Translations under genes and position numbers: made by a program
Notes under the pieces: generated by a model
Database searches by the model: none
The model's input: the letters and a program-made list of their open reading frames with translations, nothing else
What the model was told of the DNA's origin: nothing
Shown: positions 1-64,000 of the stretch, piece by piece
Layout: each line of letters opens with the position of its first letter
Numbering within the stretch: the first letter of the stretch is position 1
Assembly: GCF_001584725.1 (NCBI RefSeq)
Contig: NZ_CP014606.1
Coordinates: 992,001-1,056,000 of the forward strand
Length of the DNA: 64,000 nucleotides
Direction of reading: 5' to 3'
Source: an endosymbiont 'TC1' of Trimyema compressum
GTDB lineage: Bacteria; Bacillota; TC1

Positions 1-838
1 AGGCTGTTCCATTTTTAATTTTATCTTTAAGAGTATTAATAATTGAATGCTCAGGAGCAATAACCATATAGGTTGCACCAAATAATGTATCTGCTCTCAT
101 TGTAAATACTTTCAAGGATTCATCAGTACCCTCAATTTTAAAATCAACTTCACAACCATAGGAACGACCAATCCAATTTTTTTGTTGTGTTTTTACACGC
201 TCAATATAGTCAACATCATCTAAATCATCAATTAAACGATCTGCATAAGCTGTTATTTTAAGCATCCATTGATTTTTAATTTTCTTGACAACTTCATTGC
301 CACAGCGCTCACATCCTCCATTGACAACTTCTTCATTGGCTAAACCAACTTTACAATTGGGGCACCAGTTAATTGGAAATTCTTTTTTATAGGCTAAGCC
401 TTTTTTAAACATTTGAATAAAAATCCATTGTGTCCATTTATAGTACTCTGGATCTGTTGTATCTATTTCCTTCGACCAGTCAAAAGAAAATCCTAAAGCT
501 TGCAATTGTTTTTTAAAACGAGCAATATTTTGAATTGTCACTTCTCTTGGATGCATTTTATTTTGAATTGCAAAGTTCTCTGTAGGTAGCCCAAAGGCAT
601 CCCAGCCCATTGGAAACAGCACATTATAGTCCTGTAATCTTCTTTTTCTCGCCACAATATCCAAGGCCGTATAAGGTCTTGGATGACCTACATGAAGGCC
701 TTTACCAGAAGGATATGGAAACTCAACCAAAGGGTAAAGCTTTGGTTTATCACTCTGATCCTCAGCCTGAAAAACGCCTTTTTCTTCCCAGATATTCTGC
801 CATTTTTTTTCAATTTCATTTGGATTATATTGTTTCAA
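1..838 (-). CDS. leuS: Leucyl-tRNA synthetase, N-terminal part (runs off window)
   Basis: Charges tRNA-Leu in the cytoplasm. The minus-strand frame stays open from a TTG at 836-838 to the window edge, giving about 279 residues. It reads like the class I LeuRS start: an early [13 protein letters not shown], the [18 protein letters not shown] block holding the HIGH-like signature GHPR, then the zinc-finger-like pair WCPNCKVGL and CERCGNEVV in the editing-domain approach. The TTG start is chosen because AGGAGGT lies about 10 bases upstream and no ATG precedes the conserved N-terminus. No frameshift is seen. A terminator hairpin at 957-1000 separates it from the upstream gene. Identity is confident from the motifs; the C-terminal half is outside the window. 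Confidence 0.93.
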
Positions 839-956
839 ATCTACCTACCTCCTAATTGTTACATTCTACCAAATTTTATGCTCTTTTACAATGGGGCTCT
901 AACCATTAAACCCCTTATGCAGCTGATAAAAATTAGCTTTGTGTGTATTTAATAAT

Positions 957-1000
957 AAATAAAACGAGGATAATACAATTTATTATCCTCGTTTTATTAA
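957..1000 (-). terminator. Intrinsic terminator after the EIIC-type gene
   Basis: Near-perfect inverted repeat with arms AATAAAACGAGGATAAT and ATTATCCTCGTTTTATT. It lies between the stop of the broken membrane protein at 1051 and leuS, so it ends minus-strand transcription of the former. Confidence 0.8.
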
Positions 1001-1050
1001 ATAATATAAATGTGATACTATTTATTCCTCTAATTTTAAATCTCCATCTT

Positions 1051-2074
1051 TTATCCAGCCTTTTTTCTAAAAAGAAAACCTACAAGACCAATTAGTAACA
1101 ATGGTATAAGAAACTGAATTGCTAAGATTTTAGGTATGGATTCCACCCACCCCATTACATCAATAGTGGCCAATTTGACCAACTAAACCACTGCTTCCCA
1201 TGCCTGCTCCAATAGAACTAGTTTCCATTTTAAAAACCAGAATAGAAATAGGGCCTAAAATACCATCTAAAATTAAATTAGGCAACCAAATAATTGTCTT
1301 TTTAAGAATATTACCCATCTGTAATTTAGGCGTGCCAATACCATGAGTCATAAAACTTGAAATACCATTGTCTCTGTAGCCTAAAATTGCAAAACCCATC
1401 ATTTGAACAGCAACAACCTGTTAAGGCAGCGCCTGCAGCAAGACCATTAATTCCTAAAGCAATTGATAATGCTGCACTACTGGTTGGTAAAACCATAATA
1501 ATCCCCATAATAACTGCTAAAAGGATACCAGTAGGAATAGGTTGAAGTTCAGCTGCTCCATTAATACAGCTACCTAAAAATGTCATAAAAGCACCAATAG
1601 GAGGCGCTATTAAATAAGCGGTTAATGCTCCCGTTAAAATTGTTACAAAAGGTACTACAATTAAATCTAATTTAGTTTTTCCATTTACTAGACGACCTAT
1701 TAGGATACCCACTGTAGCTGCTACAATAGCACCTACAGGCTCATTGGATTTTAATATAGCCGTGTTTTTTTGCGCACACCGCTGTCGATAACTACAGCCC
1801 CAGCTCCAAAGGCTTCTGTAACAATAGAACTGTAAAGGACAAGTGGCGGTGCTTTTAATTCGTAAGCTACACCTACACCAATAGCTGATCCTAAGAATAA
1901 ACCAGCAACCATACCTATTTCATTTAATATTGGCAAACTAAATAATAGAGCCAGTTGTTTAAGAATTAAACCTGTTACTAGAGTAGCAAATAAACCATAC
2001 GCCATACCATTTAGAATTTTAATAAAAAAATTTCTAGCTTTTATCGCCTGGTTCTTTAATCGGTTTTGAGTCAT
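1051..2074 (-). pseudogene. EIIC-type (PTS_EIIC_2 family) membrane protein, frameshifted
   Basis: Polytopic membrane protein resembling the PTS_EIIC_2 family, which has glycine-rich helices and runs of ILGPIS and GAGMGSSG type; real substrates of this family are poorly known. Reading starts at ATG 2074 with GGAAGG upstream (MTQNRLKNQAIKARNFF), runs to about 1755, continues in another frame to about 1410, then a third frame to about 1165, and ends in the first stop at 1051 after FLFRKKAG. Joined, the pieces give roughly 340 residues, a normal length for the family, so the gene looks complete but broken at three points. Several hydrophobic segments can be seen. No PTS phosphorylation partner is encoded beside it. 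Function is family-level only. Confidence 0.65.
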
Positions 2075-2131
2075 TTTCACCTTCCATAAAAAAGTTTAAT
2101 ACTTTTCTTTATAGATGTTTGTTTTAAAATA

Positions 2132-2206
2132 TGGCTGGGGTAGCTGGATTCGAACCAACGCATGCCGGAACCAAAAACCGGTGCCTTACCACTTGGCCAT
2201 ACCCCA
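2132..2206 (-). tRNA. tRNA-Gln (anticodon TTG)
   Basis: Minus-strand cloverleaf with 7-bp acceptor TGGGGTA/TACCCCA, encoded CCA end, GGTTCGAATCC T-arm, and anticodon loop TTTTGGT giving TTG at positions 34-36. First of six tightly packed minus-strand tRNA genes. Confidence 0.93.
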
Positions 2207-2211
2207 GCGTT

Positions 2212-2296
2212 TGGTGGGGAGAGCAGGATTCGAACCTGCGAAGTCGTCGACAGCAGATTTACAGTCTGCCCCCTTTAGCCTCTCGGGAATCTCCCC
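2212..2296 (-). tRNA. tRNA-Tyr (anticodon GTA)
   Basis: Minus-strand class II tRNA with a long variable arm (GTCGTCGACGAC-like) and anticodon stem-loop AGACTGTAAATCT that presents GTA. Acceptor GGGGAGA pairs with TCTCCCC and the CCA is encoded. Confidence 0.93.
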
Positions 2297-2303
2297 AAAT
2301 AAA

Positions 2304-2379
2304 TGGAGCTGGTGATGGGACTTGAACCCGCAACCTGCTGATTACAAATCAGCTGCTCTGCCAATTGAGCTACACCAGC
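2304..2379 (-). tRNA. tRNA-Thr (anticodon TGT)
   Basis: Minus-strand cloverleaf with acceptor GCTGGTG/CACCAGC, encoded CCA and anticodon loop in GATTTGTAATC giving TGT. Confidence 0.93.
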
Positions 2380-2384
2380 TTACA

Positions 2385-2460
2385 TGGCGACCCCGATCGG
2401 ATTTGAACCGACGATCTCCTGCGTGACAGGCAGGCGTGATAACCGCTACACCACGGGGCC
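2385..2460 (-). tRNA. tRNA-Asp (anticodon GTC)
   Basis: Minus-strand cloverleaf with acceptor GGCCCCG/CGGGGTC, encoded CCA and anticodon loop CTGTCAC giving GTC. Confidence 0.93.
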
Positions 2461-2467
2461 TAGATGT

Positions 2468-2542
2468 TGGTGACCCGTAGGGGAATCGAACCCCTGATAC
2501 CGCCGTGAAAGGGCGGTGTCTTAACCGCTTGACCAACGGGCC
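2468..2542 (-). tRNA. tRNA-Glu (anticodon TTC)
   Basis: Minus-strand cloverleaf with acceptor GGCCCGT/ACGGGTC, encoded CCA and anticodon loop CTTTCAC giving TTC. Confidence 0.93.
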
Positions 2543-2571
2543 ATCTAGAATATTAATTTAATAAAAATTAC

Positions 2572-2648
2572 TGGTCGGGGCGGAGGGATTTGAACCCCCG
2601 ACCCTCTGGTCCCAAACCAGATACGCTACCAAACTGCGCTACGCCCCG
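2572..2648 (-). tRNA. tRNA-Pro (anticodon TGG)
   Basis: Minus-strand cloverleaf with acceptor CGGGGCG/CGCCCCG, encoded CCA and anticodon arm CTGGTTTGGGACCAG giving TGG. It is the promoter-proximal member of the cluster. Confidence 0.93.
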
Positions 2649-2757
2649 AACCTGAACGCAAGAATAATTATATCATAATGCAATTAAATGTCAATGGCTT
2701 TTTAAAAATATTATCATTCCTTTTTATTTTTATTTAACGGCATTACTTCCAGTTTTT

Positions 2758-3038
2758 CTAAAGCTCTCTGATCCCCAGATTTTTTAGTATTTCAGAAGCA
2801 AGCCTGCCAACTTTTTCAATCGACAATCCATATAATAACACATTATAGTCTAGTTTTGCAATAGCTTTTTCACCATTTAAATCACCTTTATAACTGCTTC
2901 ACCTGATGCTGTAGTCTCTTGCACAATTCCATTAAAAACCTCTTCTACAAAGGCTTTCCAGCCATTAGCATTCAATGGTTTTTCCAAAGAAATAGTAACC
3001 GATGCTGCATAAGCGGTTAACGCTGCTTCGCTATCCAT
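2758..3038 (-). pseudogene. Small conserved-looking protein of the methyl-transfer island, frameshifted
   Basis: Starts at ATG 3038 (MDSEAALTAYAASVTISLEK) with AGGAGG eight bases upstream, overlapping the end of the CobW-like gene by eight bases, so the two are translationally coupled. After about 50 residues (GEAVIK) the frame must shift at a short A run near 2886 to continue GDLNGEKAIAKLDYNVLL and end at 2758, giving about 93 residues. I do not recognise the family. The mix of a short beta-like segment and a predicted C-terminal helix, plus its place right behind a CobW-like GTPase and RACo, suggests an accessory role in corrinoid or metal handling; that is inference from position only. Confidence 0.5.
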
Positions 3039-3626
3039 TGAGAACCTCCTCATAATGAGCCATAATTGATTCTTCCTTATCAGTAGCCATTTTAATAACT
3101 TTTTTGTCAGGAAAATCAGCTTGAATATCATTTATTATATTCTGAACTTCTTGTTCAGATGCTGAATCAATTTTATTCATAATTAACAAGTCTCCTGTTT
3201 TTATCTGATTGAACAAAAGTTCGCCAATTACTTGTTTTAAAATAAACCATCGAGTTACATCAATTAATGTTATTATTTTTAAATCCATACCTTCTGGTGC
3301 AAATTTTAAAATATCTTGCAAAAACTTTTCAGGTCGGGCAATGCCTGATACCTCTAGAAGAATATCTTGAACATCGTATTTTGTGCCAACAACTTTCAGT
3401 AAGGGAATTTAAATTACCCATTTGTCCACAAATACAGCCCCAAAAAATTTCATAAACATCTGTATCCAGTTATCTCATTAAGCTTCCATCAATGCCAACA
3501 TCCCCAACATCATTAACAATTAACATTATTTTTTATGTTCTTCCATTACCATTTTTTTGCCAATGTCGTTACTAAAGTAGTTTTTCCAGATCCTAAAAAA
3601 CCACTAAAAAGATAGAGTTTAATCAT
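3031..3626 (-). pseudogene. CobW-like G3E GTPase, frameshifted
   Basis: P-loop GTPase of the CobW/UreG-like G3E group, whose members insert metals or cofactors into partner enzymes. The start ATG at 3626 has a GAGGAG site. The N-terminus carries Walker A GFLGSGKTT, followed by the LIVNDVGDVGIDG region in a shifted frame, and the last 96 residues hold the guanine-specificity motif NKID. Frame changes are needed near 3530, 3410 and 3320. At about 190 residues the protein is much shorter than full CobW proteins (about 320) and lacks the CobW C-terminal domain and a clear CXCC metal motif. It sits between the RACo-type activator and the small protein, so its job is probably servicing the corrinoid system. 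Confidence 0.65.
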
Positions 3627-3639
3627 GCTCCTCCTCATT

Positions 3640-5420
3640 TTAAGGAAATTGAATTGCCCTCATAAAAACTTCTTGAAAGTCTTTTTTCATTGCAATATCT
3701 AAGAAATTTATTTTTTTGGCAATTTTTTTCTCCTTCCAAAACCCCTTCTGTAAAAAGAAGTTTTCTAGCCCCTAAACCAGCAGAATTACCAGCAATCTTT
3801 ATTTGTTCTGCTTTAACAGATTTAGGAAACAAACCAATTGTAATGGCACTATTTTTATCAATATATGAACCAAAAGCACCAGCTAAAACAACAGATTGAA
3901 TCTCTTTTCCCTTGACACCTAGGGTCTCTTTTAAAAGAGTAATCGCCGCTAATATTCCTGCTTTTGCTAACTGCATTTGCCTTACATCATTCTTGCTGAT
4001 ATAAATTGCCTCTCCTAACTTATTTTCTTCTGGAAAACTCAATACAAAGCCTTGGTCAGTTATTCTTCTGCGAATATCTTCTTTCAAAAAAGTAGCTTCT
4101 TCAGCTTTAATTAAAGAGCTGCCTTTACTTAACACGCCCTCCTTTAACATAACGGCAATGGCATCCACTAGCCCAGAACCGCAGATGCCTTCAGGAGCAG
4201 TTTCACCAATAACGCTAACATTCAATCGATTATTCTCAACAAATACCTTTTCAATAGCACCCTTAATACCTCGCATACCCCATAGAATTTCAGCGCCCTC
4301 AAAAGCAGGGCCCGCTGCTGACGTTGTTAAAAAACCAACTTTTTTAGAACCTAAGACAATTTCCCCATTAGTCCCTATATCAACGAGTAAATTAATATCT
4401 TTATTCTTTAAAAATTGGGTATCTAAGACTGCCGCTACTGTATCACCACCCACTACTTTTTGTCCAGCTATACAAGGCGCTATCCTTAAAAGGCCTTTTG
4501 GATGAATATTCACATGGAGAGATTCTGCCCTTACTAAAGGTGGATATTTAAATACGCCCCGATAAGGAACCTTAGCTAAACACTCAGGTGAAACACCTAA
4601 AAGCAAACGGCTCATAGTACTATTCCCAACAAGGGTACATTCATAAATTGATTCTTTCTTTATACCACTTTCACTTTCTAAAATTTCAATAAGTTCATTT
4701 ATAGTATTAACAATTTTTCTTGAAGTAAAGAAAGTCCATGCTTATTTTCCAATGTATAGCTAATTCTTGAAATTACATCTGCGCCAAACTCCTTTTGTTG
4801 ATTTTCTTTTGAAACTACTGCTATATATTCTCCGGTTTTCAAATCAATTAAAGAACCTACCACAGAGGTAGTCCTTATATCAAAAGCGATGCCATATAGA
4901 ATATTTGCTGTATTTCCCTCTTCTAAAGCAATAATCCTATCCCCAGAAGTTACAATTGTAATTTCACTAGTTCCATATTCTCTAGAAACTTTACTCAAAG
5001 CTTTCAGAGTTTCTATATCCATAGTTACATAGAAATTGTGATCCTATAAAACATTGACAAGTTGCTTTTGAAGACTTTTTCAATTTTCTTCATAAGCCTT
5101 TAAAGAAAATACAGTTTTAACTACATTGGCCTCACTGTCTTTTAAAACCTCTTTAGTTTTGTGTAAATTACTTTTTTATCCAATGTTTTCACTTTCTTCA
5201 AAACCTGTACTTCTATTGCTTCCGACACTCTATATTTACAGGCTAATTGCTTTTCCCAAGGTGCCTCTAAGCCAAGAGACCGTACTAAAATCTTACATTT
5301 ATGACATGACCCCGCCACCACATGGATAATCCGTAGGAATATTAGCTGCTTTTAAAACTTTTTTTAATACAGTATCCTCCATAGATTCCACTGTAATATT
5401 TTCTAAGGGGAAACAGATTG
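3640..5420 (-). pseudogene. RACo-type reductive activator of corrinoid proteins, multiply frameshifted
   Basis: ATP-dependent activator that reduces inactive Co(II) corrinoid protein to Co(I). An N-terminal plant-type 2Fe-2S domain can be read near 5310 in two frames (CGGGG, then SCHKCKI and a later LACKYR cysteine). The middle (5022-4699) and the large C-terminal ASKHA/DUF4445 ATPase part (4615 onward) follow, with LLVDIGTNGEIVLG, AAGPAFEGAEI, GICGSGLVDA and LAGAFGSYID. The natural end is DFQEVFMRAIQFP with stop at 3640, reached only by adding one A to the A7 run at 3723-3729. At least four more frame changes lie between 5420 and 4620. The N-terminal start is unresolved. It belongs to the methyl-transfer operon and is not functional as read. 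Confidence 0.8.
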
Positions 5421-5431
5421 ATTAACTTTGA

Positions 5432-6444
5432 TTATTTTAATGTACCTTTTACACAATGTTTCCCTACAACTCTCTCAAGTGTCTCTGCTCTAAGCTTACC
5501 TTTAATTAAAACAACATGACCTTCAGGACATAAGTAATAATTCAATCCTAAAGACTGGTTACGCATTTTCTCAAGAGACGTTTTTTCAAACAAAAACTTT
5601 CTTAAATAATTTCTTTTATGTTTTCTCTTAATTTCCAAAATTTTAATATTAGCTCGCATTTCTATTTTAGTTAAAAGAATGCAATAATCTAGAATTTGAA
5701 AGACTTCCCTATGAGGGACTCTGCTATCTTTTATTAAAATTATATGTCCTAAAACATCTGAATTCACCTGAATTTCTGAAGCAAACCATTCAATATGCCT
5801 ATTTTCCTTATTGATATAGTATGCTTGAGCTGTTGTGTAGTAGCCAGCTTGGAGAGGTTTTTTCCATAATCCAACTTGATAAGGAAATGCTTCTTCCTGG
5901 TAAGGAGCGGCATAGTAATCGTCACTAATAGTAATAATAGTTTTTAATCCCGTCCACTTATAAACAGATTCAGCCATACCTTGAAAACCATGGCTCATAA
6001 ATGAATCACTAATCTCTTCTTGAATTTGACTAATATTTTTTATTTCCTTAGTTTCTTTCGTCATTAAATTTGATTCAATAAAATTTGCAATTTCTGTATA
6101 AACAGCATAATTTGGCAAATTAATAATGGGAAATTTATAGCGATTGGCCTCCTCCTCTAAAATAGGAGGTAATTTACCATCAAAAAAATATAGTTTCATT
6201 GCCAAACAGGCAACATTCTTTTCTTTTAAATCCTTAATAATTGTTTTTTGTCGTTCTATATCATGGGCTAAAAATAACCTGAGGTTAATACCATTTCATG
6301 GCCTTTTAAATAATGATGACCATTAAGGGTATCCATTATAGCTACAGATTTCACTACAGCATCATAACTATTTTTATCGGCAGTTAAAAATTTTGATTCT
6401 GACAAAAATTTACAACTAAGCAACTCCTCTAATCTAAGCTCCAT
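5432..6444 (-). pseudogene. PucR-like regulator N-terminal part, truncated and frameshifted
   Basis: Starts at ATG 6444 (MELRLEELLSC) with AAGGGG upstream. The first 55 residues match the PucR N-terminal ligand domain pattern, ending in HEMVLTSGYF. One T is missing in the five-base run at 6270-6274; after restoring it the frame continues AHDIERQKTIIKDLKEKNV and then 257 clean residues to the stop at 5432. The total is about 337 residues, while PucR family regulators are usually about 500 and end in a helix-turn-helix. That DNA-binding end is absent here and the RACo gene begins at once. Either the C-terminus was deleted or this is a ligand-sensing stub. PucR family members respond to purines or amines; the ligand here is unknown. 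Confidence 0.6.
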
Positions 6445-6467
6445 TCTCGTCATCCCCTTCCCAAATA

Positions 6468-6526
6468 TGAAAAAAGGAGGATTTATGCTCAAGCTAGTTT
6501 AACTCTACCTCTGACAAATCCTCCCT
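6468..6526 (-). terminator. Intrinsic terminator after mtmB-like gene
   Basis: Arms AAGGGAGGATTTG and AAATCCTCCTTTTTT on the minus strand, followed by a U run, directly after the mtmB-like stop at 6547. The loop is long (about 27 bases). It implies that the PucR-like gene has its own promoter or depends on readthrough. Confidence 0.65.
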
Positions 6527-6546
6527 TATTCTTTATTATTGCATAT

Positions 6547-7993
6547 TTAACATAGGAAGCATACCATTTCTCCATACACTTTATTTAAAGGCATTCCTAA
6601 GTCCATTAATTCATTTTTTACTTTATTGTAGATTGCTTTATACTCAGGTGATGGCTCCATTTTCTTTAAGTCAAAGCATTCTTGAACGGACTTGCCTTTT
6701 GGGTGGTGCCAACAATTGCTCTTCATATTTAGGTAGTACTTTCTTCATAATTTCATTAGCTTGTTTTCTAGTCATACCTTGCTGAAGATTTAAATGTTTC
6801 TCCACACCAACACGCTTCTAAAGGCGTAATATAGAGTCTGTATAACGGCCACCTGCGGAACGATGCTGTGTTGTTTTAGAAGCACCCTGATACACAGTGA
6901 TTCATTAGGCCCATTGCTGCTTCATATAAGAACATTTCAGTACATGGTCAGCGGTCTCATTAACAATCTTATTTCTCATAAACCCTGTATTTCTACTTAC
7001 TGCCTGAATTGCTACACTGTTTGCCAAAATTGCTTTTCTACCACAGTTACCAAATAATTGAATATCATAGAAATAAGAACTTGTGTAATCTTGCCTGTAA
7101 AATAGTTGGTAACAACAAGTCTGTAGCAATATTAGCTAAAATAGTACCTTCTGGTGGACCTGCATAACTACCAATGTAAGAAAAGCCTCCTGCTCTAATT
7201 TTATGCCCATTATTTAAACCATGAATAATTCTATGGAAATTACTGAAAGTACATTTAAGCTCAACTGGTGTTAGAGACATAGTAACATTGCCTTTTCCTG
7301 CAAGTCTGGCCAGCGCCTCCTAAATGCCCAAACTCAGTACAAGCCCCTGCAACTCCATTACAAGCCCCTGCAACTCCAGTACAAGCCATTCCAAGGTCTA
7401 CCCGCTCTCCAAAGTGCTTCTTGTTTAAGCTTTGATTCATAATCTCCCATTAATGTTTCGTAGGGTGTACCTGCTCTAATAGTTCTACCAAAAACCGTTG
7501 TTAAAGTAGGCCCGTGCAGGACATCAACTAACTTATTGTATTTAACAATACCCTCGACTAAAGGCATATACAAATCTTCTGAGCAAGCAATCCCTAAAGA
7601 TACGCATAAAAGAGGTTCAATAGGATCTTCTGGTTTTCTAGGATGCATAACAACCTGATCTTGACCTTCTCCTAAAATATTCACTTTTTGATAATCCCGA
7701 ATACACTCTAAAAGCTCACTTTCGTCAATTTTAATAATTCTCTCAGTATCTTCACAAAGTATTCCCAGTTCCAAAGTCAACTCCCAGCCAGCTTTAAAGA
7801 AACGATCTGCCAAACTATCATCACAGTTAATAGGATTTTCAGGATCATAGGTTTTTTCTAGTCCATGCTCCTTTAATTTGGAACGTATAGCGCCTGGTAC
7901 TACTTTAGTATCCCACTCCTTAACTGTACATAGAGGACCACTATATGCTTTGTCTAAATTATTTAGTAATTTTTGAACTTTAATATCATGCAT
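6547..7993 (-). pseudogene. MtmB-like methylamine:corrinoid methyltransferase homologue without pyrrolysine, frameshifted
   Basis: Family members move a methyl group from a methylamine to a corrinoid protein. ATG 7993 has AGGAGGAT upstream. The first 190 residues are clean and match the MtmB layout: an early KEWDTKV, FFKAGWELTLELGILC, SEDLYMPLVEG and FGRTIRAGTPYETLMGD. The central segment, where archaeal MtmB has pyrrolysine (TAG), reads GACTEFGHLG then GKGNVTMSLTPVEL with no TAG codon. The C-terminus VQECFDLKKMEPSPEY fits the family end. Frame changes are needed near 7320, 7090, 6900, 6780 and 6690. A 21-base tandem duplication at 7338-7379 repeats seven residues. Substrate is unknown; a non-pyrrolysine MtmB homologue probably does not use monomethylamine. 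Confidence 0.7.
7338..7387 (+). repeat. 21-bp tandem duplication in mtmB-like gene
   Basis: Two units of TACAAGCCCCTGCAACTCCA plus one variable base at 7338-7358 and 7359-7379, and the start of a third. The in-frame result repeats a CTGVAGA-type heptad in the protein. Confidence 0.9.
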
Positions 7994-8005
7994 TTCCTTA
8001 TCCTC

Positions 8006-8701
8006 CTAATTTAATTCTGAGTCAACAATGAGTGTATCCTGAGCAACAGGTTTACATTGCTTAATTAACTGCTTACACATTTCTAAAGCATCAAAACCAG
8101 TTCTGGACCAACCATCAGCTTTAATACCCTTAGCAAAATCAGCAGTAACCGGTCCTCCACCCTACTACATAAAAGTACTTATCTCTTGTACCTGAATCAT
8201 CTAAATAGCTTACAATATCCTTTAGATAAGGTAGAGAAGTAGTCAGCAAAGTAGAAATACCAATTATGTCGGCATTAACTTCTTCAGCTTTCTCAATAAA
8301 TGATTTTACTGGCACATCAATACCAATATTATGAACCTCAAATCCATTGACAGATAAAAGAGCTGCTACAATATTTTTACCAATATCATGAACGTCCCCT
8401 TTAGCTTGTCCAATTACTACAGAACCTAATTTTGTTGAAGCAATTTCTTCAGTATTCATAGATTCAAAAATAAGGGCAATGACTTCTGTCATTGTGTCAT
8501 CTGAAACAATTAATTCAGGTAAAAATGCCTCCCCTTCATTGTAGCGTTAATTAACAATATCCATACCCTTTGAAGCACCGTCATTTAAGATTTCAAGGGG
8601 CTTATGCCTGCCGCCATAGCTTCTTTAACCAATGCTTTTCCTTCATCGGTTTCACCTTCAGCAATTGCATAACTGAGTTTCTTTAAAATTTCTTCTTTCA
8701 T
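8006..8701 (-). pseudogene. Cognate corrinoid (cobalamin-binding) protein, broken
   Basis: Carries the corrinoid that accepts the methyl group from the MtmB-like enzyme. ATG 8701 has GGAGGCG upstream. The N-terminal helical cap (EEILKKLSYAIAEGETDEG) is followed by the B12-binding Rossmann domain with the cobalt-ligand motif DVHDIG, then LLSVNGFEVHNIGIDV and the C-terminal GGGPVTADFA. Three lesions are seen: one C short in a C run near 8597, an in-frame TAA between VN and RYNEGE near 8547, and a one-base gain near 8160 inside the GGG loop. Repaired length is about 230 residues, normal for MtmC/MtbC proteins. The gene lies directly upstream of the methyltransferase, the usual order. Confidence 0.8.
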
Positions 8702-8736
8702 AGATAACGCCTCCATTCTTTTTATTCCATAGCCAA

Positions 8737-9018
8737 TTACCCTTGTAATCGTCTAAGTAATTCATTTCTGAGTTAGTCTTCTCCAGGAATAATGCTTTCG
8801 TACATAATATCACCATCAATGCATAATGTAGGAATTGCAGTGACACCTCTTTATTTCATTAATTTTACTGCTGCCTTTTCTTTAATCTTATGCTCAATAA
8901 CTTCAATGTCTCCATCTATTTTTCCGCTCACATCTAAAGCTAGTTCTTTCATATAAGTACAGGGAGCACATCCACCTGAATCCAATGTAAATAATTCTAT
9001 CAATACCTTCTTACTCAT
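8737..9018 (-). pseudogene. Thioredoxin-fold protein with CAPC motif, two in-frame stops
   Basis: Short thioredoxin/glutaredoxin-like protein of about 93 residues. ATG 9018 has GGAGGG upstream. It begins MSKKVLIELFTLDSGGCAPC, with a CAPC redox motif near residue 17, and ends with a cis-proline region AIPTLCIDG. The frame is continuous except for two TAA codons, one before RGVTAIPT (near 8850) and one before LRNELL (near 8770). Both positions would suit glutamine or lysine, so single substitutions killed it. It sits between an MtaA-type gene and the corrinoid protein gene; similar small thioredoxin-like genes occur in methyltransferase operons, possibly to reduce a cysteine zinc site. Its partner is inferred. 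Confidence 0.65.
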
Positions 9019-9029
9019 GAGGACCCTCC

Positions 9030-10031
9030 TTAATCATTTCTATGAACAACATCTGTAATTGCTTTTATATTTTCAGGACTACTGCTATAAGGAATATCAC
9101 AGCCAGGAGCTAAAATAAATCCTGGTCCCTTGCCTTCTTCAATGCATTTTTCAGCAAAAGCAATATTATCCTCAACTTCACCGAAAAGGATGCCTACTGT
9201 CAGTGGTAAATTTCCAGCAAATACCCTTTTCTCTTTTCTAGCTTCTTCTGCTACATAAGCAAAATCTAAGTTCTCATATACGCCAAAGCCATCTGCATTT
9301 ACTTTAGCTAGATTGGGAATAACTCTCGTTGCATTGCCACAAACAAAAATCAATGAGTATCCTCCTGCTTCTCTGATTAAATCAATACTCTTCTGATAAT
9401 ATGGAGCTGCAAATTTACCAAAGAATTGAGGGCTAATTTGAGAGGTCATAGGGTCAACTATAGCAATAATTTCAACCCCTCTTTTTAAATACATTTTTAT
9501 CATCTCTTGGCAAACTTCATCACAAAACTCTAAAATTTCCAACACTCTTTCAGGATCTTTAATCATGGCTGTTATCATATTACTACCCAGTAAATGTAAG
9601 CCCAATGTAAAGGGACCACATACAAGACCTAATACGCCAATATCATCACCATATTCTTTCATAATTCTTTCTGTTGCTTCCAAAACAATAGGTATTCTAC
9701 CATCTTCTTCAGTAATCATCTTTAATTCTGATAGAGGAACCCTATCTAAAATATGATCCTTAACTGCTGGTGGATTTTCATCACTCCACAGCAAACCACA
9801 CCCTAAAGCTTCTACTTCTAGTTGCAAATCAAAGGCAATTGGCAAACCATCTGGATTATACTCTTCTCTAGCTTTTTTAAATCCTTCAAAAATTAAATCT
9901 GCTGACTTTAATAAATCTTCTGCTGTTTCACCAATTAAATAGCCACTATGAACGCCAACGTAAGGTAACCAAGGAATCCGTTCAGGATCCCTATTATTTA
10001 AGGCTTCCATTAAAATAGATTTGTTATTCAT
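9030..10031 (-). CDS. UroD/MtaA-family corrinoid methyltransferase
   Basis: Intact 333-residue member of the uroporphyrinogen decarboxylase/MtaA family, which in methyl-transfer systems moves methyl from corrinoid protein to coenzyme M or another thiol or pterin acceptor. It reads MNNKSILMEALNNRDPERIP at the start, typical for the family. The zinc site of MtaA is H-x-C plus a distant C: here the strand reads LIFVCGNATR, so the cysteine is kept but the histidine position is phenylalanine; a later APGCDIP offers the third ligand. It is one of the few unbroken genes in this island. Acceptor thiol or pterin cannot be told. The loss of the histidine may mean altered zinc binding or a different reaction. 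Confidence 0.75.
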   Translation of the reverse strand: MNNKSILMEALNNRDPERIPWLPYVGVHSGYLIGETAEDLLKSADLIFEGFKKAREEYNPDGLPIAFDLQLEVEALGCGLLWSDENPPAVKDHILDRVPLSELKMITEEDGRIPIVLEATERIMKEYGDDIGVLGLVCGPFTLGLHLLGSNMITAMIKDPERVLEILEFCDEVCQEMIKMYLKRGVEIIAIVDPMTSQISPQFFGKFAAPYYQKSIDLIREAGGYSLIFVCGNATRVIPNLAKVNADGFGVYENLDFAYVAEEARKEKRVFAGNLPLTVGILFGEVEDNIAFAEKCIEEGKGPGFILAPGCDIPYSSSPENIKAITDVVHRND

Positions 10032-10367
10032 ACCCTATCCTCCTCTGCGTTTGAAAAAATTTACCTGTCTCTTAACTTGATTGTATAGCATCATCTTAGC
10101 AAAAACTATTTCATTTGATTGCATAATTTCACATACTTTCCATTGCTTTAGTATGCACATTTGGACATGGCACTAAATACATGCTTTTCATGATTCAAAA
10201 TGTAGCTGTTTTTGCTCTAAATCATAATAAACTAATCTCCAGATGCTCCTATCATTAGATAAATATACATAAAGTATTTGTATATGATATTCTCTAAAAG
10301 CTAATTTTCACCATTGCTAAAAGAATAATTAATGGCTATACTAAATCCAATGAAAGAGGTTAAACAG
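10032..10367. other. Divergent intergenic region of the methyl-transfer island
   Basis: 336 bases between two divergent UroD-family genes. It must carry promoters in both directions. AT-rich stretches with TATAAT-like boxes are present, but I see no strong hairpin, riboswitch or open frame. Confidence 0.5.
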
Positions 10368-11247
10368 ATGGATAAATTACCTTTATTTAGCTGTGGTGGT
10401 GATGATCAAATTTTCTTTCCAAACCTACTTATTGAAAAAGAAAAACTGTCCCCTCAGCAAATATTTACGACTGGAAAAGGCATGGCTAAAATGGCTATTG
10501 CTTTAAAAAACTTTGAAAATAAAGATACCATTACAATCCCCTTCTCTACCAACATTGAAAGCGAAGCTTTAGGAGGCGCCTTTCAATTAGGTGCAGACAT
10601 GACAGGACCTATTGTAAAAGACCAAGGAATCTATACATCTATGGACGATATAAAGAATATTCCTCCTATGAATTTTGGCAAAGGCATCCTTAAAGAGATA
10701 TTGTAAGCAATTGAAGAGATTAAGAAAAAATATGAAACACCTATTGTTTTAAAAATAGAAGGTCCCTTTATAATCTGTGAATTTATAATGTCTACGAGTC
10801 TGTTTTATAAAGCTATTTTAACAAAGGATCCAACTATAGTTGATTTTTTAAAAAGATTAAAAAATGATTTACTTCACTATGTGGATTTAGCATTAGAAAA
10901 AAGTGTTTCCATAATTTCCTACGGAGATCCCAGTGGTAATTTAAATATAGTGGCCAAAAATTTTTCAAGCAAATGAACCAACTCTTTAATAAACCTTTTT
11001 TGAAGCACTAAAAAAGGTTTATTAAAGGGCTAGTCCATATCTGTGGTCAAGTAAAACCAATGGTCTTCGAACTACTGAAATGATCGAGTTGGAACCTTAT
11101 CCAATCCCAGAAGTTAACAGTTATGCCAGTGCCCTTAATTACGCAACTGCAAAAGAAGAAAATATAATCATAATTGGTAATTATTGTCTCAATCTTGCCC
11201 ACAGACCCTATAAAAAAGATTTTATTCATAAAGTAAATATAATTTAG
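10368..11247 (+). pseudogene. Second UroD/MtaA-family methyltransferase, broken
   Basis: Divergent from the minus-strand island. ATG 10368 is favoured over 10332 because AGAGGT lies eight bases upstream and family proteins begin near this point (MDKLPLFSCGGDDQ). The frame reads to TAA at 10704-10706, after which the same frame continues AIEEIKKKYETPIVLKIEGP, so that stop is a nonsense mutation. It runs on through LALEKSVSIISYGDPSGN, then needs frame changes near 10950, 11010 and 11060 to recover GLVHICGQ (zinc-site H-x-C) and EPYPIPEVNSYASALNYATA with the final cysteine in IGNYCLN. Total about 290 residues. It would have been the methyl-acceptor enzyme of a parallel pathway. Confidence 0.6.
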
Positions 11248-11249
11248 AA

Positions 11250-11292
11250 ATTTAAAAAGCCATACAGAAAACCTCTGCACGGCTTTTTAAAT
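11250..11292 (+). terminator. Intrinsic terminator after the plus-strand UroD-family gene
   Basis: Arms ATTTAAAAAGCC and GGCTTTTTAAAT, four bases after the stop at 11247. It lies between convergent genes and can serve both. Confidence 0.75.
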
Positions 11293-11363
11293 TATAATAC
11301 ATATTATTTACTTTGCTATACAAACTACTGAATAGTAAAAGTTCTGGTTGTCTTCTACTATTT

Positions 11364-12197
11364 CTAACCTGTTTTTCTAATAAAAGCCTTAATTCTCTGG
11401 GCATACCACCAATCAGTTACCCCACAATAGGTCCCCTGAATTAATGATAAGCCAATTGCTTCTACTACCTGAAAGTCTCTCTGGGGAAATATTTTCCATA
11501 AAACCCAGTCATAAAAATCTTCTTCTAAAGAACAAGGAATACCATTAACAACTGCTCGCAAAGGAGCATTTTCAGTCACTAGTTTTTCCCAAAATAGAGC
11601 CACAGCCTTCCGCTCTTCAAAAATGATATTTTTTTCAGTAGCAGAAATCTCTACAATATCCTCTGGAGATAAATCACTTGTCCCATTAATAAACCTAAGA
11701 CTATCTCCCTCCAATTTAAAAGGGGGTATTTTCACACTGGTAATTCTACTTTTAGAGTCTTGCAAAATATGCATAGCCCAGTAAAATCCACAGGCTTCAG
11801 CTGGTGCATCACTCCACCAGATTCTAATATCTTCTCCCATATCCCCTGTCTTATAAAGGCGTTTTAATTGTGTTTTAAAACTCTCACGCTCTTCTTCCAC
11901 CCAATTGTTTTTTCATATTATGAATTTCATAAATCTCCTTTACCATCTTCATATGAGAGTCTACATCAGTAACCTGAGAGATATCCCCTGATTATGCCAA
12001 AAGCCAAATAAGCACTATATCTGTAATCTCCAGAAATCTTAAGCCCTGTATAGGGTTTAACTACAGTATTGGTAATCTTTTCATTACCATAAGTATTCCC
12101 AGAAATTTCCACTCCCATAATTTGAGACTTATCCCCTGTGGCTTTCGCCAGACCCAAACTAGCTGCCCCAACTGGGACTAAAAATTAATTCAATCAT
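11364..12197 (-). pseudogene. DUF1835/DUF3658 protein, frameshifted
   Basis: Protein of unknown function with an N-terminal DUF1835-like and a C-terminal DUF3658-like half. ATG 12197 (MIELIF) has GAGG just upstream. A one-base change near 12180 leads to GAASLGLAKATGDK; a second near 11995 leads to GDISQVTDVDSHMKMVKEIY; a third near 11895 leads to the clean C-terminal 178 residues with IWWSDAPAEACGFYWA, ENAPLRAVVNG and the LEEDFYDW block typical of DUF3658. Repaired length is about 275 residues, normal for the pair. No neighbour explains its role. It is a stand-alone gene next to a WYL regulator. Confidence 0.6.
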
Positions 12198-12223
12198 TTT
12201 AACCTCTTCCCTCTTTAATCTAA

Positions 12224-13149
12224 TTAATAGATTGCCATCATTTTAATAATTCTTTCTTTTAACTCATTTCTAATATGCTGAGGCTCAAGGCACTCACATT
12301 TATCACCAAAACTCAATAAAATACCATAGCCTAATTCATCTTCTACAAAAGGAAAATCAACAATAAAATAATCACTATCTACAGGTTTAATTGCTGCTTC
12401 TTTACACCGTTCAATAACCCGTTCTCTCATATCATTATGGACTTTTAATTTGATATAGACAATTCTTTGATCAACCCAGCCTTTCCCACTTAGATCTTCC
12501 TCAATAAATTCTCTAGGCTCAAATAATGAATCTACAATCTTTACCTCAAACATGCGATTTAATTTAAATATTCTAAATTCTTCCCTCAATCTACAATAAG
12601 CTTGGAGATACCAACTCCCCTCTTTTAAGACGAAACGATAAGGTTCAACTGTGCGACTTGATTTTTGTTACCACTATTAGAATACGTAAAAGTAAGGAGC
12701 TTGTTTCCCTCTAGAGATTCCTTTACTTTTTCTAAATTAGGACTAGCATAGGTATTGCCAGACCACATTGTCAAATCAATATAAACTTTCTTAGCTTTTT
12801 GTTCAATATCTTCTCTTTTACCTTCTGGTATTAGGCTTTTCACTTTCGCTAATGTACCTGCCATATCCTCAGCCGATAACGTAGCAGATATATTGCTTAA
12901 GTCAGATAAAAGAGCTGTAATATCAATTGCTGTGAAAAACTGTTTACTTACTTTGTAATTCTCCAGAATACCTATCCCACCATTAACACCAGGGTAGGTT
13001 ATAATAGGAATTCCAGCTAAATCTAGCGTATCAGCATCTCCATAGATGGTTCTTGGCGATACCTCAAACATTTCAGCAAGTTTAGTAACACTGATTCTAT
13101 CTTTTTCTAAGAGTACCATTATTATAACAATTAAGCGATCTATTTTCAT
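12224..13149 (-). pseudogene. YafY-type HTH-WYL transcriptional regulator, one frameshift
   Basis: DNA-binding regulator with a DeoR-like N-terminal helix-turn-helix (VTKLAEMFEVSPRTIYGDAD, residues 20-40), a middle region, and a C-terminal WYL sensor domain. The first 165 residues are clean. Near 12655 one A appears to be lost after GNKNQ, and the next frame resumes SRTVEPYRFVLKEGSWYLQA and runs to the end at 12224. Repaired length about 309, normal for the family. It is divergent from a pyridoxamine-oxidase-like gene across a palindrome at 13192-13217, which it likely binds. The WYL ligand is unknown. Only one lesion, so it may be a recent loss. Confidence 0.75.
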
Positions 13150-13184
13150 TTTAAACCCTTTCTTATTTCTATTAAGCTAAATTA

Positions 13185-13217
13185 ATTTTATAACCCTGAC
13201 AGATAGATGTCAAGGTT
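13185..13217 (-). promoter_or_regulatory. Promoter with overlapping palindromic operator for the WYL regulator
   Basis: Minus-strand -35 TTGACA (13208-13213) and -10 TAAAAT (13185-13190) are exactly 17 bases apart. A near-perfect palindrome, AACC-C-TGACA and TGTCA-A-GGTT around a six-base centre, spans 13192-13217 and covers the -35 and spacer, as expected for autoregulation and control of the divergent plus-strand gene. Confidence 0.75.
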
Positions 13218-13260
13218 GCCATGCTATACTTAATCTAGAATAAGAAAAGGAGTTATTAAC

Positions 13261-13685
13261 ATGGATTATTTACATGCATTCAACAAAATTATGACTGAGG
13301 GAAAGACAGTTGCTCTAGCAACAGCTACAGTAGCTACGCCAAATGTAAGAATGGTCAATTTCTTTTACAACCCACCAGAGGATAAAGGCATCCTCTACTT
13401 TTCAACATTTAAAGGCAATAATAAGATTAAGGAATTTACTGAAAATAACACTATTGCCTTTACAACTATTCCAGAAACAGGAAACAATCATATCAGAGTT
13501 AATGGAGGTACTGTAGAAAAAGCAATCTTACTATTCATGACATAAAAGATGAATTTATTAAAAAATCCCCTGATTTTGCAATGACAATAAAACAAGGAGG
13601 AGATGCACTCGAAATTTATGAAGTTCGTTTTAAGGATGCTACTTTAATTCTCGATTTCATGACTATTGTACAAGTAACACTATAA
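13261..13685 (+). pseudogene. Pyridoxamine 5'-phosphate oxidase-like (split-barrel) protein, one frameshift
   Basis: Small flavin-binding split-barrel protein of the kind that acts on heme, F420 or flavin-linked substrates; the exact reaction is unknown. ATG 13261 has AAGGAG upstream. Reads MDYLHAFNKIMTEGKTVALA, then FFYNPPEDKGILYFST, clean to residue 89. One A is missing in the A5 run at 13517-13521; with it the frame continues SNLTIHDIKDEFIKKSPDFA to LDFMTIVQVTL and stops at 13685, 141 residues, the normal length. Divergent from the WYL regulator, which probably controls it. Confidence 0.75.
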
Positions 13686-13686
13686 C

Positions 13687-13724
13687 ATAAAAAACAGCAA
13701 TATTACAATTGCTGTTTTTTTTCT
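13687..13724 (+). terminator. Bidirectional terminator between convergent genes
   Basis: Arms AAAAACAGCAAT and ATTGCTGTTTTTTTT, with U runs available on both strands. It overlaps the last codons of miaA. Confidence 0.85.
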
Positions 13725-14629
13725 ATTTCATTTATAAACCACTTTAAACTATTTTTTTTATCATGATTATTTGTATATGGTAGCCAAGTAATCTCAGAAT
13801 GTCCTCTAAACCAAGTTAACTGTCTCTTAGCATATTGTCTTGTAGACTGTTTCATTTTTAAAACACTTTCTGCAAAAGTCATTTCACCTTTTAAAAATAA
13901 AACCATTTCCTTATAACCGATTGTCTTCATAGGCGCAGAATCCTCTGAAACCCCTGCATTCAATAATACTTCAACTTCCTGTAACAGCCCTTCGTCTATC
14001 ATTTGGTCTACCCGTTTTTCAATTTGCTCATAAAGAGCAAGTCTATTTACATCTAATGCCGCTGCAATAAGATCATCCCTTAATCCACCACTCTCATTTT
14101 CTTGTTCCCAAATTGGTTTTCCAGTTAAATGAATAGCCTCTAATGCTCCTATGATTCTGGTCACATGATTGGGATGAATTCGTTTTGCCGAATAAGCATC
14201 TACCTTTTCTAACATATTATGTAAATAGGCAGAACCATTGGTTTCCTTTAATTGGTATAACTTTTTTCTATACGCTTCATCTATTGCTTTTTCTTTAAAA
14301 CTATATTGATAGGCAAATGCTTTAAAGTATAGTCCTGTTCCCCCAACAATAATAGGAAAATAACCTGAATCTTGGACAATTTTAATGGATTCCTTTAATG
14401 CCTTAACATAGTCAGCCACAGTAAAGGGTTCATTTGCAGTTACAATATCTAACATATAGTGGGGAATACCTGCCATTTCCTTTGCTGTCACTTTTCCTGA
14501 ACCAATATTAAAGCCTTGATATATTTGCACTGAATCGCAAGAAATAATAGCACCATTAACTGCTTTTGCAGTAGCAATAGCAAAACTGCTTTTACCACTT
14601 CCCGTTGGACCTAAAACACATCCTATCAT
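13703..14629 (-). CDS. miaA: tRNA dimethylallyltransferase
   Basis: Adds the dimethylallyl group to A37 of tRNAs reading U-starting codons. Intact, 308 residues, the family's usual size. Walker A GPTGSGKS is at residues 7-14, the SCDSVQIYQG motif at about 30, GGTGLYFKA near 100, and a C-terminal TRQYAKRQLTWFRG block. The start ATG at 14629 lies just after the mutL stop. The order miaA-mutL-mutS-miaB is the standard one in Firmicutes. MiaB, encoded by the last gene of the group, acts on the MiaA product. Both modification genes are intact while the two repair genes between them are dead. Confidence 0.97.
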   Translation of the reverse strand: MIGCVLGPTGSGKSSFAIATAKAVNGAIISCDSVQIYQGFNIGSGKVTAKEMAGIPHYMLDIVTANEPFTVADYVKALKESIKIVQDSGYFPIIVGGTGLYFKAFAYQYSFKEKAIDEAYRKKLYQLKETNGSAYLHNMLEKVDAYSAKRIHPNHVTRIIGALEAIHLTGKPIWEQENESGGLRDDLIAAALDVNRLALYEQIEKRVDQMIDEGLLQEVEVLLNAGVSEDSAPMKTIGYKEMVLFLKGEMTFAESVLKMKQSTRQYAKRQLTWFRGHSEITWLPYTNNHDKKNSLKWFINEIEKKQQL

Positions 14630-14631
14630 TC

Positions 14632-15310
14632 CTAACTCCTTAAAAATAACTTTTCTAAATCATCCGTAGGCCATTTAATTACAGTCGGTCTGCCATGAGG
14701 ACAGGTGTAGGAAAATTCGCATTGTCCCAACTGGAGCAATAAACTTTTATTCTCACTTTCTGTTAAAACATGCCAGGCTTTCACAGAGCCTACACAAGCT
14801 GCTTTTTCAATCATAAAATCTTCAATCATCTCAAGTTCTTTATTTTCAATTTTATCAACTAATTCCAGGAGAAAATCCCGTCCTGCTTCTTCTCCTGGCA
14901 TAGATAAGGGTAGCCCTCTTAAAGTAAAACCATTTTCACCAAAAGCTTCTAACAAGACACCATAACCTTCTAAAGTCATAATATGTTCAACAATTTTTAA
15001 ATAATCGCTTTGGCCAACCTCAATTAGTTCAGGTTTTAATAAAAACTGACTTTTAAAACCATCTTCTAAAAACTGTTTTTTTAATTCTTTCAAAACGAAC
15101 TCTTTCATGACAAGCATGTTGATCAAATAAATACAAATTATCTTCCAATACACCAATTAAATAAGTTTGGATACGTCACCAATAATCATTACTTCCTCAA
15201 ATGGATTTTTTCAATGGCTTCACCTTACCTGAAACTGTTAGGGTAATTTGTTCTTCAATTAAGGGCTTTTCTTCTCTAATTTCTGCTTTTTCTCTCTTTT
15301 CAGTTAATTT
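14632..15310 (-). pseudogene. mutL: mutL, C-terminal remnant
   Basis: Linker and C-terminal dimerisation domain of the mismatch-repair ATPase MutL, cut off at 15310 by an IS element. From the IS inward it reads an EKREKAEIREEKPL linker, TVSGKVKPL, then PFEEVMIIGDV, QTYLIGVLEDNLYLFDQHA (the conserved DQHA-HER region, here DQHACHERV), and a clean stretch from LKKQFLEDGF to the end with FSYTCPHGRPTVIKW. At least three single-base frame changes occur (near 15205, 15168 and 15075, the last in an A7 run). The ATPase middle, about residues 87 to 390, is absent from the window. With the 5' remnant at 16576-16833 it shows that mutL is dead. Confidence 0.92.
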
Positions 15311-15388
15311 TGGACATATACTAAAAAAGTAGACAGGAAAAAGTGAAACATGTTTTAAATAAGTAGACACATAAGAAAGGATAAAATT

Positions 15389-15607
15389 ATGAATAATTAC
15401 AAGAAATACGATGAAGAATTTAAAAAAAGTATTGTTAATTTACACCAAAACGGTAAAACTCAATCCCAACTTTCTAAAGAATATGGTGTCTCCATGTCTG
15501 CTTTACACAAGTGGATTAAACTTTATTCTCAGGTTAGAATTGATGATGATACTATTCTAACCGCTAAGCAGATTAAGGATCTTCAAAAGCGTAATGCTCG
15601 ACTCTAG
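15389..15607 (+). pseudogene. IS3-family orfA (transposase helix-turn-helix), stop at C-terminus
   Basis: 72 residues, MNNYKKYDEEFKKSIVNLHQ, with the HTH run QSQLSKEYGVSMSALHKWIK, as in IS150-type orfA. It stops at TAG right after KRNARL, but the same frame continues EENIILKKAIAIFT, the conserved orfA end, so the TAG replaces a codon that is usually glutamine or glutamate. Copy 2 has the same stop. Confidence 0.8.
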
Positions 15608-15669
15608 GAGGAAAATATCATTTTAAAAAAAGCAATTGCCATATTCACGCCTCACTCAGACAAAGATTA

Positions 15670-16538
15670 ATGGCTGTTCATACCCTTCGTTTTCAGCACG
15701 CTATCTCTTTTCTTTGTCATGTCCTTAAAGTGAACCGCAGCTCCTATTACAAATACTTTTCGGAAAAACTTTCTCCTAGAACTATTGAGAATTAAAAACT
15801 CCGTCAGCTTATTCTCGGAGATTTGTCATCTTACTAAGAGACGTATTGGCCCATCTAAGATTAAGGCTCTTCTTTCCTATGACTATGGCATCAACATCAG
15901 TATTGGTAGAGCGAGCCGCCTGATGACTGACATGAATCTTCCTAAAATGCCTACTATCAAACTTCGGTTTATTCATCCGAGGTCTATTCCCAATTTTGAT
16001 TGCCCTAACTACCTAAATCAAAATTTTAATGTTCCTCAGCCCAATCAAGTCTGGGCTAGTGACATTACCTATATTAATTTAAATGCCTCTTTTGCTTATC
16101 TCTGTGTTATTATGGATTTATTTTCTCGTAAAATTATTGCTTGGAAGCTCTCTCTTAAAATTGATACTTCTCTTGTTAAGGATACTTTTATCAAAGCCTT
16201 TTATTCTCAAAAACCTTCTACTTCTCTTATTTTTCATTCTGACAGAGGTTCCTAATATACTTCTTTTATCTTTAGAAAGCTCCTTGATTCTTTTGGTATC
16301 ATTCAATCTTTTTCTAAGCTTTCTCATCCTTGGGACAATGCTGTCGTTGAGTCCTTTTTAAATATATGAAAAAAGAAGAAATTCTTCGTAGGTCTTTTTC
16401 TTCCTTTGCTCAAATTAAGCTTTCCTGCTTTGAACACATTGAGGGCTTCTACAACCCCCTATACGTCCCCACTCTGCTAATAACATTCTTTCTCCTAATT
16501 CCAAAGAAGACTATTTTTTCACTTCTATTAAAACTTAA
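15670..16538 (+). pseudogene. IS3-family orfB (DDE transposase), broken
   Basis: Catalytic subunit with an rve integrase core. It starts at ATG 15670 (MAVHTLRFQHAISFLC). In-frame TAA follows TIEN and lies before KLRQLIL; a frameshift follows ILG; then come 150 clean residues with the first catalytic D in VWASDITYI and the second in FHSDRGS. TAA replaces the almost invariant Q of SDRGSQYTS at 16254. The catalytic E is in VVESF near 16350, followed by a one-T frameshift and a further frameshift in the CCCCC run near 16457 before RPHSANNILSPN and the stop at 16538. All DDE residues survive, but the gene cannot make one protein. Confidence 0.85.
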
Positions 16539-16575
16539 TTTCACTTTTTCTATCTACTCTATTGACATTCTTCCA

Positions 16576-16833
16576 GTCAATTGTCGTAAGCTTACTAGCT
16601 CCATGACGCATAAATGCCTTTTTAATATTCCCTTTAGGTATCCCATAACCATTGTCAATAATCTTAATTTTATCTAAGCCACCATTTTCAATAGTAATAT
16701 AAATCATAGTCGCCTTAGCATCCAAACTATTTTCAACAAGTTCTTTAATAACATCAGTTGGTGATTCAATAACTTCTCCAGCTGCAATTTGATTTATAGT
16801 ATGATTATCTAATAATATTATTGTATTTTCCAT
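16576..16833 (-). pseudogene. mutL: mutL, N-terminal remnant
   Basis: First 86 residues of MutL: MENTIILLDNHTINQIAAGE, then the GHKL ATP-site motifs VIKELVENSLDAKAT (catalytic E and N), IIDNGYGIP and AFMRHGASKL. The usual R-H-A/T-TSKI is here RHGASKL. The frame runs straight into the IS at 16575. ATG 16833 lies 5 bases beyond the mutS stop. Without the rest of the GHKL domain the product cannot bind ATP productively. Confidence 0.93.
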
Positions 16834-16837
16834 ACAT

Positions 16838-19174
16838 TTACCTTTTCCCCTTCTTTAACTCAAAAAGAAACTGTAAGGCTTCCATTGGAGACATAGCATT
16901 AGGATCTACTGAATCCAACATTTCTTTTAATGGATTTTCTTTTTCCACAAACTCTAAAGTCATTTGCTATCCATCATTAATTCCTGTTATTGGAGGTACA
17001 TGATTTTCTAATTCAGTCATTTTTACTTCAGCTCTCTTAATTAAATGTTCAGGCAATCCAGCCATTTTAGCAACATGGATACCATAGCTTTTGCTAGCAC
17101 CACCATTAACTACCTTCCTTAAAAAACAACATCATCTTTGTATTCTTGAACAGCCATTGATAAATTCAACACATTGGCGTATTCATTTTCCAAATTAATT
17201 AACTCATGATAGTGGGTGGCAAATACAGTTCTAGCTTTAATAGCTGTTAATAAATAATCACTGACAGCCCAGGCAATAGCCAAACCATCTAAAGTACTGG
17301 TTCCTCTGCCAACTTCATCTAAAATAACCAGACTTTTATCGGTAGCATTATTAATAATAGTAGCCACCTCATTCATTTCAACCATAAAAGTACTCTGACC
17401 GCTGGCTAAATCATCAACTGGCTCCTACTCGAGCAAATACGCGATCAACAACACTTAATTTAAAGGCTGTAGCAGGGTACATAACTGCCACATTGAGCCA
17501 TTATAGTAAACAATAGCCAAGGGTTCATTTGCCAGCCATATTAGGCCCAGTAATAATAGCTAAATTCTTGTCATTGGGATTCATTGTGAAAGAGTTAGGA
17601 ATATAGTCTCCAAACTCAACTAATCGTTCCACAACAGGATGTCTGCCATCCACTATTTCAAAGCTTGGTTCATCTACAATTTCAGCTGCCACATAATTAT
17701 ATTGATTGGCTACTTTTGAAAAACTCAAAAGACTATCAATAATTGCAATATGATAGGCAGATTTTTTAAAGAAACTGTCTGGCTTAAAACCTGTTCTCTT
17801 ATGCCTAGGAATATTTCATACTCTAGCTGTTTCAATTTTTCATCTGCATGAATAATTTTGTATTCTAATTCTTTTAAAGGTTCACTAATATAGCGTTCTC
17901 CATTAGCAATAGTTTGCTTTATAATATAATTATCTGGTACTAAATGAACATTACTTTTTATGACCTCTATGTAGTAACCAAAAACTCTGTTGTAGCCTAT
18001 TTTCATAGACTTAATGCCTGTTCTTTTCTTCTCATCAGCTTCTAACTTTAAAACAAGTGATTTACTTTCCTTTGTAATAGTTCTTAATTCAGCTCCCTCT
18101 TTATGATAACCCTCCTTAATCAAAGAACCATCTTTTACAGTTAATAGTGCTTCTTCATTAATACTATTTTCTAATAATTCAACAAGTGAAATCGGATTAC
18201 CAAGTGCCTCAACTACTTCTACTAAAGGTTTAAAGGCTTTCTCCATTAACTCTTTTTTTATAACTTCGATACTCACTAAAGAGTTTTTTAAAGCAAGTAA
18301 ATCTCTACCATTGCCATTCCCATAGCTAATTTTTCCAAGTATTCTTTCAATATCATAAATATCTTTTAAATGCTTCCCTAGGGAATCTGTTAAAAACAAA
18401 TCATTTTTCAAATAAGATATTATAGATTGGCGCCAAAGTATTTCCTCTTTATTTAAAAGTGGCTGTTCTAGCCATTTTTTAAGCAAACGACCTCCCATAG
18501 CAGTCCTCGTTTTATCCAAAATAGAAAGCAAAGTATTCTCTCGTGTACCTTTTCTAATATTTTCAGTAATTTCAAGATTTTTCCTAGTTTGGTAATCCAA
18601 AAACATAAAGTCATTTAAAGTATAATATTCTATGGATTTTAAATAATCAATATTGCCTTTTTGAGTATCATCTAAATAATGATATAAAATCATAGCACTT
18701 TTTTTAATGCTTTTATAACCTTTAATAGTATCTTCCATAATCAGTTTCTTTAAAGCACCAACATGTTCCCCTTTTGACATGGAAACATACCCATTATAAG
18801 AAGGGATACAGCTTAATAAAGATTCTTTCCTCTAAAATAGTACCAGGCGTAATAACTCTGACAACTTCTCTTTTCACCGATGCCTTTAGTTAACTTAGGA
18901 TCTTCTACCTGCTCACAAATAGCCACCTTATATCCTTTAGAAACAAGGCGGTTGATATAGTTTTTGCTGCTGAATGGTAGGGAACGCCACACATAGGAAT
19001 TTTTTCATCTAATCCTGCGTCTCTTCCAGTTAAAGCAATTTCAAGAATAGCAGATGCCTTTTTAGCATCTTCCATAAACATTTCATAAAAATCACCTAAT
19101 CTAAAAAATAAAAAACAATCTTCATGCTCTTCTTTAATTGTTAAATACTGTCGCATCATTGGTGTCAAAGCCAT
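16838..19174 (-). pseudogene. mutS: mutS, mismatch-recognition ATPase, multiply broken
   Basis: Normal MutS binds mismatches and recruits MutL. ATG 19174 begins [20 protein letters not shown]. Pieces run 19174-18905 (mismatch-binding domain start), then a scrambled stretch with [15 protein letters not shown] and ITPGTILEE, 18780-17725 (lever and clamp), 17728-17525 (ending NLAIITGPNMAGK), a damaged stretch, 17385-17119 (Walker [16 protein letters not shown]), and the C-terminal end to 16838 ([15 protein letters not shown]). At least six frame changes are needed. Just after the Walker A lysine the codon is TGA where serine is expected and several following codons are lost, so the ATP site itself is destroyed. 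The reading phage-of-motifs match leaves no doubt on identity. Confidence 0.95.
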
Positions 19175-19183
19175 CTTCTTCTC

Positions 19184-20497
19184 CTACTCCACTATTTCCC
19201 CAAAAAGTGACCAAGTATTTGCATCAGTTACTTTCACTTTCACTAATTCTCCAATTAAACTTTCCGAACCGCTAAAATTAATAACCTTATTACCCAACGT
19301 TCTGCCAGTCATAGCACCTTTAGCCGTCTTGTTTTCAACTAATACTTCATAAACTTTACCTAACATAGCTTCATTTCGCTCAAGACTTTTTCTTTTTTGT
19401 AAAGTTAGCATTCTATCAAACCGCTCTTTTTGAACCTCAGGATTAATATGGTTTGGCATATTTTCTGCTCGTGTACCTTCACGAACAGAATAAATAAACA
19501 TATAAGCTTGATCAAAACCAACCTTTTCCATTAAATCTAAAGTATCTTGAAAATCTTCTTCAGTCTCTCCAGGAAAACCAACAATCATATCTGTTGAAAT
19601 AGTCCCTTCAGGAAACACTTTTTTGATATAGGATACTAGAGATAAATATTTATCTCTAGTATAACCTCTATTCATGCTTTTAAGAACAGAATCACTACCT
19701 CCTTGAACTGGTAAATGAAATTGAGGACAAACATTTTTACTTTCGCTAATAGTATCAACAAGAGCCTCATTAAAATCTCTAGGATGAGAACTCATAAAAC
19801 GCAAACGGTAATCACCTAATTGATCTAACTCCTTTAAAAGCATGGAAAAATCAGTTCCATCTTTAAAATCCTTACCATATGAATTAACATTTTGGCCTAA
19901 AAGAGTAATCTCCTTATAGCCATTAGCTAAAAGAGACTGAACTTCCTCTCTAATAGCTTTAATAGACCGGCTTTTCTCCCGACCTCTCACATAGGGGACA
20001 ATACAGTAAGAACAAAAATTATTACAACCATAAATAATATTTACATAGGCTTTTAAATCATCTGCACGGCGCATAGGCACTTGATCTTTAATCATCATAG
20101 AATCTTCTTTTGAAACTGCATAAACCCCTTCATGGTTAGCCATTTTCTGTTCAAGAAAAATATCAAAATCATTTAGATTATGAGTCCCAAAAATAATATC
20201 TACTTGCTTAAAACGTTTTTGAATCATAGTAGCTACATCTTCTTGTTGGGTCATACAGCCTCCTACAGCAGTAATCATATTCCCTTCTTTTTTATCCTTA
20301 ATTTTCTTCAGAGCACCTATTCGACCTAACACTTTTGCCTCAGCTTTTTCTCTGATACAACAAGTATATAAAACCACTAAATCTGCTTCTTCAATCGTAT
20401 CACTTTTAGTGAAACCCTTCTTTTCTATTAAACCTGCCAAAGTTTCAGCATCATGCTCATTCATTTGACAGCCCCATATTTCAATAAAATATTTCAA
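19184..20497 (-). CDS. miaB: tRNA-2-methylthio-N6-dimethylallyladenosine synthase
   Basis: Radical-SAM methylthiotransferase that converts i6A37 to ms2i6A37 using two 4Fe-4S clusters. 437 residues, intact. N-terminal UPF0004 domain has the three cluster cysteines in IWGCQMNEHDAE, LYTCCIREKAE and AVGGCMTQQE; the radical-SAM motif is YGCNNFCSYCIVPYVRG (CX3CX2C); the TRAM domain forms the C-terminus. ATG 20497 fits the MKYFIEIWGCQMN family start. It lies just upstream of mutS (10-base gap), so it leads the operon and is followed by dead mutS and mutL and live miaA. Confidence 0.97.
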   Translation of the reverse strand: MKYFIEIWGCQMNEHDAETLAGLIEKKGFTKSDTIEEADLVVLYTCCIREKAEAKVLGRIGALKKIKDKKEGNMITAVGGCMTQQEDVATMIQKRFKQVDIIFGTHNLNDFDIFLEQKMANHEGVYAVSKEDSMMIKDQVPMRRADDLKAYVNIIYGCNNFCSYCIVPYVRGREKSRSIKAIREEVQSLLANGYKEITLLGQNVNSYGKDFKDGTDFSMLLKELDQLGDYRLRFMSSHPRDFNEALVDTISESKNVCPQFHLPVQGGSDSVLKSMNRGYTRDKYLSLVSYIKKVFPEGTISTDMIVGFPGETEEDFQDTLDLMEKVGFDQAYMFIYSVREGTRAENMPNHINPEVQKERFDRMLTLQKRKSLERNEAMLGKVYEVLVENKTAKGAMTGRTLGNKVINFSGSESLIGELVKVKVTDANTWSLFGEIVE

Positions 20498-20762
20498 TCA
20501 CGTCATCTCCTGATTTTCTTCTATCTAATTATTATAGCAAATTTCCCCTATTATAAAAAGAAGGATATTCTTTATAAGCATAACATAAAAACCATTTCCA
20601 TTTTGAAGCATTCCATAACATCTAAACATATATAAAGTAATCTTTTTTATCTGTATACAATAAAACTCCTCCAGCATTTTGCCCAAGGAGTTCTATAATG
20701 TACTTTTATATTATTTTCATAAAAATAGTTGCCAAAGTCATTTTAATTACTACTAAATAGTA
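20498..20762. other. Intergenic, no gene seen
   Basis: About 265 AT-rich bases upstream of miaB. TTGTATACAG and TATAAT-like strings are present. A short self-complementary patch near 20665-20715 may be a weak terminator for the LPXTG gene. No convincing open frame. Confidence 0.4.
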
Positions 20763-21943
20763 TTAATACGTTCTTCCATTTTTCCTAAATACTGTTAAAC
20801 TGGCAATTAGTCCACTTCCAATAATTAAAAACCAACTGATAGCACTTCATAACCACCTGTTTTAGGCAATGATTTTCTAGAAATTTTACCAATTTCATTA
20901 GCTTGGTTATCGGATTTATTTTCAGAATCTAATAATTCTGACCTTTTGTTTTGAATCCATTGAGCATATACTGTAATGTCGCTATCTAGCATGATAGTTG
21001 TTGCAAAATTCCATGTTAACCCACTTCCATCTGATGCTGTATTCCAGCCACTAAATGTATACCCTTCTCTTAGTGGATTATCTACAGGATTTGCTAAACC
21101 TCCTATTTTAATCATTTGATTCTCTGGAGCAATTCCGCTACCACCTTTAAATCAAAAGATAATCTATAAAACGGTTCTGCATAATTTAAAGGCTGTATAA
21201 CAGTTCCTGAAAAATCAGAATTCCCATTACCTATTGTTATTGTTTTATTAAACACAAAACTAACTGAACTAGTATCTTTTGTTAATGATTTCCACGCAAT
21301 ATCATTTCCTGTAATCACACAATCACCTGTTCCGCTAGTAGGTGTGGTACGACTTCTCCCATTGCAGTAATCGATGATGTTAATGTAAATGATTGTGTTA
21401 TGAAATCTTTAGGCAATAAACTGATTGTTTGATTAGATAAATTCAAATACTCATTAATAGACTGTAGCTTAATTAATGATAAAGGTAAAACTGACAGATG
21501 ATTATTTGATAAATCTATACCTATTAACCCAGTTAAATTACCAATGCTTTCCGGCACATTTGTTAACTGGTTATCCAATAAATTTAAAATTTGTAAATCA
21601 GATAATTTACCAATGCTTTCTAGTATACTTGTTATTTGGTTAGAACTCAAGTTTAAATATTGTAAATTAGTAAAAACATCTATACCTGTAACGTCAGCCA
21701 GTCCTTTTTGTTCTAAATCAAATTCTGTACAACTTAACACACTTTGATCCATCACATCATTAACATTTTTTCCAAATTCTCCTGCTATCACCTCTGCTGT
21801 ATGTACATTAGGAAATTGCTGTGCAAAAGTTACTGTCTCTTCGGCCTTTAAAAAGCTCGTTGTCATTATACTTAAAGCACTAATAAATATTACTAGTAAA
21901 AAATCATCGCTATCCTAAAAATAGATAGTCTTTTGACTCTCAT
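20763..21943 (-). pseudogene. LPXTG-anchored surface protein with leucine-rich and InlB-type repeats, frameshifted
   Basis: Cell-wall surface protein. ATG 21943 leads a signal peptide (MRVKRLSIFRIAMIF, then LLVIFISALS after a T-run frameshift near 21898). About five leucine-rich repeats follow (TNLQYLNLSSNQITSI, LSDLQILNLLDNQLTNV, LTGLIGIDLSNNHLSVL), then an immunoglobulin-like stretch, a Listeria-Bacteroides (InlB-B) repeat with REGYTFSGWNTASDGSG and ITVYAQW, and a sorting signal LPKTG, hydrophobic helix and basic tail RKNGRTY ending at 20763. Frameshifts also lie near 21315, 21115 and in the five-base run at 20827-20831. Likely role was adhesion or host contact, but no sortase gene is nearby. 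Confidence 0.82.
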
Positions 21944-22091
21944 AAACACCCTTCTTTCATTCAATCTGTTTTTGATTTACATCGTTTCAATATTACAATA
22001 GCATATGCTCTTCTGTCAATACTTGTATATTAAAAAAATACATTCATTGTATAAATAAAAATATTGGTAAAAAGTGTTGTAGCTAGTGCTT

Positions 22092-23009
22092 CTAGGAATT
22101 CTCCCTTTTTGCTCTAGGATGAGCATTATCATATACTTTTTTTAGTTGATTTTTAGTTATGTGAGTATATACTTGCGTTGTCGATAAACTTTCATGCCCT
22201 AAAAAGCTTTGAACCACCCTAATATCTGAACCTCTTTCAAGAAGATGGGTTGCAAAACTATGGCGAATTATATGAGGAGATACATCAATATTTTGAGCCG
22301 TTGTTTCAATACAGTCGTCAATAATTTTCCGCACCATCCGGTCATTTAATACTTTTCCTCTTACACCTATGAATAAAAACTCAAAAGAAATACCTTCTTT
22401 ATAAAATTCAGGTCTGCCTTTATCTAAATAAGCATTAATACTTTTAATGGCAAAGGAACCAATTGGTACAATTCTTTCCTTATTGCCCTTACCAATTACT
22501 CTAATATAGCCTTCCTTTAAATGAAGATCCCCCCTAGTTAAATTAACTAATTCACTTACTCGAAGACCGGTTCCATAAAGAACCTCTAAAAGGCAGTAGT
22601 CCCTCAAACCCCTTGGGGTTTCCTTGTCTGGTATTGATAAAAGTTTTTCAATCTGGTATTCATACATAAAATTTGGCAATCGCTTATCTAGCTTAGGGCT
22701 TTGAATATAGACCATTGGATTATTCTCAATAAAAGCTTCTCTATTTAAAAATTTAAAAAAAGATTTTAAAGTAGCAATCTTTCTAGCCAGCGTTCTCTTG
22801 CTATAATTATGCTTATTTAAATAATTAATATAAACTCGAATAGCTTTGTGGTCAACTTCACTTAAGTTAATCCTTCTATCTAATGATTCAAGCCAATTCG
22901 TCCATTGTATTAAATCTTTATTGTAAGCTTCTATTGTATGTTGAGAATAATCTTTTTCAACAGATAAGAAATTAATAAAATGATTTATATATATATATAA
23001 TTCTTCCAA
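22092..23009 (-). CDS. Site-specific tyrosine recombinase, XerC/XerD type
   Basis: 305 residues, intact. N-terminal SAM-like core-binding domain (HFINFLSVEKDYSQHTIEAY) and C-terminal catalytic domain with the first arginine in LYGTGLRVSELVNL, the HxxR box HIIRHSFATHLLERG, and the tyrosine nucleophile in TTQVYTHI. Length and sequence suit the chromosomal XerC/D recombinases that resolve dimers, rather than a phage integrase. It sits alone between FprA and the LPXTG gene. XerD is the better guess because the ERGSDIRVVQSFLGH block is XerD-like, but the two paralogues cannot be told apart with certainty. Confidence 0.88.
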   Translation of the reverse strand: MEELYIYINHFINFLSVEKDYSQHTIEAYNKDLIQWTNWLESLDRRINLSEVDHKAIRVYINYLNKHNYSKRTLARKIATLKSFFKFLNREAFIENNPMVYIQSPKLDKRLPNFMYEYQIEKLLSIPDKETPRGLRDYCLLEVLYGTGLRVSELVNLTRGDLHLKEGYIRVIGKGNKERIVPIGSFAIKSINAYLDKGRPEFYKEGISFEFLFIGVRGKVLNDRMVRKIIDDCIETTAQNIDVSPHIIRHSFATHLLERGSDIRVVQSFLGHESLSTTQVYTHITKNQLKKVYDNAHPRAKRENS

Positions 23010-23035
23010 AACACAATCCTTTCAATATCAAAAAA

Positions 23036-23064
23036 GATAAAAAAGTGGTTTTCCCTACTTTTTT
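23036..23064 (-). terminator. Terminator after fprA
   Basis: Arms AAAAAAGTAG and ACTTTTTT around a short GGAAAACC loop; it lies between the fprA stop (23073) and the recombinase start. Confidence 0.6.
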
Positions 23065-23072
23065 AACACACA

Positions 23073-24257
23073 TTATGCTTTCACTGCATTGCCTAAATTA
23101 ACACCTAAATCATAAGCTGCTCTCAGAGCCTCTTCATTTGGAAACATTTTCGTTTTTGTACTGCCAACAACTTGAAAGCCTAAATTAGTGAGACGTTCTT
23201 CAAGATACTTACATGCCTCACCACTCCAGCCAAAGGAGCCGAAAACTGCAGCATTTTTGCCTCGTGAAGTATAGGGACTTAAACCAAGTGTAACTTCCCA
23301 AATCGGTTCTAGAACATCTCTATTAATTGTTGGTGATCCAAGAGCCAAACCATCTGCTTTTTCAGCAGCCTTAACTACATGATCAATTGGTAAAGTACCA
23401 ATATCAACAACATTAGCTTTTAAACCTGTACTTTCAATACCTTCTCCAATTTTTTCTGCTAACATTGCCGTATAGCCATAGCAACTAACGTAGTGAACAT
23501 AAACTACTTTAGGTTCATTTTTTTTCAAACTTTGTTCTGCCCACTTCTTATACCAAGTAATAGTATCATCAATATCTTCAGTTAAAATCGGACCATGGGA
23601 AGGTGCAATCATTTCAATGTCTAAATCTTTAATTTTTTCAATTCCATCAATTGCATAGTTTTTAAAGGGATTCATAATACCATCTAAATAGACTTGCTGA
23701 AAATGCCTTAAAGTATCTTTACCTGATTTAAAGTCTAAATAGTCTTTATTACCATAGTGACAACCAAAGAGGTCACATGGAAATAATATTTTATCTTCTT
23801 TTAAATAAGTAAATTGAGTATCAGGCCAATGTAAAAATGGAGCTGAGACAAAACTTAATGTTTTACCCCCTAAATCCAACACATCTCCATCTCCAACAAT
23901 CATACACTCAATATCTTCATTTAAGATTTCTTTTAATAAATTTGCTGCAAATCTAGAAGTCACAACCTTTGCATTTGGTGCTTTTTCTAAAAACGCCTTT
24001 AATGATCCACTGTGATCAGGCTCAGTGTGATTCATAACTATATAATCAATAGACTCAAGAGGTGTAATATTTTCTATTTTTGTTAGAAACTCCTCACTAA
24101 ATCCAGCCTTTACAGAATCTATAACTGCATTTTTTTCCCCTCGCACTAAATATGAATTATAGGATGTACCAGCTTCTGTTTCAAATATTACATCAAAATA
24201 CTCTAATTCAGCATCTAAAACACCTGTATAATATACATTGTCTTTTAATTGTTTCAT
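23073..24257 (-). CDS. fprA: A-type flavodiiron protein (oxygen/NO reductase)
   Basis: Cytoplasmic oxygen or nitric-oxide detoxifying enzyme of anaerobes, reduced by rubredoxin. 394 residues, intact. The N-terminal metallo-beta-lactamase-like domain carries the diiron ligands in NHTEPDHSG (H-x-E-x-D-H), APFLHWPDTQF, FPCDLFGCHYG and APSHGPIL; the C-terminal flavodoxin domain starts at KVVYVHYVSCYGYTAMLAE. ATG 24257 has AGGAGTGG upstream. A rubredoxin gene that could donate electrons lies at 29540 but is broken. Confidence 0.94.
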   Translation of the reverse strand: MKQLKDNVYYTGVLDAELEYFDVIFETEAGTSYNSYLVRGEKNAVIDSVKAGFSEEFLTKIENITPLESIDYIVMNHTEPDHSGSLKAFLEKAPNAKVVTSRFAANLLKEILNEDIECMIVGDGDVLDLGGKTLSFVSAPFLHWPDTQFTYLKEDKILFPCDLFGCHYGNKDYLDFKSGKDTLRHFQQVYLDGIMNPFKNYAIDGIEKIKDLDIEMIAPSHGPILTEDIDDTITWYKKWAEQSLKKNEPKVVYVHYVSCYGYTAMLAEKIGEGIESTGLKANVVDIGTLPIDHVVKAAEKADGLALGSPTINRDVLEPIWEVTLGLSPYTSRGKNAAVFGSFGWSGEACKYLEERLTNLGFQVVGSTKTKMFPNEEALRAAYDLGVNLGNAVKA

Positions 24258-24338
24258 CTCACCACTCCTTTTCTAATTTATCTACTATTTTATCGTAACA
24301 TATATGGGGATGTTAATCAATTTAAAAAGCTTTAAACA

Positions 24339-24377
24339 TAGGGAAAGCCCCCTAATTTTAAGGAGGCTTTCCCTATT
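24339..24377 (-). terminator. Terminator of the purine operon
   Basis: Minus-strand hairpin TAGGGAAAGCCTCCTT and GGGGGCTTTCCCTA, directly after the deaminase gene. Strong GC stem; the U tail is weak. Confidence 0.75.
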
Positions 24378-24389
24378 GAAACATCTACT

Positions 24390-25748
24390 AATTTTGATAC
24401 ATTTGATTAGATGTTTTTTAGCTTCTAATTTAATTTTTTCTTCATCAATTGTTAACATTTTACCATCTTGATAAACAATACTTCCATTAATCATTGTTAA
24501 CTCTACTGGTCTCGAATAACCTACAGTTGCTAAAAATGATTCAGGATCCAATAGAGCACCTACCTGCTCTAAATAACTTACATCAATCATAAATAAATAT
24601 GCAGCCTTACCAACCTCTAAAGATCCAATATCCTTTTCTCGACCTAATAGTTTTGCACTGCCAATAGTGGCTAGTTTAAGAATATCCAATCCTATTGGTG
24701 CTGTTACACTGTTGTTTAAACGATGAAGTAAATAAGCACTTCTGATTTCCGCCATTAAATTAGAACCGTCATTGCTACCACAGCCATCAATGGCTAGACC
24801 AACAGGGATACCTGCCTCTAGCATTTGAGGTATTTTTGCAATGCCTGAAGATAGTTTCATATTAGAAACAGGACAGTGTGCTACCCCAGTCCCCGTATTC
24901 TCTAAAACTTTTAACTCTTCATCTGAAAAGTGAATACCATGAGCATACCAGACATCTGAACCTACCCAGTTACATTCCTCTGCCCATGCTAATGGCCTTT
25001 TGCCATAAAATTCTAGACAATAGTTTTCTTCATCTATAGTTTCCACTAAATGTGTATGCAAACGAACCTTGTTGGCTCTAGCCAATTTTGCAGCCTCAAT
25101 CATGATTTCTGTATTCACTGAAAAAAGTGAACAAGGAGCCACAACAACTTGTGCCATAGACAAAGGACTGGCATCATGATATTTATCAATTAGTCTTTGA
25201 CAATCACTAAGGGTCTCCTCACAAGTCTCTATTAAATCATCTGGTGGTAAACCACCATCTTTTTACCTCTATTAAAGGAACTTCTACCACCATGAAAACG
25301 AAGTCCTAAGGACTTAGCAGCTTCAAATTGTCTATCTAACATTTCTTTGCCAGCACCTCTTGGAAAAACAAAATGTTGATCAAATAAAGTTGTACCACCG
25401 TATTTTATAAATTCTGACATAGCAACTATGGAGCTATAGTAAAGAGAATCAGGTGTAACTTTTAACCAAACATTATATAAATACATAAGCCAATCGAAAA
25501 GTTGAAGAGACTGTATTTCTGGAATATTTCTAGTAAATGCCTGAAGAAGATGATGATGGCTGTTAACAAGGCCAGGATAAATAAATTTTCCTTTTCCATC
25601 AATAACCCTTGCTTCATTATCTTCAATATTAGTTCCCATTTTTAATAATAGGACCTTCTACTAAAATATCTCCATTTTTAAATAAAGTACCTTTATCGTC
25701 ACATGTAACAATACATTGTGCATTTTTTATCAGCGTCTTATTCTCCAT
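24390..25748 (-). pseudogene. 8-oxoguanine-deaminase/SsnA-type amidohydrolase, frameshifted
   Basis: Metal-dependent deaminase of the ATZ/TRZ amidohydrolase group; closest in pattern to 8-oxoguanine deaminase and guanine deaminase-like enzymes. ATG 25748 begins MENKTLIKNAQCIVTCDDKG. A frame change near 25645 leads to YPGLVNSHHHLLQAF (metal HxH); another in the five-base run at 25260-25264 leads to GGLPPDDLIETC and the clean rest with RLHTHLVETIDEENY, WYAHGIHFSDEE, GVAHCPVSNMKL and IDGCGSNDGSN (catalytic metal ligands H, H and D). A last shift near 24400 gives the end. It is the final gene of the permease-hydroxylase operon, so it probably fed 8-oxoguanine or guanine to xanthine/urate metabolism. 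Confidence 0.8.
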
Positions 25749-28034
25749 AACTATACCTCACTTTCTTTTTTCTAATAAGAGCCATTTTAATTCTCTCGGC
25801 AGTTAAAGGCAATTGATTAAACTGGATATCTGTACAATTTAAAATTGCATTTCTAATAGCAGCAGCAGGGGCAATATTAGGTGGCTCTCCTAATGACTTA
25901 TTACCATAAGCACTGCTAGGTTCTTCTGTTTCAATAAAATGAACTTCCACATCAGGAATATCCATCATAGTAGGAATTTTATAATCCAAAAGATTGCCAT
26001 TTCTGACTCTACCTGTTTTTCATCAATCAAAATTTCTTCATAAAGACCATAGGCTACAGACATAGCTGTTCCACCTTCAACCTGGCCTTCTGCTAAATCA
26101 GGATTAATCACTTTACCACAATCAATTATGGCTGTAATTTTTTCTATTTCAACCTTACCAGTACTAGCATCTATAGTAACCTCAGTAAACGCTGCCCCAA
26201 ATGTTAAAGCATTTGTAGTAGGAGAATAGTAGGCTTCCTTAGTTAATGTCTGAGGATTCTTATAATCGTAGAATAGTTTCATTGTGATATCTTCTACTGT
26301 ACATACTATTTCCCTTCTAGTCTTATTAATAACATTTCCATCTCTTAAATCTAAATTTTTTCTATCTTCTGCCAGCACAATAGCTGCTTTTTCAAAATAG
26401 CTTTCTTACATTTTTTTCCGCTTTTTTATCGCCATTCCACTTACATAGGTTCGTCTTGATGCATAAGCGCCTGAATCAAAAGGACAGATAGCGCTGTATC
26501 AGAACCAATCACTTTAATCTGTTCGGCTTTTATACCAATAGCTTCAGCTGCAATCTGAGCCATTGTTGTATCCGTGCCTTGACCAATTTCTGCACAACCG
26601 ATAAAAAGAGTTGCTGATCCATTTTCATTCATCATTATTCTAGCTCCAGCTAATTCCACATTATGAGGAAAAGTAGATTGAAAATAGCTAAAAAGAGCCA
26701 TGCCTACACCATAATATTTTCCACTCACTAATTTATCCAGAGCTCTCTTTTCGTCCCATTTAATAATGGATTTGCCTTTGGCAATAATTTCTGGCAAACC
26801 ACAACTCCTAATAGCAAAGCCATTAACAGAATTATAGTCCCCTATTTTACATAAGTTTTTCTCTCTAAATTCAATAGGATCCCACTTCATTTCTTGAGCA
26901 ATATTATCCATATGAGATTCTACTGCAAATGTTAGCTGAGGAATACCATACCCTCTCATAGCACTTGCTATTAAGAGATTTATATAGACTGTAGTCGCTT
27001 TATAGCTTAGATTTGGTGCTGGATATAATACAGAAAACTGACCCCCTATATTACCACAAACACTGTGACCATGAGCACTATAAGCTCCTGTATTGGAGAT
27101 TACTTCCATAGAACGGACGATAATTTCTCCATCTTTTTGTACCCCTGTTTTAAGTTTAAAAACCATACTATGCCTTGTGCGAGTAGCTTCAATTGACTCT
27201 TCTCTTGTAAATTCTAAGAGAACAGGCCTTTTTCTGCTAAAGCTAAGGCGCCATTTAAAGGTTCCAGAACTGCATCCTGCTTTACACCAAAGCCACCTCT
27301 TCCAACTAATGTCTTAATGACTCGGACTGAGTCAAGATTCAAGCCAAGGGCTTTTGAAATTGTCTTTCTTAAAATATGAGGACCTTGATTAGCACTATGC
27401 ACAACTAAAGTTCCATCATTTTCTAAATAAGCCAAAGAAACAGCTGGTTCAATAGGAACATGTTGTACAATTGGTACCTTGATTTCATTTTCAAAAATCA
27501 AATCAGACTCTTGAAAACCTTTTTCAATATCTCCTTCTTCATAGCTATGACTATCAGTAATGTTGCCTGTACCCGGGATGAATATCCACTGCTCCTTCTT
27601 TTAATGCCTCTTCTGGAGTAACATAAATAGGAAGAGGCTCTATGTCCATTGTAATGAGGCTAATTGCCTCTTCAGCTATTTCTAATTGTTTCAGCTGCAA
27701 CAGCTGCAGCTGCAATGGGATCCCCAATATAGCGTACATGTTGTGTCAGAATCAACGTATCTAAAGGGGTATCTTCAGGATAAGGGTGACCTGTTGTTGT
27801 GTAAGGAATCATAGGTACATCATCATAGGTTAGTATTGAAACAACACCAGGTAATCTCTGAGCTTTGCTAATATCTATTTTTTTAACAATGCCATGAGCC
27901 ACTGGACTCCTTAAAATTTTCCCATAAAGCATTCCAACCATTTTAAGATCGCCAACATATTTACTCTGTCCAGTGACTTTATTAAAAGCATCAATTCTCT
28001 TCACCCTATGTCTAATATAAGAGTGTTTTTCCAT
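25738..28034 (-). pseudogene. Molybdenum hydroxylase (xanthine dehydrogenase family) large subunit, five frameshifts
   Basis: Molybdopterin-binding subunit of an XDH-family enzyme. ATG 28034 begins MEKHSYIRHRVKRIDAFNKV. Pieces run 28034-27672, 27739-27554, 27501-27214, 27166-26441, 26378-25965 and 25989-25738; joined they give about 765 residues, the family's size. Visible blocks are AFNKVTGQSKYVGDLK, VGRGGFGVKQD (the molybdopterin-contact GGAFGGKE equivalent), SAMRGYGIPQLTFAVE and FIGCAEIGQGTDT. The C-terminal GxxxGE catalytic glutamate region reads NKSLGEPPNIAPAAA. It is a second, diverged copy next to the intact subunit at 51065; no FAD or FeS subunit is beside it, so it may have shared them or been of the SDMH (XdhD-like) type. 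Confidence 0.85.
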
Positions 28035-28060
28035 AATGCCTCTTCCTTTCTATCATTAGC

Positions 28061-29224
28061 TTATTCAGTTAATGTTCTTCCAGTTACAACTGCATCTTCT
28101 TCAATGTCTTCAATATCATCAACTTTATTAAAACCAGATGTTACAATCATAGAAAACATAATCAACATAACGGCTCCTAAAACAGGTCTCGGTATCATAG
28201 TTGCTAAAGCAGCAAATTTAGGCAGTAATCCTAAAATAAAGAGAAAAACACCTGCTAGTACAACTACAAATCTACTATTAACTCTAGTTAAACCAACTAA
28301 ACCTGCATTACCTGAATAGGTTGTATATGGGAAAGAATTAAAAATTCCTCCAAGGACTGTAGCAATTCCTTCAGCTCGTAACCCTTTTGTCACTTCCTTT
28401 TCTCCAATTTCTTTGCCAACATAATTACCAATGACAAAAAATGTGCCCGTTGATTCAATCATTACAATTAACATCACAACACACATACTAATAATTGCCT
28501 GGATATTGAAAGTAGGCAAGCCAAAATGAAATGGTCTAACAAATTGGAACCAGCTGGCTTCAAAAAGAGGTGTTGGATCAACTAATCCCATAAAAGCTGC
28601 AATTATAGTACCAGCAATAAGGCCAATTAAAATTGAAATTGACTTCATAAAAACCTTTGTGAAACGATTGATTATGACCACAAGCAGTAACGTAATACCT
28701 GTCAACAATAAAAATTGAGGAGCACCATATAAATCCGTTCCTACAACTTGAGCCCCTCCTGCAATATCCGTAATACTATTGGGAATTAAAGATAAACCAA
28801 TGATACAAACTACAGAACCTGTCACTACTGGTGGGAACAACTTCAAAATCTTCCCAAACAAAGGCGCAATTAGAAAAATAAAAACACCTGCAACAATAAT
28901 CGATCCATAGACTGTTGTTATTCCAAAATTATTCCCTGTAGAAATAATAACAGCTATTGGTGCAAAGGCACACCCTAGAATTACTGGTAACCTAATACCT
29001 ATATGTTTTCCCATTCCCAAAGACTGAATAATTGTGGCGATACCGCAAGTGAATAAATCTGCTGCAATTAAAATGCCAATTTCTTGATGCGAAAGTCCAA
29101 GACCTGCACCTACAATTAAAGGAATAGCAACACCACCTGAATAAAAGGCCAAAACTTGCTGAATTCTGAGCATACTCATTTCCCCAAAGGGAAGCATTCC
29201 ATCAATGTCTGATTTTCCTTTCAT
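28061..29224 (-). CDS. Purine permease (NCS2 family), C-terminally short
   Basis: Proton- or sodium-driven uptake of xanthine, urate or guanine. 387 residues with about 11 hydrophobic segments. Motifs are QQVLAFYSGGVAIPLIVGAG, PPVVTGSVVCIIGLSLI, and the NCS2 signature region ESTGTFFVIGNYVGKEI followed by NSFPYTTYSGNAGLVGLT. Family members are usually 430 to 460 residues; here the protein ends after MIVTSGFNKVDDIEDIEEDA, so the last helices are missing. Either an internal deletion removed them or the end is a new frame. Orientation and spacing (26 bases) place it first in an operon with the molybdenum hydroxylase and deaminase. A preQ1-I-like leader lies upstream. Confidence 0.82.
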   Translation of the reverse strand: MKGKSDIDGMLPFGEMSMLRIQQVLAFYSGGVAIPLIVGAGLGLSHQEIGILIAADLFTCGIATIIQSLGMGKHIGIRLPVILGCAFAPIAVIISTGNNFGITTVYGSIIVAGVFIFLIAPLFGKILKLFPPVVTGSVVCIIGLSLIPNSITDIAGGAQVVGTDLYGAPQFLLLTGITLLLVVIINRFTKVFMKSISILIGLIAGTIIAAFMGLVDPTPLFEASWFQFVRPFHFGLPTFNIQAIISMCVVMLIVMIESTGTFFVIGNYVGKEIGEKEVTKGLRAEGIATVLGGIFNSFPYTTYSGNAGLVGLTRVNSRFVVVLAGVFLFILGLLPKFAALATMIPRPVLGAVMLIMFSMIVTSGFNKVDDIEDIEEDAVVTGRTLTE

Positions 29225-29294
29225 TTTAAAGACTCCTTCCTTCTGCTTTTATCTGGCTTACCCTTAAATTTCCTCCTTTCTCTATCAATAAAAA

Positions 29295-29330
29295 TCCCCT
29301 ACTAAAAAAATCTAGTTTTTTAGTAGGGGG
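29295..29330 (-). terminator. Leader terminator of the purine-permease operon
   Basis: Minus-strand stem CCCCTACTAAAAAA with TTTTTTAGTAGGGG, followed by ATTTTTATT. It lies between a TATAAT-bearing promoter region near 29385 and the permease start, so it acts inside the leader as an attenuator. The 5' arm is shared with the riboswitch-like element. Confidence 0.85.
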
Positions 29331-29346
29331 ACTGGAACCCTTCGTT
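29312..29346 (-). ncRNA. preQ1-I-like riboswitch aptamer before the purine permease
   Basis: Minus-strand AAGGGTTCCAGT, then CCCCCTACT and AAAAAACTAG, follows the class I preQ1 layout: a G-rich P1 strand, loop with TTC and AG, C-rich return strand, and an A6-CTA tail for the pseudoknot. The C tract gives four P1 pairs (AGGG with CCCT). The loop AG can pair with CU of the tail, though one P2 position is C-A rather than U-A. The 3' half is also the 5' arm of the terminator, so ligand binding and termination would exclude each other (an ON switch). Assignment rests on pattern memory; ligand unproven. Confidence 0.5.
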
Positions 29347-29539
29347 AATTAAAATATACCCAACCTGGTTTTCAATGTCATTATATATAATCACAATTTT
29401 TTTAATATTCTTATGCTTTACATTTACTGAATTCCAAGGCAAAATTTTATTAATATTTTTAATGGTTTTTATCTATAATCATTTCAAAAATGATATAAAT
29501 GTATTATAATAAGGAAAAGTACAATCAGGAGGAATTAAA

Positions 29540-29703
29540 ATGGATAGTTACATCTGTAATGTTTGTTGGTATACATATTGACCCTGCAGTTGTTGACCCA
29601 AAAGCAGGTATTGGGCCAGGAACACCATTCGAGTCTTTGCCTGACTGAAGATTGGTTCTGTCCAATTTGTGGTATGACAAAAGAACATTTTAGAAAAGGG
29701 TAA
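29540..29703 (+). pseudogene. Rubredoxin, frameshifted
   Basis: Small iron protein, one Fe(Cys)4 centre, likely electron donor to FprA. ATG 29540 has AGGAGG upstream. Reads MDSYICNVCWYTY, shifts to DPAVVDPKAGIGPGTPFES, then shifts to EDWFCPICGMTKEHFRKG with stop at 29701-29703. Both CxxC knuckles (CNVC and CPIC) are present and repaired length is about 53, exactly rubredoxin-sized. Two single-base changes near 29577 and 29645 break it. Terminator follows at 29717. Confidence 0.85.
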
Positions 29704-29716
29704 GTTACCTTATCAA

Positions 29717-29754
29717 AAAAAGAGACTATTTCCACTTAGAGATAGTCTCTTTTC
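29717..29754 (+). terminator. Bidirectional terminator between rubredoxin and modC
   Basis: Arms AAAAGAGACTAT and ATAGTCTCTTTT, with U runs on both strands. Confidence 0.85.
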
Positions 29755-29772
29755 ATATACCTAATAACTGCT

Positions 29773-30831
29773 TTATTTATCTACCAATATTAAAGCCTTT
29801 GGATCAAAATAAATTGTCCAAGGGCCTCCCTTATTTTCAATAGTTTGCCAAAAATTTCGGCTCATTTCCCAACGTAATAAGTTTTCCTCTGTTTTTTCTG
29901 ATACACTGAGATAAATACTCATATCAAAAGGGTTTTCAACAACATTTACAGGATAAAGAACTACCCTATTAGCTACTTCATTTTCCCTAGCAAAACGTAA
30001 ATATTGATCCTGAATACCTACATGTGTAACATTATCTGAAACCCTATCCTCAGTTTTTAAATTGATACCCCAATCCATAGCAAAAATATCGTATTCACCA
30101 ATTTTCCTACATTGAGAAAAATTTTTACACCCTGTTAATTGTCCCGTCTTTAAAGTAGGGGGCTTTTTGAAAATAGTCTTCTTGTCTCCAAAAGCTTCAA
30201 CTTTTCCTTTATCTACAACAATAATATCATTACATAAACGATAAGCTTCCCGCATATTATGAGTCACAAATATAGCGTAACCTTGATACCAGCTAAGATT
30301 TTCCCTCAATTGCTCAATCATCTGATGCCTCAAATAGCTATCCAAAGCTGAAAAAGGCTCATCTAGTAGAAGCAACTCAGGATTTAGTACCAATGCTCTC
30401 CCTAAAGCTACTCGCTGCTTCTGACCTCCAGAAAGCTGACTTGGAAAACGATTTTCTAAACCGCTTAATGCCAGCCGGTAAATCATTTTAGCCACAGATT
30501 CATTTCTTTCTTCCTTTGCTAACTTATGAAGGCCAAAGCCAATATTTTCCACTACAGTCATATTGGGAAAAAGTGCATAATCCTGAAATAAATAGCCAAT
30601 TTTCCGTTCTCTAACTAATTTATTAATCTTTTTATCACTATCAAAAAGAACCATATCATTTAAAATAACTTGTCCCTCATCGAGCTTTTCAATTCCAGAA
30701 ATACCTTTTAAAGTCATAGTCTTACCTGAACCAGATGCCCCGAGTATCCCTGTAATCTTTTCTTTGCAAATAAAATCAACATCTAGGGTAAATTCTTTAA
30801 ATTTCTTTTTCAGCTTAACCTTTAAAGCCAT
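29773..30831 (-). CDS. modC: Molybdate ABC transporter ATP-binding protein
   Basis: Powers molybdate import. The start at ATG 30831 (MALKVKLKKKFKEF) is preferred over the longer 30849 form because AAGGGG lies nine bases upstream and the family begins here. It has Walker A GASGSGKT, Q-loop YLFQDYALFPNM, signature LSGGQKQRVALGRAL and Walker B LLLLDEPFSALD, all in the first 215 residues. The C-terminal 130 residues take the place of the usual mop/TOBE sensor domain but look only distantly like it. Overlaps closely with modB (the modB stop is at 30833). Intact, 352 residues. Confidence 0.92.
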   Translation of the reverse strand: MALKVKLKKKFKEFTLDVDFICKEKITGILGASGSGKTMTLKGISGIEKLDEGQVILNDMVLFDSDKKINKLVRERKIGYLFQDYALFPNMTVVENIGFGLHKLAKEERNESVAKMIYRLALSGLENRFPSQLSGGQKQRVALGRALVLNPELLLLDEPFSALDSYLRHQMIEQLRENLSWYQGYAIFVTHNMREAYRLCNDIIVVDKGKVEAFGDKKTIFKKPPTLKTGQLTGCKNFSQCRKIGEYDIFAMDWGINLKTEDRVSDNVTHVGIQDQYLRFARENEVANRVVLYPVNVVENPFDMSIYLSVSEKTEENLLRWEMSRNFWQTIENKGGPWTIYFDPKALILVDK

Positions 30832-30832
30832 T

Positions 30833-31513
30833 TTAACGACCCCTTCCATATTGATTTTTCTGCTGTCTCTGGGTCCAGTAATTCATTAAAATCATGCCAA
30901 TTAAAGAGATTGAGAAAATCAATCCCGCCCATAAATAAGCTTTATTCATATCCCCTGCTTCAACTGCAAAATAAATAGCTAAGGGAATAGTTTGGGTTTT
31001 TCCTACAATATTTCCTGCAATCATTAAAGTTGCACCAAACTCTCCTAAGCCACGGGCAAAAGCTAAAACTGCTCCAGCACAAATGCCTGGCCAAGCTACC
31101 GGTACTACTACCTTCCAAAAAACACGCCACTCTTTTGCCCCTAAAATTCTAGCACTATAAATCAAACTATCATCTACTTGCTCAAAAGCCCCTCTAGCAG
31201 TCTTATACATTAATGGAAAAGAAACTACAGTTGCAGCAATAACAGTGGCAGTCCATGTAAATATAACTGAAACATTTAATGACTCAAAAAGAAATGAACC
31301 TATAGGACCATTTTTACCAAAAAATACTAGCAAAAAGAACCCAATCACTGTTGGTGGTAATATTAATGGTAACATTAAAATACTATCAATGACACCTTTA
31401 AATTTACTCTTAGATCTGGCTACAAACCAAGCTGCTAGCAATCCTAAAAAAAATGTTACAATTATAGAAAGACAGGCCGTCTTTATAGAAACAATTAATG
31501 GAGACCAATCCAT
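30833..31513 (-). CDS. modB: Molybdate ABC transporter permease
   Basis: Membrane channel of the molybdate importer. 226 residues, about five or six transmembrane segments, intact. Begins MDWSPLIVSIKTACLSIIVT, and carries the cytoplasmic EAA-type loop SARILGAKEWRVFWKVVVPVAWPG and the FARGLGEFGATLMIAGN signature typical of ModB. Sits between the binding-protein gene and modC. No lesion seen. Confidence 0.93.
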   Translation of the reverse strand: MDWSPLIVSIKTACLSIIVTFFLGLLAAWFVARSKSKFKGVIDSILMLPLILPPTVIGFFLLVFFGKNGPIGSFLFESLNVSVIFTWTATVIAATVVSFPLMYKTARGAFEQVDDSLIYSARILGAKEWRVFWKVVVPVAWPGICAGAVLAFARGLGEFGATLMIAGNIVGKTQTIPLAIYFAVEAGDMNKAYLWAGLIFSISLIGMILMNYWTQRQQKNQYGRGR

Positions 31514-31619
31514 ATTTACTTACCTCAATTTGCTTTCCTTATTTCATCAAGAAAAAGCAGCACCAAAATGATTCTGCTTTTTCAAGAAATCTTGACTTAC
31601 TCTATTATTAATATATCAC

Positions 31620-32429
31620 TTATTGAATCTTAGTAAAACCAAATTTTTCAAATTTAGCTTTAGCTTCATCTCCTTTTAGATAGTTTAAAAAATCTTTTGC
31701 CCCTTGTTGGTTTTGTGCATCTTTAAGAACTGCTGCTGGATAAGTAACTGGTTTATGACTGTCTTCTGGTGCTGTTGCTGCAACTTTTACACCACTAGCT
31801 ACTTTGGCATCTGTTTCATAAACAACACCTGCCTCAGCATTTTTAGTCTCTACCCATGAAAGGACTTCTCTTACATCTTTTCCATAAACAAGCTTGCTTT
31901 CTATTTTTTCAAAAAGCTTAAAATAATTTAAAACGTCCTTAGTATAAACCCCTACAGGAACACTGGCTGGATCTCCCATGCCTATTTTAGTTACACTGTC
32001 TTTTGTTAAATCTTCAAAAGAAGCCACCTGATTATTATCACTAGGAACAATCAGTACAACCCTATTTTTTAGTAAGTCTATTCTGGTACCCTTAACAATT
32101 AAATCCTTTTCTTCCAAAGCGTTCATTTGTTTAGGGGCTGCTGACATAAACAAATCAGCAGGAGCTCCCTGTTCTATCTGCTGCTGCAAAGAACCTGAAC
32201 TACTAAAATTATACTCAATTTCCACATTCTTTTTTTTACTAATGTAATCTGTTTTAATTTCCTCCATTACATCTTTCAAACTGGCTGCTGCAGAAACTGT
32301 AATTTTTGATGGTTCTTTACTTGTGTCAGTGCCATTGTTACCGCAAGCGACTAGTAAAAAACAACTGCTAAACAAAAGCAATAACCCAATAACAATACTC
32401 CTACTCTTTTTAAATAACATATTTTTCAT
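31620..32429 (-). CDS. modA: Molybdate-binding lipoprotein, copy 1
   Basis: Extracytoplasmic molybdate-binding protein. 269 residues. A lipoprotein signal is visible: KKSRSIVIGLLLLFSSCFLL then LLVACGNNG (lipobox L-V-A-C). Core motifs ITVSAAASLKDVMEEIK, FSSSGSLQQQIEQGAPADLF (oxyanion-binding S and Q), and WVETKNAEAGVVYETDAKV fit ModA. Intact. A paralogue lies directly upstream. Confidence 0.93.
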   Translation of the reverse strand: MKNMLFKKSRSIVIGLLLLFSSCFLLVACGNNGTDTSKEPSKITVSAAASLKDVMEEIKTDYISKKKNVEIEYNFSSSGSLQQQIEQGAPADLFMSAAPKQMNALEEKDLIVKGTRIDLLKNRVVLIVPSDNNQVASFEDLTKDSVTKIGMGDPASVPVGVYTKDVLNYFKLFEKIESKLVYGKDVREVLSWVETKNAEAGVVYETDAKVASGVKVAATAPEDSHKPVTYPAAVLKDAQNQQGAKDFLNYLKGDEAKAKFEKFGFTKIQ

Positions 32430-32460
32430 TATATACCTCCAAAATATTAATCAATCTGAT

Positions 32461-33262
32461 TTATTGTACAGTACTAAAACCATACTTGGTAAATATTTCT
32501 TTTGCTTCACTAGTTTGTAAGAATGCTAAAAAACTTCCGCACCTTCTTTATTTTCATTATTTTTCAGAATAGCTGCTGGATAAACAACTGGCTTATGGCT
32601 TTCTTCTGGAGCAATTGCAGCAATTTGAACATTTTTGCCCACTTTAGCATCCGTCTCAAAAACAAAGCCTGCATCTGCATTTTGGGTTTCTACCCAGGAT
32701 AAAACTTCTCTTACATCCTTCGCAAAAACTAATTTTTCCTGAACAGCATCAAAAATACCATAATAGTTCATTATTTCTGTACCATAAACACCTAGCGGTG
32801 TACTACCAGGGTCTCCAATTCCAACCTTAGAAACATTTGAATCACCCAAGTCTTCAAAACTGTTAATTATCGAATTATCCTTTGGCACAATTAATACTAT
32901 TTTGTTTTTTAAGAGATTTACCTTTGTATCTGTTAAAACTAAATCCTCAAAAATTAATGCTTCCATATGCTTAGGAGATGCTGAAATAAAAATATCTGCA
33001 GCAGCACCTTGTTCTATCTGTTGTTGCAATGAACCAGCACTACCAAAATTATATTGAATAGCAACTGACGGATGTCGCTGAATGTAAATGGTCTTCAATT
33101 CTTCTAAGACATCCTGCAAACTTGCTGCTGCAGAAATATTTAAAGTTGAAGGTTCTTCTTTTTGCTGACATACTGTTAATAAAAGTATTCCTATGATTAA
33201 AAGAAGCAAACCACATTTTATAGCTTTATAGCTTTTAGTAATGTTTTACTCATTTTTTTCAT
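32461..33262 (-). pseudogene. modA: Molybdate-binding lipoprotein, copy 2, two lesions
   Basis: Paralogue of the next gene (same ISAAASLQDVLEELK, SLQQQIEQGAAADIF and AKDVREVLSWVETQNADAG blocks). The true start is ATG 33262 with GAGAGG upstream. The first 14 codons (MKKMSKTLLKAI) lead into an 8-bp tandem duplication TTATAGCT at 33218-33233 that shifts the frame; without it the signal peptide continues KCGLLLLIIGILLLTVCQQK with lipobox L-T-V-C. At the 3' end, one T is missing in the six-base run at 32528-32533; with it the frame reads FLAFLQTSEAKEIFTKYGF and stops at 32461. First gene of the mod operon, behind a consensus promoter. Confidence 0.9.
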
Positions 33263-33304
33263 AATCCTCTCTTAATTTTTAATATAAAAAAATCAAAACG
33301 TGAC

Positions 33305-33377
33305 AATAATAATCAATTCTTAACAATTATTAATTAAGTTTGATTATTATTATAATCTTATAACTATATTTTGTCAA
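33305..33377 (-). promoter_or_regulatory. Consensus promoter and long palindromic operator of the mod operon
   Basis: Minus strand: -35 TTGACA at 33372-33377, exactly 17 bases, -10 TATAAT at 33349-33354. A perfect 12-bp inverted repeat, AATAATAATCAA (33305-33316) and TTGATTATTATT (33340-33351), begins at the -10 box and spans the start point, 47 bases in all. This is where a repressor such as a ModE-like regulator would bind; the MocA-ModE fusion protein at 53385-54311 is a candidate. Confidence 0.85.
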
Positions 33378-33415
33378 TAAAAAACAGTTGGAATTATAAA
33401 TTCCAACTGTTTTTT
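33378..33415 (-). terminator. Terminator of the small XRE gene
   Basis: Perfect stem AAAAAACAGTTGGAATT with AATTCCAACTGTTTTTT around a 4-base loop. Directly downstream of the stop at 33430. Confidence 0.92.
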
Positions 33416-33429
33416 TAGATAATGCCTAA

Positions 33430-33630
33430 CTAGTTATCAAAAAGATCATCTAGAGAATGCCCAAGAACATGAGCAATACTCTTGCAAGTTTTAATTGAAG
33501 GATTAGCAGTTCCACCTTCAATCATATAAAGATTTTGCCTAGTAATTCCTACTGCATCGGCTAATTCACGAATTGAATAGCCTTTTCCCAAACGATATTT
33601 TCTGATTTTGTCCGCGTCTTTCTTATTCAT
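33430..33630 (-). CDS. Small XRE-family regulator
   Basis: 66-residue Cro/CI-type protein consisting of little more than one helix-turn-helix (YSIRELADAVGITRQNLYMIE, residues 18-38), followed by PSIKTCKSIAHVLGHSLDDLF. ATG 33630 has GGAGGTGG upstream. Such minimal regulators usually control neighbouring genes; here it stands between pepD and the mod operon with its own terminator. Targets unknown. Confidence 0.85.
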   Translation of the reverse strand: MNKKDADKIRKYRLGKGYSIRELADAVGITRQNLYMIEGGTANPSIKTCKSIAHVLGHSLDDLFDN

Positions 33631-33661
33631 TTTCCACCTCCGTATAATTAATATAGCTTAA

Positions 33662-35116
33662 TTAAATACTTTTAATATCTTGAAGCACTGCCTTAATAAA
33701 CTTCCATACTCTTTCTGTTGATGAAATTGATAGATGTTCTTCTGCAGTATGGGCTCCGATAATAGTAGGTCCAAAACTTATAGCATCAATATCTGGCATC
33801 TTTTCTTTAAAAATACCACATTCAAGACCAGCATGTATCGCAACAACTTCACCTTTGTTATCAAACCTAGCATTATAGCACTTCGTACATAAATCTCTTA
33901 CTTTTGAATGAGCTTCATAAGCCCAAGCTGGGTAGAAACCATAATTTTCTGCAGTTCCATCAACCGCTTCAGCTAAACAGCTTAAACTATTAACTAAATC
34001 CATCCCCTGACTCTTAATAGAACTTCTTAAGGCAGATTCTAACAATACATGGTTTTCTGTTGTTTTCACAATACCGTTATTCATAGAGGTCTGTACCAAT
34101 CCTTCAATATATTGACTGCGGCTTAAAGGACCATAGGGAATTAATGTTAAAACAGTTGCAACATTGAGACTATCCTCTACAGACATTACTTTAAATATAC
34201 CTTGTGTTGAATCCTCTATTACAATTTTAATATTAGAATCCTGAGGAGTATATTCTGCTTGTAATTCTTCCTCTAAAGTAGCAATAATTGAATTTACTTT
34301 CTCCAGGCTGGATGCTTCAATTAATACGGTAGCTCTACACTCCCTAGGTATGGCATTATTTTTTGCTCCTCCAAATATGCCACCTAAAGAAAATTTAATA
34401 TTCGCAACACTCATATTATTTAAAAATCTGCCCATTAGTTTATTAGCATTGGCTCTTTCTTTAGCAATTTCCAACCCTGAATGACCACCTAGTAAGCCAA
34501 ATATTCTGACACTTAACAGAAGACCTTGAGTCTCTTTAAATTTTATAGGAATCGTAATAGCATTTGTATTACCACCTGCACAGGAAGCATAAAACTTCCC
34601 TTCCTCTTCCGTATCAATATTCATGAAAATCTTACCTTCAAGTACACTGGCATCTAATGCATGAGCACCTGTCATTCCAGTTTCCTCATCTGTCGTAAAT
34701 AAAACCTCTAATGGTGGATGCTCAATATCTTGGCTATCCAGTAAGGCTAAGCAGAAAGCTACTCCAATACCATCATCGGCACCTAAAGTTGTTCCATCAG
34801 CATATAAATCATCACCATTAACTACCCATTTTATTGGATCTTTACTAAAATCATGTTTGCTGTCAGCTTTTTTTTCGCAAACCATATCCATATGACCTTG
34901 AAGAATAACAATAGGCCCATCCTTTAAGGAGCCTGTGCCAGGCTTCTTAATAATAATATTATTAGCTTCATCTTGTTTTGCCCAAAGGTCTCTTTCTTGA
35001 GCAAACCCTTTAAGATAGTTACTGATATTGCCTTCTTTTTTTGAACAACGGGGTATCTGGCTAATAGCTTCAAAAAAATGAAAAACATCTTTACTTTCCA
35101 ATTGATCAAAATTCAT
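33662..35116 (-). CDS. pepD: Aminoacyl-histidine dipeptidase (M20 family)
   Basis: Zinc dipeptidase that splits Xaa-His and other dipeptides in the cytoplasm. 484 residues, intact. Metal-site blocks are VILQGHMDMVCEKK, LGADDGIGVAFCLALLD and FTTDEETGMTGAHALD (catalytic E), then the GGHSG segment of the lid domain and the last histidine in GPTIIGAHTAEEHLS. It overlaps the upstream PqqD-like gene by 11 bases, and that gene is coupled to the OPT transporter, so the three form a peptide uptake and hydrolysis operon. Confidence 0.94.
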   Translation of the reverse strand: MNFDQLESKDVFHFFEAISQIPRCSKKEGNISNYLKGFAQERDLWAKQDEANNIIIKKPGTGSLKDGPIVILQGHMDMVCEKKADSKHDFSKDPIKWVVNGDDLYADGTTLGADDGIGVAFCLALLDSQDIEHPPLEVLFTTDEETGMTGAHALDASVLEGKIFMNIDTEEEGKFYASCAGGNTNAITIPIKFKETQGLLLSVRIFGLLGGHSGLEIAKERANANKLMGRFLNNMSVANIKFSLGGIFGGAKNNAIPRECRATVLIEASSLEKVNSIIATLEEELQAEYTPQDSNIKIVIEDSTQGIFKVMSVEDSLNVATVLTLIPYGPLSRSQYIEGLVQTSMNNGIVKTTENHVLLESALRSSIKSQGMDLVNSLSCLAEAVDGTAENYGFYPAWAYEAHSKVRDLCTKCYNARFDNKGEVVAIHAGLECGIFKEKMPDIDAISFGPTIIGAHTAEEHLSISSTERVWKFIKAVLQDIKSI

Positions 35117-35474
35117 CCCAATCCCTCTCTTCCTTAATATGATCTAATTTAATATATCTCTGTTTTAAAATATGTCTCATAAATGGAATTAATCTGGCAA
35201 TAGCTACCTCTTCACTATCCCTTAAATCTTCAGCCATTATCTTAGCAATATCATAAACTGACCGCTTACCATTAATTAATAGCCAAACGCGAGTACTGTT
35301 ATCATCTAATGTAATATCTGTTGTTGTAGGTTTTTTAAATAGCCAAGTAAAAAAACGTTGTATCGGCTGTTTATAATGAAAATAGAGAATAATATGATCC
35401 TCAACCAGCTGATAATCCTTATGAATAATCACAGGTACATAGCTTAAAAAATTATGCTTAGGATTATATTTCAT
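35106..35474 (-). CDS. PqqD-like peptide-chaperone protein
   Basis: 122 residues. The C-terminal two-thirds (TTDITLDDNSTRVWLLINGK followed by YDIAKIMAEDLRDS) match the PqqD family, winged-helix chaperones that hold peptides for radical-SAM modifying enzymes. Its N-terminal 50 residues are basic and aromatic. It overlaps OPT by TAATG coupling and pepD by 11 bases. No radical-SAM maturase or precursor peptide is near. The peptide transporter context suggests a peptide-binding role, but that is inference. Confidence 0.72.
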   Translation of the reverse strand: MKYNPKHNFLSYVPVIIHKDYQLVEDHIILYFHYKQPIQRFFTWLFKKPTTTDITLDDNSTRVWLLINGKRSVYDIAKIMAEDLRDSEEVAIARLIPFMRHILKQRYIKLDHIKEERDWDEF

Positions 35475-37432
35475 TACTTTTCCTCGCTTATCTGCTTATC
35501 TTCTTTTGTTTTCCTAACAGTTACAAAATACATCCAAATAGCCAATAAAATAAATATTATAAAAGTAACAATACTTTTTGCTACTGGTGATGTAATTACA
35601 TTACTGAAAATATCTGTTTTCACGCCTATAAATGCAAAAACAGCTACAATTATACCAATTAATGCATCCCCTGCAATTAAACCAGAAGAGAGGAGAATCC
35701 CTTTTTCAACCTTCTTATCTTTAAGCTTTTGATCTTTTTTGAAGCGTCTTTCAACAAGTTCTCTAATAACACCACCAAGAAAGATAGTTGCAGTTAATGT
35801 AATATTTAAGTAAATACCTAATGAAACTGATAATACCGGTAAACGCAAGAACCAGCAAGCAATTGCAATAAATACGCCAACTAACACAAATAACCATGGC
35901 AACTGGGCATTGATAATTCCCTGTATTAATAGCGCAATTAATGTAGCCTGAGGCGCTTGTAAATTAGCACTTCCAATTTGATAGGTGGAGGTAAGGATAA
36001 TCATAATACCAACTGCTACAAAAGTTGTAAAAAGCAGTGCGATAATCATAGAATATTGTACTTTTCTAGAAGTTCCACCTATAACAAAGGTTGTTTTTAA
36101 ATTCTGTGTAGCTCCACCTGCAACAGATATAGCAACACAGACAATAGTTCCAATGACTAATGAAGCTACCATACCTTCATTTCCAACCATACCCATGGCC
36201 CTAAATACGGAAGTAACAATTAATAAGCTTGCAATAGTCATACCTGATACAGGATTATTTGATACCCCAATAATCCCTACCATCCTAGCTGAAACAACAG
36301 CAAAGAAAAAGCTAAAGACTATGGCCAAAGCAGCTCCCACCATATTACTTCCTACAATTGGCAACAACCAAGTCATTAGAAAAACAGCAATGACTACTAT
36401 TAAAACCCAGAACATAGGAACTTCCATATCAGAACGTAATGTAGTACCACCTATAGCTGTTTTTTTTTCCAGCCCCGTAATTGCAGACTTAAAGCTTTTA
36501 AAAATACTCGGCAAAGAGGTAACAAGAGAAATTAAACCACCAGCAATTACGCCACCTGCTCCAATATAACGAATATACTGTTGCCAAATCTCATCAGATG
36601 TCATATTGCCAATTAATGTAGTGGCAGGTTCTATGGCCGTAACTGCATCTGCTCCAATATATTTAATTAGTGGAATTAAAGTAAACCAGGCAATTAAGGA
36701 TCCTCCAAACAACAAAGAAGCAGTCTTTGTGCCAACAATAAAGCCAAGTCCTAATAAAGAAGCCAATGTCTCAAAACCAAATTTAGTTCCTTGATAACTC
36801 TTGAGATAAATAGAAGCTGATTCATTCCATAAACCAAATCCACCAGACAACCATTTATAAGCAGCGCCTACACCAATTCCTGTTAATATAGTTTTAAAAC
36901 CACTGCCACCTTCACTGCTATGGACTAATACTTCTGCTGCTGCCATACCCTCAGGATAAAAAAGCTTACCATGTTCTTCAACAACCAGTAGCATTCTAAA
37001 AGGTGTTACTAAAAATATACCTAAAAATCCACCTAAAATAACCAATACTACTGCTTGAAAAAAATTAATGGACATCCCCCAAATAATTAAAGCTGGCACT
37101 GTAAAAATCAAGCTTCCTGCTACGGACTCACCTACAGCTCCCATGGAAGCAGTTATATTAGCTTCCAAAAGATTATTTCTTTTAAATAAAGCTTTAAATA
37201 TTCCAACACCTAAAATAGCTGAAGGAATACCTGCGGTAATTGTTAACCCTACTTTTAAGCCTAAATATACATTTGCGGCAGTAAAAAAACAAGCTAAAAT
37301 AATACCAAGAATAATAGAATAACCCGTAATTTCAGGCATGACCTCTGAAGTAGGGATATAGGGTTCATAGTCAACTCCTTTTATACATCCATAGGCATCT
37401 TTAGAAATACCTTTTTCATTGTGATTACTCAT
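35474..37432 (-). CDS. OPT-family oligopeptide transporter
   Basis: Large proton-coupled membrane transporter of peptides or peptide-metal complexes. 652 residues, about 15 hydrophobic segments, intact. Family marks near the N-terminus are PEITGYSIILGIILACFFT, AANVYLGLKVGLTITAGIPS and ITASMGAVGESVAGSLIFT. ATG 37432 has GGAGGTG upstream. The gene is nearly 2 kb without a single frameshift, in contrast to many broken neighbours. Substrate unknown; the coupled PepD suggests di- to oligopeptides. Confidence 0.93.
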   Translation of the reverse strand: MSNHNEKGISKDAYGCIKGVDYEPYIPTSEVMPEITGYSIILGIILACFFTAANVYLGLKVGLTITAGIPSAILGVGIFKALFKRNNLLEANITASMGAVGESVAGSLIFTVPALIIWGMSINFFQAVVLVILGGFLGIFLVTPFRMLLVVEEHGKLFYPEGMAAAEVLVHSSEGGSGFKTILTGIGVGAAYKWLSGGFGLWNESASIYLKSYQGTKFGFETLASLLGLGFIVGTKTASLLFGGSLIAWFTLIPLIKYIGADAVTAIEPATTLIGNMTSDEIWQQYIRYIGAGGVIAGGLISLVTSLPSIFKSFKSAITGLEKKTAIGGTTLRSDMEVPMFWVLIVVIAVFLMTWLLPIVGSNMVGAALAIVFSFFFAVVSARMVGIIGVSNNPVSGMTIASLLIVTSVFRAMGMVGNEGMVASLVIGTIVCVAISVAGGATQNLKTTFVIGGTSRKVQYSMIIALLFTTFVAVGIMIILTSTYQIGSANLQAPQATLIALLIQGIINAQLPWLFVLVGVFIAIACWFLRLPVLSVSLGIYLNITLTATIFLGGVIRELVERRFKKDQKLKDKKVEKGILLSSGLIAGDALIGIIVAVFAFIGVKTDIFSNVITSPVAKSIVTFIIFILLAIWMYFVTVRKTKEDKQISEEK

Positions 37433-37557
37433 CTATATACACCTCCATTTTCTTAATAAAACATTTTATGACTGACATATCTTTTTGTCATTATATCAAT
37501 TATGTTCTATTAGAGCAAGTACTAATGTCAAATTTATTAAATCAATAATTCAGGACA

Positions 37558-37598
37558 ATAAAAAAGAGGCAAATCCTATAGGGAAATTACCTCTTTAC
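37558..37598 (-). terminator. Terminator after lysozyme-like gene
   Basis: Minus-strand AAAGAGGTAATTTCC and GATTTGCCTCTTTTTT with a U run, right after the stop at 37599. Confidence 0.8.
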
Positions 37599-38267
37599 TT
37601 AATTTAAAAATCGTTTTACATGTTCTACATATAAATAGTCACCATATCGGGCTTCTTTGTTTTCATTAACTCCTCTATATAAACTTTCATCAAGGCCAGC
37701 ACTCATAATAAGAGAATACTCTAAGGCATTTTCAGGTGTAAATCCTTCGTAGCCCATTTTCTTTAGCCAATGCAAATATCCTTTTCCAAAGTTATAAGAT
37801 TGAAGCAATAATTCCAGGGTTTCCTTTAAATCTAATTCCTGTATGATTGCCATATGCTCACGCCAAACACCAATGCCCCAAATAATAGATTCTTCAGGAT
37901 TTTGAATAGCCCCAACTTTTCCATATTTATTTTCTGAAGATTGCATAGGATCATCACCCTTACCTTTAGACTCTTGTTGCATCTGGGCTAATATCCATGA
38001 TTCATATTCAATAGGGACGCCATGGATAATCATGGCCTCTGTCACTGTATCCTTATAGGATAAAACTTCATTTGGAATAGTAGGAATAATAACAATATTT
38101 TTAGTTTCTGGATTTAAAGCTATCAGAATAGCACCAGAAATGAAAACAATTAAAAGGAAGAATAAAGTTACAAATAGAAAAAGATACTTTCTAAAAAAAT
38201 CTTTTACGGGATGTCCTTTTCTATTAACTCTTCTAAGTAATGATTTTGTTTTTCTCTGTCTGCCCAT
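37599..38267 (-). CDS. Membrane-anchored lysozyme-like (muramidase) protein
   Basis: 222 residues: basic N-terminus (MGRQRKTKSLLRRVNRKGH), one transmembrane helix at about 29-50, then a Lysozyme_like domain as in the muramidase half of CwlT-type cell-wall enzymes. Likely catalytic glutamate is in AQMQQESKGKGDDPMQSSE; SYNFGKGYLHWLKKMGY is the matching substrate-cleft block. Faces outside and probably trims peptidoglycan. Intact. In other genomes this domain is common in conjugative elements; no other transfer genes are here, so a housekeeping role is as likely. Confidence 0.82.
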   Translation of the reverse strand: MGRQRKTKSLLRRVNRKGHPVKDFFRKYLFLFVTLFFLLIVFISGAILIALNPETKNIVIIPTIPNEVLSYKDTVTEAMIIHGVPIEYESWILAQMQQESKGKGDDPMQSSENKYGKVGAIQNPEESIIWGIGVWREHMAIIQELDLKETLELLLQSYNFGKGYLHWLKKMGYEGFTPENALEYSLIMSAGLDESLYRGVNENKEARYGDYLYVEHVKRFLN

Positions 38268-38349
38268 ACTATTCCTCCTTTCATTTTTTCATATTATATA
38301 GAATTTTATTAATACAAGTAAATTACAACCATTTAAAATATATGTATTT

Positions 38350-38378
38350 TTGACTTCATAGACCCCATATGATATCAT
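38350..38378 (+). promoter_or_regulatory. Orphan plus-strand promoter
   Basis: TTGACT at 38350-38355 and TATCAT at 38373-38378 with exactly 17 bases between. No coding frame follows, only a structured stretch and a terminator. Confidence 0.65.
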
Positions 38379-38384
38379 ATAGGT

Positions 38385-38508
38385 GTCTTGAAGGATACTC
38401 CAAGATATTATTAATTAGAAATAACCGAGATATTAATTTTTCTCTCTATCTTTCCCAAGCACCTTTAATATATTAAATCCTAATATATTGAAGGTGCTTA
38501 TTTTTTTA
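38385..38508 (+). ncRNA. Candidate small RNA with intrinsic terminator
   Basis: About 124 bases from the predicted start to a strong plus-strand terminator: stem AAGCACCTTTAATATATTA with TAATATATTGAAGGTGCTT at 38457-38499, then ATTTTTTT. The U run exists only on the plus strand, so it is not the end of the minus-strand acetyltransferase. An internal hairpin CTTGAAG/ACTCCAAG lies near 38387-38404. No open frame over 15 codons with an RBS. I do not recognise it as 6S, tmRNA, SRP RNA or a known riboswitch. Confidence 0.6.
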
Positions 38509-38997
38509 TCTCTCTAGAATACTTTTTCTCATTTGCTCTCTAAATGTTTTGTATCCTAAATGCTCCCAACAATCTCTAGCCATTTGATTTTTTGAAATAA
38601 TACAAAGCTCGCAATATACTAGCCCTAGACCTCTAAAATAATCAATCATTTTAGCTTCCATTTGAGACATTAATCCCTGTCCTCTATAATTTTCATTTAC
38701 ATAAGCGCCTTCAATATAACCAACTTTTTCAATTTAAGACACCGCTAAAAAGCAATCAATAACAACACCAGATAAAAAGCCTACAATATATTCTCCATCC
38801 TTTGCAAGATAAACACAACCACTATGTTCTTCCATATTCATTCTTAACCTTTGTTCTCTATCCTCAATAGGCAAATCAGTAAAATCAAAATAAGAGTCCT
38901 CAGTAATATCTCTCAATTCACTTAAAAAAATATTAAATAAAGAGGCTACTTCAAGCAGTTCTTGCTCTGTTGCCTTCTCAAAAATAATATTGTTCAT
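38506..38997 (-). pseudogene. GNAT-family acetyltransferase, single in-frame stop
   Basis: Transfers acetyl from acetyl-CoA to an unknown amine. ATG 38997 with AAGGAG upstream; reads MNNIIFEKATEQELLEVASL. The frame runs unbroken from 38997 to the stop at 38506 except for one TAA at codon 88 (after FLAVS, before IEKVGYIEGAYV). The acetyl-CoA loop YRGQGLMSQMEAKMIDYF (R/Q-x-x-G-x-G/A) lies after the stop, so the truncated product would be dead. Repaired length 163, normal for GNAT. A C to T change in CAA would explain the stop. Confidence 0.82.
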
Positions 38998-39017
38998 TTT
39001 TTCTCCTTTACATAAAA

Positions 39018-39120
39018 TAAACCTCTATCTACCTTCATAAATAGAGGTTACTCTCTTTAATTTACTTTAGTTACCAGTTTCAACCTTCTCAAGTATACAA
39101 TAAACAGGTATTCTTTTCAA
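39018..39120 (-). promoter_or_regulatory. Promoter and hairpin leader of the acetyltransferase gene
   Basis: Minus strand -35 TTGAAA (39115-39120), 17 bases, -10 TATACT (39092-39097). A stem AACCTCTAT with ATAGAGGTT followed by TATTTT lies at 39018-39052, between promoter and RBS; it may be an attenuator. Confidence 0.6.
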
Positions 39121-39254
39121 TCTCATCATAATATAGATTCCCTGAATTCCAGTTTCTAACTATGAAACTCTGGTTTAAAAATGTTGCTAAACATCAATAA
39201 GACAGACTATTCTTTTGCAGTAGTAAAAATAATATTACTCTAATTCTGAATTCA

Positions 39255-39285
39255 AAAAACAGGCCCTTTACAGGGCCTGTTTTTA
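39255..39285 (-). terminator. Terminator of tupA
   Basis: Perfect stem AAAAACAGGCCCTG with CAGGGCCTGTTTTT, ten bases after the stop at 39295. Confidence 0.9.
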
Positions 39286-39294
39286 ACATAAATA

Positions 39295-40151
39295 TTATTT
39301 AATTGGATTTGGAATAAACAATGGTTGACCATATTCAGTAACACCAAACTTTTTAATTAAATTAATAGCTTTTTCACTGAACATCCAGTTAATCCATTCT
39401 TCTGCAGCATTTTTTTGAGCTTCAGAAGTAACTAGCTTTTCATAGTTTAGAGTTACAATTGCATACTGATTATATAAAGTAGGATCTTTTTCAGTTACAA
39501 TTTCTAAATCTAGTTGATTTTTCAAAGCTAAGAATGTTGCTCTATCTGTTAGAGTATAGGCTTGCATTTCAAAAGCCATTTCTAAAACAGGAGCCATTCC
39601 TTTACCAGCAGAAACATACCAAGAAGGGCCTTCAGGTGTAATAGCTGCTGCTTTCCAAATGCTTTTTCTTTTGCATCTGTTCCAGATTCATCACCTCTTG
39701 AAACAAAAGTAGCAGTCTTAGCAGCTGCCACCATTGTGAACGCCTTTTTTTAGCATCCGTGCCTGCTGTTAACTTTATTCCTAATGGATCCCGCTTTAGG
39801 TCCAACAATAATAAAGTCATTATACATTAGCTCTTGTCTTTTAGTTCCAAAGCCAGCAGCAATAAACTCTTCTTCTTTTGCTTTTGCATGTACCAATAAA
39901 GCATCAGCATCACCACTTTCGGCTGTCTTAAGGGCTTGTCCTGTTCCTTGGGCTAACACATCTACTTTAATACCTGTATCCTTTGTAAATTCCGGTAATA
40001 ACACATCTAACAAACCAGAATCTTGGGTACTTGTTGTTGCTAATTTAATAGTAAAATCTTCCTTTGTTTTCGTCTCTTGTCCACCACAGCCTACAACTAG
40101 CAGAAGTGCAAAAAACAAAACACTTCCAATACCTAATAATTTTTTCAACAT
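39295..40151 (-). pseudogene. tupA: Tungstate-binding lipoprotein, frameshifted
   Basis: Extracytoplasmic tungstate-binding protein of an ABC importer. The start ATG 40151 (MLKKLLGIGSVLFFALLLVV) has GGAGGTC upstream, and lipobox VGCGG. TupA marks: LATTSTQDSGLLDVLLPEFT, GTGQALKTAESGDADALLVH and MYNDFIIVGPKA. Frame changes near 39790, 39745 and 39640 lead through DPLGIKLTAGTD, FVSRGDESGTDA and the final clean 100 residues from PVLEMAFEMQAYT. No tupB or tupC gene is beside it. A Moco/Tuco-like leader lies upstream. Confidence 0.88.
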
Positions 40152-40227
40152 TTCGACCTCCAATAACCACCATTTTATTTATTTTTCCTAGTCTTTTATA
40201 ACTAAGTAAAACACTAAATATTAACTT

Positions 40228-40266
40228 TAAATAAAAAATTCCTCTTTTGAAAAGAGGAATTTTCAT
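40228..40266 (-). terminator. Leader terminator of tupA
   Basis: Stem AAAATTCCTCTTTT with AAAAGAGGAATTTT, followed by TTATTT on the minus strand, located between the leader RNA and tupA, so it works as a regulated attenuator. Confidence 0.85.
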
Positions 40267-40289
40267 AATACTAATTTCTATTGCCATAG

Positions 40290-40412
40290 AATCCTTATTA
40301 TTTTATCCACAAAACCTTTTCAAATGTGGAAGGCGTTAAGGTTTCCCTCAACCCCCTGTCTTAAAAACCATAATTCATAATAAATCTTAGGTTTAAAAGA
40401 TCGGTTATATGC
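40290..40412 (-). ncRNA. Moco/Tuco-type riboswitch candidate upstream of tupA
   Basis: A minus-strand promoter (TATAAT at 40422-40427, TTATGA 17 bases upstream) starts a leader with a 7-bp GTTGAGG-GAAA-CCTTAAC hairpin capped by a GNRA loop, followed by CGCCTTCCACATTTG and AAAAGGTTTTGTGGA. The run CGCCT-CC, then TG-AAAAGGT, matches what I remember of the 3' core of the molybdenum-cofactor RNA motif (for example upstream of E. coli moaA). The 5' part is short, as in the tungsten-cofactor (Tuco) form that lacks P3. A terminator follows at 40228. Context (tungstate uptake) fits. Confidence 0.58.
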
Positions 40413-40473
40413 TTTAGCATCATTATATTTTAATCTAATAACATTCATAAGTCATGGAAATTTAATTGAAAAA

Positions 40474-40749
40474 CTATAATTTCCTATAGCGATTAATAAT
40501 GATTATCATCAAGACAATTGTAAGCACTAAAAATAGTACATTAAACATACTAATCATCCCACTTAGAAAAACATAATCATTTACAATTTGTAAAATTTCA
40601 CCAATGAGCAAGGTAGTTAATCCTGCAATACTCAAACGATAATATGTTCTCATGCTTTTTCTACCTTTAACCAAAGCTAATATAATTAATATAGCCGCCA
40701 TAATAAAGGCTAAAAAGGAACCTATTCCTAAAACCACTTGTGTATCCAT
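40474..40749 (-). CDS. Small membrane protein, first of three paralogues
   Basis: About 91 residues, three hydrophobic segments. Start ATG 40749 (MDTQVVLGIGSF) is chosen over upstream ATGs because AGGGAGG lies nine bases before it. The pattern of TM, then basic LVKGRKSMRTYY, then TM-TM is shared with the next two genes. No known domain. The three lie in one minus-strand run and look like a local triplication. Confidence 0.6.
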   Translation of the reverse strand: MDTQVVLGIGSFLAFIMAAILIILALVKGRKSMRTYYRLSIAGLTTLLIGEILQIVNDYVFLSGMISMFNVLFLVLTIVLMIIIINRYRKL

Positions 40750-40799
40750 TAGAATCATCCTCCCTAATAAAAATTTACTGTTTTTTGAATTTAAAAATA

Positions 40800-41060
40800 T
40801 TAGAACCAATTAAAATTAAGATTTAATATAAATAATAAAAGGCCGATTATGCTAATTGAGCTATAAACTAAATAGTCCCTTATTAAATAGACTACTCCAC
40901 CTAATCCAAGAAAAGATAAGCCAATAATATTAAAGAAATGATATTTTTGCATATCCTTTTTACCTTTTACTAATGCTAATACTAATATAATTGCGGCAAC
41001 AATCCACAGTGCATATGTTACAATTAATAATATGCCTTCCAACAAAAATCCATTTTCCAT
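40800..41060 (-). CDS. Small membrane protein, second paralogue
   Basis: 86 residues, MENGFLLEGILLIVTYALWI at the start. The basic loop ALVKGKKDMQKYH and following FNIIGLSFLGLGG align with the first paralogue. It ends abruptly at NLNFNWF, slightly shorter than its neighbours; a shift near 40805 may have cut the end. Function unknown. Confidence 0.6.
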   Translation of the reverse strand: MENGFLLEGILLIVTYALWIVAAIILVLALVKGKKDMQKYHFFNIIGLSFLGLGGVVYLIRDYLVYSSISIIGLLLFILNLNFNWF

Positions 41061-41104
41061 CCTTAATCTCCCTTTGCTAATCTATTTATTTGCTTCTTTT
41101 TATA

Positions 41105-41374
41105 TCAATCCATTTCTTTATATTCCAAATTAAAAAAAATAAAGAAAAATGCTACAACAATATAAAGAATCCAACTCGGTAACCCTATTGTATCCATAAC
41201 TCTTGTTAATGCTAAAATCAGAGAACTTACAAAACATAATCCAAAACCAAGAATATTCAGAACTACATAGTTTTCAAAGGATGCGCCTCGCTTTCTTTTT
41301 GAACTGGCTAGAAATATAGCTACTAATCCTCCTAGAATTGCTATTAATGCAATTATTTCCCATACAATTTCCAC
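41105..41374 (-). CDS. Small membrane protein, third paralogue
   Basis: 89 residues; MEIVWEIIALIAILGGLVAI, then SSKRKRGASFENYVVLNILG, then two more helices. Same layout as the two genes downstream. The C-terminus is NLEYKEMD. Function unknown. Confidence 0.6.
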   Translation of the reverse strand: MEIVWEIIALIAILGGLVAIFLASSKRKRGASFENYVVLNILGFGLCFVSSLILALTRVMDTIGLPSWILYIVVAFFFIFFNLEYKEMD

Positions 41375-41547
41375 AATTTAGCCTTCTTCAAAATAATAAT
41401 TAACTTATAGTTATAAGTATACCGTTCATTCTCCAAGAAGGCAATAAAACATAAGAAAAGTATTTGAGATGATTACTTATTTAAGGTATAATCTGAAGTG
41501 GAATTAATTTATTAATTTGCTAAATAATTGTATTGGAGGTGTAGTTT

Positions 41548-41793
41548 ATGGAAAACCAAAGTAAAGGATTGGCTATTGCCAGTTTAGTATTAGGTATTAT
41601 AGCTGTTATTTTAAACTTCTGCATTGGTATTTTTGGAATTGTTTTTGCTGTAGTAGGGCTAATTTTGGGAATAATAGCTTTAACTAAAAAGCAAGGTGGT
41701 ATGGCTATTGCAGGTGTAATACTTAGTGTAATAGCATTGATTTTTACAATTTATTGGGCAATTACATTTGCTGGTGCTCTTGTAACATCTTAG
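41548..41793 (+). CDS. DUF4190 small membrane protein
   Basis: 81 residues, two to three hydrophobic segments: QSKGLAIASLVLGIIAVILN, then VVGLILGIIALTKKQGGMAI, then a last helix. This matches the DUF4190 pattern (GLAIASLVLGI ... KGLAIAGLILG). ATG 41548 has GGAGGTG upstream. One of three DUF4190-type genes within 8 kb. Role in the membrane unknown. Confidence 0.8.
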   Translation: MENQSKGLAIASLVLGIIAVILNFCIGIFGIVFAVVGLILGIIALTKKQGGMAIAGVILSVIALIFTIYWAITFAGALVTS

Positions 41794-41808
41794 TAAAAAT
41801 GTCCAATA

Positions 41809-41842
41809 AAAAAGAAAGTCTGAAATAGACTTTCTTTTTTAT
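41809..41842 (+). terminator. Bidirectional terminator between DUF4190 gene and TetR gene
   Basis: Arms AAAAAAGAAAGTC and GACTTTCTTTTTT around a short loop. Confidence 0.88.
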
Positions 41843-42421
41843 TACTCATTATTCTTCAAAATATCAAGGATCCATTCTTTTTCTGGACAAGAAGATTTAG
41901 GATAAAATACTAATTCAACAACAATACCTTGTAAAGCTTTCCAAAACAATATAGCCAAAGCCAAAGGATTGCCTTCTTTAATCTCACCCTGTTGTTGTCC
42001 TTTCTCAATATATGGAAGGCTTAATTTAATTACATTGTGCTTTTCAAATAAATGAGAGACTAGTTTAGATTCAAATTTTTGACGCCTACCTTGTTCAATA
42101 AATACAAAAATAGAAGCTGATAGATGCTTTTGCTTATGGGCTAATAACAATTTATAAGCTATTTTCATTGAAACTTTTGAGAGGGGTATTTTCTTGCCAA
42201 GCAAATATTGTTTCAAAGGCTTCACAGCCAATTTCAATTATAGTCTCATAAAGAACCTCTTTAGATTTAAAGTAATGAAATAAAAGTCCTACACTCATTC
42301 CCATTTCTGAAGCTATATCTGTAATTTTAGTTTGATAATAACCTTTCTTGACAAAAAGTTCCAAGGCAACTTCTAGAATCTGTTCTCTTTTGTCCTCTTT
42401 TTTTTGGATTTGTTTATTCAA
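41842..42421 (-). pseudogene. TetR/AcrR-family regulator, one frameshift
   Basis: Homodimeric repressor. ATG 42421 begins MNKQIQKKEDKREQILEVAL; the helix-turn-helix is KITDIASEMGMSVGLLFHYF (residues 32-51). At about residue 78 (WQENTP) the frame must shift near the CCCC run at about 42183 to continue SKVSMKIAYKLLLAHKQKH through the ligand domain to the end at 41842. Repaired length about 192, normal for TetR. The sensed ligand is unknown; the nearest targets are the small membrane-protein genes. Confidence 0.8.
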
Positions 42422-42589
42422 ATCATATTACTCCATTTCCTACTTCCCAAGTTAATTATATACTTACCTTATATTAAGGTTAATTCACCTATCCTAACTT
42501 TAACATGAATATTTTTTCACAAGATTATTTAAAGATTTATCATTGACATATTGACCTTAAAAAAATATAATAATTAAAGTAACAAATTA

Positions 42590-42685
42590 TAGAGTAGGAA
42601 ACATTCGGTAAAGACTTACTAGACGGGAAATTGTTAGTAAGGGAAAAAACATTTGTTTTGCTTGTTTGTTTTTGCATTCCGCTAT
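42590..42685 (+). ncRNA. Tetrahydrofolate (THF) riboswitch
   Basis: Upstream of folT. The sequence AGAGTAG, ATTCGGTAAAG, ACGGGAAATTGT and the closing GCATTCCGCT match the order and spacing of the THF-I motif (AGAGUAG, UUCG-GUUAAG, GGGAUGU, GCAUCCGCUC). ACTTACT and AGTAAGG form the internal P2-like arm, and AACATTTG/TGTTTTTG the next. Genetic context, a folate transporter, is the standard one. Confidence 0.78.
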
Positions 42686-42750
42686 AACATAGAGTAAGAA
42701 TGTGTCTATCCTTTCTTTTTTCTTTGTTGTAGAAAAGAAAGGAGTTTTTT

Positions 42751-43287
42751 ATGTCTAATGTCAAAAAATTAATAACCGCAGCGGTACTGTTAGCTCTAGT
42801 AATTATTATGACTAGATTTTTATCTATCCAAACCCCATTTTTAAGAATAGGGTTTTCATTTATTCCAATTATTCTTTCAGCTATCCTATTAGGTCCTGCG
42901 TGGAGTACAATTATTGCAGGCATTGCTGACTTAATAGGTGTTTTTTTATTTCCATCTGGGGCTTTCTTCATCGGCTTTACTTTAAGCGCTTTTTTAACGG
43001 GCTTAATTTATGGCTTATTCCTTTATAAGAAAGATGGTATTTTTGAAACTAAGGCATTATTAATCCGTTTAATATTAAGCAGTCTAATCGTCTTAATTCT
43101 TATAGGAGGCTTACTTAATTCTTATTGGCTTTTCTTAATGTATGACAAAGGTTTTATGGCTATTATGCCAATGCGTGTTGTTAAGGAATTAATTATGTTA
43201 CCTATTCAAGTAATTGTTATTTTCTTAATTGAAAAAGCTATGCGAAAGCCATTTACTCGATATATGTTTTCAGAAGCAAAACGATAA
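42751..43287 (+). CDS. folT: Folate ECF transporter S component
   Basis: Membrane substrate-binding subunit that captures folate and docks on the shared ECF module. 178 residues, six hydrophobic segments. Reads MSNVKKLITAAVLLALVIIM, then FLRIGFSFIPIILSAILLGP, WSTIIAGIADLIGVFLFPSG, typical of FolT (the FIPI and AxADxxG blocks). ATG 42751 has AAGGAG upstream. Intact. The THF riboswitch in its leader supports the substrate assignment. Confidence 0.92.
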   Translation: MSNVKKLITAAVLLALVIIMTRFLSIQTPFLRIGFSFIPIILSAILLGPAWSTIIAGIADLIGVFLFPSGAFFIGFTLSAFLTGLIYGLFLYKKDGIFETKALLIRLILSSLIVLILIGGLLNSYWLFLMYDKGFMAIMPMRVVKELIMLPIQVIVIFLIEKAMRKPFTRYMFSEAKR

Positions 43288-43315
43288 CTATACTATTATT
43301 ATGATATAGATAGAC

Positions 43316-43347
43316 AAAAAGGGATACAACTGTATCCCTTTTATTTT
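43316..43347 (+). terminator. Terminator after folT
   Basis: Arms AAAAGGGATACA and TGTATCCCTTTT followed by ATTTTATAATTTT; also overlaps the end of the convergent gene. Confidence 0.8.
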
Positions 43348-44209
43348 ATAATTTTATTTAAAATATAAGTTAGCCATTCTCCATCCTTACCCCGTTTATC
43401 AAAAGTAATATAACCCTCACCTCTATAAACATAATTTATCCGCCAAACACCATTTTTCTTTTGTTTACTCATTATATAATTAATCCCACTTTTACAGGCT
43501 TCGTTTTCAATATTCCCTGTATTAAAAACTAATTCAAGAAGTTCAATAATATTCAGTTGATAAGATTGAGGAAAAGCTAAATCTAAAATATGATTATTAA
43601 CAGGCTCATCCGATGATAACCTTTTAAAAAGCTCATGTTTCAAAACATAATTCAAGCCTTCATTAATCAATGAATTAACTTTAAAATCAACCCCCTCAAA
43701 AAAATGATTATAGGGCGACTAGAGCCTTAAGACTTTTTACGATTCCTATAAAACAAGGTGTTTTTTTAAGACATCCTCCATGCTTTTGAATACCTTTTCC
43801 TTTCCAGCTTGATGTGCTTTCCCTATTAAAAACCTGATATTCTTTTATCCATTCTACGCCATTTTTCACATACTTATTTTCAGATAGTCCAATTTTTAAA
43901 AAAGCTTCTATTAACATCCCACATTATAGCAAGGTAATAAGTCTGTTCCCTTACCAGTCAAAGTAAAACCACTAGATGTGCCTAAAAATTCCTCTATATA
44001 ATCTACAACCCTTTTTGTGTATTCTAATTTTATTGAAAAAGGTATTTCTGATAATGCAATAATCCTCCAAATAGCAAACATTGGCTTCTCAATAAATACA
44101 TCTGTTAAACTGTTTAACAATTCTGAATGCCTTTGCAATTTTACTATTTCTTTTTCTGTAATTAGAGATTCACTATCATATTTTTTCTTAAGAGTAATGA
44201 TGTATCCAT
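43341..44209 (-). pseudogene. Alpha/alpha-toroid-like (prenyltransferase/squalene-cyclase-like) protein, frameshifted
   Basis: ATG 44209 with AAGGAGTG upstream: MDTSLLLRKKYDSESLITEK. The sequence shows repeated helix pairs of toroid type (ENKYVKNGVEWIKEYQVFNR, ACKSGINYIMSKQKKNGVWR, with W and G at repeat positions), like families annotated as prenyltransferase-like. Frame changes are near 43922 (G run) and 43706. Repaired length about 289. Function unknown. It is flanked by small membrane-protein genes. Confidence 0.55.
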
Positions 44210-44362
44210 TAAATCACTCCTTAATATTAATTAGTTTTGTACATAGTATATCATGAATCAGAAATAGCTTAAAATTAAGATTTCTAAGCAGTCAACTTGA
44301 CTAACTACAATGTAAACTGGTAATATCATCACATAAGCATTTATTAAAAAGGGGAATACATA

Positions 44363-45117
44363 ATGACCAACAATAAAAAAATAATGTTACAATAGTTCCT
44401 AGTAAAAACAAACAACCTAATGGCCTTGCTATAGCTAGTATATATTTAGGTTTTTTTGCTGTTGTTTTATCATTTTGCTTTAGTGTTGGCCTAGTACTTG
44501 CTTTACCTGGATTTATTTTCGGTATTATAGCTATTGTTAAAAAACAAAGTATTATTGGTATTTTAGGCACTATTTTTTCATCCATTGCTTTAATTATCTC
44601 AATAATTGTTTTATTTTTTATGGCCCAATCTACTACTTCTGCTATTACAGACACTATTATAAACCAAATCCCATTAAATGAAGCAGAAGCAACTTATGAA
44701 AATAATATTGAATTATCTAAACAGCAAGAATTAGACTATACTAATGAAATGAATAGACTTATTGATGAAATGGTAGCGGCAATTGACAATTTCAATTCTG
44801 CAACTAATTACTCAACAAATTGGACAGACAAAGCAGATGAGGTACTTACAACCATTCAAAGTATTGCAGAAGATATAGATTATTTAGAAACACCAGATTG
44901 GTTTTATGAAACTCATGAAAATATCTCAAGTCATGCTGCTAACCTCTACTCAGGAGCTAAATCAGTCAAAAAAAGCTTAAGAGACTCAAATTTCAGTGCG
45001 CTGTCAAAAGGAAGAGACACTATTAGTAATGGAAGAACTGAAATTCTCTTAGATAAAATAGACTTAATTCCTACCAAAAACATAGAAGATAAAATCAATA
45101 TTTGGAAACAAAAATAA
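44363..45117 (+). pseudogene. DUF4190-type membrane protein with coiled extracytoplasmic tail, one frameshift
   Basis: ATG 44363 (MTNNKN) leads an A7 run; one base out of phase there, the frame then reads PSKNKQPNGLAIASIYLGFF, LPGFIFGIIAIVKKQSIIGI and a long mainly helical, acidic outside domain (ELDYTNEMNRLIDEMVAAID ... TDKADEVLTTIQSIAEDIDY) to 45117. About 250 residues in total. The DUF4190 membrane part is fused to a sensor- or binding-like tail. No catalytic motif seen. Confidence 0.7.
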
Positions 45118-45147
45118 TTAAATAAAATATTAAAAGAATAGTATAAA

Positions 45148-45178
45148 AATAGGCTGGTTAAACCAACCTATTTTTTCT
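45148..45178 (+). terminator. Terminator after the 44363 gene
   Basis: AAATAGG-C-TGGTT and AACCA-A-CCTATTTTTT, plus-strand U run. Confidence 0.8.
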
Positions 45179-45307
45179 ATAACAATTAATTTTAAGGGGT
45201 ACTACAATTGAAAAAATCACTTACGATTTATCTCCCTTATTGCAACAACTTTATCGCCGATTGTTAGGTTGAGAAATTCTTTTGTGGATTAAATACATAT
45301 TACGGCT

Positions 45308-45738
45308 CTACTTTTTAGTGTTCTCCCCTTTTATTGCCCTTTTTAAGGCCAGAAAAAATAAGATGATACCTACAACGCCTAGTAAAATGTGGCCAAGACC
45401 TGCAATGCCAGAAATAGTTGCATCTAAGCCACTAGTGAAAACAATACCTTTGACTTCTGCTATACCTCTCCATAAAAAAATGCCAATTGTAATTATTAAG
45501 CCCACATTACAAAGCCCAAAAAACCAGCTTAATAGTTTGCTTTTACCAATTGCCAACTGCTTAATGCAAAGAGCTACAATTAAAAAAATATCATCCCAAG
45601 AGTAAATAAATGCAAATGAACAAAAGACAGTGATGTAAAGCCAGGAAAATCATTGAATTTTGTAAATTCTCTAAAAAATACACCACCAATAATTCCTAAG
45701 ACAACATATACAAATGCAGTATTAATAAACTTTTTCAT
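45308..45738 (-). pseudogene. DUF2871 membrane protein, one frameshift
   Basis: ATG 45738 has GGAGGTG upstream; reads MKKFINTAFVYVVLGIIGGV, FFREFTKFNDFPGFTSLSFV, VHLHLFTLGMIFF, all typical of DUF2871 (the VHxHxxxLGM block). The A7 run at 45582-45588 puts the rest (LIVALCIKQLAIGKSKLLSW to GENTKK) out of frame. Repaired length 143, normal. Several transmembrane segments; function unknown. Confidence 0.82.
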
Positions 45739-45955
45739 CTTAAGCACCTCCTATTCTCCTATTTTTGTTAATACTATTATGGCATACTATAACACTCTTA
45801 GTCGCTTTTGCTTTCTTAAATTATAGCTATGAAACATACGTCTTATTTGTTAATATATAAATTTATTTTAACAAAACTGATTATTTAAACTAATTTAATA
45901 TGCTAAAATACACTTAAGATAGAAAAATGAAAAGTATTAATTAATGAGGGTAATT

Positions 45956-46627
45956 ATGGAAAAAATATTGATTATTGATGATGAAAAAGATATTCTTAAT
46001 CTTTTAAAAGATTATTTTGAAATGAAAAATTACCAGGTAATTACAGCAAAAAATGGTGAAGAAGGAATTGCTAAAATCAACTCTAATCCAGATATTATAT
46101 TACTTGATATTGCTATGCCAGGAAAAAATGGTATTGAAGTCTGTAAAGTTATCAGAGATTTAGTATCCTGTCCTATTCTATTTTTAACAGCTAAAATTGA
46201 AGATACTGATAAAATTAATGGTTTAAGAGTAGGTGGTGACGACTATATTATTAAACCTTTTAATATTCATGAATTAGAAGCTAGGGTTATGGCTCACCTA
46301 AGAAGAGAAAAAGATTAATAAATTCACAAGCCATTAAAATCATAGATAATTTGAAAATTAACTATACAGATAGAACCATTCATTATAAAAATCAACAAAT
46401 ATTTTTTCCTAAAAAGGAATTTTGAAATTATTGAACTAATAACTCTGAACATTGGACAAATATTTGATAAAGAATATATTTATGATAAACTCTGGAATTA
46501 TGATAGTGAAGGAGACAGTAGGGTAATAGCCGAACATATTCGTCGTATCCGTAAAAAATTATCCGTCTTAACAACAGAAACCTATATTGAAACTATTTGG
46601 GGAATGGGATACAAATGGAAAAAATAA
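45956..46627 (+). pseudogene. OmpR-family response regulator, two frameshifts
   Basis: Two-component regulator. Start ATG 45956 (MEKILIIDDEKDILNLLKDY), as ATG 45944 would add four unneeded residues. The receiver domain is clean: acidic pair DD at 8-9, phospho-acceptor D in IILLDIAMPGKNG, T in LFLTAKI, K in IIKPFN. The A5 run at 46308-46312 breaks the frame just after the receiver; then NSQAIKIIDNLKINYTD leads into the winged-helix DNA-binding domain, which has a second one-base lesion near 46425 before EIIELITLNIGQIFDKEYIY and the end RIRKKL ... GMGYKWKK. Repaired length 223. The kinase gene follows, overlapping by 13 bases. Confidence 0.88.
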
Positions 46628-48521
46628 ACAATAAAATCATACTAAAATATTCAATTATTAGATCCTTTGTTAATTTCACTTTATTATTAATTATCTTATC
46701 CTTTATACTTATATTATGCTCCTTTGAAACCCTCAAACTTTTTCAATCCATCATACCCCCCCCCACTGGCAGTTGACAGCATCCAGTCCCTACCTACTCT
46801 TTTTTCTTTATTCATAGCTGCTATTCTGATGGGTCTAGCTTTCTATTATTGGCATTTAAATAAGCCTATTAAGAAGCTGAAAAAAGCTATTCAAAAAATT
46901 GAAAATGGTCAATTGGATTTTCAATTTAAACATTCCTATAAAGGAGAATTAGGGCAGACTTGTGGCGCATTCGAAAAAATGAGACAAAGCCTTGCAAAAA
47001 ACATTCTTTTGCAGTAAGCAATATTAAAACTAGAGAATACAAAAACAAAAATTATTCGATACTAAAAAGCATTGTGATTTCATGTGCTCTTTACTTCATT
47101 TTAGTTGTTTTTCTAGTTTTTTAGTAACAGGTAGTATAGTCACTGTGGCTAATACTAAAATTATTACACCTAGCCTGCTAAGTAGCTTTCTTTATTTTAT
47201 TGCTTTTTTAATAAATCTTTTAGGCATTGGAACGCTAGTGGGGTATCTATTTTATAGCCGGAGAATTAAAGTGCCTCTAAAGCTTTTAATTGAAGCATTT
47301 CAAAAAATCGAGTCAGAAGAATTAAATTTTAAAGTTGATTATCTGATTAATGATGAATTTGGTTTATTAATCCAATCAGTAGAACAAATGCGTCAATCAT
47401 TGGAATCCTACTATCTCAATAATGGCTGGACTACGAGAAATAATGAGAACACCAAAGATTATCCTGTAAGAAAATCCCTGAAAAATGCTTTTGCCTGGTC
47501 TGTTACAGTTTCATTACTATTGACAATCACTTTATTCGGAATAAGTTTAGGATTTTTAGATAGCATAAGCCAATTCTTACCTTTTGATAGGTACTACTTA
47601 GCTTTTGTTTTCTTATTAATATTTTCATTATTCTTCTCTGTAATAGCCAGCTTTATATTCTTTCAAAGACGTTTAAAAAAGCCTATAAATCTACTTGTTA
47701 ATAGTTCAAAAAAATGCTGAGAATAATCTTGATTTTAAAATCAGTTATCCTATTGAAGATGAAATGAGGTTACTCTGTAATTCTATTGAGAAAATGCGAA
47801 ATGCCCTATATCAAAACAATATACAAATGTGGAGAATGACTGAAGAACAAAAAGAAGTTAATAGCGCTTTTTCTCATGACTTAAGAACACCAATTACAGT
47901 CATAAAAGGTTACTTAGATTATCTCGATACCTATCTCAAACACGATTATCTGGATAAAGAAGAAATCAATAATACGTTGACAATTATGTCAAAAAATATT
48001 AATAGAGTTGAAAGTTATGTTGAAATGATGAATACTATTCAAAAACTTGAAGATACACCAATAATCAGAGAAAAAATTCAATTAACTGATTTTATAGAAC
48101 TATTTACAACAAATATACAAAATTTGGTAAATCAGCATAATAAGTATATTTATATTGAAAAAAGCTAAATCAGCAAATAGTCAATGTTGATCCAAATATA
48201 ATTAATAGAGTTCTTGAGAATATTATAACCAATGGCCTTACTTATGCAAAAAGCAAAGTTGATATTTTTGTTTACACTAAAGAGCGAAGTCTCTGTTTTC
48301 AAGTGAAAGATGATGGCTTAGGATTTAATCATGAAAATATTAAAGAAATTTTCAAATCCTTCTATCAAGGGAAAAACAGTAAGCAAGGGAAAAACAGTAA
48401 GGGTTCCTTCGGATTAGGTTTGGCCATTAGTGAAATTCTATGCAAAAAGCACTGCGGTAATATTCATATTAACAATTTAAATTCTGAGTTCCTTGTTACC
48501 GTTTCATTTTCAATAGAATAA
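46615..48521 (+). pseudogene. Sensor histidine kinase with three HAMP modules, frameshifted
   Basis: Cognate kinase of the regulator. ATG 46615 (MEKINNKIILKYSIIRSFVN). The N-terminus has a TM hairpin and HAMP 1 (KPIKKLKKAIQKIENGQLDF ... FEKMRQSL), another TM pair and HAMP 2 (VPLKLLIEAFQKIESEELNF ... EQMRQSL), a third TM pair and HAMP 3 (KPINLLVNSS ... IEKMRNAL). The H-box FSHDLRTPITVIKGY, N-box NRVLENIITNGLTYA, G1 DDGLGF and G2 GLGLAI complete the kinase core. Frame changes are near 46755, 47015, 47715 and 48165. An 18-bp tandem duplication at 48366-48401 duplicates QGKNSK in the lid. Architecture suggests internal triplication of a TM-TM-HAMP unit. Confidence 0.85.
48366..48401 (+). repeat. 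18-bp tandem duplication in kinase gene
   Basis: Two exact units CAAGGGAAAAACAGTAAG at 48366-48383 and 48384-48401, in frame within the ATP lid. Confidence 0.95.
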
Positions 48522-48527
48522 AAAAAC

Positions 48528-48549
48528 AAAAAGTTGATAAAAAGTTGAT
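48528..48549 (+). repeat. 11-bp tandem duplication
   Basis: Two exact units AAAAAGTTGAT just after the kinase stop. Confidence 0.9.
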
Positions 48550-48661
48550 AATTAAATCTTATACTACTTTTAACAAAGAAGTAATTAGGATTTTTTACTA
48601 CTCAGATAGTCTAATTAAAACACCAGCTTACTTCCTTGTAAAAAAATTTGGAGGTAAGATA

Positions 48662-49380
48662 ATGAAAAACACTAACTCAAACAAAGGTCTCACAATTGTT
48701 AGTATGGTTTTAGGAATTCTAGGAATAATCCTTTCTTTTTGTATGGGATATGGAATTATATTAGCTATTCCTGGTTTAATTATTGGCATAGTTGCCCTTT
48801 AAAAAACAAGGAGGAATGACAATTGCAGGATTAATACTATCAATAATTGCTCTAGCCATTAGCTCTACTATTTTTAAGCCAGCAGATACTATTCAAACAA
48901 CAAATCAGCTGCCAGATTCTGCAATAACCCAAAAAGCTACAGAACCAAGAGATAAGAACAATCAGAAAACCGAGTACGGCATTGGGGATCATGTAGAAAT
49001 TAAAAATAAAAAAGGAGATGTTCTCTATACAATTACTATTACGAATATCAGTAAAAACAACTACCGCACTCCATATGCTGACAGCACCGTTAGTGAAGTA
49101 ATTGATATTGAATACACCTATGAAAATATTAATAATACGACTGATTTACTAGTCAGCTCCTTAGGCTTTAAAGTCTACGATAGCAACAATACTATTTGTT
49201 CTACCTATCCTTCTGATATAATTAAAGTTGCTCAGACAATTCCAACAGGCTCTAACCAACCCAACCCGTACGGCTATAGTCTCCTATGGACTGCCAGCTG
49301 AGAGCAACAAGATTAAAATTGATTATTTTGCTAATCCATTCATTAATGATATAAATGCAACTTGGGTTATCAATATTTAA
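48662..49380 (+). pseudogene. DUF4190-DUF4352 membrane protein, two frameshifts
   Basis: ATG 48662 has GGAGGTAAG upstream; MKNTNSNKGLTIVSMVLGIL then IPGLIIGIVAL. A frame change at the A run near 48800 leads to KKQGGMTIAGLILSIIALAI, the second DUF4190 helix. The outside part KTEYGIGDHVEIKNKKGDVL, ITITNISKNNY, SEVIDIEYTYENI resembles DUF4352, an immunoglobulin-like fold often found on lipoproteins. A second shift near 49265 gives RTVSYGLPAESNKI to the stop at 49380. Third DUF4190-type gene in the area, placed behind the two-component system. Confidence 0.78.
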
Positions 49381-49389
49381 GCAACTACA

Positions 49390-49426
49390 ATTAAAGAGGA
49401 ATACATAACTTGTATTCCTCTTTAAT
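49390..49426 (+). terminator. Terminator after the DUF4190-DUF4352 gene
   Basis: Perfect stem ATTAAAGAGGAATACA with TGTATTCCTCTTTAAT around a 5-base loop. Confidence 0.88.
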
Positions 49427-49434
49427 TCAGTATA

Positions 49435-49685
49435 TGAGATATTACATCTGCCTTCTTCAAACATTTTCGAATACAAATGGTGGTGCAAATCACATGTAAA
49501 TGAAAATATTTATTATCCACCTAACTGAAATAGTTGGAATATCACCCTTCTTCTATTTTAGGATTTGAGTAAATAATATATTAACTGTTAATAACAGTGC
49601 ATCAATTACTAGTGTCAAATTGATGTCTATCTGAGTAATCCCTAACAGTGTCCGCGCAAATGAAGAAGGCAGATGTAATATCTCA
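49435..49685. mobile_element. MITE-like element, 251 bp with perfect 25-bp terminal inverted repeats
   Basis: Left end 49435-49459 begins TGAGATATTACATCTGCC; the right end 49661-49685 is its exact reverse complement over all 25 bases. The 200 bases between hold no gene. Termini do not match the IS3-like element in this window, so it would need a different transposase. No clear target duplication (TATA left, ATTT right). Sits between two terminators, outside any gene. Confidence 0.75.
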
Positions 49686-49690
49686 ATTTG

Positions 49691-49730
49691 AAAAGTCCTT
49701 AACCAGAGTTATTTAGGTTAAGGACTTTTC
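49691..49730 (-). terminator. Terminator of the xdh operon
   Basis: Perfect stem AAAAGTCCTTAACC with GGTTAAGGACTTTT, 53 bases after the FAD-subunit stop. Confidence 0.88.
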
Positions 49731-49782
49731 GAGTGTAATAAAGGATTGAATTCCAGCGACAACTAATTAATTAAAAAATTAT

Positions 49783-50598
49783 CTAAATACCATTGATATT
49801 CAAAAAGTCTTTGAGTAAATTCATACAGACGTCTTTTCTATATGCTTCTGAAACACGTCCACGAATAGGCACAATAGCCTCATCATATGCTTTTAAATAA
49901 GCTTCTTTTAGAGTCTTAGCTTCATTAATAGTTTTTCCAATAAACAAAGCATCAATATCCTCTCTGCGAATAACAACATCACTGACAGCCCCAAAAGCAG
50001 TAGCACAATTAACAATAATATCATTCTCCATTTTTAATAAACCAGCAAAAGATATTCTTGAAATAGCCAATGCTTTTCTGGCACCTACTTTTTGGTAATA
50101 ATAATTACCAAGAGCAGCTTTTGGAAAAAGCACTTCAACAATTAACTCATCAGACTTTAAATCTAACTGCTTCTTGCCTTTATAAAATGATTTTATAGGA
50201 ATAATACGCTCATTATCTTTACTCATTAAACGCAGTTTTGCATCTGTAGCAAAAAATACTAAGGCTGTATCAGCCTTTGGTGAACCATTGCCAATATTGC
50301 CACCTATAGTCCCCATGTTTCGTATAGCAGGCGCTGCTATTTGTTCAATAGCATCCTTTAAAATAGGAGGACAAAGAGGATTTTTAGCAACTTCAGTAAA
50401 TGTACAAGATGCACCAATATGAATAAAATCATCTGCTTCTTTAATTTTTTTCATTTCAGGAACTTTATGGAGAAAAAGATAACTAATATTTTTTTCTGCC
50501 TCAATCATTAAATCAGTGCCACCACCATAAGGCACTACTGATTTCTGGCTCCTAAGCTCTAAAGCATCCTTAATATTTGTTGGCAAATAGCTTACCAT
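49783..50598 (-). CDS. Molybdenum hydroxylase FAD subunit (XdhB/YgfM type)
   Basis: Medium FAD-binding subunit of a xanthine-dehydrogenase-family enzyme; passes electrons to NAD or another acceptor. 271 residues, intact. Pyrophosphate-binding VVPYGGGTDLMIEAEK near residue 20 and IRNMGTIGGNIGNGSPKADT near 100 are the family's FAD motifs; C-terminal CO-dehydrogenase-flavoprotein domain follows. It overlaps the 2Fe-2S gene by seven bases. Confidence 0.93.
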   Translation of the reverse strand: MVSYLPTNIKDALELRSQKSVVPYGGGTDLMIEAEKNISYLFLHKVPEMKKIKEADDFIHIGASCTFTEVAKNPLCPPILKDAIEQIAAPAIRNMGTIGGNIGNGSPKADTALVFFATDAKLRLMSKDNERIIPIKSFYKGKKQLDLKSDELIVEVLFPKAALGNYYYQKVGARKALAISRISFAGLLKMENDIIVNCATAFGAVSDVVIRREDIDALFIGKTINEAKTLKEAYLKAYDEAIVPIRGRVSEAYRKDVCMNLLKDFLNINGI

Positions 50599-51065
50599 AA
50601 TCCCTCACCTTCCTTTGCAGCAATATCTATAGCCTTTACAATTGCATTATAACCTGTGCAACGACAAAGATTACCTGAGATGCCTACTCTAATTTCTGCT
50701 TCAGTAGGATGCGGATTTTCTCTCAAAATACACTCAGAAGCTAAAATCATGCCAGGAATACAGAACCCACATTGAACAGCACTGGCCTCTCCATAAGCAT
50801 CGCTTAGTACTTTAAAACGCTTGGTCTTTTTATAGCCTTTAACCGTAATGATTTCACTACCTTCAATACGCCCCATAGCAACCATACAAGAATTGGCTAA
50901 TTTGCCATCAATAATCACAGAACAGGCACCACATTCACCTTCTTTGCAACCGCATTTCACACTTGTATCACCTAATTCTTCACGTAAAACATCTAATAGA
51001 CGAGCTGCTTTGTTGCCTTCCCATACAACTTCTTTATCATTTAATATAAATTTAATTTCACTCAT
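50592..51065 (-). CDS. Molybdenum hydroxylase 2Fe-2S subunit
   Basis: Small subunit with two 2Fe-2S clusters. 157 residues, intact. The plant-type cluster binds at CGCKEGECGACSVIIDGKL (CX4CX2C plus a later C), the second at CGFCIPGM and CRCTGYNAIV. Overlaps the large-subunit gene by one base and the FAD gene by seven, so the three are translated together. Confidence 0.95.
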   Translation of the reverse strand: MSEIKFILNDKEVVWEGNKAARLLDVLREELGDTSVKCGCKEGECGACSVIIDGKLANSCMVAMGRIEGSEIITVKGYKKTKRFKVLSDAYGEASAVQCGFCIPGMILASECILRENPHPTEAEIRVGISGNLCRCTGYNAIVKAIDIAAKEGEGLW

Positions 51066-53179
51066 TATTTAGCCTCCTTTCGCAATACTTTCATTGCATC
51101 TTCAGCACTAAATGGAATATGGTTAATTGAAATATTACCTAAAGCTTGTTCAAGCGCAGCAGAATAAGCAGCTGTTCCTCCAACTGCAGGTAACTCTCCT
51201 GCACCTTTAGCGCCATATGGACCATTAGTATATTTTTCCACATGTAATGAGCACTCCATATTTGGAATATCCATGGCAGTTGGAATAATATAATCACTAT
51301 ATGTATTATTTCTTATTTTCCCACTTAAATCATAAGGCATCAATTCCATAGAAGAGTGCCCTAAAGTTTGGGCAAGACCACCTTCCATTTGTCCAATAAC
51401 AATATTTGTATCAATTGGTGTCCCAACATCATAAACACCATATGAATTAATAATCTTATTTACACCAGTAACAGTGTCCACTTCAATTTCAACAACATTA
51501 ACTGCCCATGAATAAGCTGGATATGCATCACCAACAAAATTTTCGAGACTAAATGGAACTAAAAACTCAGGATGCTTATAATGTTCTTCAATTAATTGCT
51601 CTTTACCATCAACCCATTCGTCTTTCAAACGAATAGAAGCTTTGCGTAGTAATTCGCCTACAATCATTAAAGAGCGACTAGCAACAGTCGGACCAGAATC
51701 AGGAACTCTGGTAGTATTTGGATTTCTAATTATAATTTCATCAACAGGAATATTCAATTCTTTTCCAACAATTTTTGATAAAGTTGTTTTCAAACCTTGT
51801 CCCATATCTGTATTTACAACAAGTATCTCAACTTTTCCACTGCTAAATTTGTGCAGTTTAACAATAGATTTTATTAAATCCCTTTCACCATTACCAGTAA
51901 AACCACAACCATGATAAAACATTGAAATTCCGATTCCTTTTCTAAACCTTCCCTTCAAATGTTGATATTCATCATACTTTCTTTTATATTGACTTTTTTC
52001 AATAACTTGTTTTACCATGCTATTTAATGGAACTGGGAAATGATGCTTACCTTGAGTAGAAGTTTCATCGCCTAATTTATAAATATGCTTCATTTTAAAC
52101 TCTAAAGGATCAATCCCTAAATCTTTTGCAATATGATTCATCATCATTTCAGAAGCAAAGAAAACCTGAGGAGCACCAAAACCTCTAAATGCTCCATTAG
52201 GAACTGTATTAGTTTTAATTGCCTTACCTTCAGCCCTTAAATTAGGAATATTATAAACGCCATTAGCACATATAGTGCCCCTTTGTAATACTACTGGTGA
52301 AAGAGTAGTATAAGCTCCACTATTAAATTTTAAGTTAATATCCATAGCAGTTACTTGCTTGTTTTTGACTGCTACTTTATATGTATATTTGCCAGGGTGT
52401 TTTTTACTACTAAAAGACATATCTTCTTCTCTGTTAAATATTAAGCAAACAGGTTTTTTCGCTTTATTAGCAGCCACAGCAACTTGACATGCTAAAATTG
52501 AAGGATACCCTTCCTTTCCACCAAAAGCCCCGCCAGTAGTATCAAATTGCACTTCAATTTGATTATCATCAATCCCTAAAACTTTCTTAACTGCGTTATG
52601 TACATAAAACGGACATTGCATAGAACCATGAATAATTATTCTATCTTTTTGAGGTTCAGCAATCATTCCCTGAGTTTCAAGATATGCATGTTCTTGATAA
52701 CCTGTTTCAAATACCTCTTCATATATTTTATCAGCTTCTTTAAAAGCTTTATCTACATCTCCTTTACTATGCTTATAGTTAAAAAAGACTGTATCAGAAT
52801 CTTCTATAGTTAAAACAGAAGGTAACACTTCATAACTCACTACAATATCTTTTAATAAAGCATCCACACGCTCCTCATCTGGTCCAATAATCATTCCAAT
52901 GGGTTCTCCAATGTACTCCACTGTTTCATTGGCAAAAACGGGTGTATCATCCTGCACAATATGGACTTCATTTATACCAGGTACATCATTTCGATCTATA
53001 TATAAATAATCCTCTGGCAATTGAGGTAATGCCACATTTAATACTCTTGCTCTGGGATGAATTGAACGTAAGACTTTTCCAAATAACATGCCCTCTGTTG
53101 GATAATCAGCCACATAAATTGCCTCACCAGCAATCTTTAATTCATGGTCTCTCTTTTTTACTGATTTACTAATATCCAT
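51065..53179 (-). CDS. Molybdenum hydroxylase large subunit (xanthine dehydrogenase family)
   Basis: Catalytic molybdopterin subunit; hydroxylates xanthine or a related purine. 704 residues, intact, more than 2 kb without a lesion. Blocks in order: EYIGEPIGMIIGPDEE, TTGGAFGGKEGYPSILACQV (molybdopterin contact), GAFRGFGAPQVFFASE, MGQGLKTTLSKIV, and the catalytic glutamate in GAKGAGELPAVGG near residue 655. It has no UGA, so there is no encoded selenocysteine; labile selenium, if any, would be added after translation. The substrate is most likely xanthine given its neighbours, but other purines or N-heterocycles cannot be excluded. Confidence 0.94.
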   Translation of the reverse strand: MDISKSVKKRDHELKIAGEAIYVADYPTEGMLFGKVLRSIHPRARVLNVALPQLPEDYLYIDRNDVPGINEVHIVQDDTPVFANETVEYIGEPIGMIIGPDEERVDALLKDIVVSYEVLPSVLTIEDSDTVFFNYKHSKGDVDKAFKEADKIYEEVFETGYQEHAYLETQGMIAEPQKDRIIIHGSMQCPFYVHNAVKKVLGIDDNQIEVQFDTTGGAFGGKEGYPSILACQVAVAANKAKKPVCLIFNREEDMSFSSKKHPGKYTYKVAVKNKQVTAMDINLKFNSGAYTTLSPVVLQRGTICANGVYNIPNLRAEGKAIKTNTVPNGAFRGFGAPQVFFASEMMMNHIAKDLGIDPLEFKMKHIYKLGDETSTQGKHHFPVPLNSMVKQVIEKSQYKRKYDEYQHLKGRFRKGIGISMFYHGCGFTGNGERDLIKSIVKLHKFSSGKVEILVVNTDMGQGLKTTLSKIVGKELNIPVDEIIIRNPNTTRVPDSGPTVASRSLMIVGELLRKASIRLKDEWVDGKEQLIEEHYKHPEFLVPFSLENFVGDAYPAYSWAVNVVEIEVDTVTGVNKIINSYGVYDVGTPIDTNIVIGQMEGGLAQTLGHSSMELMPYDLSGKIRNNTYSDYIIPTAMDIPNMECSLHVEKYTNGPYGAKGAGELPAVGGTAAYSAALEQALGNISINHIPFSAEDAMKVLRKEAK

Positions 53180-53384
53180 TTTCTATTAACCTCCATTTCT
53201 AATCTTGCTTCACATACCATATCTATATTACTTAGGCTTTTTCCCCTTAACAAAAAAGACTTTTTCCATAATACAAACAATAACTTTGCAAAGATAAAAT
53301 CAAGTAATTTTATCTTCGTTTTTCTACATTATAGAAAATAAATCTTCAGATTGCAAATACTTTATAAAAGGAACTTGCTTTTGA

Positions 53385-54311
53385 TTATACAATACCTGGT
53401 TTGAGCAATAGTTCTTCAAACTGCTCTTTAGTAAATTTCGAAACATTTTCTTCCATTTTTTGGTATGCTTTTAAAAAATCATACCCTTCTTTAGTTAAGT
53501 CGGTTCTCCCACCCTTACTGCCACCATGCTTTCGATCAACTAGTAAATAGCATAACTCATGTTCAATCCTATTCAGCATATCCCATCCATTACTATAAGA
53601 TATAGACATTAGATTACAAGCCCCTCGAACAGAATGTGTATGAGCGATTAAAACTAATAATAATTTTGTTCTCGTATTAAAAAGAATGCTATCATGTTCC
53701 ATATTTAACTGCACAATTGGTCTAATAATTTCCTTATTATGTACTTCTGTATATTCCTCTAATTCTTTTCTATTATGAATTGTTAACAAAATACCGGGAT
53801 CTTCTACATTAACCCATTCTCGTTCCTCTTCCATAGATGCTATCGCTTGCCTCAAACCACCTACCCCTTTATAAGCTAGTATTTTAGAAATAATACTTGT
53901 TTCTAAACAAACAGGATGTCCTCCTTTACCTTGATAAGAAGGCGTTGCAATTCTTTTTTTTGATTGAATTAAGCTATCAAGAGTATTTGGAGAAAACAAT
54001 GGAATATTGACAGGTGCAAAAATAACCTTTTCACATTTATTTTCTAAAAATGAAAGACCAAGTCTAGCAGACTCAATTAATTCTGGTGCTTCAGTTTCTT
54101 CACTTAATAAAAAAACTATTCCATTTGCAGAAAGCTGATAACGCACTTCTCCTTCATTAGCTCCAGTTACAACAACAATAGGAAAAACACCAGCCTGCTT
54201 TAAACTGACTACAATCCTTCTTATGCTTGTCATTGTTCCCAATTGAAGCAACGGATAGGCTGCTGAGTTACTTGCTGCGGCTATAACACCGCCTACACTA
54301 CTAATTTTCAT
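53385..54311 (-). CDS. MocA-like nucleotidyltransferase fused to ModE-like winged helix
   Basis: 308 residues, intact. The N-terminal half resembles MobA/MocA nucleotidyltransferases (KISSVGGVIAAASNSAAYPL, SIRRIVVSLKQAGVFPIVVV, IFAPVNIPLFSP, GKGGHPVCLE), which attach CMP or GMP to molybdopterin. The nucleotide-binding loop is degenerate: the usual GxSxRMG-K is missing its R and MG. The C-terminal 100 residues resemble the ModE N-terminal DNA-binding domain (SISYSNGWDMLNRIEHEL, GGSKGGRTDLTKEGYDFL). So it may both mature the cofactor for the adjacent molybdenum hydroxylase and regulate molybdenum genes. The two functions are inferred from the domains. Confidence 0.82.
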   Translation of the reverse strand: MKISSVGGVIAAASNSAAYPLLQLGTMTSIRRIVVSLKQAGVFPIVVVTGANEGEVRYQLSANGIVFLLSEETEAPELIESARLGLSFLENKCEKVIFAPVNIPLFSPNTLDSLIQSKKRIATPSYQGKGGHPVCLETSIISKILAYKGVGGLRQAIASMEEEREWVNVEDPGILLTIHNRKELEEYTEVHNKEIIRPIVQLNMEHDSILFNTRTKLLLVLIAHTHSVRGACNLMSISYSNGWDMLNRIEHELCYLLVDRKHGGSKGGRTDLTKEGYDFLKAYQKMEENVSKFTKEQFEELLLKPGIV

Positions 54312-54669
54312 CTAATCACCTTTCATAATACGTATTCTCATTCACTAAAAATGGGCATTAGGCATTAGATATATTATATCATTTACCTATTAAAATAACG
54401 ATACCTAGATTTTAAAATAAAAAATGAACCAACACAAAAATAAGCAGATTTGAACATTTAAGTACTTTTGAGGGAGGGGCAATAGACACCTTTTTTCATC
54501 TGAATCACTTGCCAAGAGAAGTATTCTTATTTAAAACACCCCATAAGATTTTTATGGATGATTTAAGCCTGAATTATTTTATAACATTCTACATTAATAT
54601 TGAATCTGTCTTATTGTACATACAATCTTCTGATTTGCAGTTGTACTTAAAAAACTTTGAATATGAGCC
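54312..54669. other. Intergenic with one possible short frameshifted frame
   Basis: No gene is certain. A plus-strand frame without stop runs 54427-54675 (STFEGGAIDTFFHLNH ... LYIQSSDLQLYLKNFEYEP) and joins an ATG at 54424 only through a frameshift. No RBS is visible. It could be the rest of a small gene. Confidence 0.35.
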
Positions 54670-54698
54670 TTGAAAGCAAATTGTTTATTTGGTAAAAT
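54670..54698 (+). promoter_or_regulatory. Promoter of yjdF
   Basis: -35 TTGAAA at 54670-54675, exactly 17 bases, -10 TAAAAT at 54693-54698, upstream of the riboswitch leader. Confidence 0.75.
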
Positions 54699-54704
54699 AA
54701 TTAA

Positions 54705-54825
54705 AAAATCAATTACATGCAATGATGAAAACACAGTCTGGCTGGTAGTCCAGACACAGTCATTAAACTGTTAGTAACCTGCCTTCCTTGGTTGTCCCTT
54801 CTTTGCGAATTAACAAGGAGGCTTT
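54705..54825 (+). ncRNA. yjdF riboswitch
   Basis: Leader of the yjdF gene. The stem GTCTGG-CTGGTAGT-CCAGAC, then ACAGTCATTAAACTGTTAGT and ACCTGCCTTCCTTGGTTG, fit the yjdF RNA motif layout, a riboswitch that senses azaaromatic compounds. The 3' end blends into the RBS (AACAAGGAGGC), which fits translational control. Identity is supported by the gene that follows. Confidence 0.8.
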
Positions 54826-54829
54826 TATT

Positions 54830-55260
54830 ATGCAAAAAAGTAAACTAACAGTATATTTTGAAAATCCGTTCTGGATTGCTGTATATGAGCATATTTACGA
54901 TGATATGCCAGAAGTGTGCAATTACATTTGGCACAGAACCAAAAAATTATGAAATATATGATTATTTTCTTACACATTGGAATACTCTATCTTTCAGTCC
55001 CCAAATTAAATCATTCAGTCCCCAAATTAAATCATATGGTAAAACAAAAATAAGAATAAATCCAAAACGGATGCAACGAATAATCAAAAAACAAATATCT
55101 AAAAAGAATATCAGCACAAAAGCACAGCAAGCTCTACAAAAACAACAATCTGAAATGCTAATAGCCTGCAAAAAGAAATCTCGCCAACAAAAAAGAGGAA
55201 CAAAAACGCTCTTTTAAATTAAAACAACAAAAACGCATAGAAAAGCATAGAGGTCATTAA
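54830..55260 (+). pseudogene. yjdF: YjdF-family protein (DUF2992), frameshifted
   Basis: Protein of unknown function produced in response to azaaromatics. ATG 54830 has AAGGAGG nine bases upstream. Reads MQKSKLTVYFENPFWIAVYE, shifts near 54925 to CAITFGTEPKNYEIYDYFL, then has a 21-bp tandem duplication (54993-55034) repeating FSPQIKS, then NPKRMQRIIKKQISKKNIST and a basic helical tail. A last frame change in the A6 run near 55195 leads to EEQKRSFKLKQQKRIEKHRG and the stop at 55260. Repaired length about 143 (136 without the duplication), normal for the family. Confidence 0.88.
54993..55034 (+). repeat. 21-bp tandem duplication in yjdF
   Basis: Two exact units of TTCAGTCCCCAAATTAAATC plus A at 54993-55013 and 55014-55034. 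Confidence 0.95.
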
Positions 55261-55673
55261 ATCCATATAGTGAATTTTTTCTAAACAAAATATCTGAAAT
55301 TCTCAAAATTTATCATGGCTTATCTTGCCCTAAATAGTTTGTATTGGCAAATTGAAAAATAAATAGGTTTACCCTTTATAAAAGATTTGGCCACATGATT
55401 TATTTACTTAAATCATGTGGTAAGCACCTAACTTTTTTATCCTAAGGAATACTTATTTCTTTGGTTGGTTTAATGTTATATTGAAACTTATATTCTAATC
55501 GAGAAAGCGTAATCCTTATTTTTATTTTGTATTGCATTAAAATGTTGTATTCAACATTTAAGTCTAAGGCTTTTCAAATAAAATCATTTTCTCAATTTTC
55601 TGTTTTCATAAATCTTTATTACATCAGAATATCTTATGAATCATTTTATAATTTTGCTAGATTTATTGGCATA
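55261..55673. other. Intergenic with an inverted repeat at 55391-55422
   Basis: Perfect palindrome CCACATGATTT and AAATCATGTGG around a short loop, with a later TTTTTT; a possible terminator of yjdF or of the SulP gene. A hydrophobic plus-strand frame at 55527-55730 lacks an RBS and overlaps the SulP end, so it is not called. Nothing else seen. Confidence 0.5.
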
Positions 55674-57329
55674 TTAGTTACAATGTTTTCTTTTATTATA
55701 ACTTTTATATATTTCTTCCGCTCTTTTTAAAGCCTCTTCAATACTATCACTGAAATTGTTAATACCTAAATCATCAACAAATCCTGCTTTTTCCATAGCT
55801 TTAAAGGGCTGTTCCATTACATGCGAAAGAATCAGTACAATATGATGTTTTACACAATATTTTCTAAAATCCTCTAACTTAAGCAAGGCCGAAATATCTA
55901 TAGCTGGCACTCTCTGCATTCTTAGAATTACAACCTTACTATCTTTGTCAATTGAAACTCTTAAAAATGGTCTACAGCTGCAAAAAACATAGTACCCTCA
56001 ATTTCAAAAACTAAGGTTCCTTGAGGCACTGGATGTAAGTCCTCATCAGTATCGTCTTCTGGAATATCCCATTCTCTAATATTGGCTACTTCAGACATTC
56101 TCTTTAAAAATAGAAAGGCTGCAATAATAATTCCTACTTGAATCGCAACAACTAAATCAAAGACTATTGTTAAAATAAATGTAATTAATAAAACAATTAT
56201 ATCGCTTTTAAGCGCTTTCTTTAACAACTCTATAAATTCCCTCCAACCACACATATTGTATGCAACAACAAATAAAATGGCTGCAATTGTTGGCATTGGA
56301 ATTAATGATGCATATGGCATAAGTACTACAAGTATTAATATTAACACTATAGAATGAACCATACCAGAAACTGGCGTTCTACCGCCATTTTTCACATTGG
56401 CTGCTGTTCTTGCAATCGCTCCTGTTGCCGGTATTCCTCCAAATAATCCTGAAGCAATATTGCCAATGCCTTGAGCTACCAATTCAGTATTAGAATTATG
56501 TTTGTCCTTAATCATACCATCTGAAACTACACAGGAAAGCAATGATTCAACAGCTACTAAAAATGCAATAATAAAAGCATCTGGTAAAATGCTTTTAATT
56601 AAATCTAAATTAAAAACTGGAATAGCAAACTGAGGGAGAGCATTAGATATAGTAAATAAGCTTCCAATAGTATTTACTTCAAGATTAAATATTTTTACTA
56701 AAGCAATTGTTACTAGAATAGCAACTAAAGAAGAAGGAATTTTAGCATTTATTTTAGGCCAACCAATTAGAATGATTAAAGCAATTACACCTGCCATAAC
56801 TGCTAGCCAGTTTATTGTACCCATTGATAAAAAACTTGCTCTAATTTCCCAAAGGTTTCAATGGGCATGGTTTTAAATGTAAGACCTAAAAAATCTTTTA
56901 TCTGTCCGATGAAAATAGTAACTGCTATGCCACTAGTAAAACCTGTAATAATTGTATAAGGAATAAATTTGACCAAAGCACCAAATTTAAAAAGTCCCAT
57001 AATGATTAAAACGAAACCTGCAATTATTGTTGCAATAACTAAGCCTTCAATACCTTTTGTAGCAACAATACCTGCAACAATAGTTGCAAAAGCAGCAGTA
57101 GGACCTGAAATTTGAACTCTACTTCCTCTCCTAACATTGCAATGAAAAAGCCTGCTACAATAGCAGTATAAATACCTCTTTCTGAACTGACACCAGAAGC
57201 AATTGCTAACGCAATAGATAACGGTAATGCAATAATTGCTACAATAGTCCAAGCCGTAATATCTTTTAAAAACTGCTTTTTAGTATACGTTTTCATTGCT
57301 AATATTAATTTTGGCATTTTTTCTATCAC
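55674..57329 (-). pseudogene. SulP/SLC26-family anion permease with STAS domain, frameshifted
   Basis: Membrane transporter for sulfate, bicarbonate or dicarboxylates. ATG 57329 begins [20 protein letters not shown]. Pieces: 57329-57125 ([20 protein letters not shown]), 57125-56820 ([34 protein letters not shown]), 56824-55961 (transport domain end, FGGIPATGAIARTAANVKNG), and the C-terminal STAS domain (VVILRMQRVPAIDISALLKL) to 55674. Three frame changes. Joined length about 550, normal. All SulP signatures are visible. SulP members also move molybdate in plants, but the substrate here is unknown. Confidence 0.87.
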
Positions 57330-57496
57330 CTCTTATATTTTTCTCTAGACTACAATATGACCATAGTCTATATATAATATTGACACATCTTTACTGCTTA
57401 ATCAAGTTTTGACATTTGTTATTTTTCTTTTAATTATTATAAAAGAAAACTGTCTTCATTATCTTGAAAACAGTTCTCTTTACAACGAAATCTTTA

Positions 57497-57866
57497 TTAA
57501 TCTTTTTCTTCTATAGTTTTGATTTTAAAAATAAAATAATAGTACTTGAAAGCAATTAATAAGGCAATTGTAATTCTCCCATAAATATTATTCATCATAA
57601 AAAAGGCAATTAATAACATTATTGAAGCAAATGACAAAATAAATACTTTTGTCTTTAAAAGCATAGATATATCTTTAGCAAAGCTTTCTAAATACTTTTT
57701 TATACACTGTTGTCGATAAAAACCAGTTATTTATTCGATTTGAACCTTTTACAAAGCAAAAGCTAGTTACTAATAGAAAAGGTACTGTAGGCAGTATGGG
57801 AATAAATATGCCAATAGCACCTAAAACAAAACTTACAAAACCTACTGCAACATATATAACTTTCAT
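57497..57866 (-). pseudogene. DUF454 (YbaN-like) membrane protein, one frameshift
   Basis: Start ATG 57866 (MKVIYVAVGFVSFVLGAIGI) has GGAGTG upstream, better than ATG 57875. FIPILPTVPFLLVTSFCFVK and GSNRINNWFLSTTVYKK are typical DUF454 features. One base extra in the A run near 57700 breaks it; with the shift it continues YLESFAKDISMLLKTKVFIL to EEKD at 57497. Repaired about 123 residues, normal. Function unknown. Confidence 0.83.
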
Positions 57867-57894
57867 TGATTTCACTCCTTATTTCTGGACAATA

Positions 57895-58006
57895 CTAGCA
57901 AAGATGCCCCTCACTAATGTCATAGACTCTATCTGCTATAGAAACAGAAAACATTCTATGAGATACGATAGTAATTGTTTTTCCTTGTCTTTCATCTTCC
58001 AAGGCT
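57895..58006 (-). pseudogene. ABC transporter ATP-binding domain, C-terminal scrap
   Basis: Only the last 36 residues remain: ALEDERQGKTITIVSHRMFS with the H-loop histidine (VSHRM) and the SIADRVYDISEGHL tail of an export-type ABC ATPase. Cut off by the IS at 58007. The body of the gene is not in the window. Confidence 0.75.
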
Positions 58007-58043
58007 TGGAAGAATGTCAATAGAGTAGATAGAAAAAGTGAAA

Positions 58044-58912
58044 TTAAGTTTTAATAGAAGTGAAAAAATAGTCTTCTTTGGAATTAGGAGAAAGAATGTT
58101 ATTAGCAGAGTGGGGACGTATAGGGGGTTGTAGAAGCCCTCAATGTGTTCAAAGCAGGAAAGCTTAATTTGAGCAAAGGAAGAAAAAGACCTACGAAGAA
58201 TTTCTTCTTTTTTCATATATTTAAAAAGGACTCAACGACAGCATTGTCCCAAGGATGAGAAAGCTTAGAAAAAGATTGAATGATACCAAAAGAATCAAGG
58301 AGCTTTCTAAAGATAAAAGAAGTATATTAGGAACCTCTGTCAGAATGAAAAATAAGAGAAGTAGAAGGTTTTTGAGAATAAAAGGCTTTGATAAAAGTAT
58401 CCTTAACAAGAGAAGTATCAATTTTAAGAGAGAGCTTCCAAGCAATAATTTTACGAGAAAATAAATCCATAATAACACAGAGATAAGCAAAAGAGGCATT
58501 TAAATTAATATAGGTAATGTCACTAGCCCAGACTTGATTGGGCTGAGGAACATTAAAATTTTGATTTAGGTAGTTAGGGCAATCAAAATTGGGAATAGAC
58601 CTCGGATGAATAAACCGAAGTTTGATAGTAGGCATTTTAGGAAGATTCATGTCAGTCATCAGGCGGCTCGCTCTACCAATACTGATGTTGATGCCATAGT
58701 CATAGGAAAGAAGAGCCTTAATCTTAGATGGGCCAATACGTCTCTTAGTAAGATGACAAATCTCCGAGAATAAGCTGACGGAGTTTTTAATTCTCAATAG
58801 TTCTAGGAGAAAGTTTTTCCGAAAAGTATTTGTAATAGGAGCTGCGGTTCACTTTAAGGACATGACAAAGAAAAGAGATAGCGTGCTGAAAACGAAGGGT
58901 ATGAACAGCCAT
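58044..58912 (-). pseudogene. IS3-family orfB, copy 2, broken
   Basis: Mirror of the copy 1 gene: D in VWASDITYI, D in FHSDRGS followed by TAA instead of Q, E in VVESF, the same TAA after TIEN and the same frameshifts. Confidence 0.85.
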
Positions 58913-58974
58913 TAATCTTTGTCTGAGTGAGGCGTGAATATGGCAATTGCTTTTTTTAAAATGATATTTTCCTC

Positions 58975-59193
58975 CTAGAGTCGAGCATTACGCTTTTGAA
59001 GATCCTTAATCTGCTTAGCGGTTAGAATAGTATCATCATCAATTCTAACCTGAGAATAAAGTTTAATCCACTTGTGTAAAGCAGACATGGAGACACCATA
59101 TTCTTTAGAAAGTTGGGATTGAGTTTTACCGTTTTGGTGTAAATTAACAATACTTTTTTTAAATTCTTCATCGTATTTCTTGTAATTATTCAT
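58975..59193 (-). pseudogene. IS3-family orfA, copy 2
   Basis: Same 72 residues as copy 1 with the same TAG after KRNARL in front of EENIILKKAI. Confidence 0.8.
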
Positions 59194-59271
59194 AATTTTA
59201 TCCTTTCTTATGTGTCTACTTATTTAAAACATGTTTCACTTTTTCCTGTCTACTTTTTTAGTATATATCCA

Positions 59272-59780
59272 AAAAAGGACTCAGACCTCAAGAAGTTGTT
59301 GGATTACAAAAGGCAAGATATTAATTTTTTAAAAGGCTACGGTATTGTAAAACGTGCTTTAAGTTACTCAAAAGATAGGGGATATTATTGGGATGAAGTA
59401 AAATCAGTTAATGCAAACCGCCCTTTTCCTCTTTCACTTCCCCTTCTTTCGTTTCTAAAACAATATCTTAAAGATTATCCAAAGGATACATATGTTATAT
59501 TCAATAAATTTAGAGGATATGAAACAACAGAAAACTTAACTAAAGTATTTAGAAAAAGTTGTAAAAAGCAAAACTAAAATATACCCTCTATTCACTTCGT
59601 CACACCTATGCTACTAACCACCTTGTTCGAAACAATGTTAATCTTGAGGTTGTTAAAAACAGAATGGGTCATCACAGTATTGATTTTACACTTAAAACAT
59701 ATGTTCATGATACATTCAGAATTGATGAAAATGAATTGAAAGATGAAAGCATTCTTAAGAAACTAACACTTGTAAAATAA
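59272..59780 (+). pseudogene. Phage-type tyrosine integrase, C-terminal scrap
   Basis: Catalytic-domain remnant of a phage or element integrase cut at its N-terminus by the IS. Frame 1 (KGYGIVKRALSYSKDRGYYW, LSLPLLSFLKQYLKDYPKDT) shifts near 59570 to SLRHTYATNHLVRNNVNLEV (RHxxA), MGHHSIDFTLKTYVHDTF with the H and the nucleophile Y, then the stop at 59778-59780. It lies 90 bases from tRNA-Arg, the classical integration position, so a lost prophage or integrative element once sat here. Confidence 0.75.
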
Positions 59781-59803
59781 TTGGGTATACTATTGGGTAT
59801 ACT
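59780..59803 (+). repeat. 12-bp tandem duplication
   Basis: Two exact units ATTGGGTATACT right behind the integrase scrap. Either a slippage duplication or part of an attachment site. Confidence 0.85.
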
Positions 59804-59832
59804 TTCAAAACAGTTGCTAGTTAACAAACATC

Positions 59833-59869
59833 AAAAAAGCCCTTAAACCATTATGGTTAAGGGCTTTTT
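59833..59869 (-). terminator. Terminator behind the tRNA-Gly/tRNA-Arg unit
   Basis: AAAAGCCCTTAACC and GGTTTAAGGGCTTTTT arms on the minus strand, with U runs on both strands. Confidence 0.85.
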
Positions 59870-59871
59870 CT

Positions 59872-59948
<77 letters not shown>

Positions 59949-59965
59949 AGGCCTAACAAAAAAAA

Positions 59966-60039
59966 TGGAGCGGGTGATGGGGATCGAACCCACACAACCA
60001 GCTTGGAAGGCTGGGATTCTACCATTGAACTACACCCGC
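59966..60039 (-). tRNA. tRNA-Gly (anticodon TCC)
   Basis: Acceptor GCGGGTG/CACCCGC, encoded CCA and anticodon loop CTTCCAA giving TCC. Lies 17 bases before tRNA-Arg on the same strand. Confidence 0.93.
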
Positions 60040-60316
60040 ATTTTCGAACGCATAAGAAATTATATAACAAAAAAGATTGAATGTAAAGAGTTTTTGGGAA
60101 AAAAGATTATATTTTTTAAATTTTTTTATTCCTTCTAAATAAAGTAGACATATTATTTTTTTAATTAATAATTATCTCGTTTATCAAATACAAACGAGAC
60201 TGTACTATGGCTTTAAAAGGTGATTTTTCAGCCTTTAGGGTAGTCTAAATCTATTTTATGAAGAATTTTTATCCATATCCATGCTAATAAGTCATTAAAG
60301 TAAGAATAAAAGAAGA
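60040..60316. other. Intergenic, no gene seen
   Basis: 277 AT-rich bases. Must hold the tRNA promoter on the minus strand. No open frame or strong structure seen. Confidence 0.4.
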
Positions 60317-60350
60317 AGGGGCCTCTAAGACAATGTCTTAAAAGGCCCCA
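60317..60350 (-). terminator. Terminator of the hydantoinase-carbamate kinase unit
   Basis: Stem GGGGCCTTTTAAGACA with TGTCTTAGAGGCCCC, followed by TTCTTCTTTT on the minus strand. Confidence 0.85.
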
Positions 60351-60381
60351 ATCTAAAGGAGTACTTTAATTCTAATTAATA

Positions 60382-60844
60382 TTAGCTAAACAGGCCTAAG
60401 TAGTTTTGCTCATTATCAGTTTTTGTAAATTTCTCTACAACTTCATCTGTTATAGCTCCTGTAGGACACACAGTTAAGCATGCGCCAACAAGTTTCTACA
60501 TAAATCTCTATCAACTTTCATTACTGGGAAGTCAAGTGTTCTAGCATCATAGGAGCAAACCTCAACACAACGTTGACGGTTTGTACATCCACAATGTAGA
60601 CATCTAGCTGCTTCACTTGCTACAGGTTTTCTTCTGCCATCAGCATCAGCTTCACCTAATTCCATTGGCGTATAAACAAGTTTTTTCAACTTTGCCTTTA
60701 CCTTCAACAGCACTTGGGGGCAGCTAATGTAATAAATTCAACGCCTTCTTATTTAGCGTGTTCAATTTCTTCTTTGTATGCTGGCATTTCTGATTTAGCT
60801 TTTTCAAAATCACTTTTTCAACATCAAACGTTTTCGTCTAAGAA
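60382..60844 (-). pseudogene. YgfK-type FeS oxidoreductase, C-terminal remnant
   Basis: Last 150 residues or so of a YgfK-like (putative selenate-reductase-subunit-like) FAD/FeS protein used in anaerobic purine degradation. Reads KSDFEKAKSEMPAYKEEIEH, GVEFITLAAP, YTPMELGEADADGRRKPVAS, and a two-cluster ferredoxin end with CLHCGCTNRQRCVEVC and CVPTGAITDEVVEKF. In-frame TAA (after EIEHAK) and frame changes near 60720, 60490 and 60465 break it. The first 800 or more residues expected for YgfK are missing; upstream is ssnA, fused to it by deletion. Confidence 0.7.
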
Positions 60845-61590
60845 ACCAAAGTCTTCATAAACTTCTACTGTTCTTTTACCATACTTATCAATACGCCAGT
60901 TAGGTTCAAATACGCTTTCAGACATATGCATGTGAATATCTGCACCAAATTTCATCAGCCATCTTCTTCGATTGCATTACAAATCCTTCATCTCCAGTAA
61001 ATAGAGTATGAATAGACATAAGTCCTTGAACTAAACTATTGTCTTTATTATTATCCTTACAAAAATCATAGTCCTCTTTTAAACCTAATTGAGCATTTTC
61101 TTCGCTTTGTCTTTGACAGGCTTCGAAAGTTAAGTATCCTCTAACGCCAGCTTCTTCCAATGTTTTTCTCAATATTTAGGGCTCCTGGAATAGAATTAGG
61201 GCCTTCTAAAATGTCAACAAATGTTGTTACACCTGGATATCAATAGCTTCTATACAAGCCGTCTAGCTGTTTTTTCCACTAATTCATGGTCAACACGATC
61301 CTCAACATATGGCCACCAGAAATCATCTAAGAAACTAGAAAATTCTGTTACAATTGCCTCAGTTGTAATACCGTGTGATAAAACACCATACATGTGATTT
61401 TGTCCATTAATGAAACCTGGGGCAATCATTTTGTCTGTTGCATCGATTACTTTGTCTGCGCCTGAAATATTCAACTCACTGTTAAACCTAACCTCAACAA
61501 TGGTGTTCCCTTCAATACGCACGGCCATAATCTTTTTTTAGTCCTTCTTCTGTCATAACAAAAGCGCCTTTTAATACTGTTATTCACCCT
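60845..61590 (-). pseudogene. ssnA: SsnA-type amidohydrolase, N-terminal remnant
   Basis: Putative aminohydrolase of the purine-degradation cluster. Reads GAFVMTEEGLKK, then EGNTIVEVRFNSE, the metal motif region MIAPGFINGQNHMYGVLSHG (usual HTH replaced by QNH), LDDFWWPYVEDRVDHE, ACQRQSEENAQLGLKE, and DIHMHMSESVFEPNWRIDKY. It stops making sense at FLDENV, about residue 240 of an expected 440, where YgfK-like sequence begins. Frame changes near 61525, 61245, 61165 and 60945. The start is unresolved. Confidence 0.7.
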
Positions 61591-61617
61591 GTTCGCCTCT
61601 TTAACCTTTTCTGTACT

Positions 61618-62550
61618 TTATTTTACAATCTTAGTTCCTGCATCTCCAGTTACTGAATCTGTTAGGAAATCTAAAGATGTAATGATACCTTCTCCACCAT
61701 GGTCTACGAAAGACATAATAGCCTCTACTTTAGGTCCCATGCTGCCTGCACCAAATTGACCTTCGTCTAAATATTTTTGTGCAGTTTTCATGTCAATTGT
61801 TTTCAAATTTTCTTGATTTGGTTTACCAAAGTTAATTGCAACGTGTGAAACATCAGTAGCAATAACTAAGTAGTCAGCACCCAGCTCTTTAGCAAGTAAG
61901 CTACTAGCTAAGTCTTTGTCAATTACTGCTTCAACGCCAGTTAAAATCCCCTTGTCTTCAGTAACAGGAATACCACCACCACCAATTGTGATAACAATAC
62001 GGCCTGCTTTAATTAAATCTTTTACTTCATCTAATTCAACAACTTCTGTTGGCTTAGGAGAAGCAACAACTTTTCTCCATCCACGACCAGAATCTTCTAC
62101 CCAGTTTTCACCGTTAGCAATTCCAGCTTTAGCTTCTTCTTCAGTATAGAAGGCCCCAACTGGTTTTGTTGGATTTTTAAATGCAGGGTCATTTTTATCT
62201 ACAATAACTTGTGTTAATACTGTAGCTACTTCTTTCTCTACCCCTTGTCTAGCTAATTCATTTTTAATATTTTGCTGAATCATAAAACCAATTTGACCTT
62301 GGCTTTCTGCTCCACAAACATAAAGTGGCATTGCTGGCACCTGATCTCTAGCTGCAGCATTCTGCAATAGAATGTTACCTACTTGAGGACCATTGCCATG
62401 GGCTACAACCACTTTGTAACCTGCCTTTACTAATTTCACAATGTTTCGGCTAGCGTCAAGAACGTTTGCCATTTGCTCTTCAATAGTTCCTTTTTGCTTT
62501 GGCTTTAAAATAGCATTCCCGCCTAGTGCAACTACTACTGTTTTACTCAT
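61618..62550 (-). CDS. arcC: Carbamate kinase
   Basis: Makes ATP from carbamoyl phosphate and ADP, the energy-yielding last step of purine, arginine or hydantoin breakdown. Start at ATG 62550 (MSKTVVVALGGNAILKPKQK) because AAGGAG lies five bases upstream. 310 residues. Amino-acid-kinase marks are VVALGGNA, VVVAHGNGPQVGNILLQNAA, GGGGIPVTED and GSMGPKVEAIMSFV. Intact. Its neighbours are ssnA/ygfK remnants and hydantoinase, as in the purine cluster, so it likely receives carbamoyl phosphate from ureido compounds. A yqeA-type name would also fit. Confidence 0.95.
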   Translation of the reverse strand: MSKTVVVALGGNAILKPKQKGTIEEQMANVLDASRNIVKLVKAGYKVVVAHGNGPQVGNILLQNAAARDQVPAMPLYVCGAESQGQIGFMIQQNIKNELARQGVEKEVATVLTQVIVDKNDPAFKNPTKPVGAFYTEEEAKAGIANGENWVEDSGRGWRKVVASPKPTEVVELDEVKDLIKAGRIVITIGGGGIPVTEDKGILTGVEAVIDKDLASSLLAKELGADYLVIATDVSHVAINFGKPNQENLKTIDMKTAQKYLDEGQFGAGSMGPKVEAIMSFVDHGGEGIITSLDFLTDSVTGDAGTKIVK

Positions 62551-62583
62551 GTACTCCTTCTCCTCCAATTAAAATTTACTTAT

Positions 62584-62632
62584 AAAAAAGCATATATCCG
62601 ATTTTAAAAACAAAGCCGGCTACATGCTTTTA
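62584..62632 (-). terminator. Possible terminator after hydantoinase
   Basis: AAAAGCATGTAGCCG and CGGATATATGCTTTTTT on the minus strand with a U run; imperfect stem, between the hydantoinase stop and arcC. Confidence 0.55.
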
Positions 62633-62765
62633 ATCCTAAACAATTTGATTCCAGTTCCCGGTGCCTGGATCTAGGATACTATTATCACATTCTCTAATTT
62701 CATTATACACAGTTTTCAGAATTTTGCAATATGTTTTCACAGATTTCAATTCAATTCTTTTTATC

Positions 62766-64000
62766 TTAAAGTATTTTTACAAATTGCCCTTCTGGATCAC
62801 CTAAGCAGAATTTTCCTTTATTAAAGGCGATTTTACCTCTCAAGATTGTCAATACTGGATAGCCTTTTAAAGACAAACCTTCAAAGGTTGAATAATCTGC
62901 TGCAGTGTGGATTAAGTCTTTAGAAATAGTAACCTCTCTTAGGGGATCAATAACCACAATATCGCCATCAGACCCTACTTTTAAAGTTCCTTTTTTAGGG
63001 TAGAGACCATATGTTTTCGCTGGGTTTTCAGAAAGCATCTTCATCAAATGTTCTGGGGTAATTTTCCCTTTAGAAACACCTTCACTCCACATAACTGGCA
63101 ATAAAGTCTCTGTTCCTGGAATACCACCATTAGTTTCATAAAAAGTATGACTAAAAAACTTTTGATGATGATCATAGGCACAGTGGTCTGTTGTAATAAA
63201 GTCAAAAGTTCCACTAATTAGTTTCTCCCATAATAGTTGACGTTCTGCTTCTGTTCTTAAAGGAGGTTGCATTACAAATAATGGTGCGTCTTCACCCTCA
63301 TACACCTCACTATTTAACATTAAATAGTGAGGGCAGGTTTCCGCTGTTATCTTGACCCCTCTTTTTTTAGCAACTTCAATTAGTTCAGCTGTGTAGCCAG
63401 AAGACACATGAACAATGTGAACGCCTACATTATTTTTTTCACAAATATCAACAAGGTCTTCTACTGCTTTTGTTTCAGAAACAGATGGTCTACTAACAGC
63501 ATGGTAAGAAATTGCTGTTTTCCCTTCTGCTTTAAGTTCCTCTATTTTTTCTTGAATAATAGCATTATCTTCTGAATGAATTGTCACAACCATATCTAAT
63601 TCAGCTGCTTTAATTAAAATAGCCTCAATAGATTTATAATCTAAAATAAAATCATAAGTTGTATACAGTTTAATACTATTAACGCCATATTCTTTAAATT
63701 TCTCAATATCATCTAAAGAATACGGAGTATCACCCGATAAAGTCATGTGCATAGAATAATCTACAAAGTTATGCCCTGACGCTTCCTTCACTCGATGGTC
63801 TAAGGAACCTAACATATCACAACCTTCTACTGGTTCTGCGTAATCAATAACAGTTGTTACACCACCGCACAATGCAGCTCTTGAACCCGTATCAAAATTA
63901 TCTATTGTGTAAACTTTACCAATTGGCATTTTATAGTGAACATGAGCATCAATAATTCCAGGCAATACATATTGGCCAGCTACGTCAATAACTTCGTCAC
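62766..64000 (-). CDS. Dihydropyrimidinase/D-hydantoinase (runs off window)
   Basis: Zinc amidohydrolase that opens cyclic ureides such as hydantoins or dihydropyrimidines. At least 411 residues are visible, from DEVIDVAGQYVLPGIIDAHV at the edge to the stop at 62766. Metal and catalytic residues are HVHYKM (HxH), carboxylated lysine in NSIKLYTTYDF, histidines in VVTIHSEDN and VHIVHVSSGYT, and the aspartate in ITTDHCAYDHH. No lesions. Matches HyuA of the purine-degradation cluster and sits upstream of carbamate kinase, as in E. coli (hyuA-yqeA). The start is outside the window. Confidence 0.94.
   Translation of the reverse strand, partial: DEVIDVAGQYVLPGIIDAHVHYKMPIGKVYTIDNFDTGSRAALCGGVTTVIDYAEPVEGCDMLGSLDHRVKEASGHNFVDYSMHMTLSGDTPYSLDDIEKFKEYGVNSIKLYTTYDFILDYKSIEAILIKAAELDMVVTIHSEDNAIIQEKIEELKAEGKTAISYHAVSRPSVSETKAVEDLVDICEKNNVGVHIVHVSSGYTAELIEVAKKRGVKITAETCPHYLMLNSEVYEGEDAPLFVMQPPLRTEAERQLLWEKLISGTFDFITTDHCAYDHHQKFFSHTFYETNGGIPGTETLLPVMWSEGVSKGKITPEHLMKMLSENPAKTYGLYPKKGTLKVGSDGDIVVIDPLREVTISKDLIHTAADYSTFEGLSLKGYPVLTILRGKIAFNKGKFCLGDPEGQFVKIL

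Follow-up and report, generated by a model that had tools for sequence, protein, structure and literature searches.

A preQ1-I-like pseudoknot shares a strand with the terminator in leaders of 8-oxoguanine-deaminase-like genes and is predicted to act as an ON switch

The purine operon and its leader

The window (the whole 64-kb stretch of DNA that was analysed) carries on its minus strand a purine operon preceded by a leader with a preQ1-I-like element (Table 1). The genes had been named correctly in the initial annotation: they encode an NCS2/PbuX-like permease, an XdhA-like molybdenum hydroxylase and an 8-oxoguanine-deaminase-like amidohydrolase. The operon contains at least seven frameshifts, and the permease is devoid of the C-terminal ~80 residues found in relatives. 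A rubredoxin-like gene (29540-29704) with at least two frame breaks lies upstream of the leader on the opposite strand, and the broken xdhA, deaminase and rubredoxin-like genes adjoin intact genes at 29773-37432. The molybdate transporter gene past the rubredoxin-like gene has, by eye, its own terminator-like hairpin, and thus the hairpin at 29329-29296 belongs to the 5' leader of the permease operon. The window genes that are split into frame segments (24402-28040 and 29540-29704) are either pseudogenes or assembly errors; because further genes elsewhere in the window also look broken, decay and assembly error are inseparable here.

Table 1. Features of the purine operon and its leader, in window coordinates
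Feature	Coordinates	Strand	Basis
NCS2 permease, PbuX-like	28061..29224	-	TIGR03173 414.6 bits, cutoff 414.15
XdhA-like molybdenum hydroxylase, six frame segments	25777..28040	-	Pfam pieces; tblastn with G124 XdhA
8-oxoguanine-deaminase-like amidohydrolase, three frame segments	24402..25742	-	~70% identical to G124 deaminase; top NCBIfam match is 8-oxoguanine deaminase
preQ1-I-like aptamer AAGGGUUCCAGUCCCCCUACUAAAAAACUAG	29312..29342	-	RF00522 15 bits, below gathering; 18.9 bits and top of the 64 kb with R2, a model of other genomes
P1 5' strand AAGGG	29338..29342	-	Hand alignment with four other leaders: G-C, G-C, G-C, A-U, A-A mismatch
L1 UUCCAG, including P2 5' strand (CAG)	29332..29337	-	Same in G124, G090, G118; UUGCAG in G344
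L2 UCC, last base the putative specificity cytidine	29329..29331	-	One base shorter than AAAC/UAAC of relatives
P1 3' strand CCCUA, also part of terminator 5' arm	29324..29328	-	Strand test, hand alignment
A-rich L3 CUAAAAAA, also part of terminator 5' arm	29316..29323	-	Hand alignment
P2 3' strand CUAG	29312..29315	-	CUNGG in G124, G090, G118
Leader terminator, 14-bp stem 29329-29296 and U-rich tail; 5' arm is the aptamer 3' half	29287..29329	-	Terminator scan and folding
Promoter-like ATGACA-17-TATATT	29353..29381	-	Consensus scan, 10/12 positions; weak: 4 such sites in region versus 2.2 in shuffles

The minus strand at 29342-29312 carries AAGGGTTCCAGTCCCCCTACTAAAAAACTAG, which has the layout of a preQ1-I-like pseudoknot, and the strings from which this pattern was originally recognised are all present. 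The A-rich L3 CUAAAAAA is in place, as is the P2 pseudoknot between loop and tail, in which CAG pairs with CU(A)G. The window copy is degenerate: only four of the five P1 pairs form, the outermost being an A-A mismatch, and the P1 3' strand is preceded by CC in a loop that is one base shorter. In a hand alignment, the four relatives described below (G124, G090, G118 and G344) have all five pairs and AC at this position. The segment CCCCUACUAAAAAA (29329-29316), which lies inside the aptamer, is at the same time the 5' arm of a 14-bp hairpin (29329-29296) that ends in AUUUUUAUUG, as the initial annotation had proposed. In the window copy this terminator arm reads CCCCTACTAAAAAA (29329-29316, minus strand), the hairpin is directly followed by ATTTTTATTG, and it is the single terminator-like site of the permease leader (shuffle mean 0.2). 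Transcription from the promoter-like sequence could start near 29346, just 5' of the aptamer.

The window has other features of interest. A Molybdenum cofactor/tungsten riboswitch (40297-40418, minus strand, 71 bits) lies 5' of a frame-broken gene for a PBP-like solute-binding protein (39295-40163), a THF riboswitch (42588-42686, plus strand, 52.7 bits) lies 5' of an ECF transporter S component gene (42751-43287), and an azaaromatic (yjdF) riboswitch aptamer (54715-54815, plus strand, 85 bits) lies 5' of a small ORF at 54858. At 49783-53179 (minus strand) there is another xdh-like set, apparently intact, whose Mo subunit, FeS and FAD proteins share about 27-42% identity with XdhABC of G124. 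Two similar modA-like genes for molybdate-binding proteins are found side by side at 31620-33209 (minus strand), adjoining modBC-like genes.

Copies of the element in other genomes

An unbiased scan of 249 genomes with the Rfam preQ1-I model (RF00522, E up to 0.001) gave 25 matches. Twenty-four are located 5' of queuosine genes (queC, queD, queF, queT and yhhQ types, assigned by the proteins encoded downstream). The remaining match, in G124, is located 5' of an orthologue of the window deaminase gene. The G124 operon consists of deaminase, NCS2, xdhA, xdhB, xdhC and a second NCS2 gene; the G124 and window NCS2 proteins are 63% identical. G090, a sister of G124, has the same leader. The RF00522 scores of these two elements (30.4 bits in G124 and 26.7 bits in G090) and of a third one in G118 (27.8 bits) are below the gathering threshold of 39 bits, and several leaders of the queT, yhhQ and queF types also reach only 28-30 bits.

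Two covariance models were trained on the purine leaders: R1 on the window, G124 and G090, and R2 on G124, G090 and G118 only. The R1 alignment contains one wrong flank letter in G090 (CCCC for ACCC), and the R2 references are free of this error. R1 found the G118 copy, which was outside its training set, with 42.6 bits (E 2e-7) in a short gap between an arcC-like gene and a deaminase gene that sits in a ygeY-ygeW-ygfK-arcC-like cluster. The G344 copy, about 60 nt 5' of a deaminase gene, is a weak match with both R1 and R2; on reading, it is divergent and has the same layout, with UUGCAG and CUG. The element that was originally read from the window alone is thus conserved in other families, where it lies in the leaders of orthologous purine genes: there are five copies in four families, each 5' of an 8-oxoguanine-deaminase-like gene or operon. 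With the NCBIfam model for 8-oxoguanine deaminase (cutoff 532), the proteins of G118, G344 and G124 score 609, 561 and 526 bits, respectively.

The best-preserved copies are those of G118 and G124. P1 is identical in three of the five copies in the hand alignment, and its covariation therefore rests on the window and G344. P1 pairs 3 and 4 are G-C and A-U in the window versus U-A and G-C in relatives, which is compensatory. The G090 and G124 leaders (L069 2700-2870 and L068 13500-13700, minus strand) also contain a nested apex hairpin with compensatory changes in its arms (AAUUAAGAG/CUCUUAAUU versus GUUUAAGAG/CUCUUAAAC).

Across two phylum samples that are largely the same (398 and 368 genomes), R2 scores exceed 50 bits only in the three training leaders. 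Lower R2 matches in G394 (queC), G173 and G283 (both queT) are preQ1-I elements of queuosine genes, and the G235 and G252 matches are apparently due to chance. R1 found nothing in 17 genomes of the class of G344, where it missed G344 itself, so that this run was insensitive. Most of the orthologous deaminase loci (about 55 regions) are without the element. Such a small number of copies could also point to a protein-binding or uninduced attenuator that has no small-molecule ligand and resembles the pseudoknot incidentally. We consider this very unlikely, as the invariant loop and tail nucleotides fit the preQ1-I pocket in G124, G090 and G118, and RF00522 is the sole Rfam family that matches these three leaders. 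A search for purine riboswitches in the G124, G090, G118 and G344 regions gave none up to an E-value of 1.

The window site compared to chance

By RF00522 alone, the window site is at chance level. It scores 15.0 bits (E 1.7 in its own genome), and 13 other sites in this 1.6-Mb genome equal or beat it. With R2, which contains no window sequence, the site is first in the 64 kb (18.9 bits, E 0.048; the runner-up has 11.0), and it is more than chance once this model of its relatives is used. When the 5' part of the leader was dinucleotide-shuffled with the terminator kept fixed, any fold-compatible arrangement appeared in 789 of 20,000 shuffles, and a UUCCAG aptamer with both P1 and P2 in 4 of 20,000.

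It could be argued that a plain A-tract terminator happens to lie downstream of a random UUCCAG, with the real element existing only in other genomes. The RF00522 result, the imperfect P1, the short L2 and an R2 E-value near 1 upon scaling to the whole genome all speak for such a coincidence. However, the site occupies the leader of an orthologous operon and has the same terminator overlap, the conditional shuffles rarely yield the UUCCAG aptamer, and a strict pattern scan of 85,000 genomes gave leader matches in G124 and G090 only, while its other twelve matches look like chance and none is in such a leader. A coincidence is therefore improbable.

Other searches that started from the window found little. 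Other Rfam classes gave nothing above noise in the window leader, and purine riboswitches were not matched even up to an E-value of 10. The leaders of the NCS2 paralogue in the same genome (L020/L042) and of the nearest permease homologues contain no motif, and a search for loci related by permease found none. Comparison of the leader DNA across 100 relatives returned short chance matches only, one of them inside a frameshifted transporter gene of the same genome. Close family members have no permease at the cutoff used, and hence there are no near orthologous leaders to compare. Given that the window copy is below the single-genome threshold, is degenerate and precedes an operon with at least seven frameshifts, it may be decaying, or its assembly may be error-prone.

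Wiring of the aptamer and the terminator

In all five copies, the 5' arm of the terminator consists of the P1 3' strand together with the A-rich loop and the P2 strand. A strand test shows pairing of the P1 3' strand with an arm flanked by a U-run in four out of four purine leaders (window, G124, G090 and G118), at scores that none of 300 shuffles per leader reaches. The same strand is part of a terminator-type arm in none of 12 queuosine-gene preQ1-I leaders (a thirteenth, L141, was left out). Folding gives the same wiring in G344 (z -3.4) and G118 (z -5.3). Apart from two chance sites, a scan for this architecture over 3.27 Mb strand-bases recovered only these purine leaders; it missed G344, in which the arm begins inside L2.

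Because the 3' half of the aptamer doubles as the 5' arm of the terminator in all five copies, the shared strand predicts an ON switch, and the original proposal that aptamer folding should prevent termination is supported by the wiring of all five copies and its absence from the 12 queuosine-gene leaders. In the absence of ligand, the P1 3' strand, L3 and the P2 3' strand would pair with the downstream arm 5' of the U-run, and transcription would stop. Binding of a purine with a guanine face (8-oxoguanine or guanine being the likeliest) would sequester the shared strand in the pseudoknot, so that the terminator could not form and the operon would be transcribed. In folding calculations for the window, locking the aptamer lowers the terminator probability from 0.95 to 0.00.

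The G124 and G090 leaders are more complex. Their terminator has an apex hairpin nested in it and a local hairpin that competes, and with the aptamer locked the minimum free energy structure retains a local terminator with a probability of 0.95-1.0. The unlocked state of G124 is a longer hairpin with the same U-run at its end. Step-wise folding of the locked leaders suggests that the apex hairpin is kept until the local terminator becomes the more stable by about 3 kcal/mol. Read-through in these two leaders consequently needs a kinetic argument, and their ON logic would depend on the preformed apex hairpin resisting invasion. The retained local terminator is also what would be expected of an OFF switch in G124 and G090, in which folding of the aptamer frees a local terminator hairpin as in Bacillus queC. 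This alternative is unlikely. In the window, G118 and G344, no local terminator was seen that could do without the aptamer strand; in G124, the local terminator has to invade an apex hairpin that is already formed, and gains only some 3 kcal/mol by doing so; and it makes little sense for a substrate to silence the genes for its own breakdown.

The putative ligand

The gene common to the loci of all five copies is the 8-oxoguanine-deaminase-like gene. Guanine and 8-oxoguanine share a pairing face, which xanthine and urate do not have. In preQ1-I aptamers, a specificity cytidine pairs with the guanine face, and ligands rank preQ1 > preQ0 > guanine (PMC11625349). The four copies outside the window keep this cytidine (in AC), the floor G-C pair, the U of L1 and the last A of L3 (roles as in PMC11625349), so the nucleotides known to contact the ligand in preQ1-I structures have not changed in them. 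Xanthine and urate would be a poor fit to the retained cytidine, and 8-oxoguanine or guanine fits better. The kept guanine-face nucleotides and the deaminase common to all five loci favour 8-oxoguanine or guanine as the putative ligand.

With the contact nucleotides unchanged in the four non-window copies, only gene context and wiring argue for a purine other than preQ1. The latter is itself a possible ligand: each of the four genomes checked has a tRNA-guanine transglycosylase, so preQ1 is usable there. The element could be an ordinary preQ1-I aptamer that senses preQ1 (or preQ0) and is wired ON, with the operon serving preQ1 or another 7-deazaguanine, or with preQ1 acting as a proxy of guanine status. 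The kept contact nucleotides (structural roles in PMC11625349) and the transglycosylase are consistent with this, and so are the RF00522 scores of G124, G118 and G090 (27-30 bits), which are on a par with genuine queT and yhhQ leaders (28-30 bits). Yet the genes serve to take up and oxidise purines, and what the loci have in common is an 8-oxoguanine-deaminase-like gene. The queuosine-gene leaders from the same scan are wired differently, and no other preQ1-I element was found in G090 and G124, although one would be expected on their queuosine genes. An ordinary preQ1 switch is thus unlikely, if a serious contender. In the literature searched, a preQ1 riboswitch and guanine deaminase are never named together.

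We conclude that the window element is probably a diverged, possibly decaying copy of a conserved ON-switch variant of the preQ1-I fold that serves genes of guanine/8-oxoguanine uptake and breakdown. More tentatively, and with the odds somewhat against it, the preQ1-I pseudoknot may have been re-used as a second, structurally unrelated class of 8-oxoguanine (or guanine) riboswitch that turns on the 8-oxoguanine deaminase and purine uptake. We know of no earlier ON-wired member of this fold.

Comparison with known riboswitches

The element resembles preQ1-I (RF00522, types I-III; e.g. B. subtilis queC and T. tengcongensis) in being an H-type pseudoknot with an L1 that starts with UU, AG before L2, an A-rich L3 and a P2 with C-U. 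The full 5-bp P1 closed by G-C and the cytidine (in AC) before the P1 3' strand are seen in the four relatives, versus four pairs and CC in the window. The L2 of G118 (UAAC) is that of T. tengcongensis. Unlike in preQ1-I, P2 is CCAG/CUNGG and the scores are below the Rfam gathering threshold, and the downstream genes are those of a purine permease, xdh and 8-oxoguanine deaminase and not of queuosine synthesis or preQ1 transport. In preQ1-I, an independent terminator is freed or the ribosome site is hidden (OFF), whereas here the P1 3' strand serves as the 5' arm of the terminator (predicted ON). The preQ1-I members covered in a review (PMC11625349) repress queuosine genes on preQ1.

The preQ1-I aptamer is among the smallest known. 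If the proposed reading is true, a branch of it on purine breakdown genes with a reversed output would mean that a minimal fold can change both ligand and sign, as the guanine-class aptamer did, and would hint at the way in which oxidised or free guanine is sensed by some little-studied clostridia-like bacteria. The 8-oxoguanine riboswitch, a guanine-I variant (Hamal Dhakal et al. 2023, as cited in PMC11625349), has the same proposed ligand and embodies the same idea of a purine variant; going by that citation, it has the three-way-junction purine fold, and the pseudoknot described here is related to it neither in sequence nor in structure. Purine breakdown genes, xanthine dehydrogenase among them, are also the context of guanine-class variants for xanthine, guanine and 2'-deoxyguanosine (PMC9295807), which differ in fold. 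The closest parallel in control is the adenine riboswitch (Mandal and Breaker 2004, as cited in PMC11625349), in which, according to that account, the bound aptamer likewise removes a strand from the terminator to turn the gene ON, with a different aptamer and ligand.
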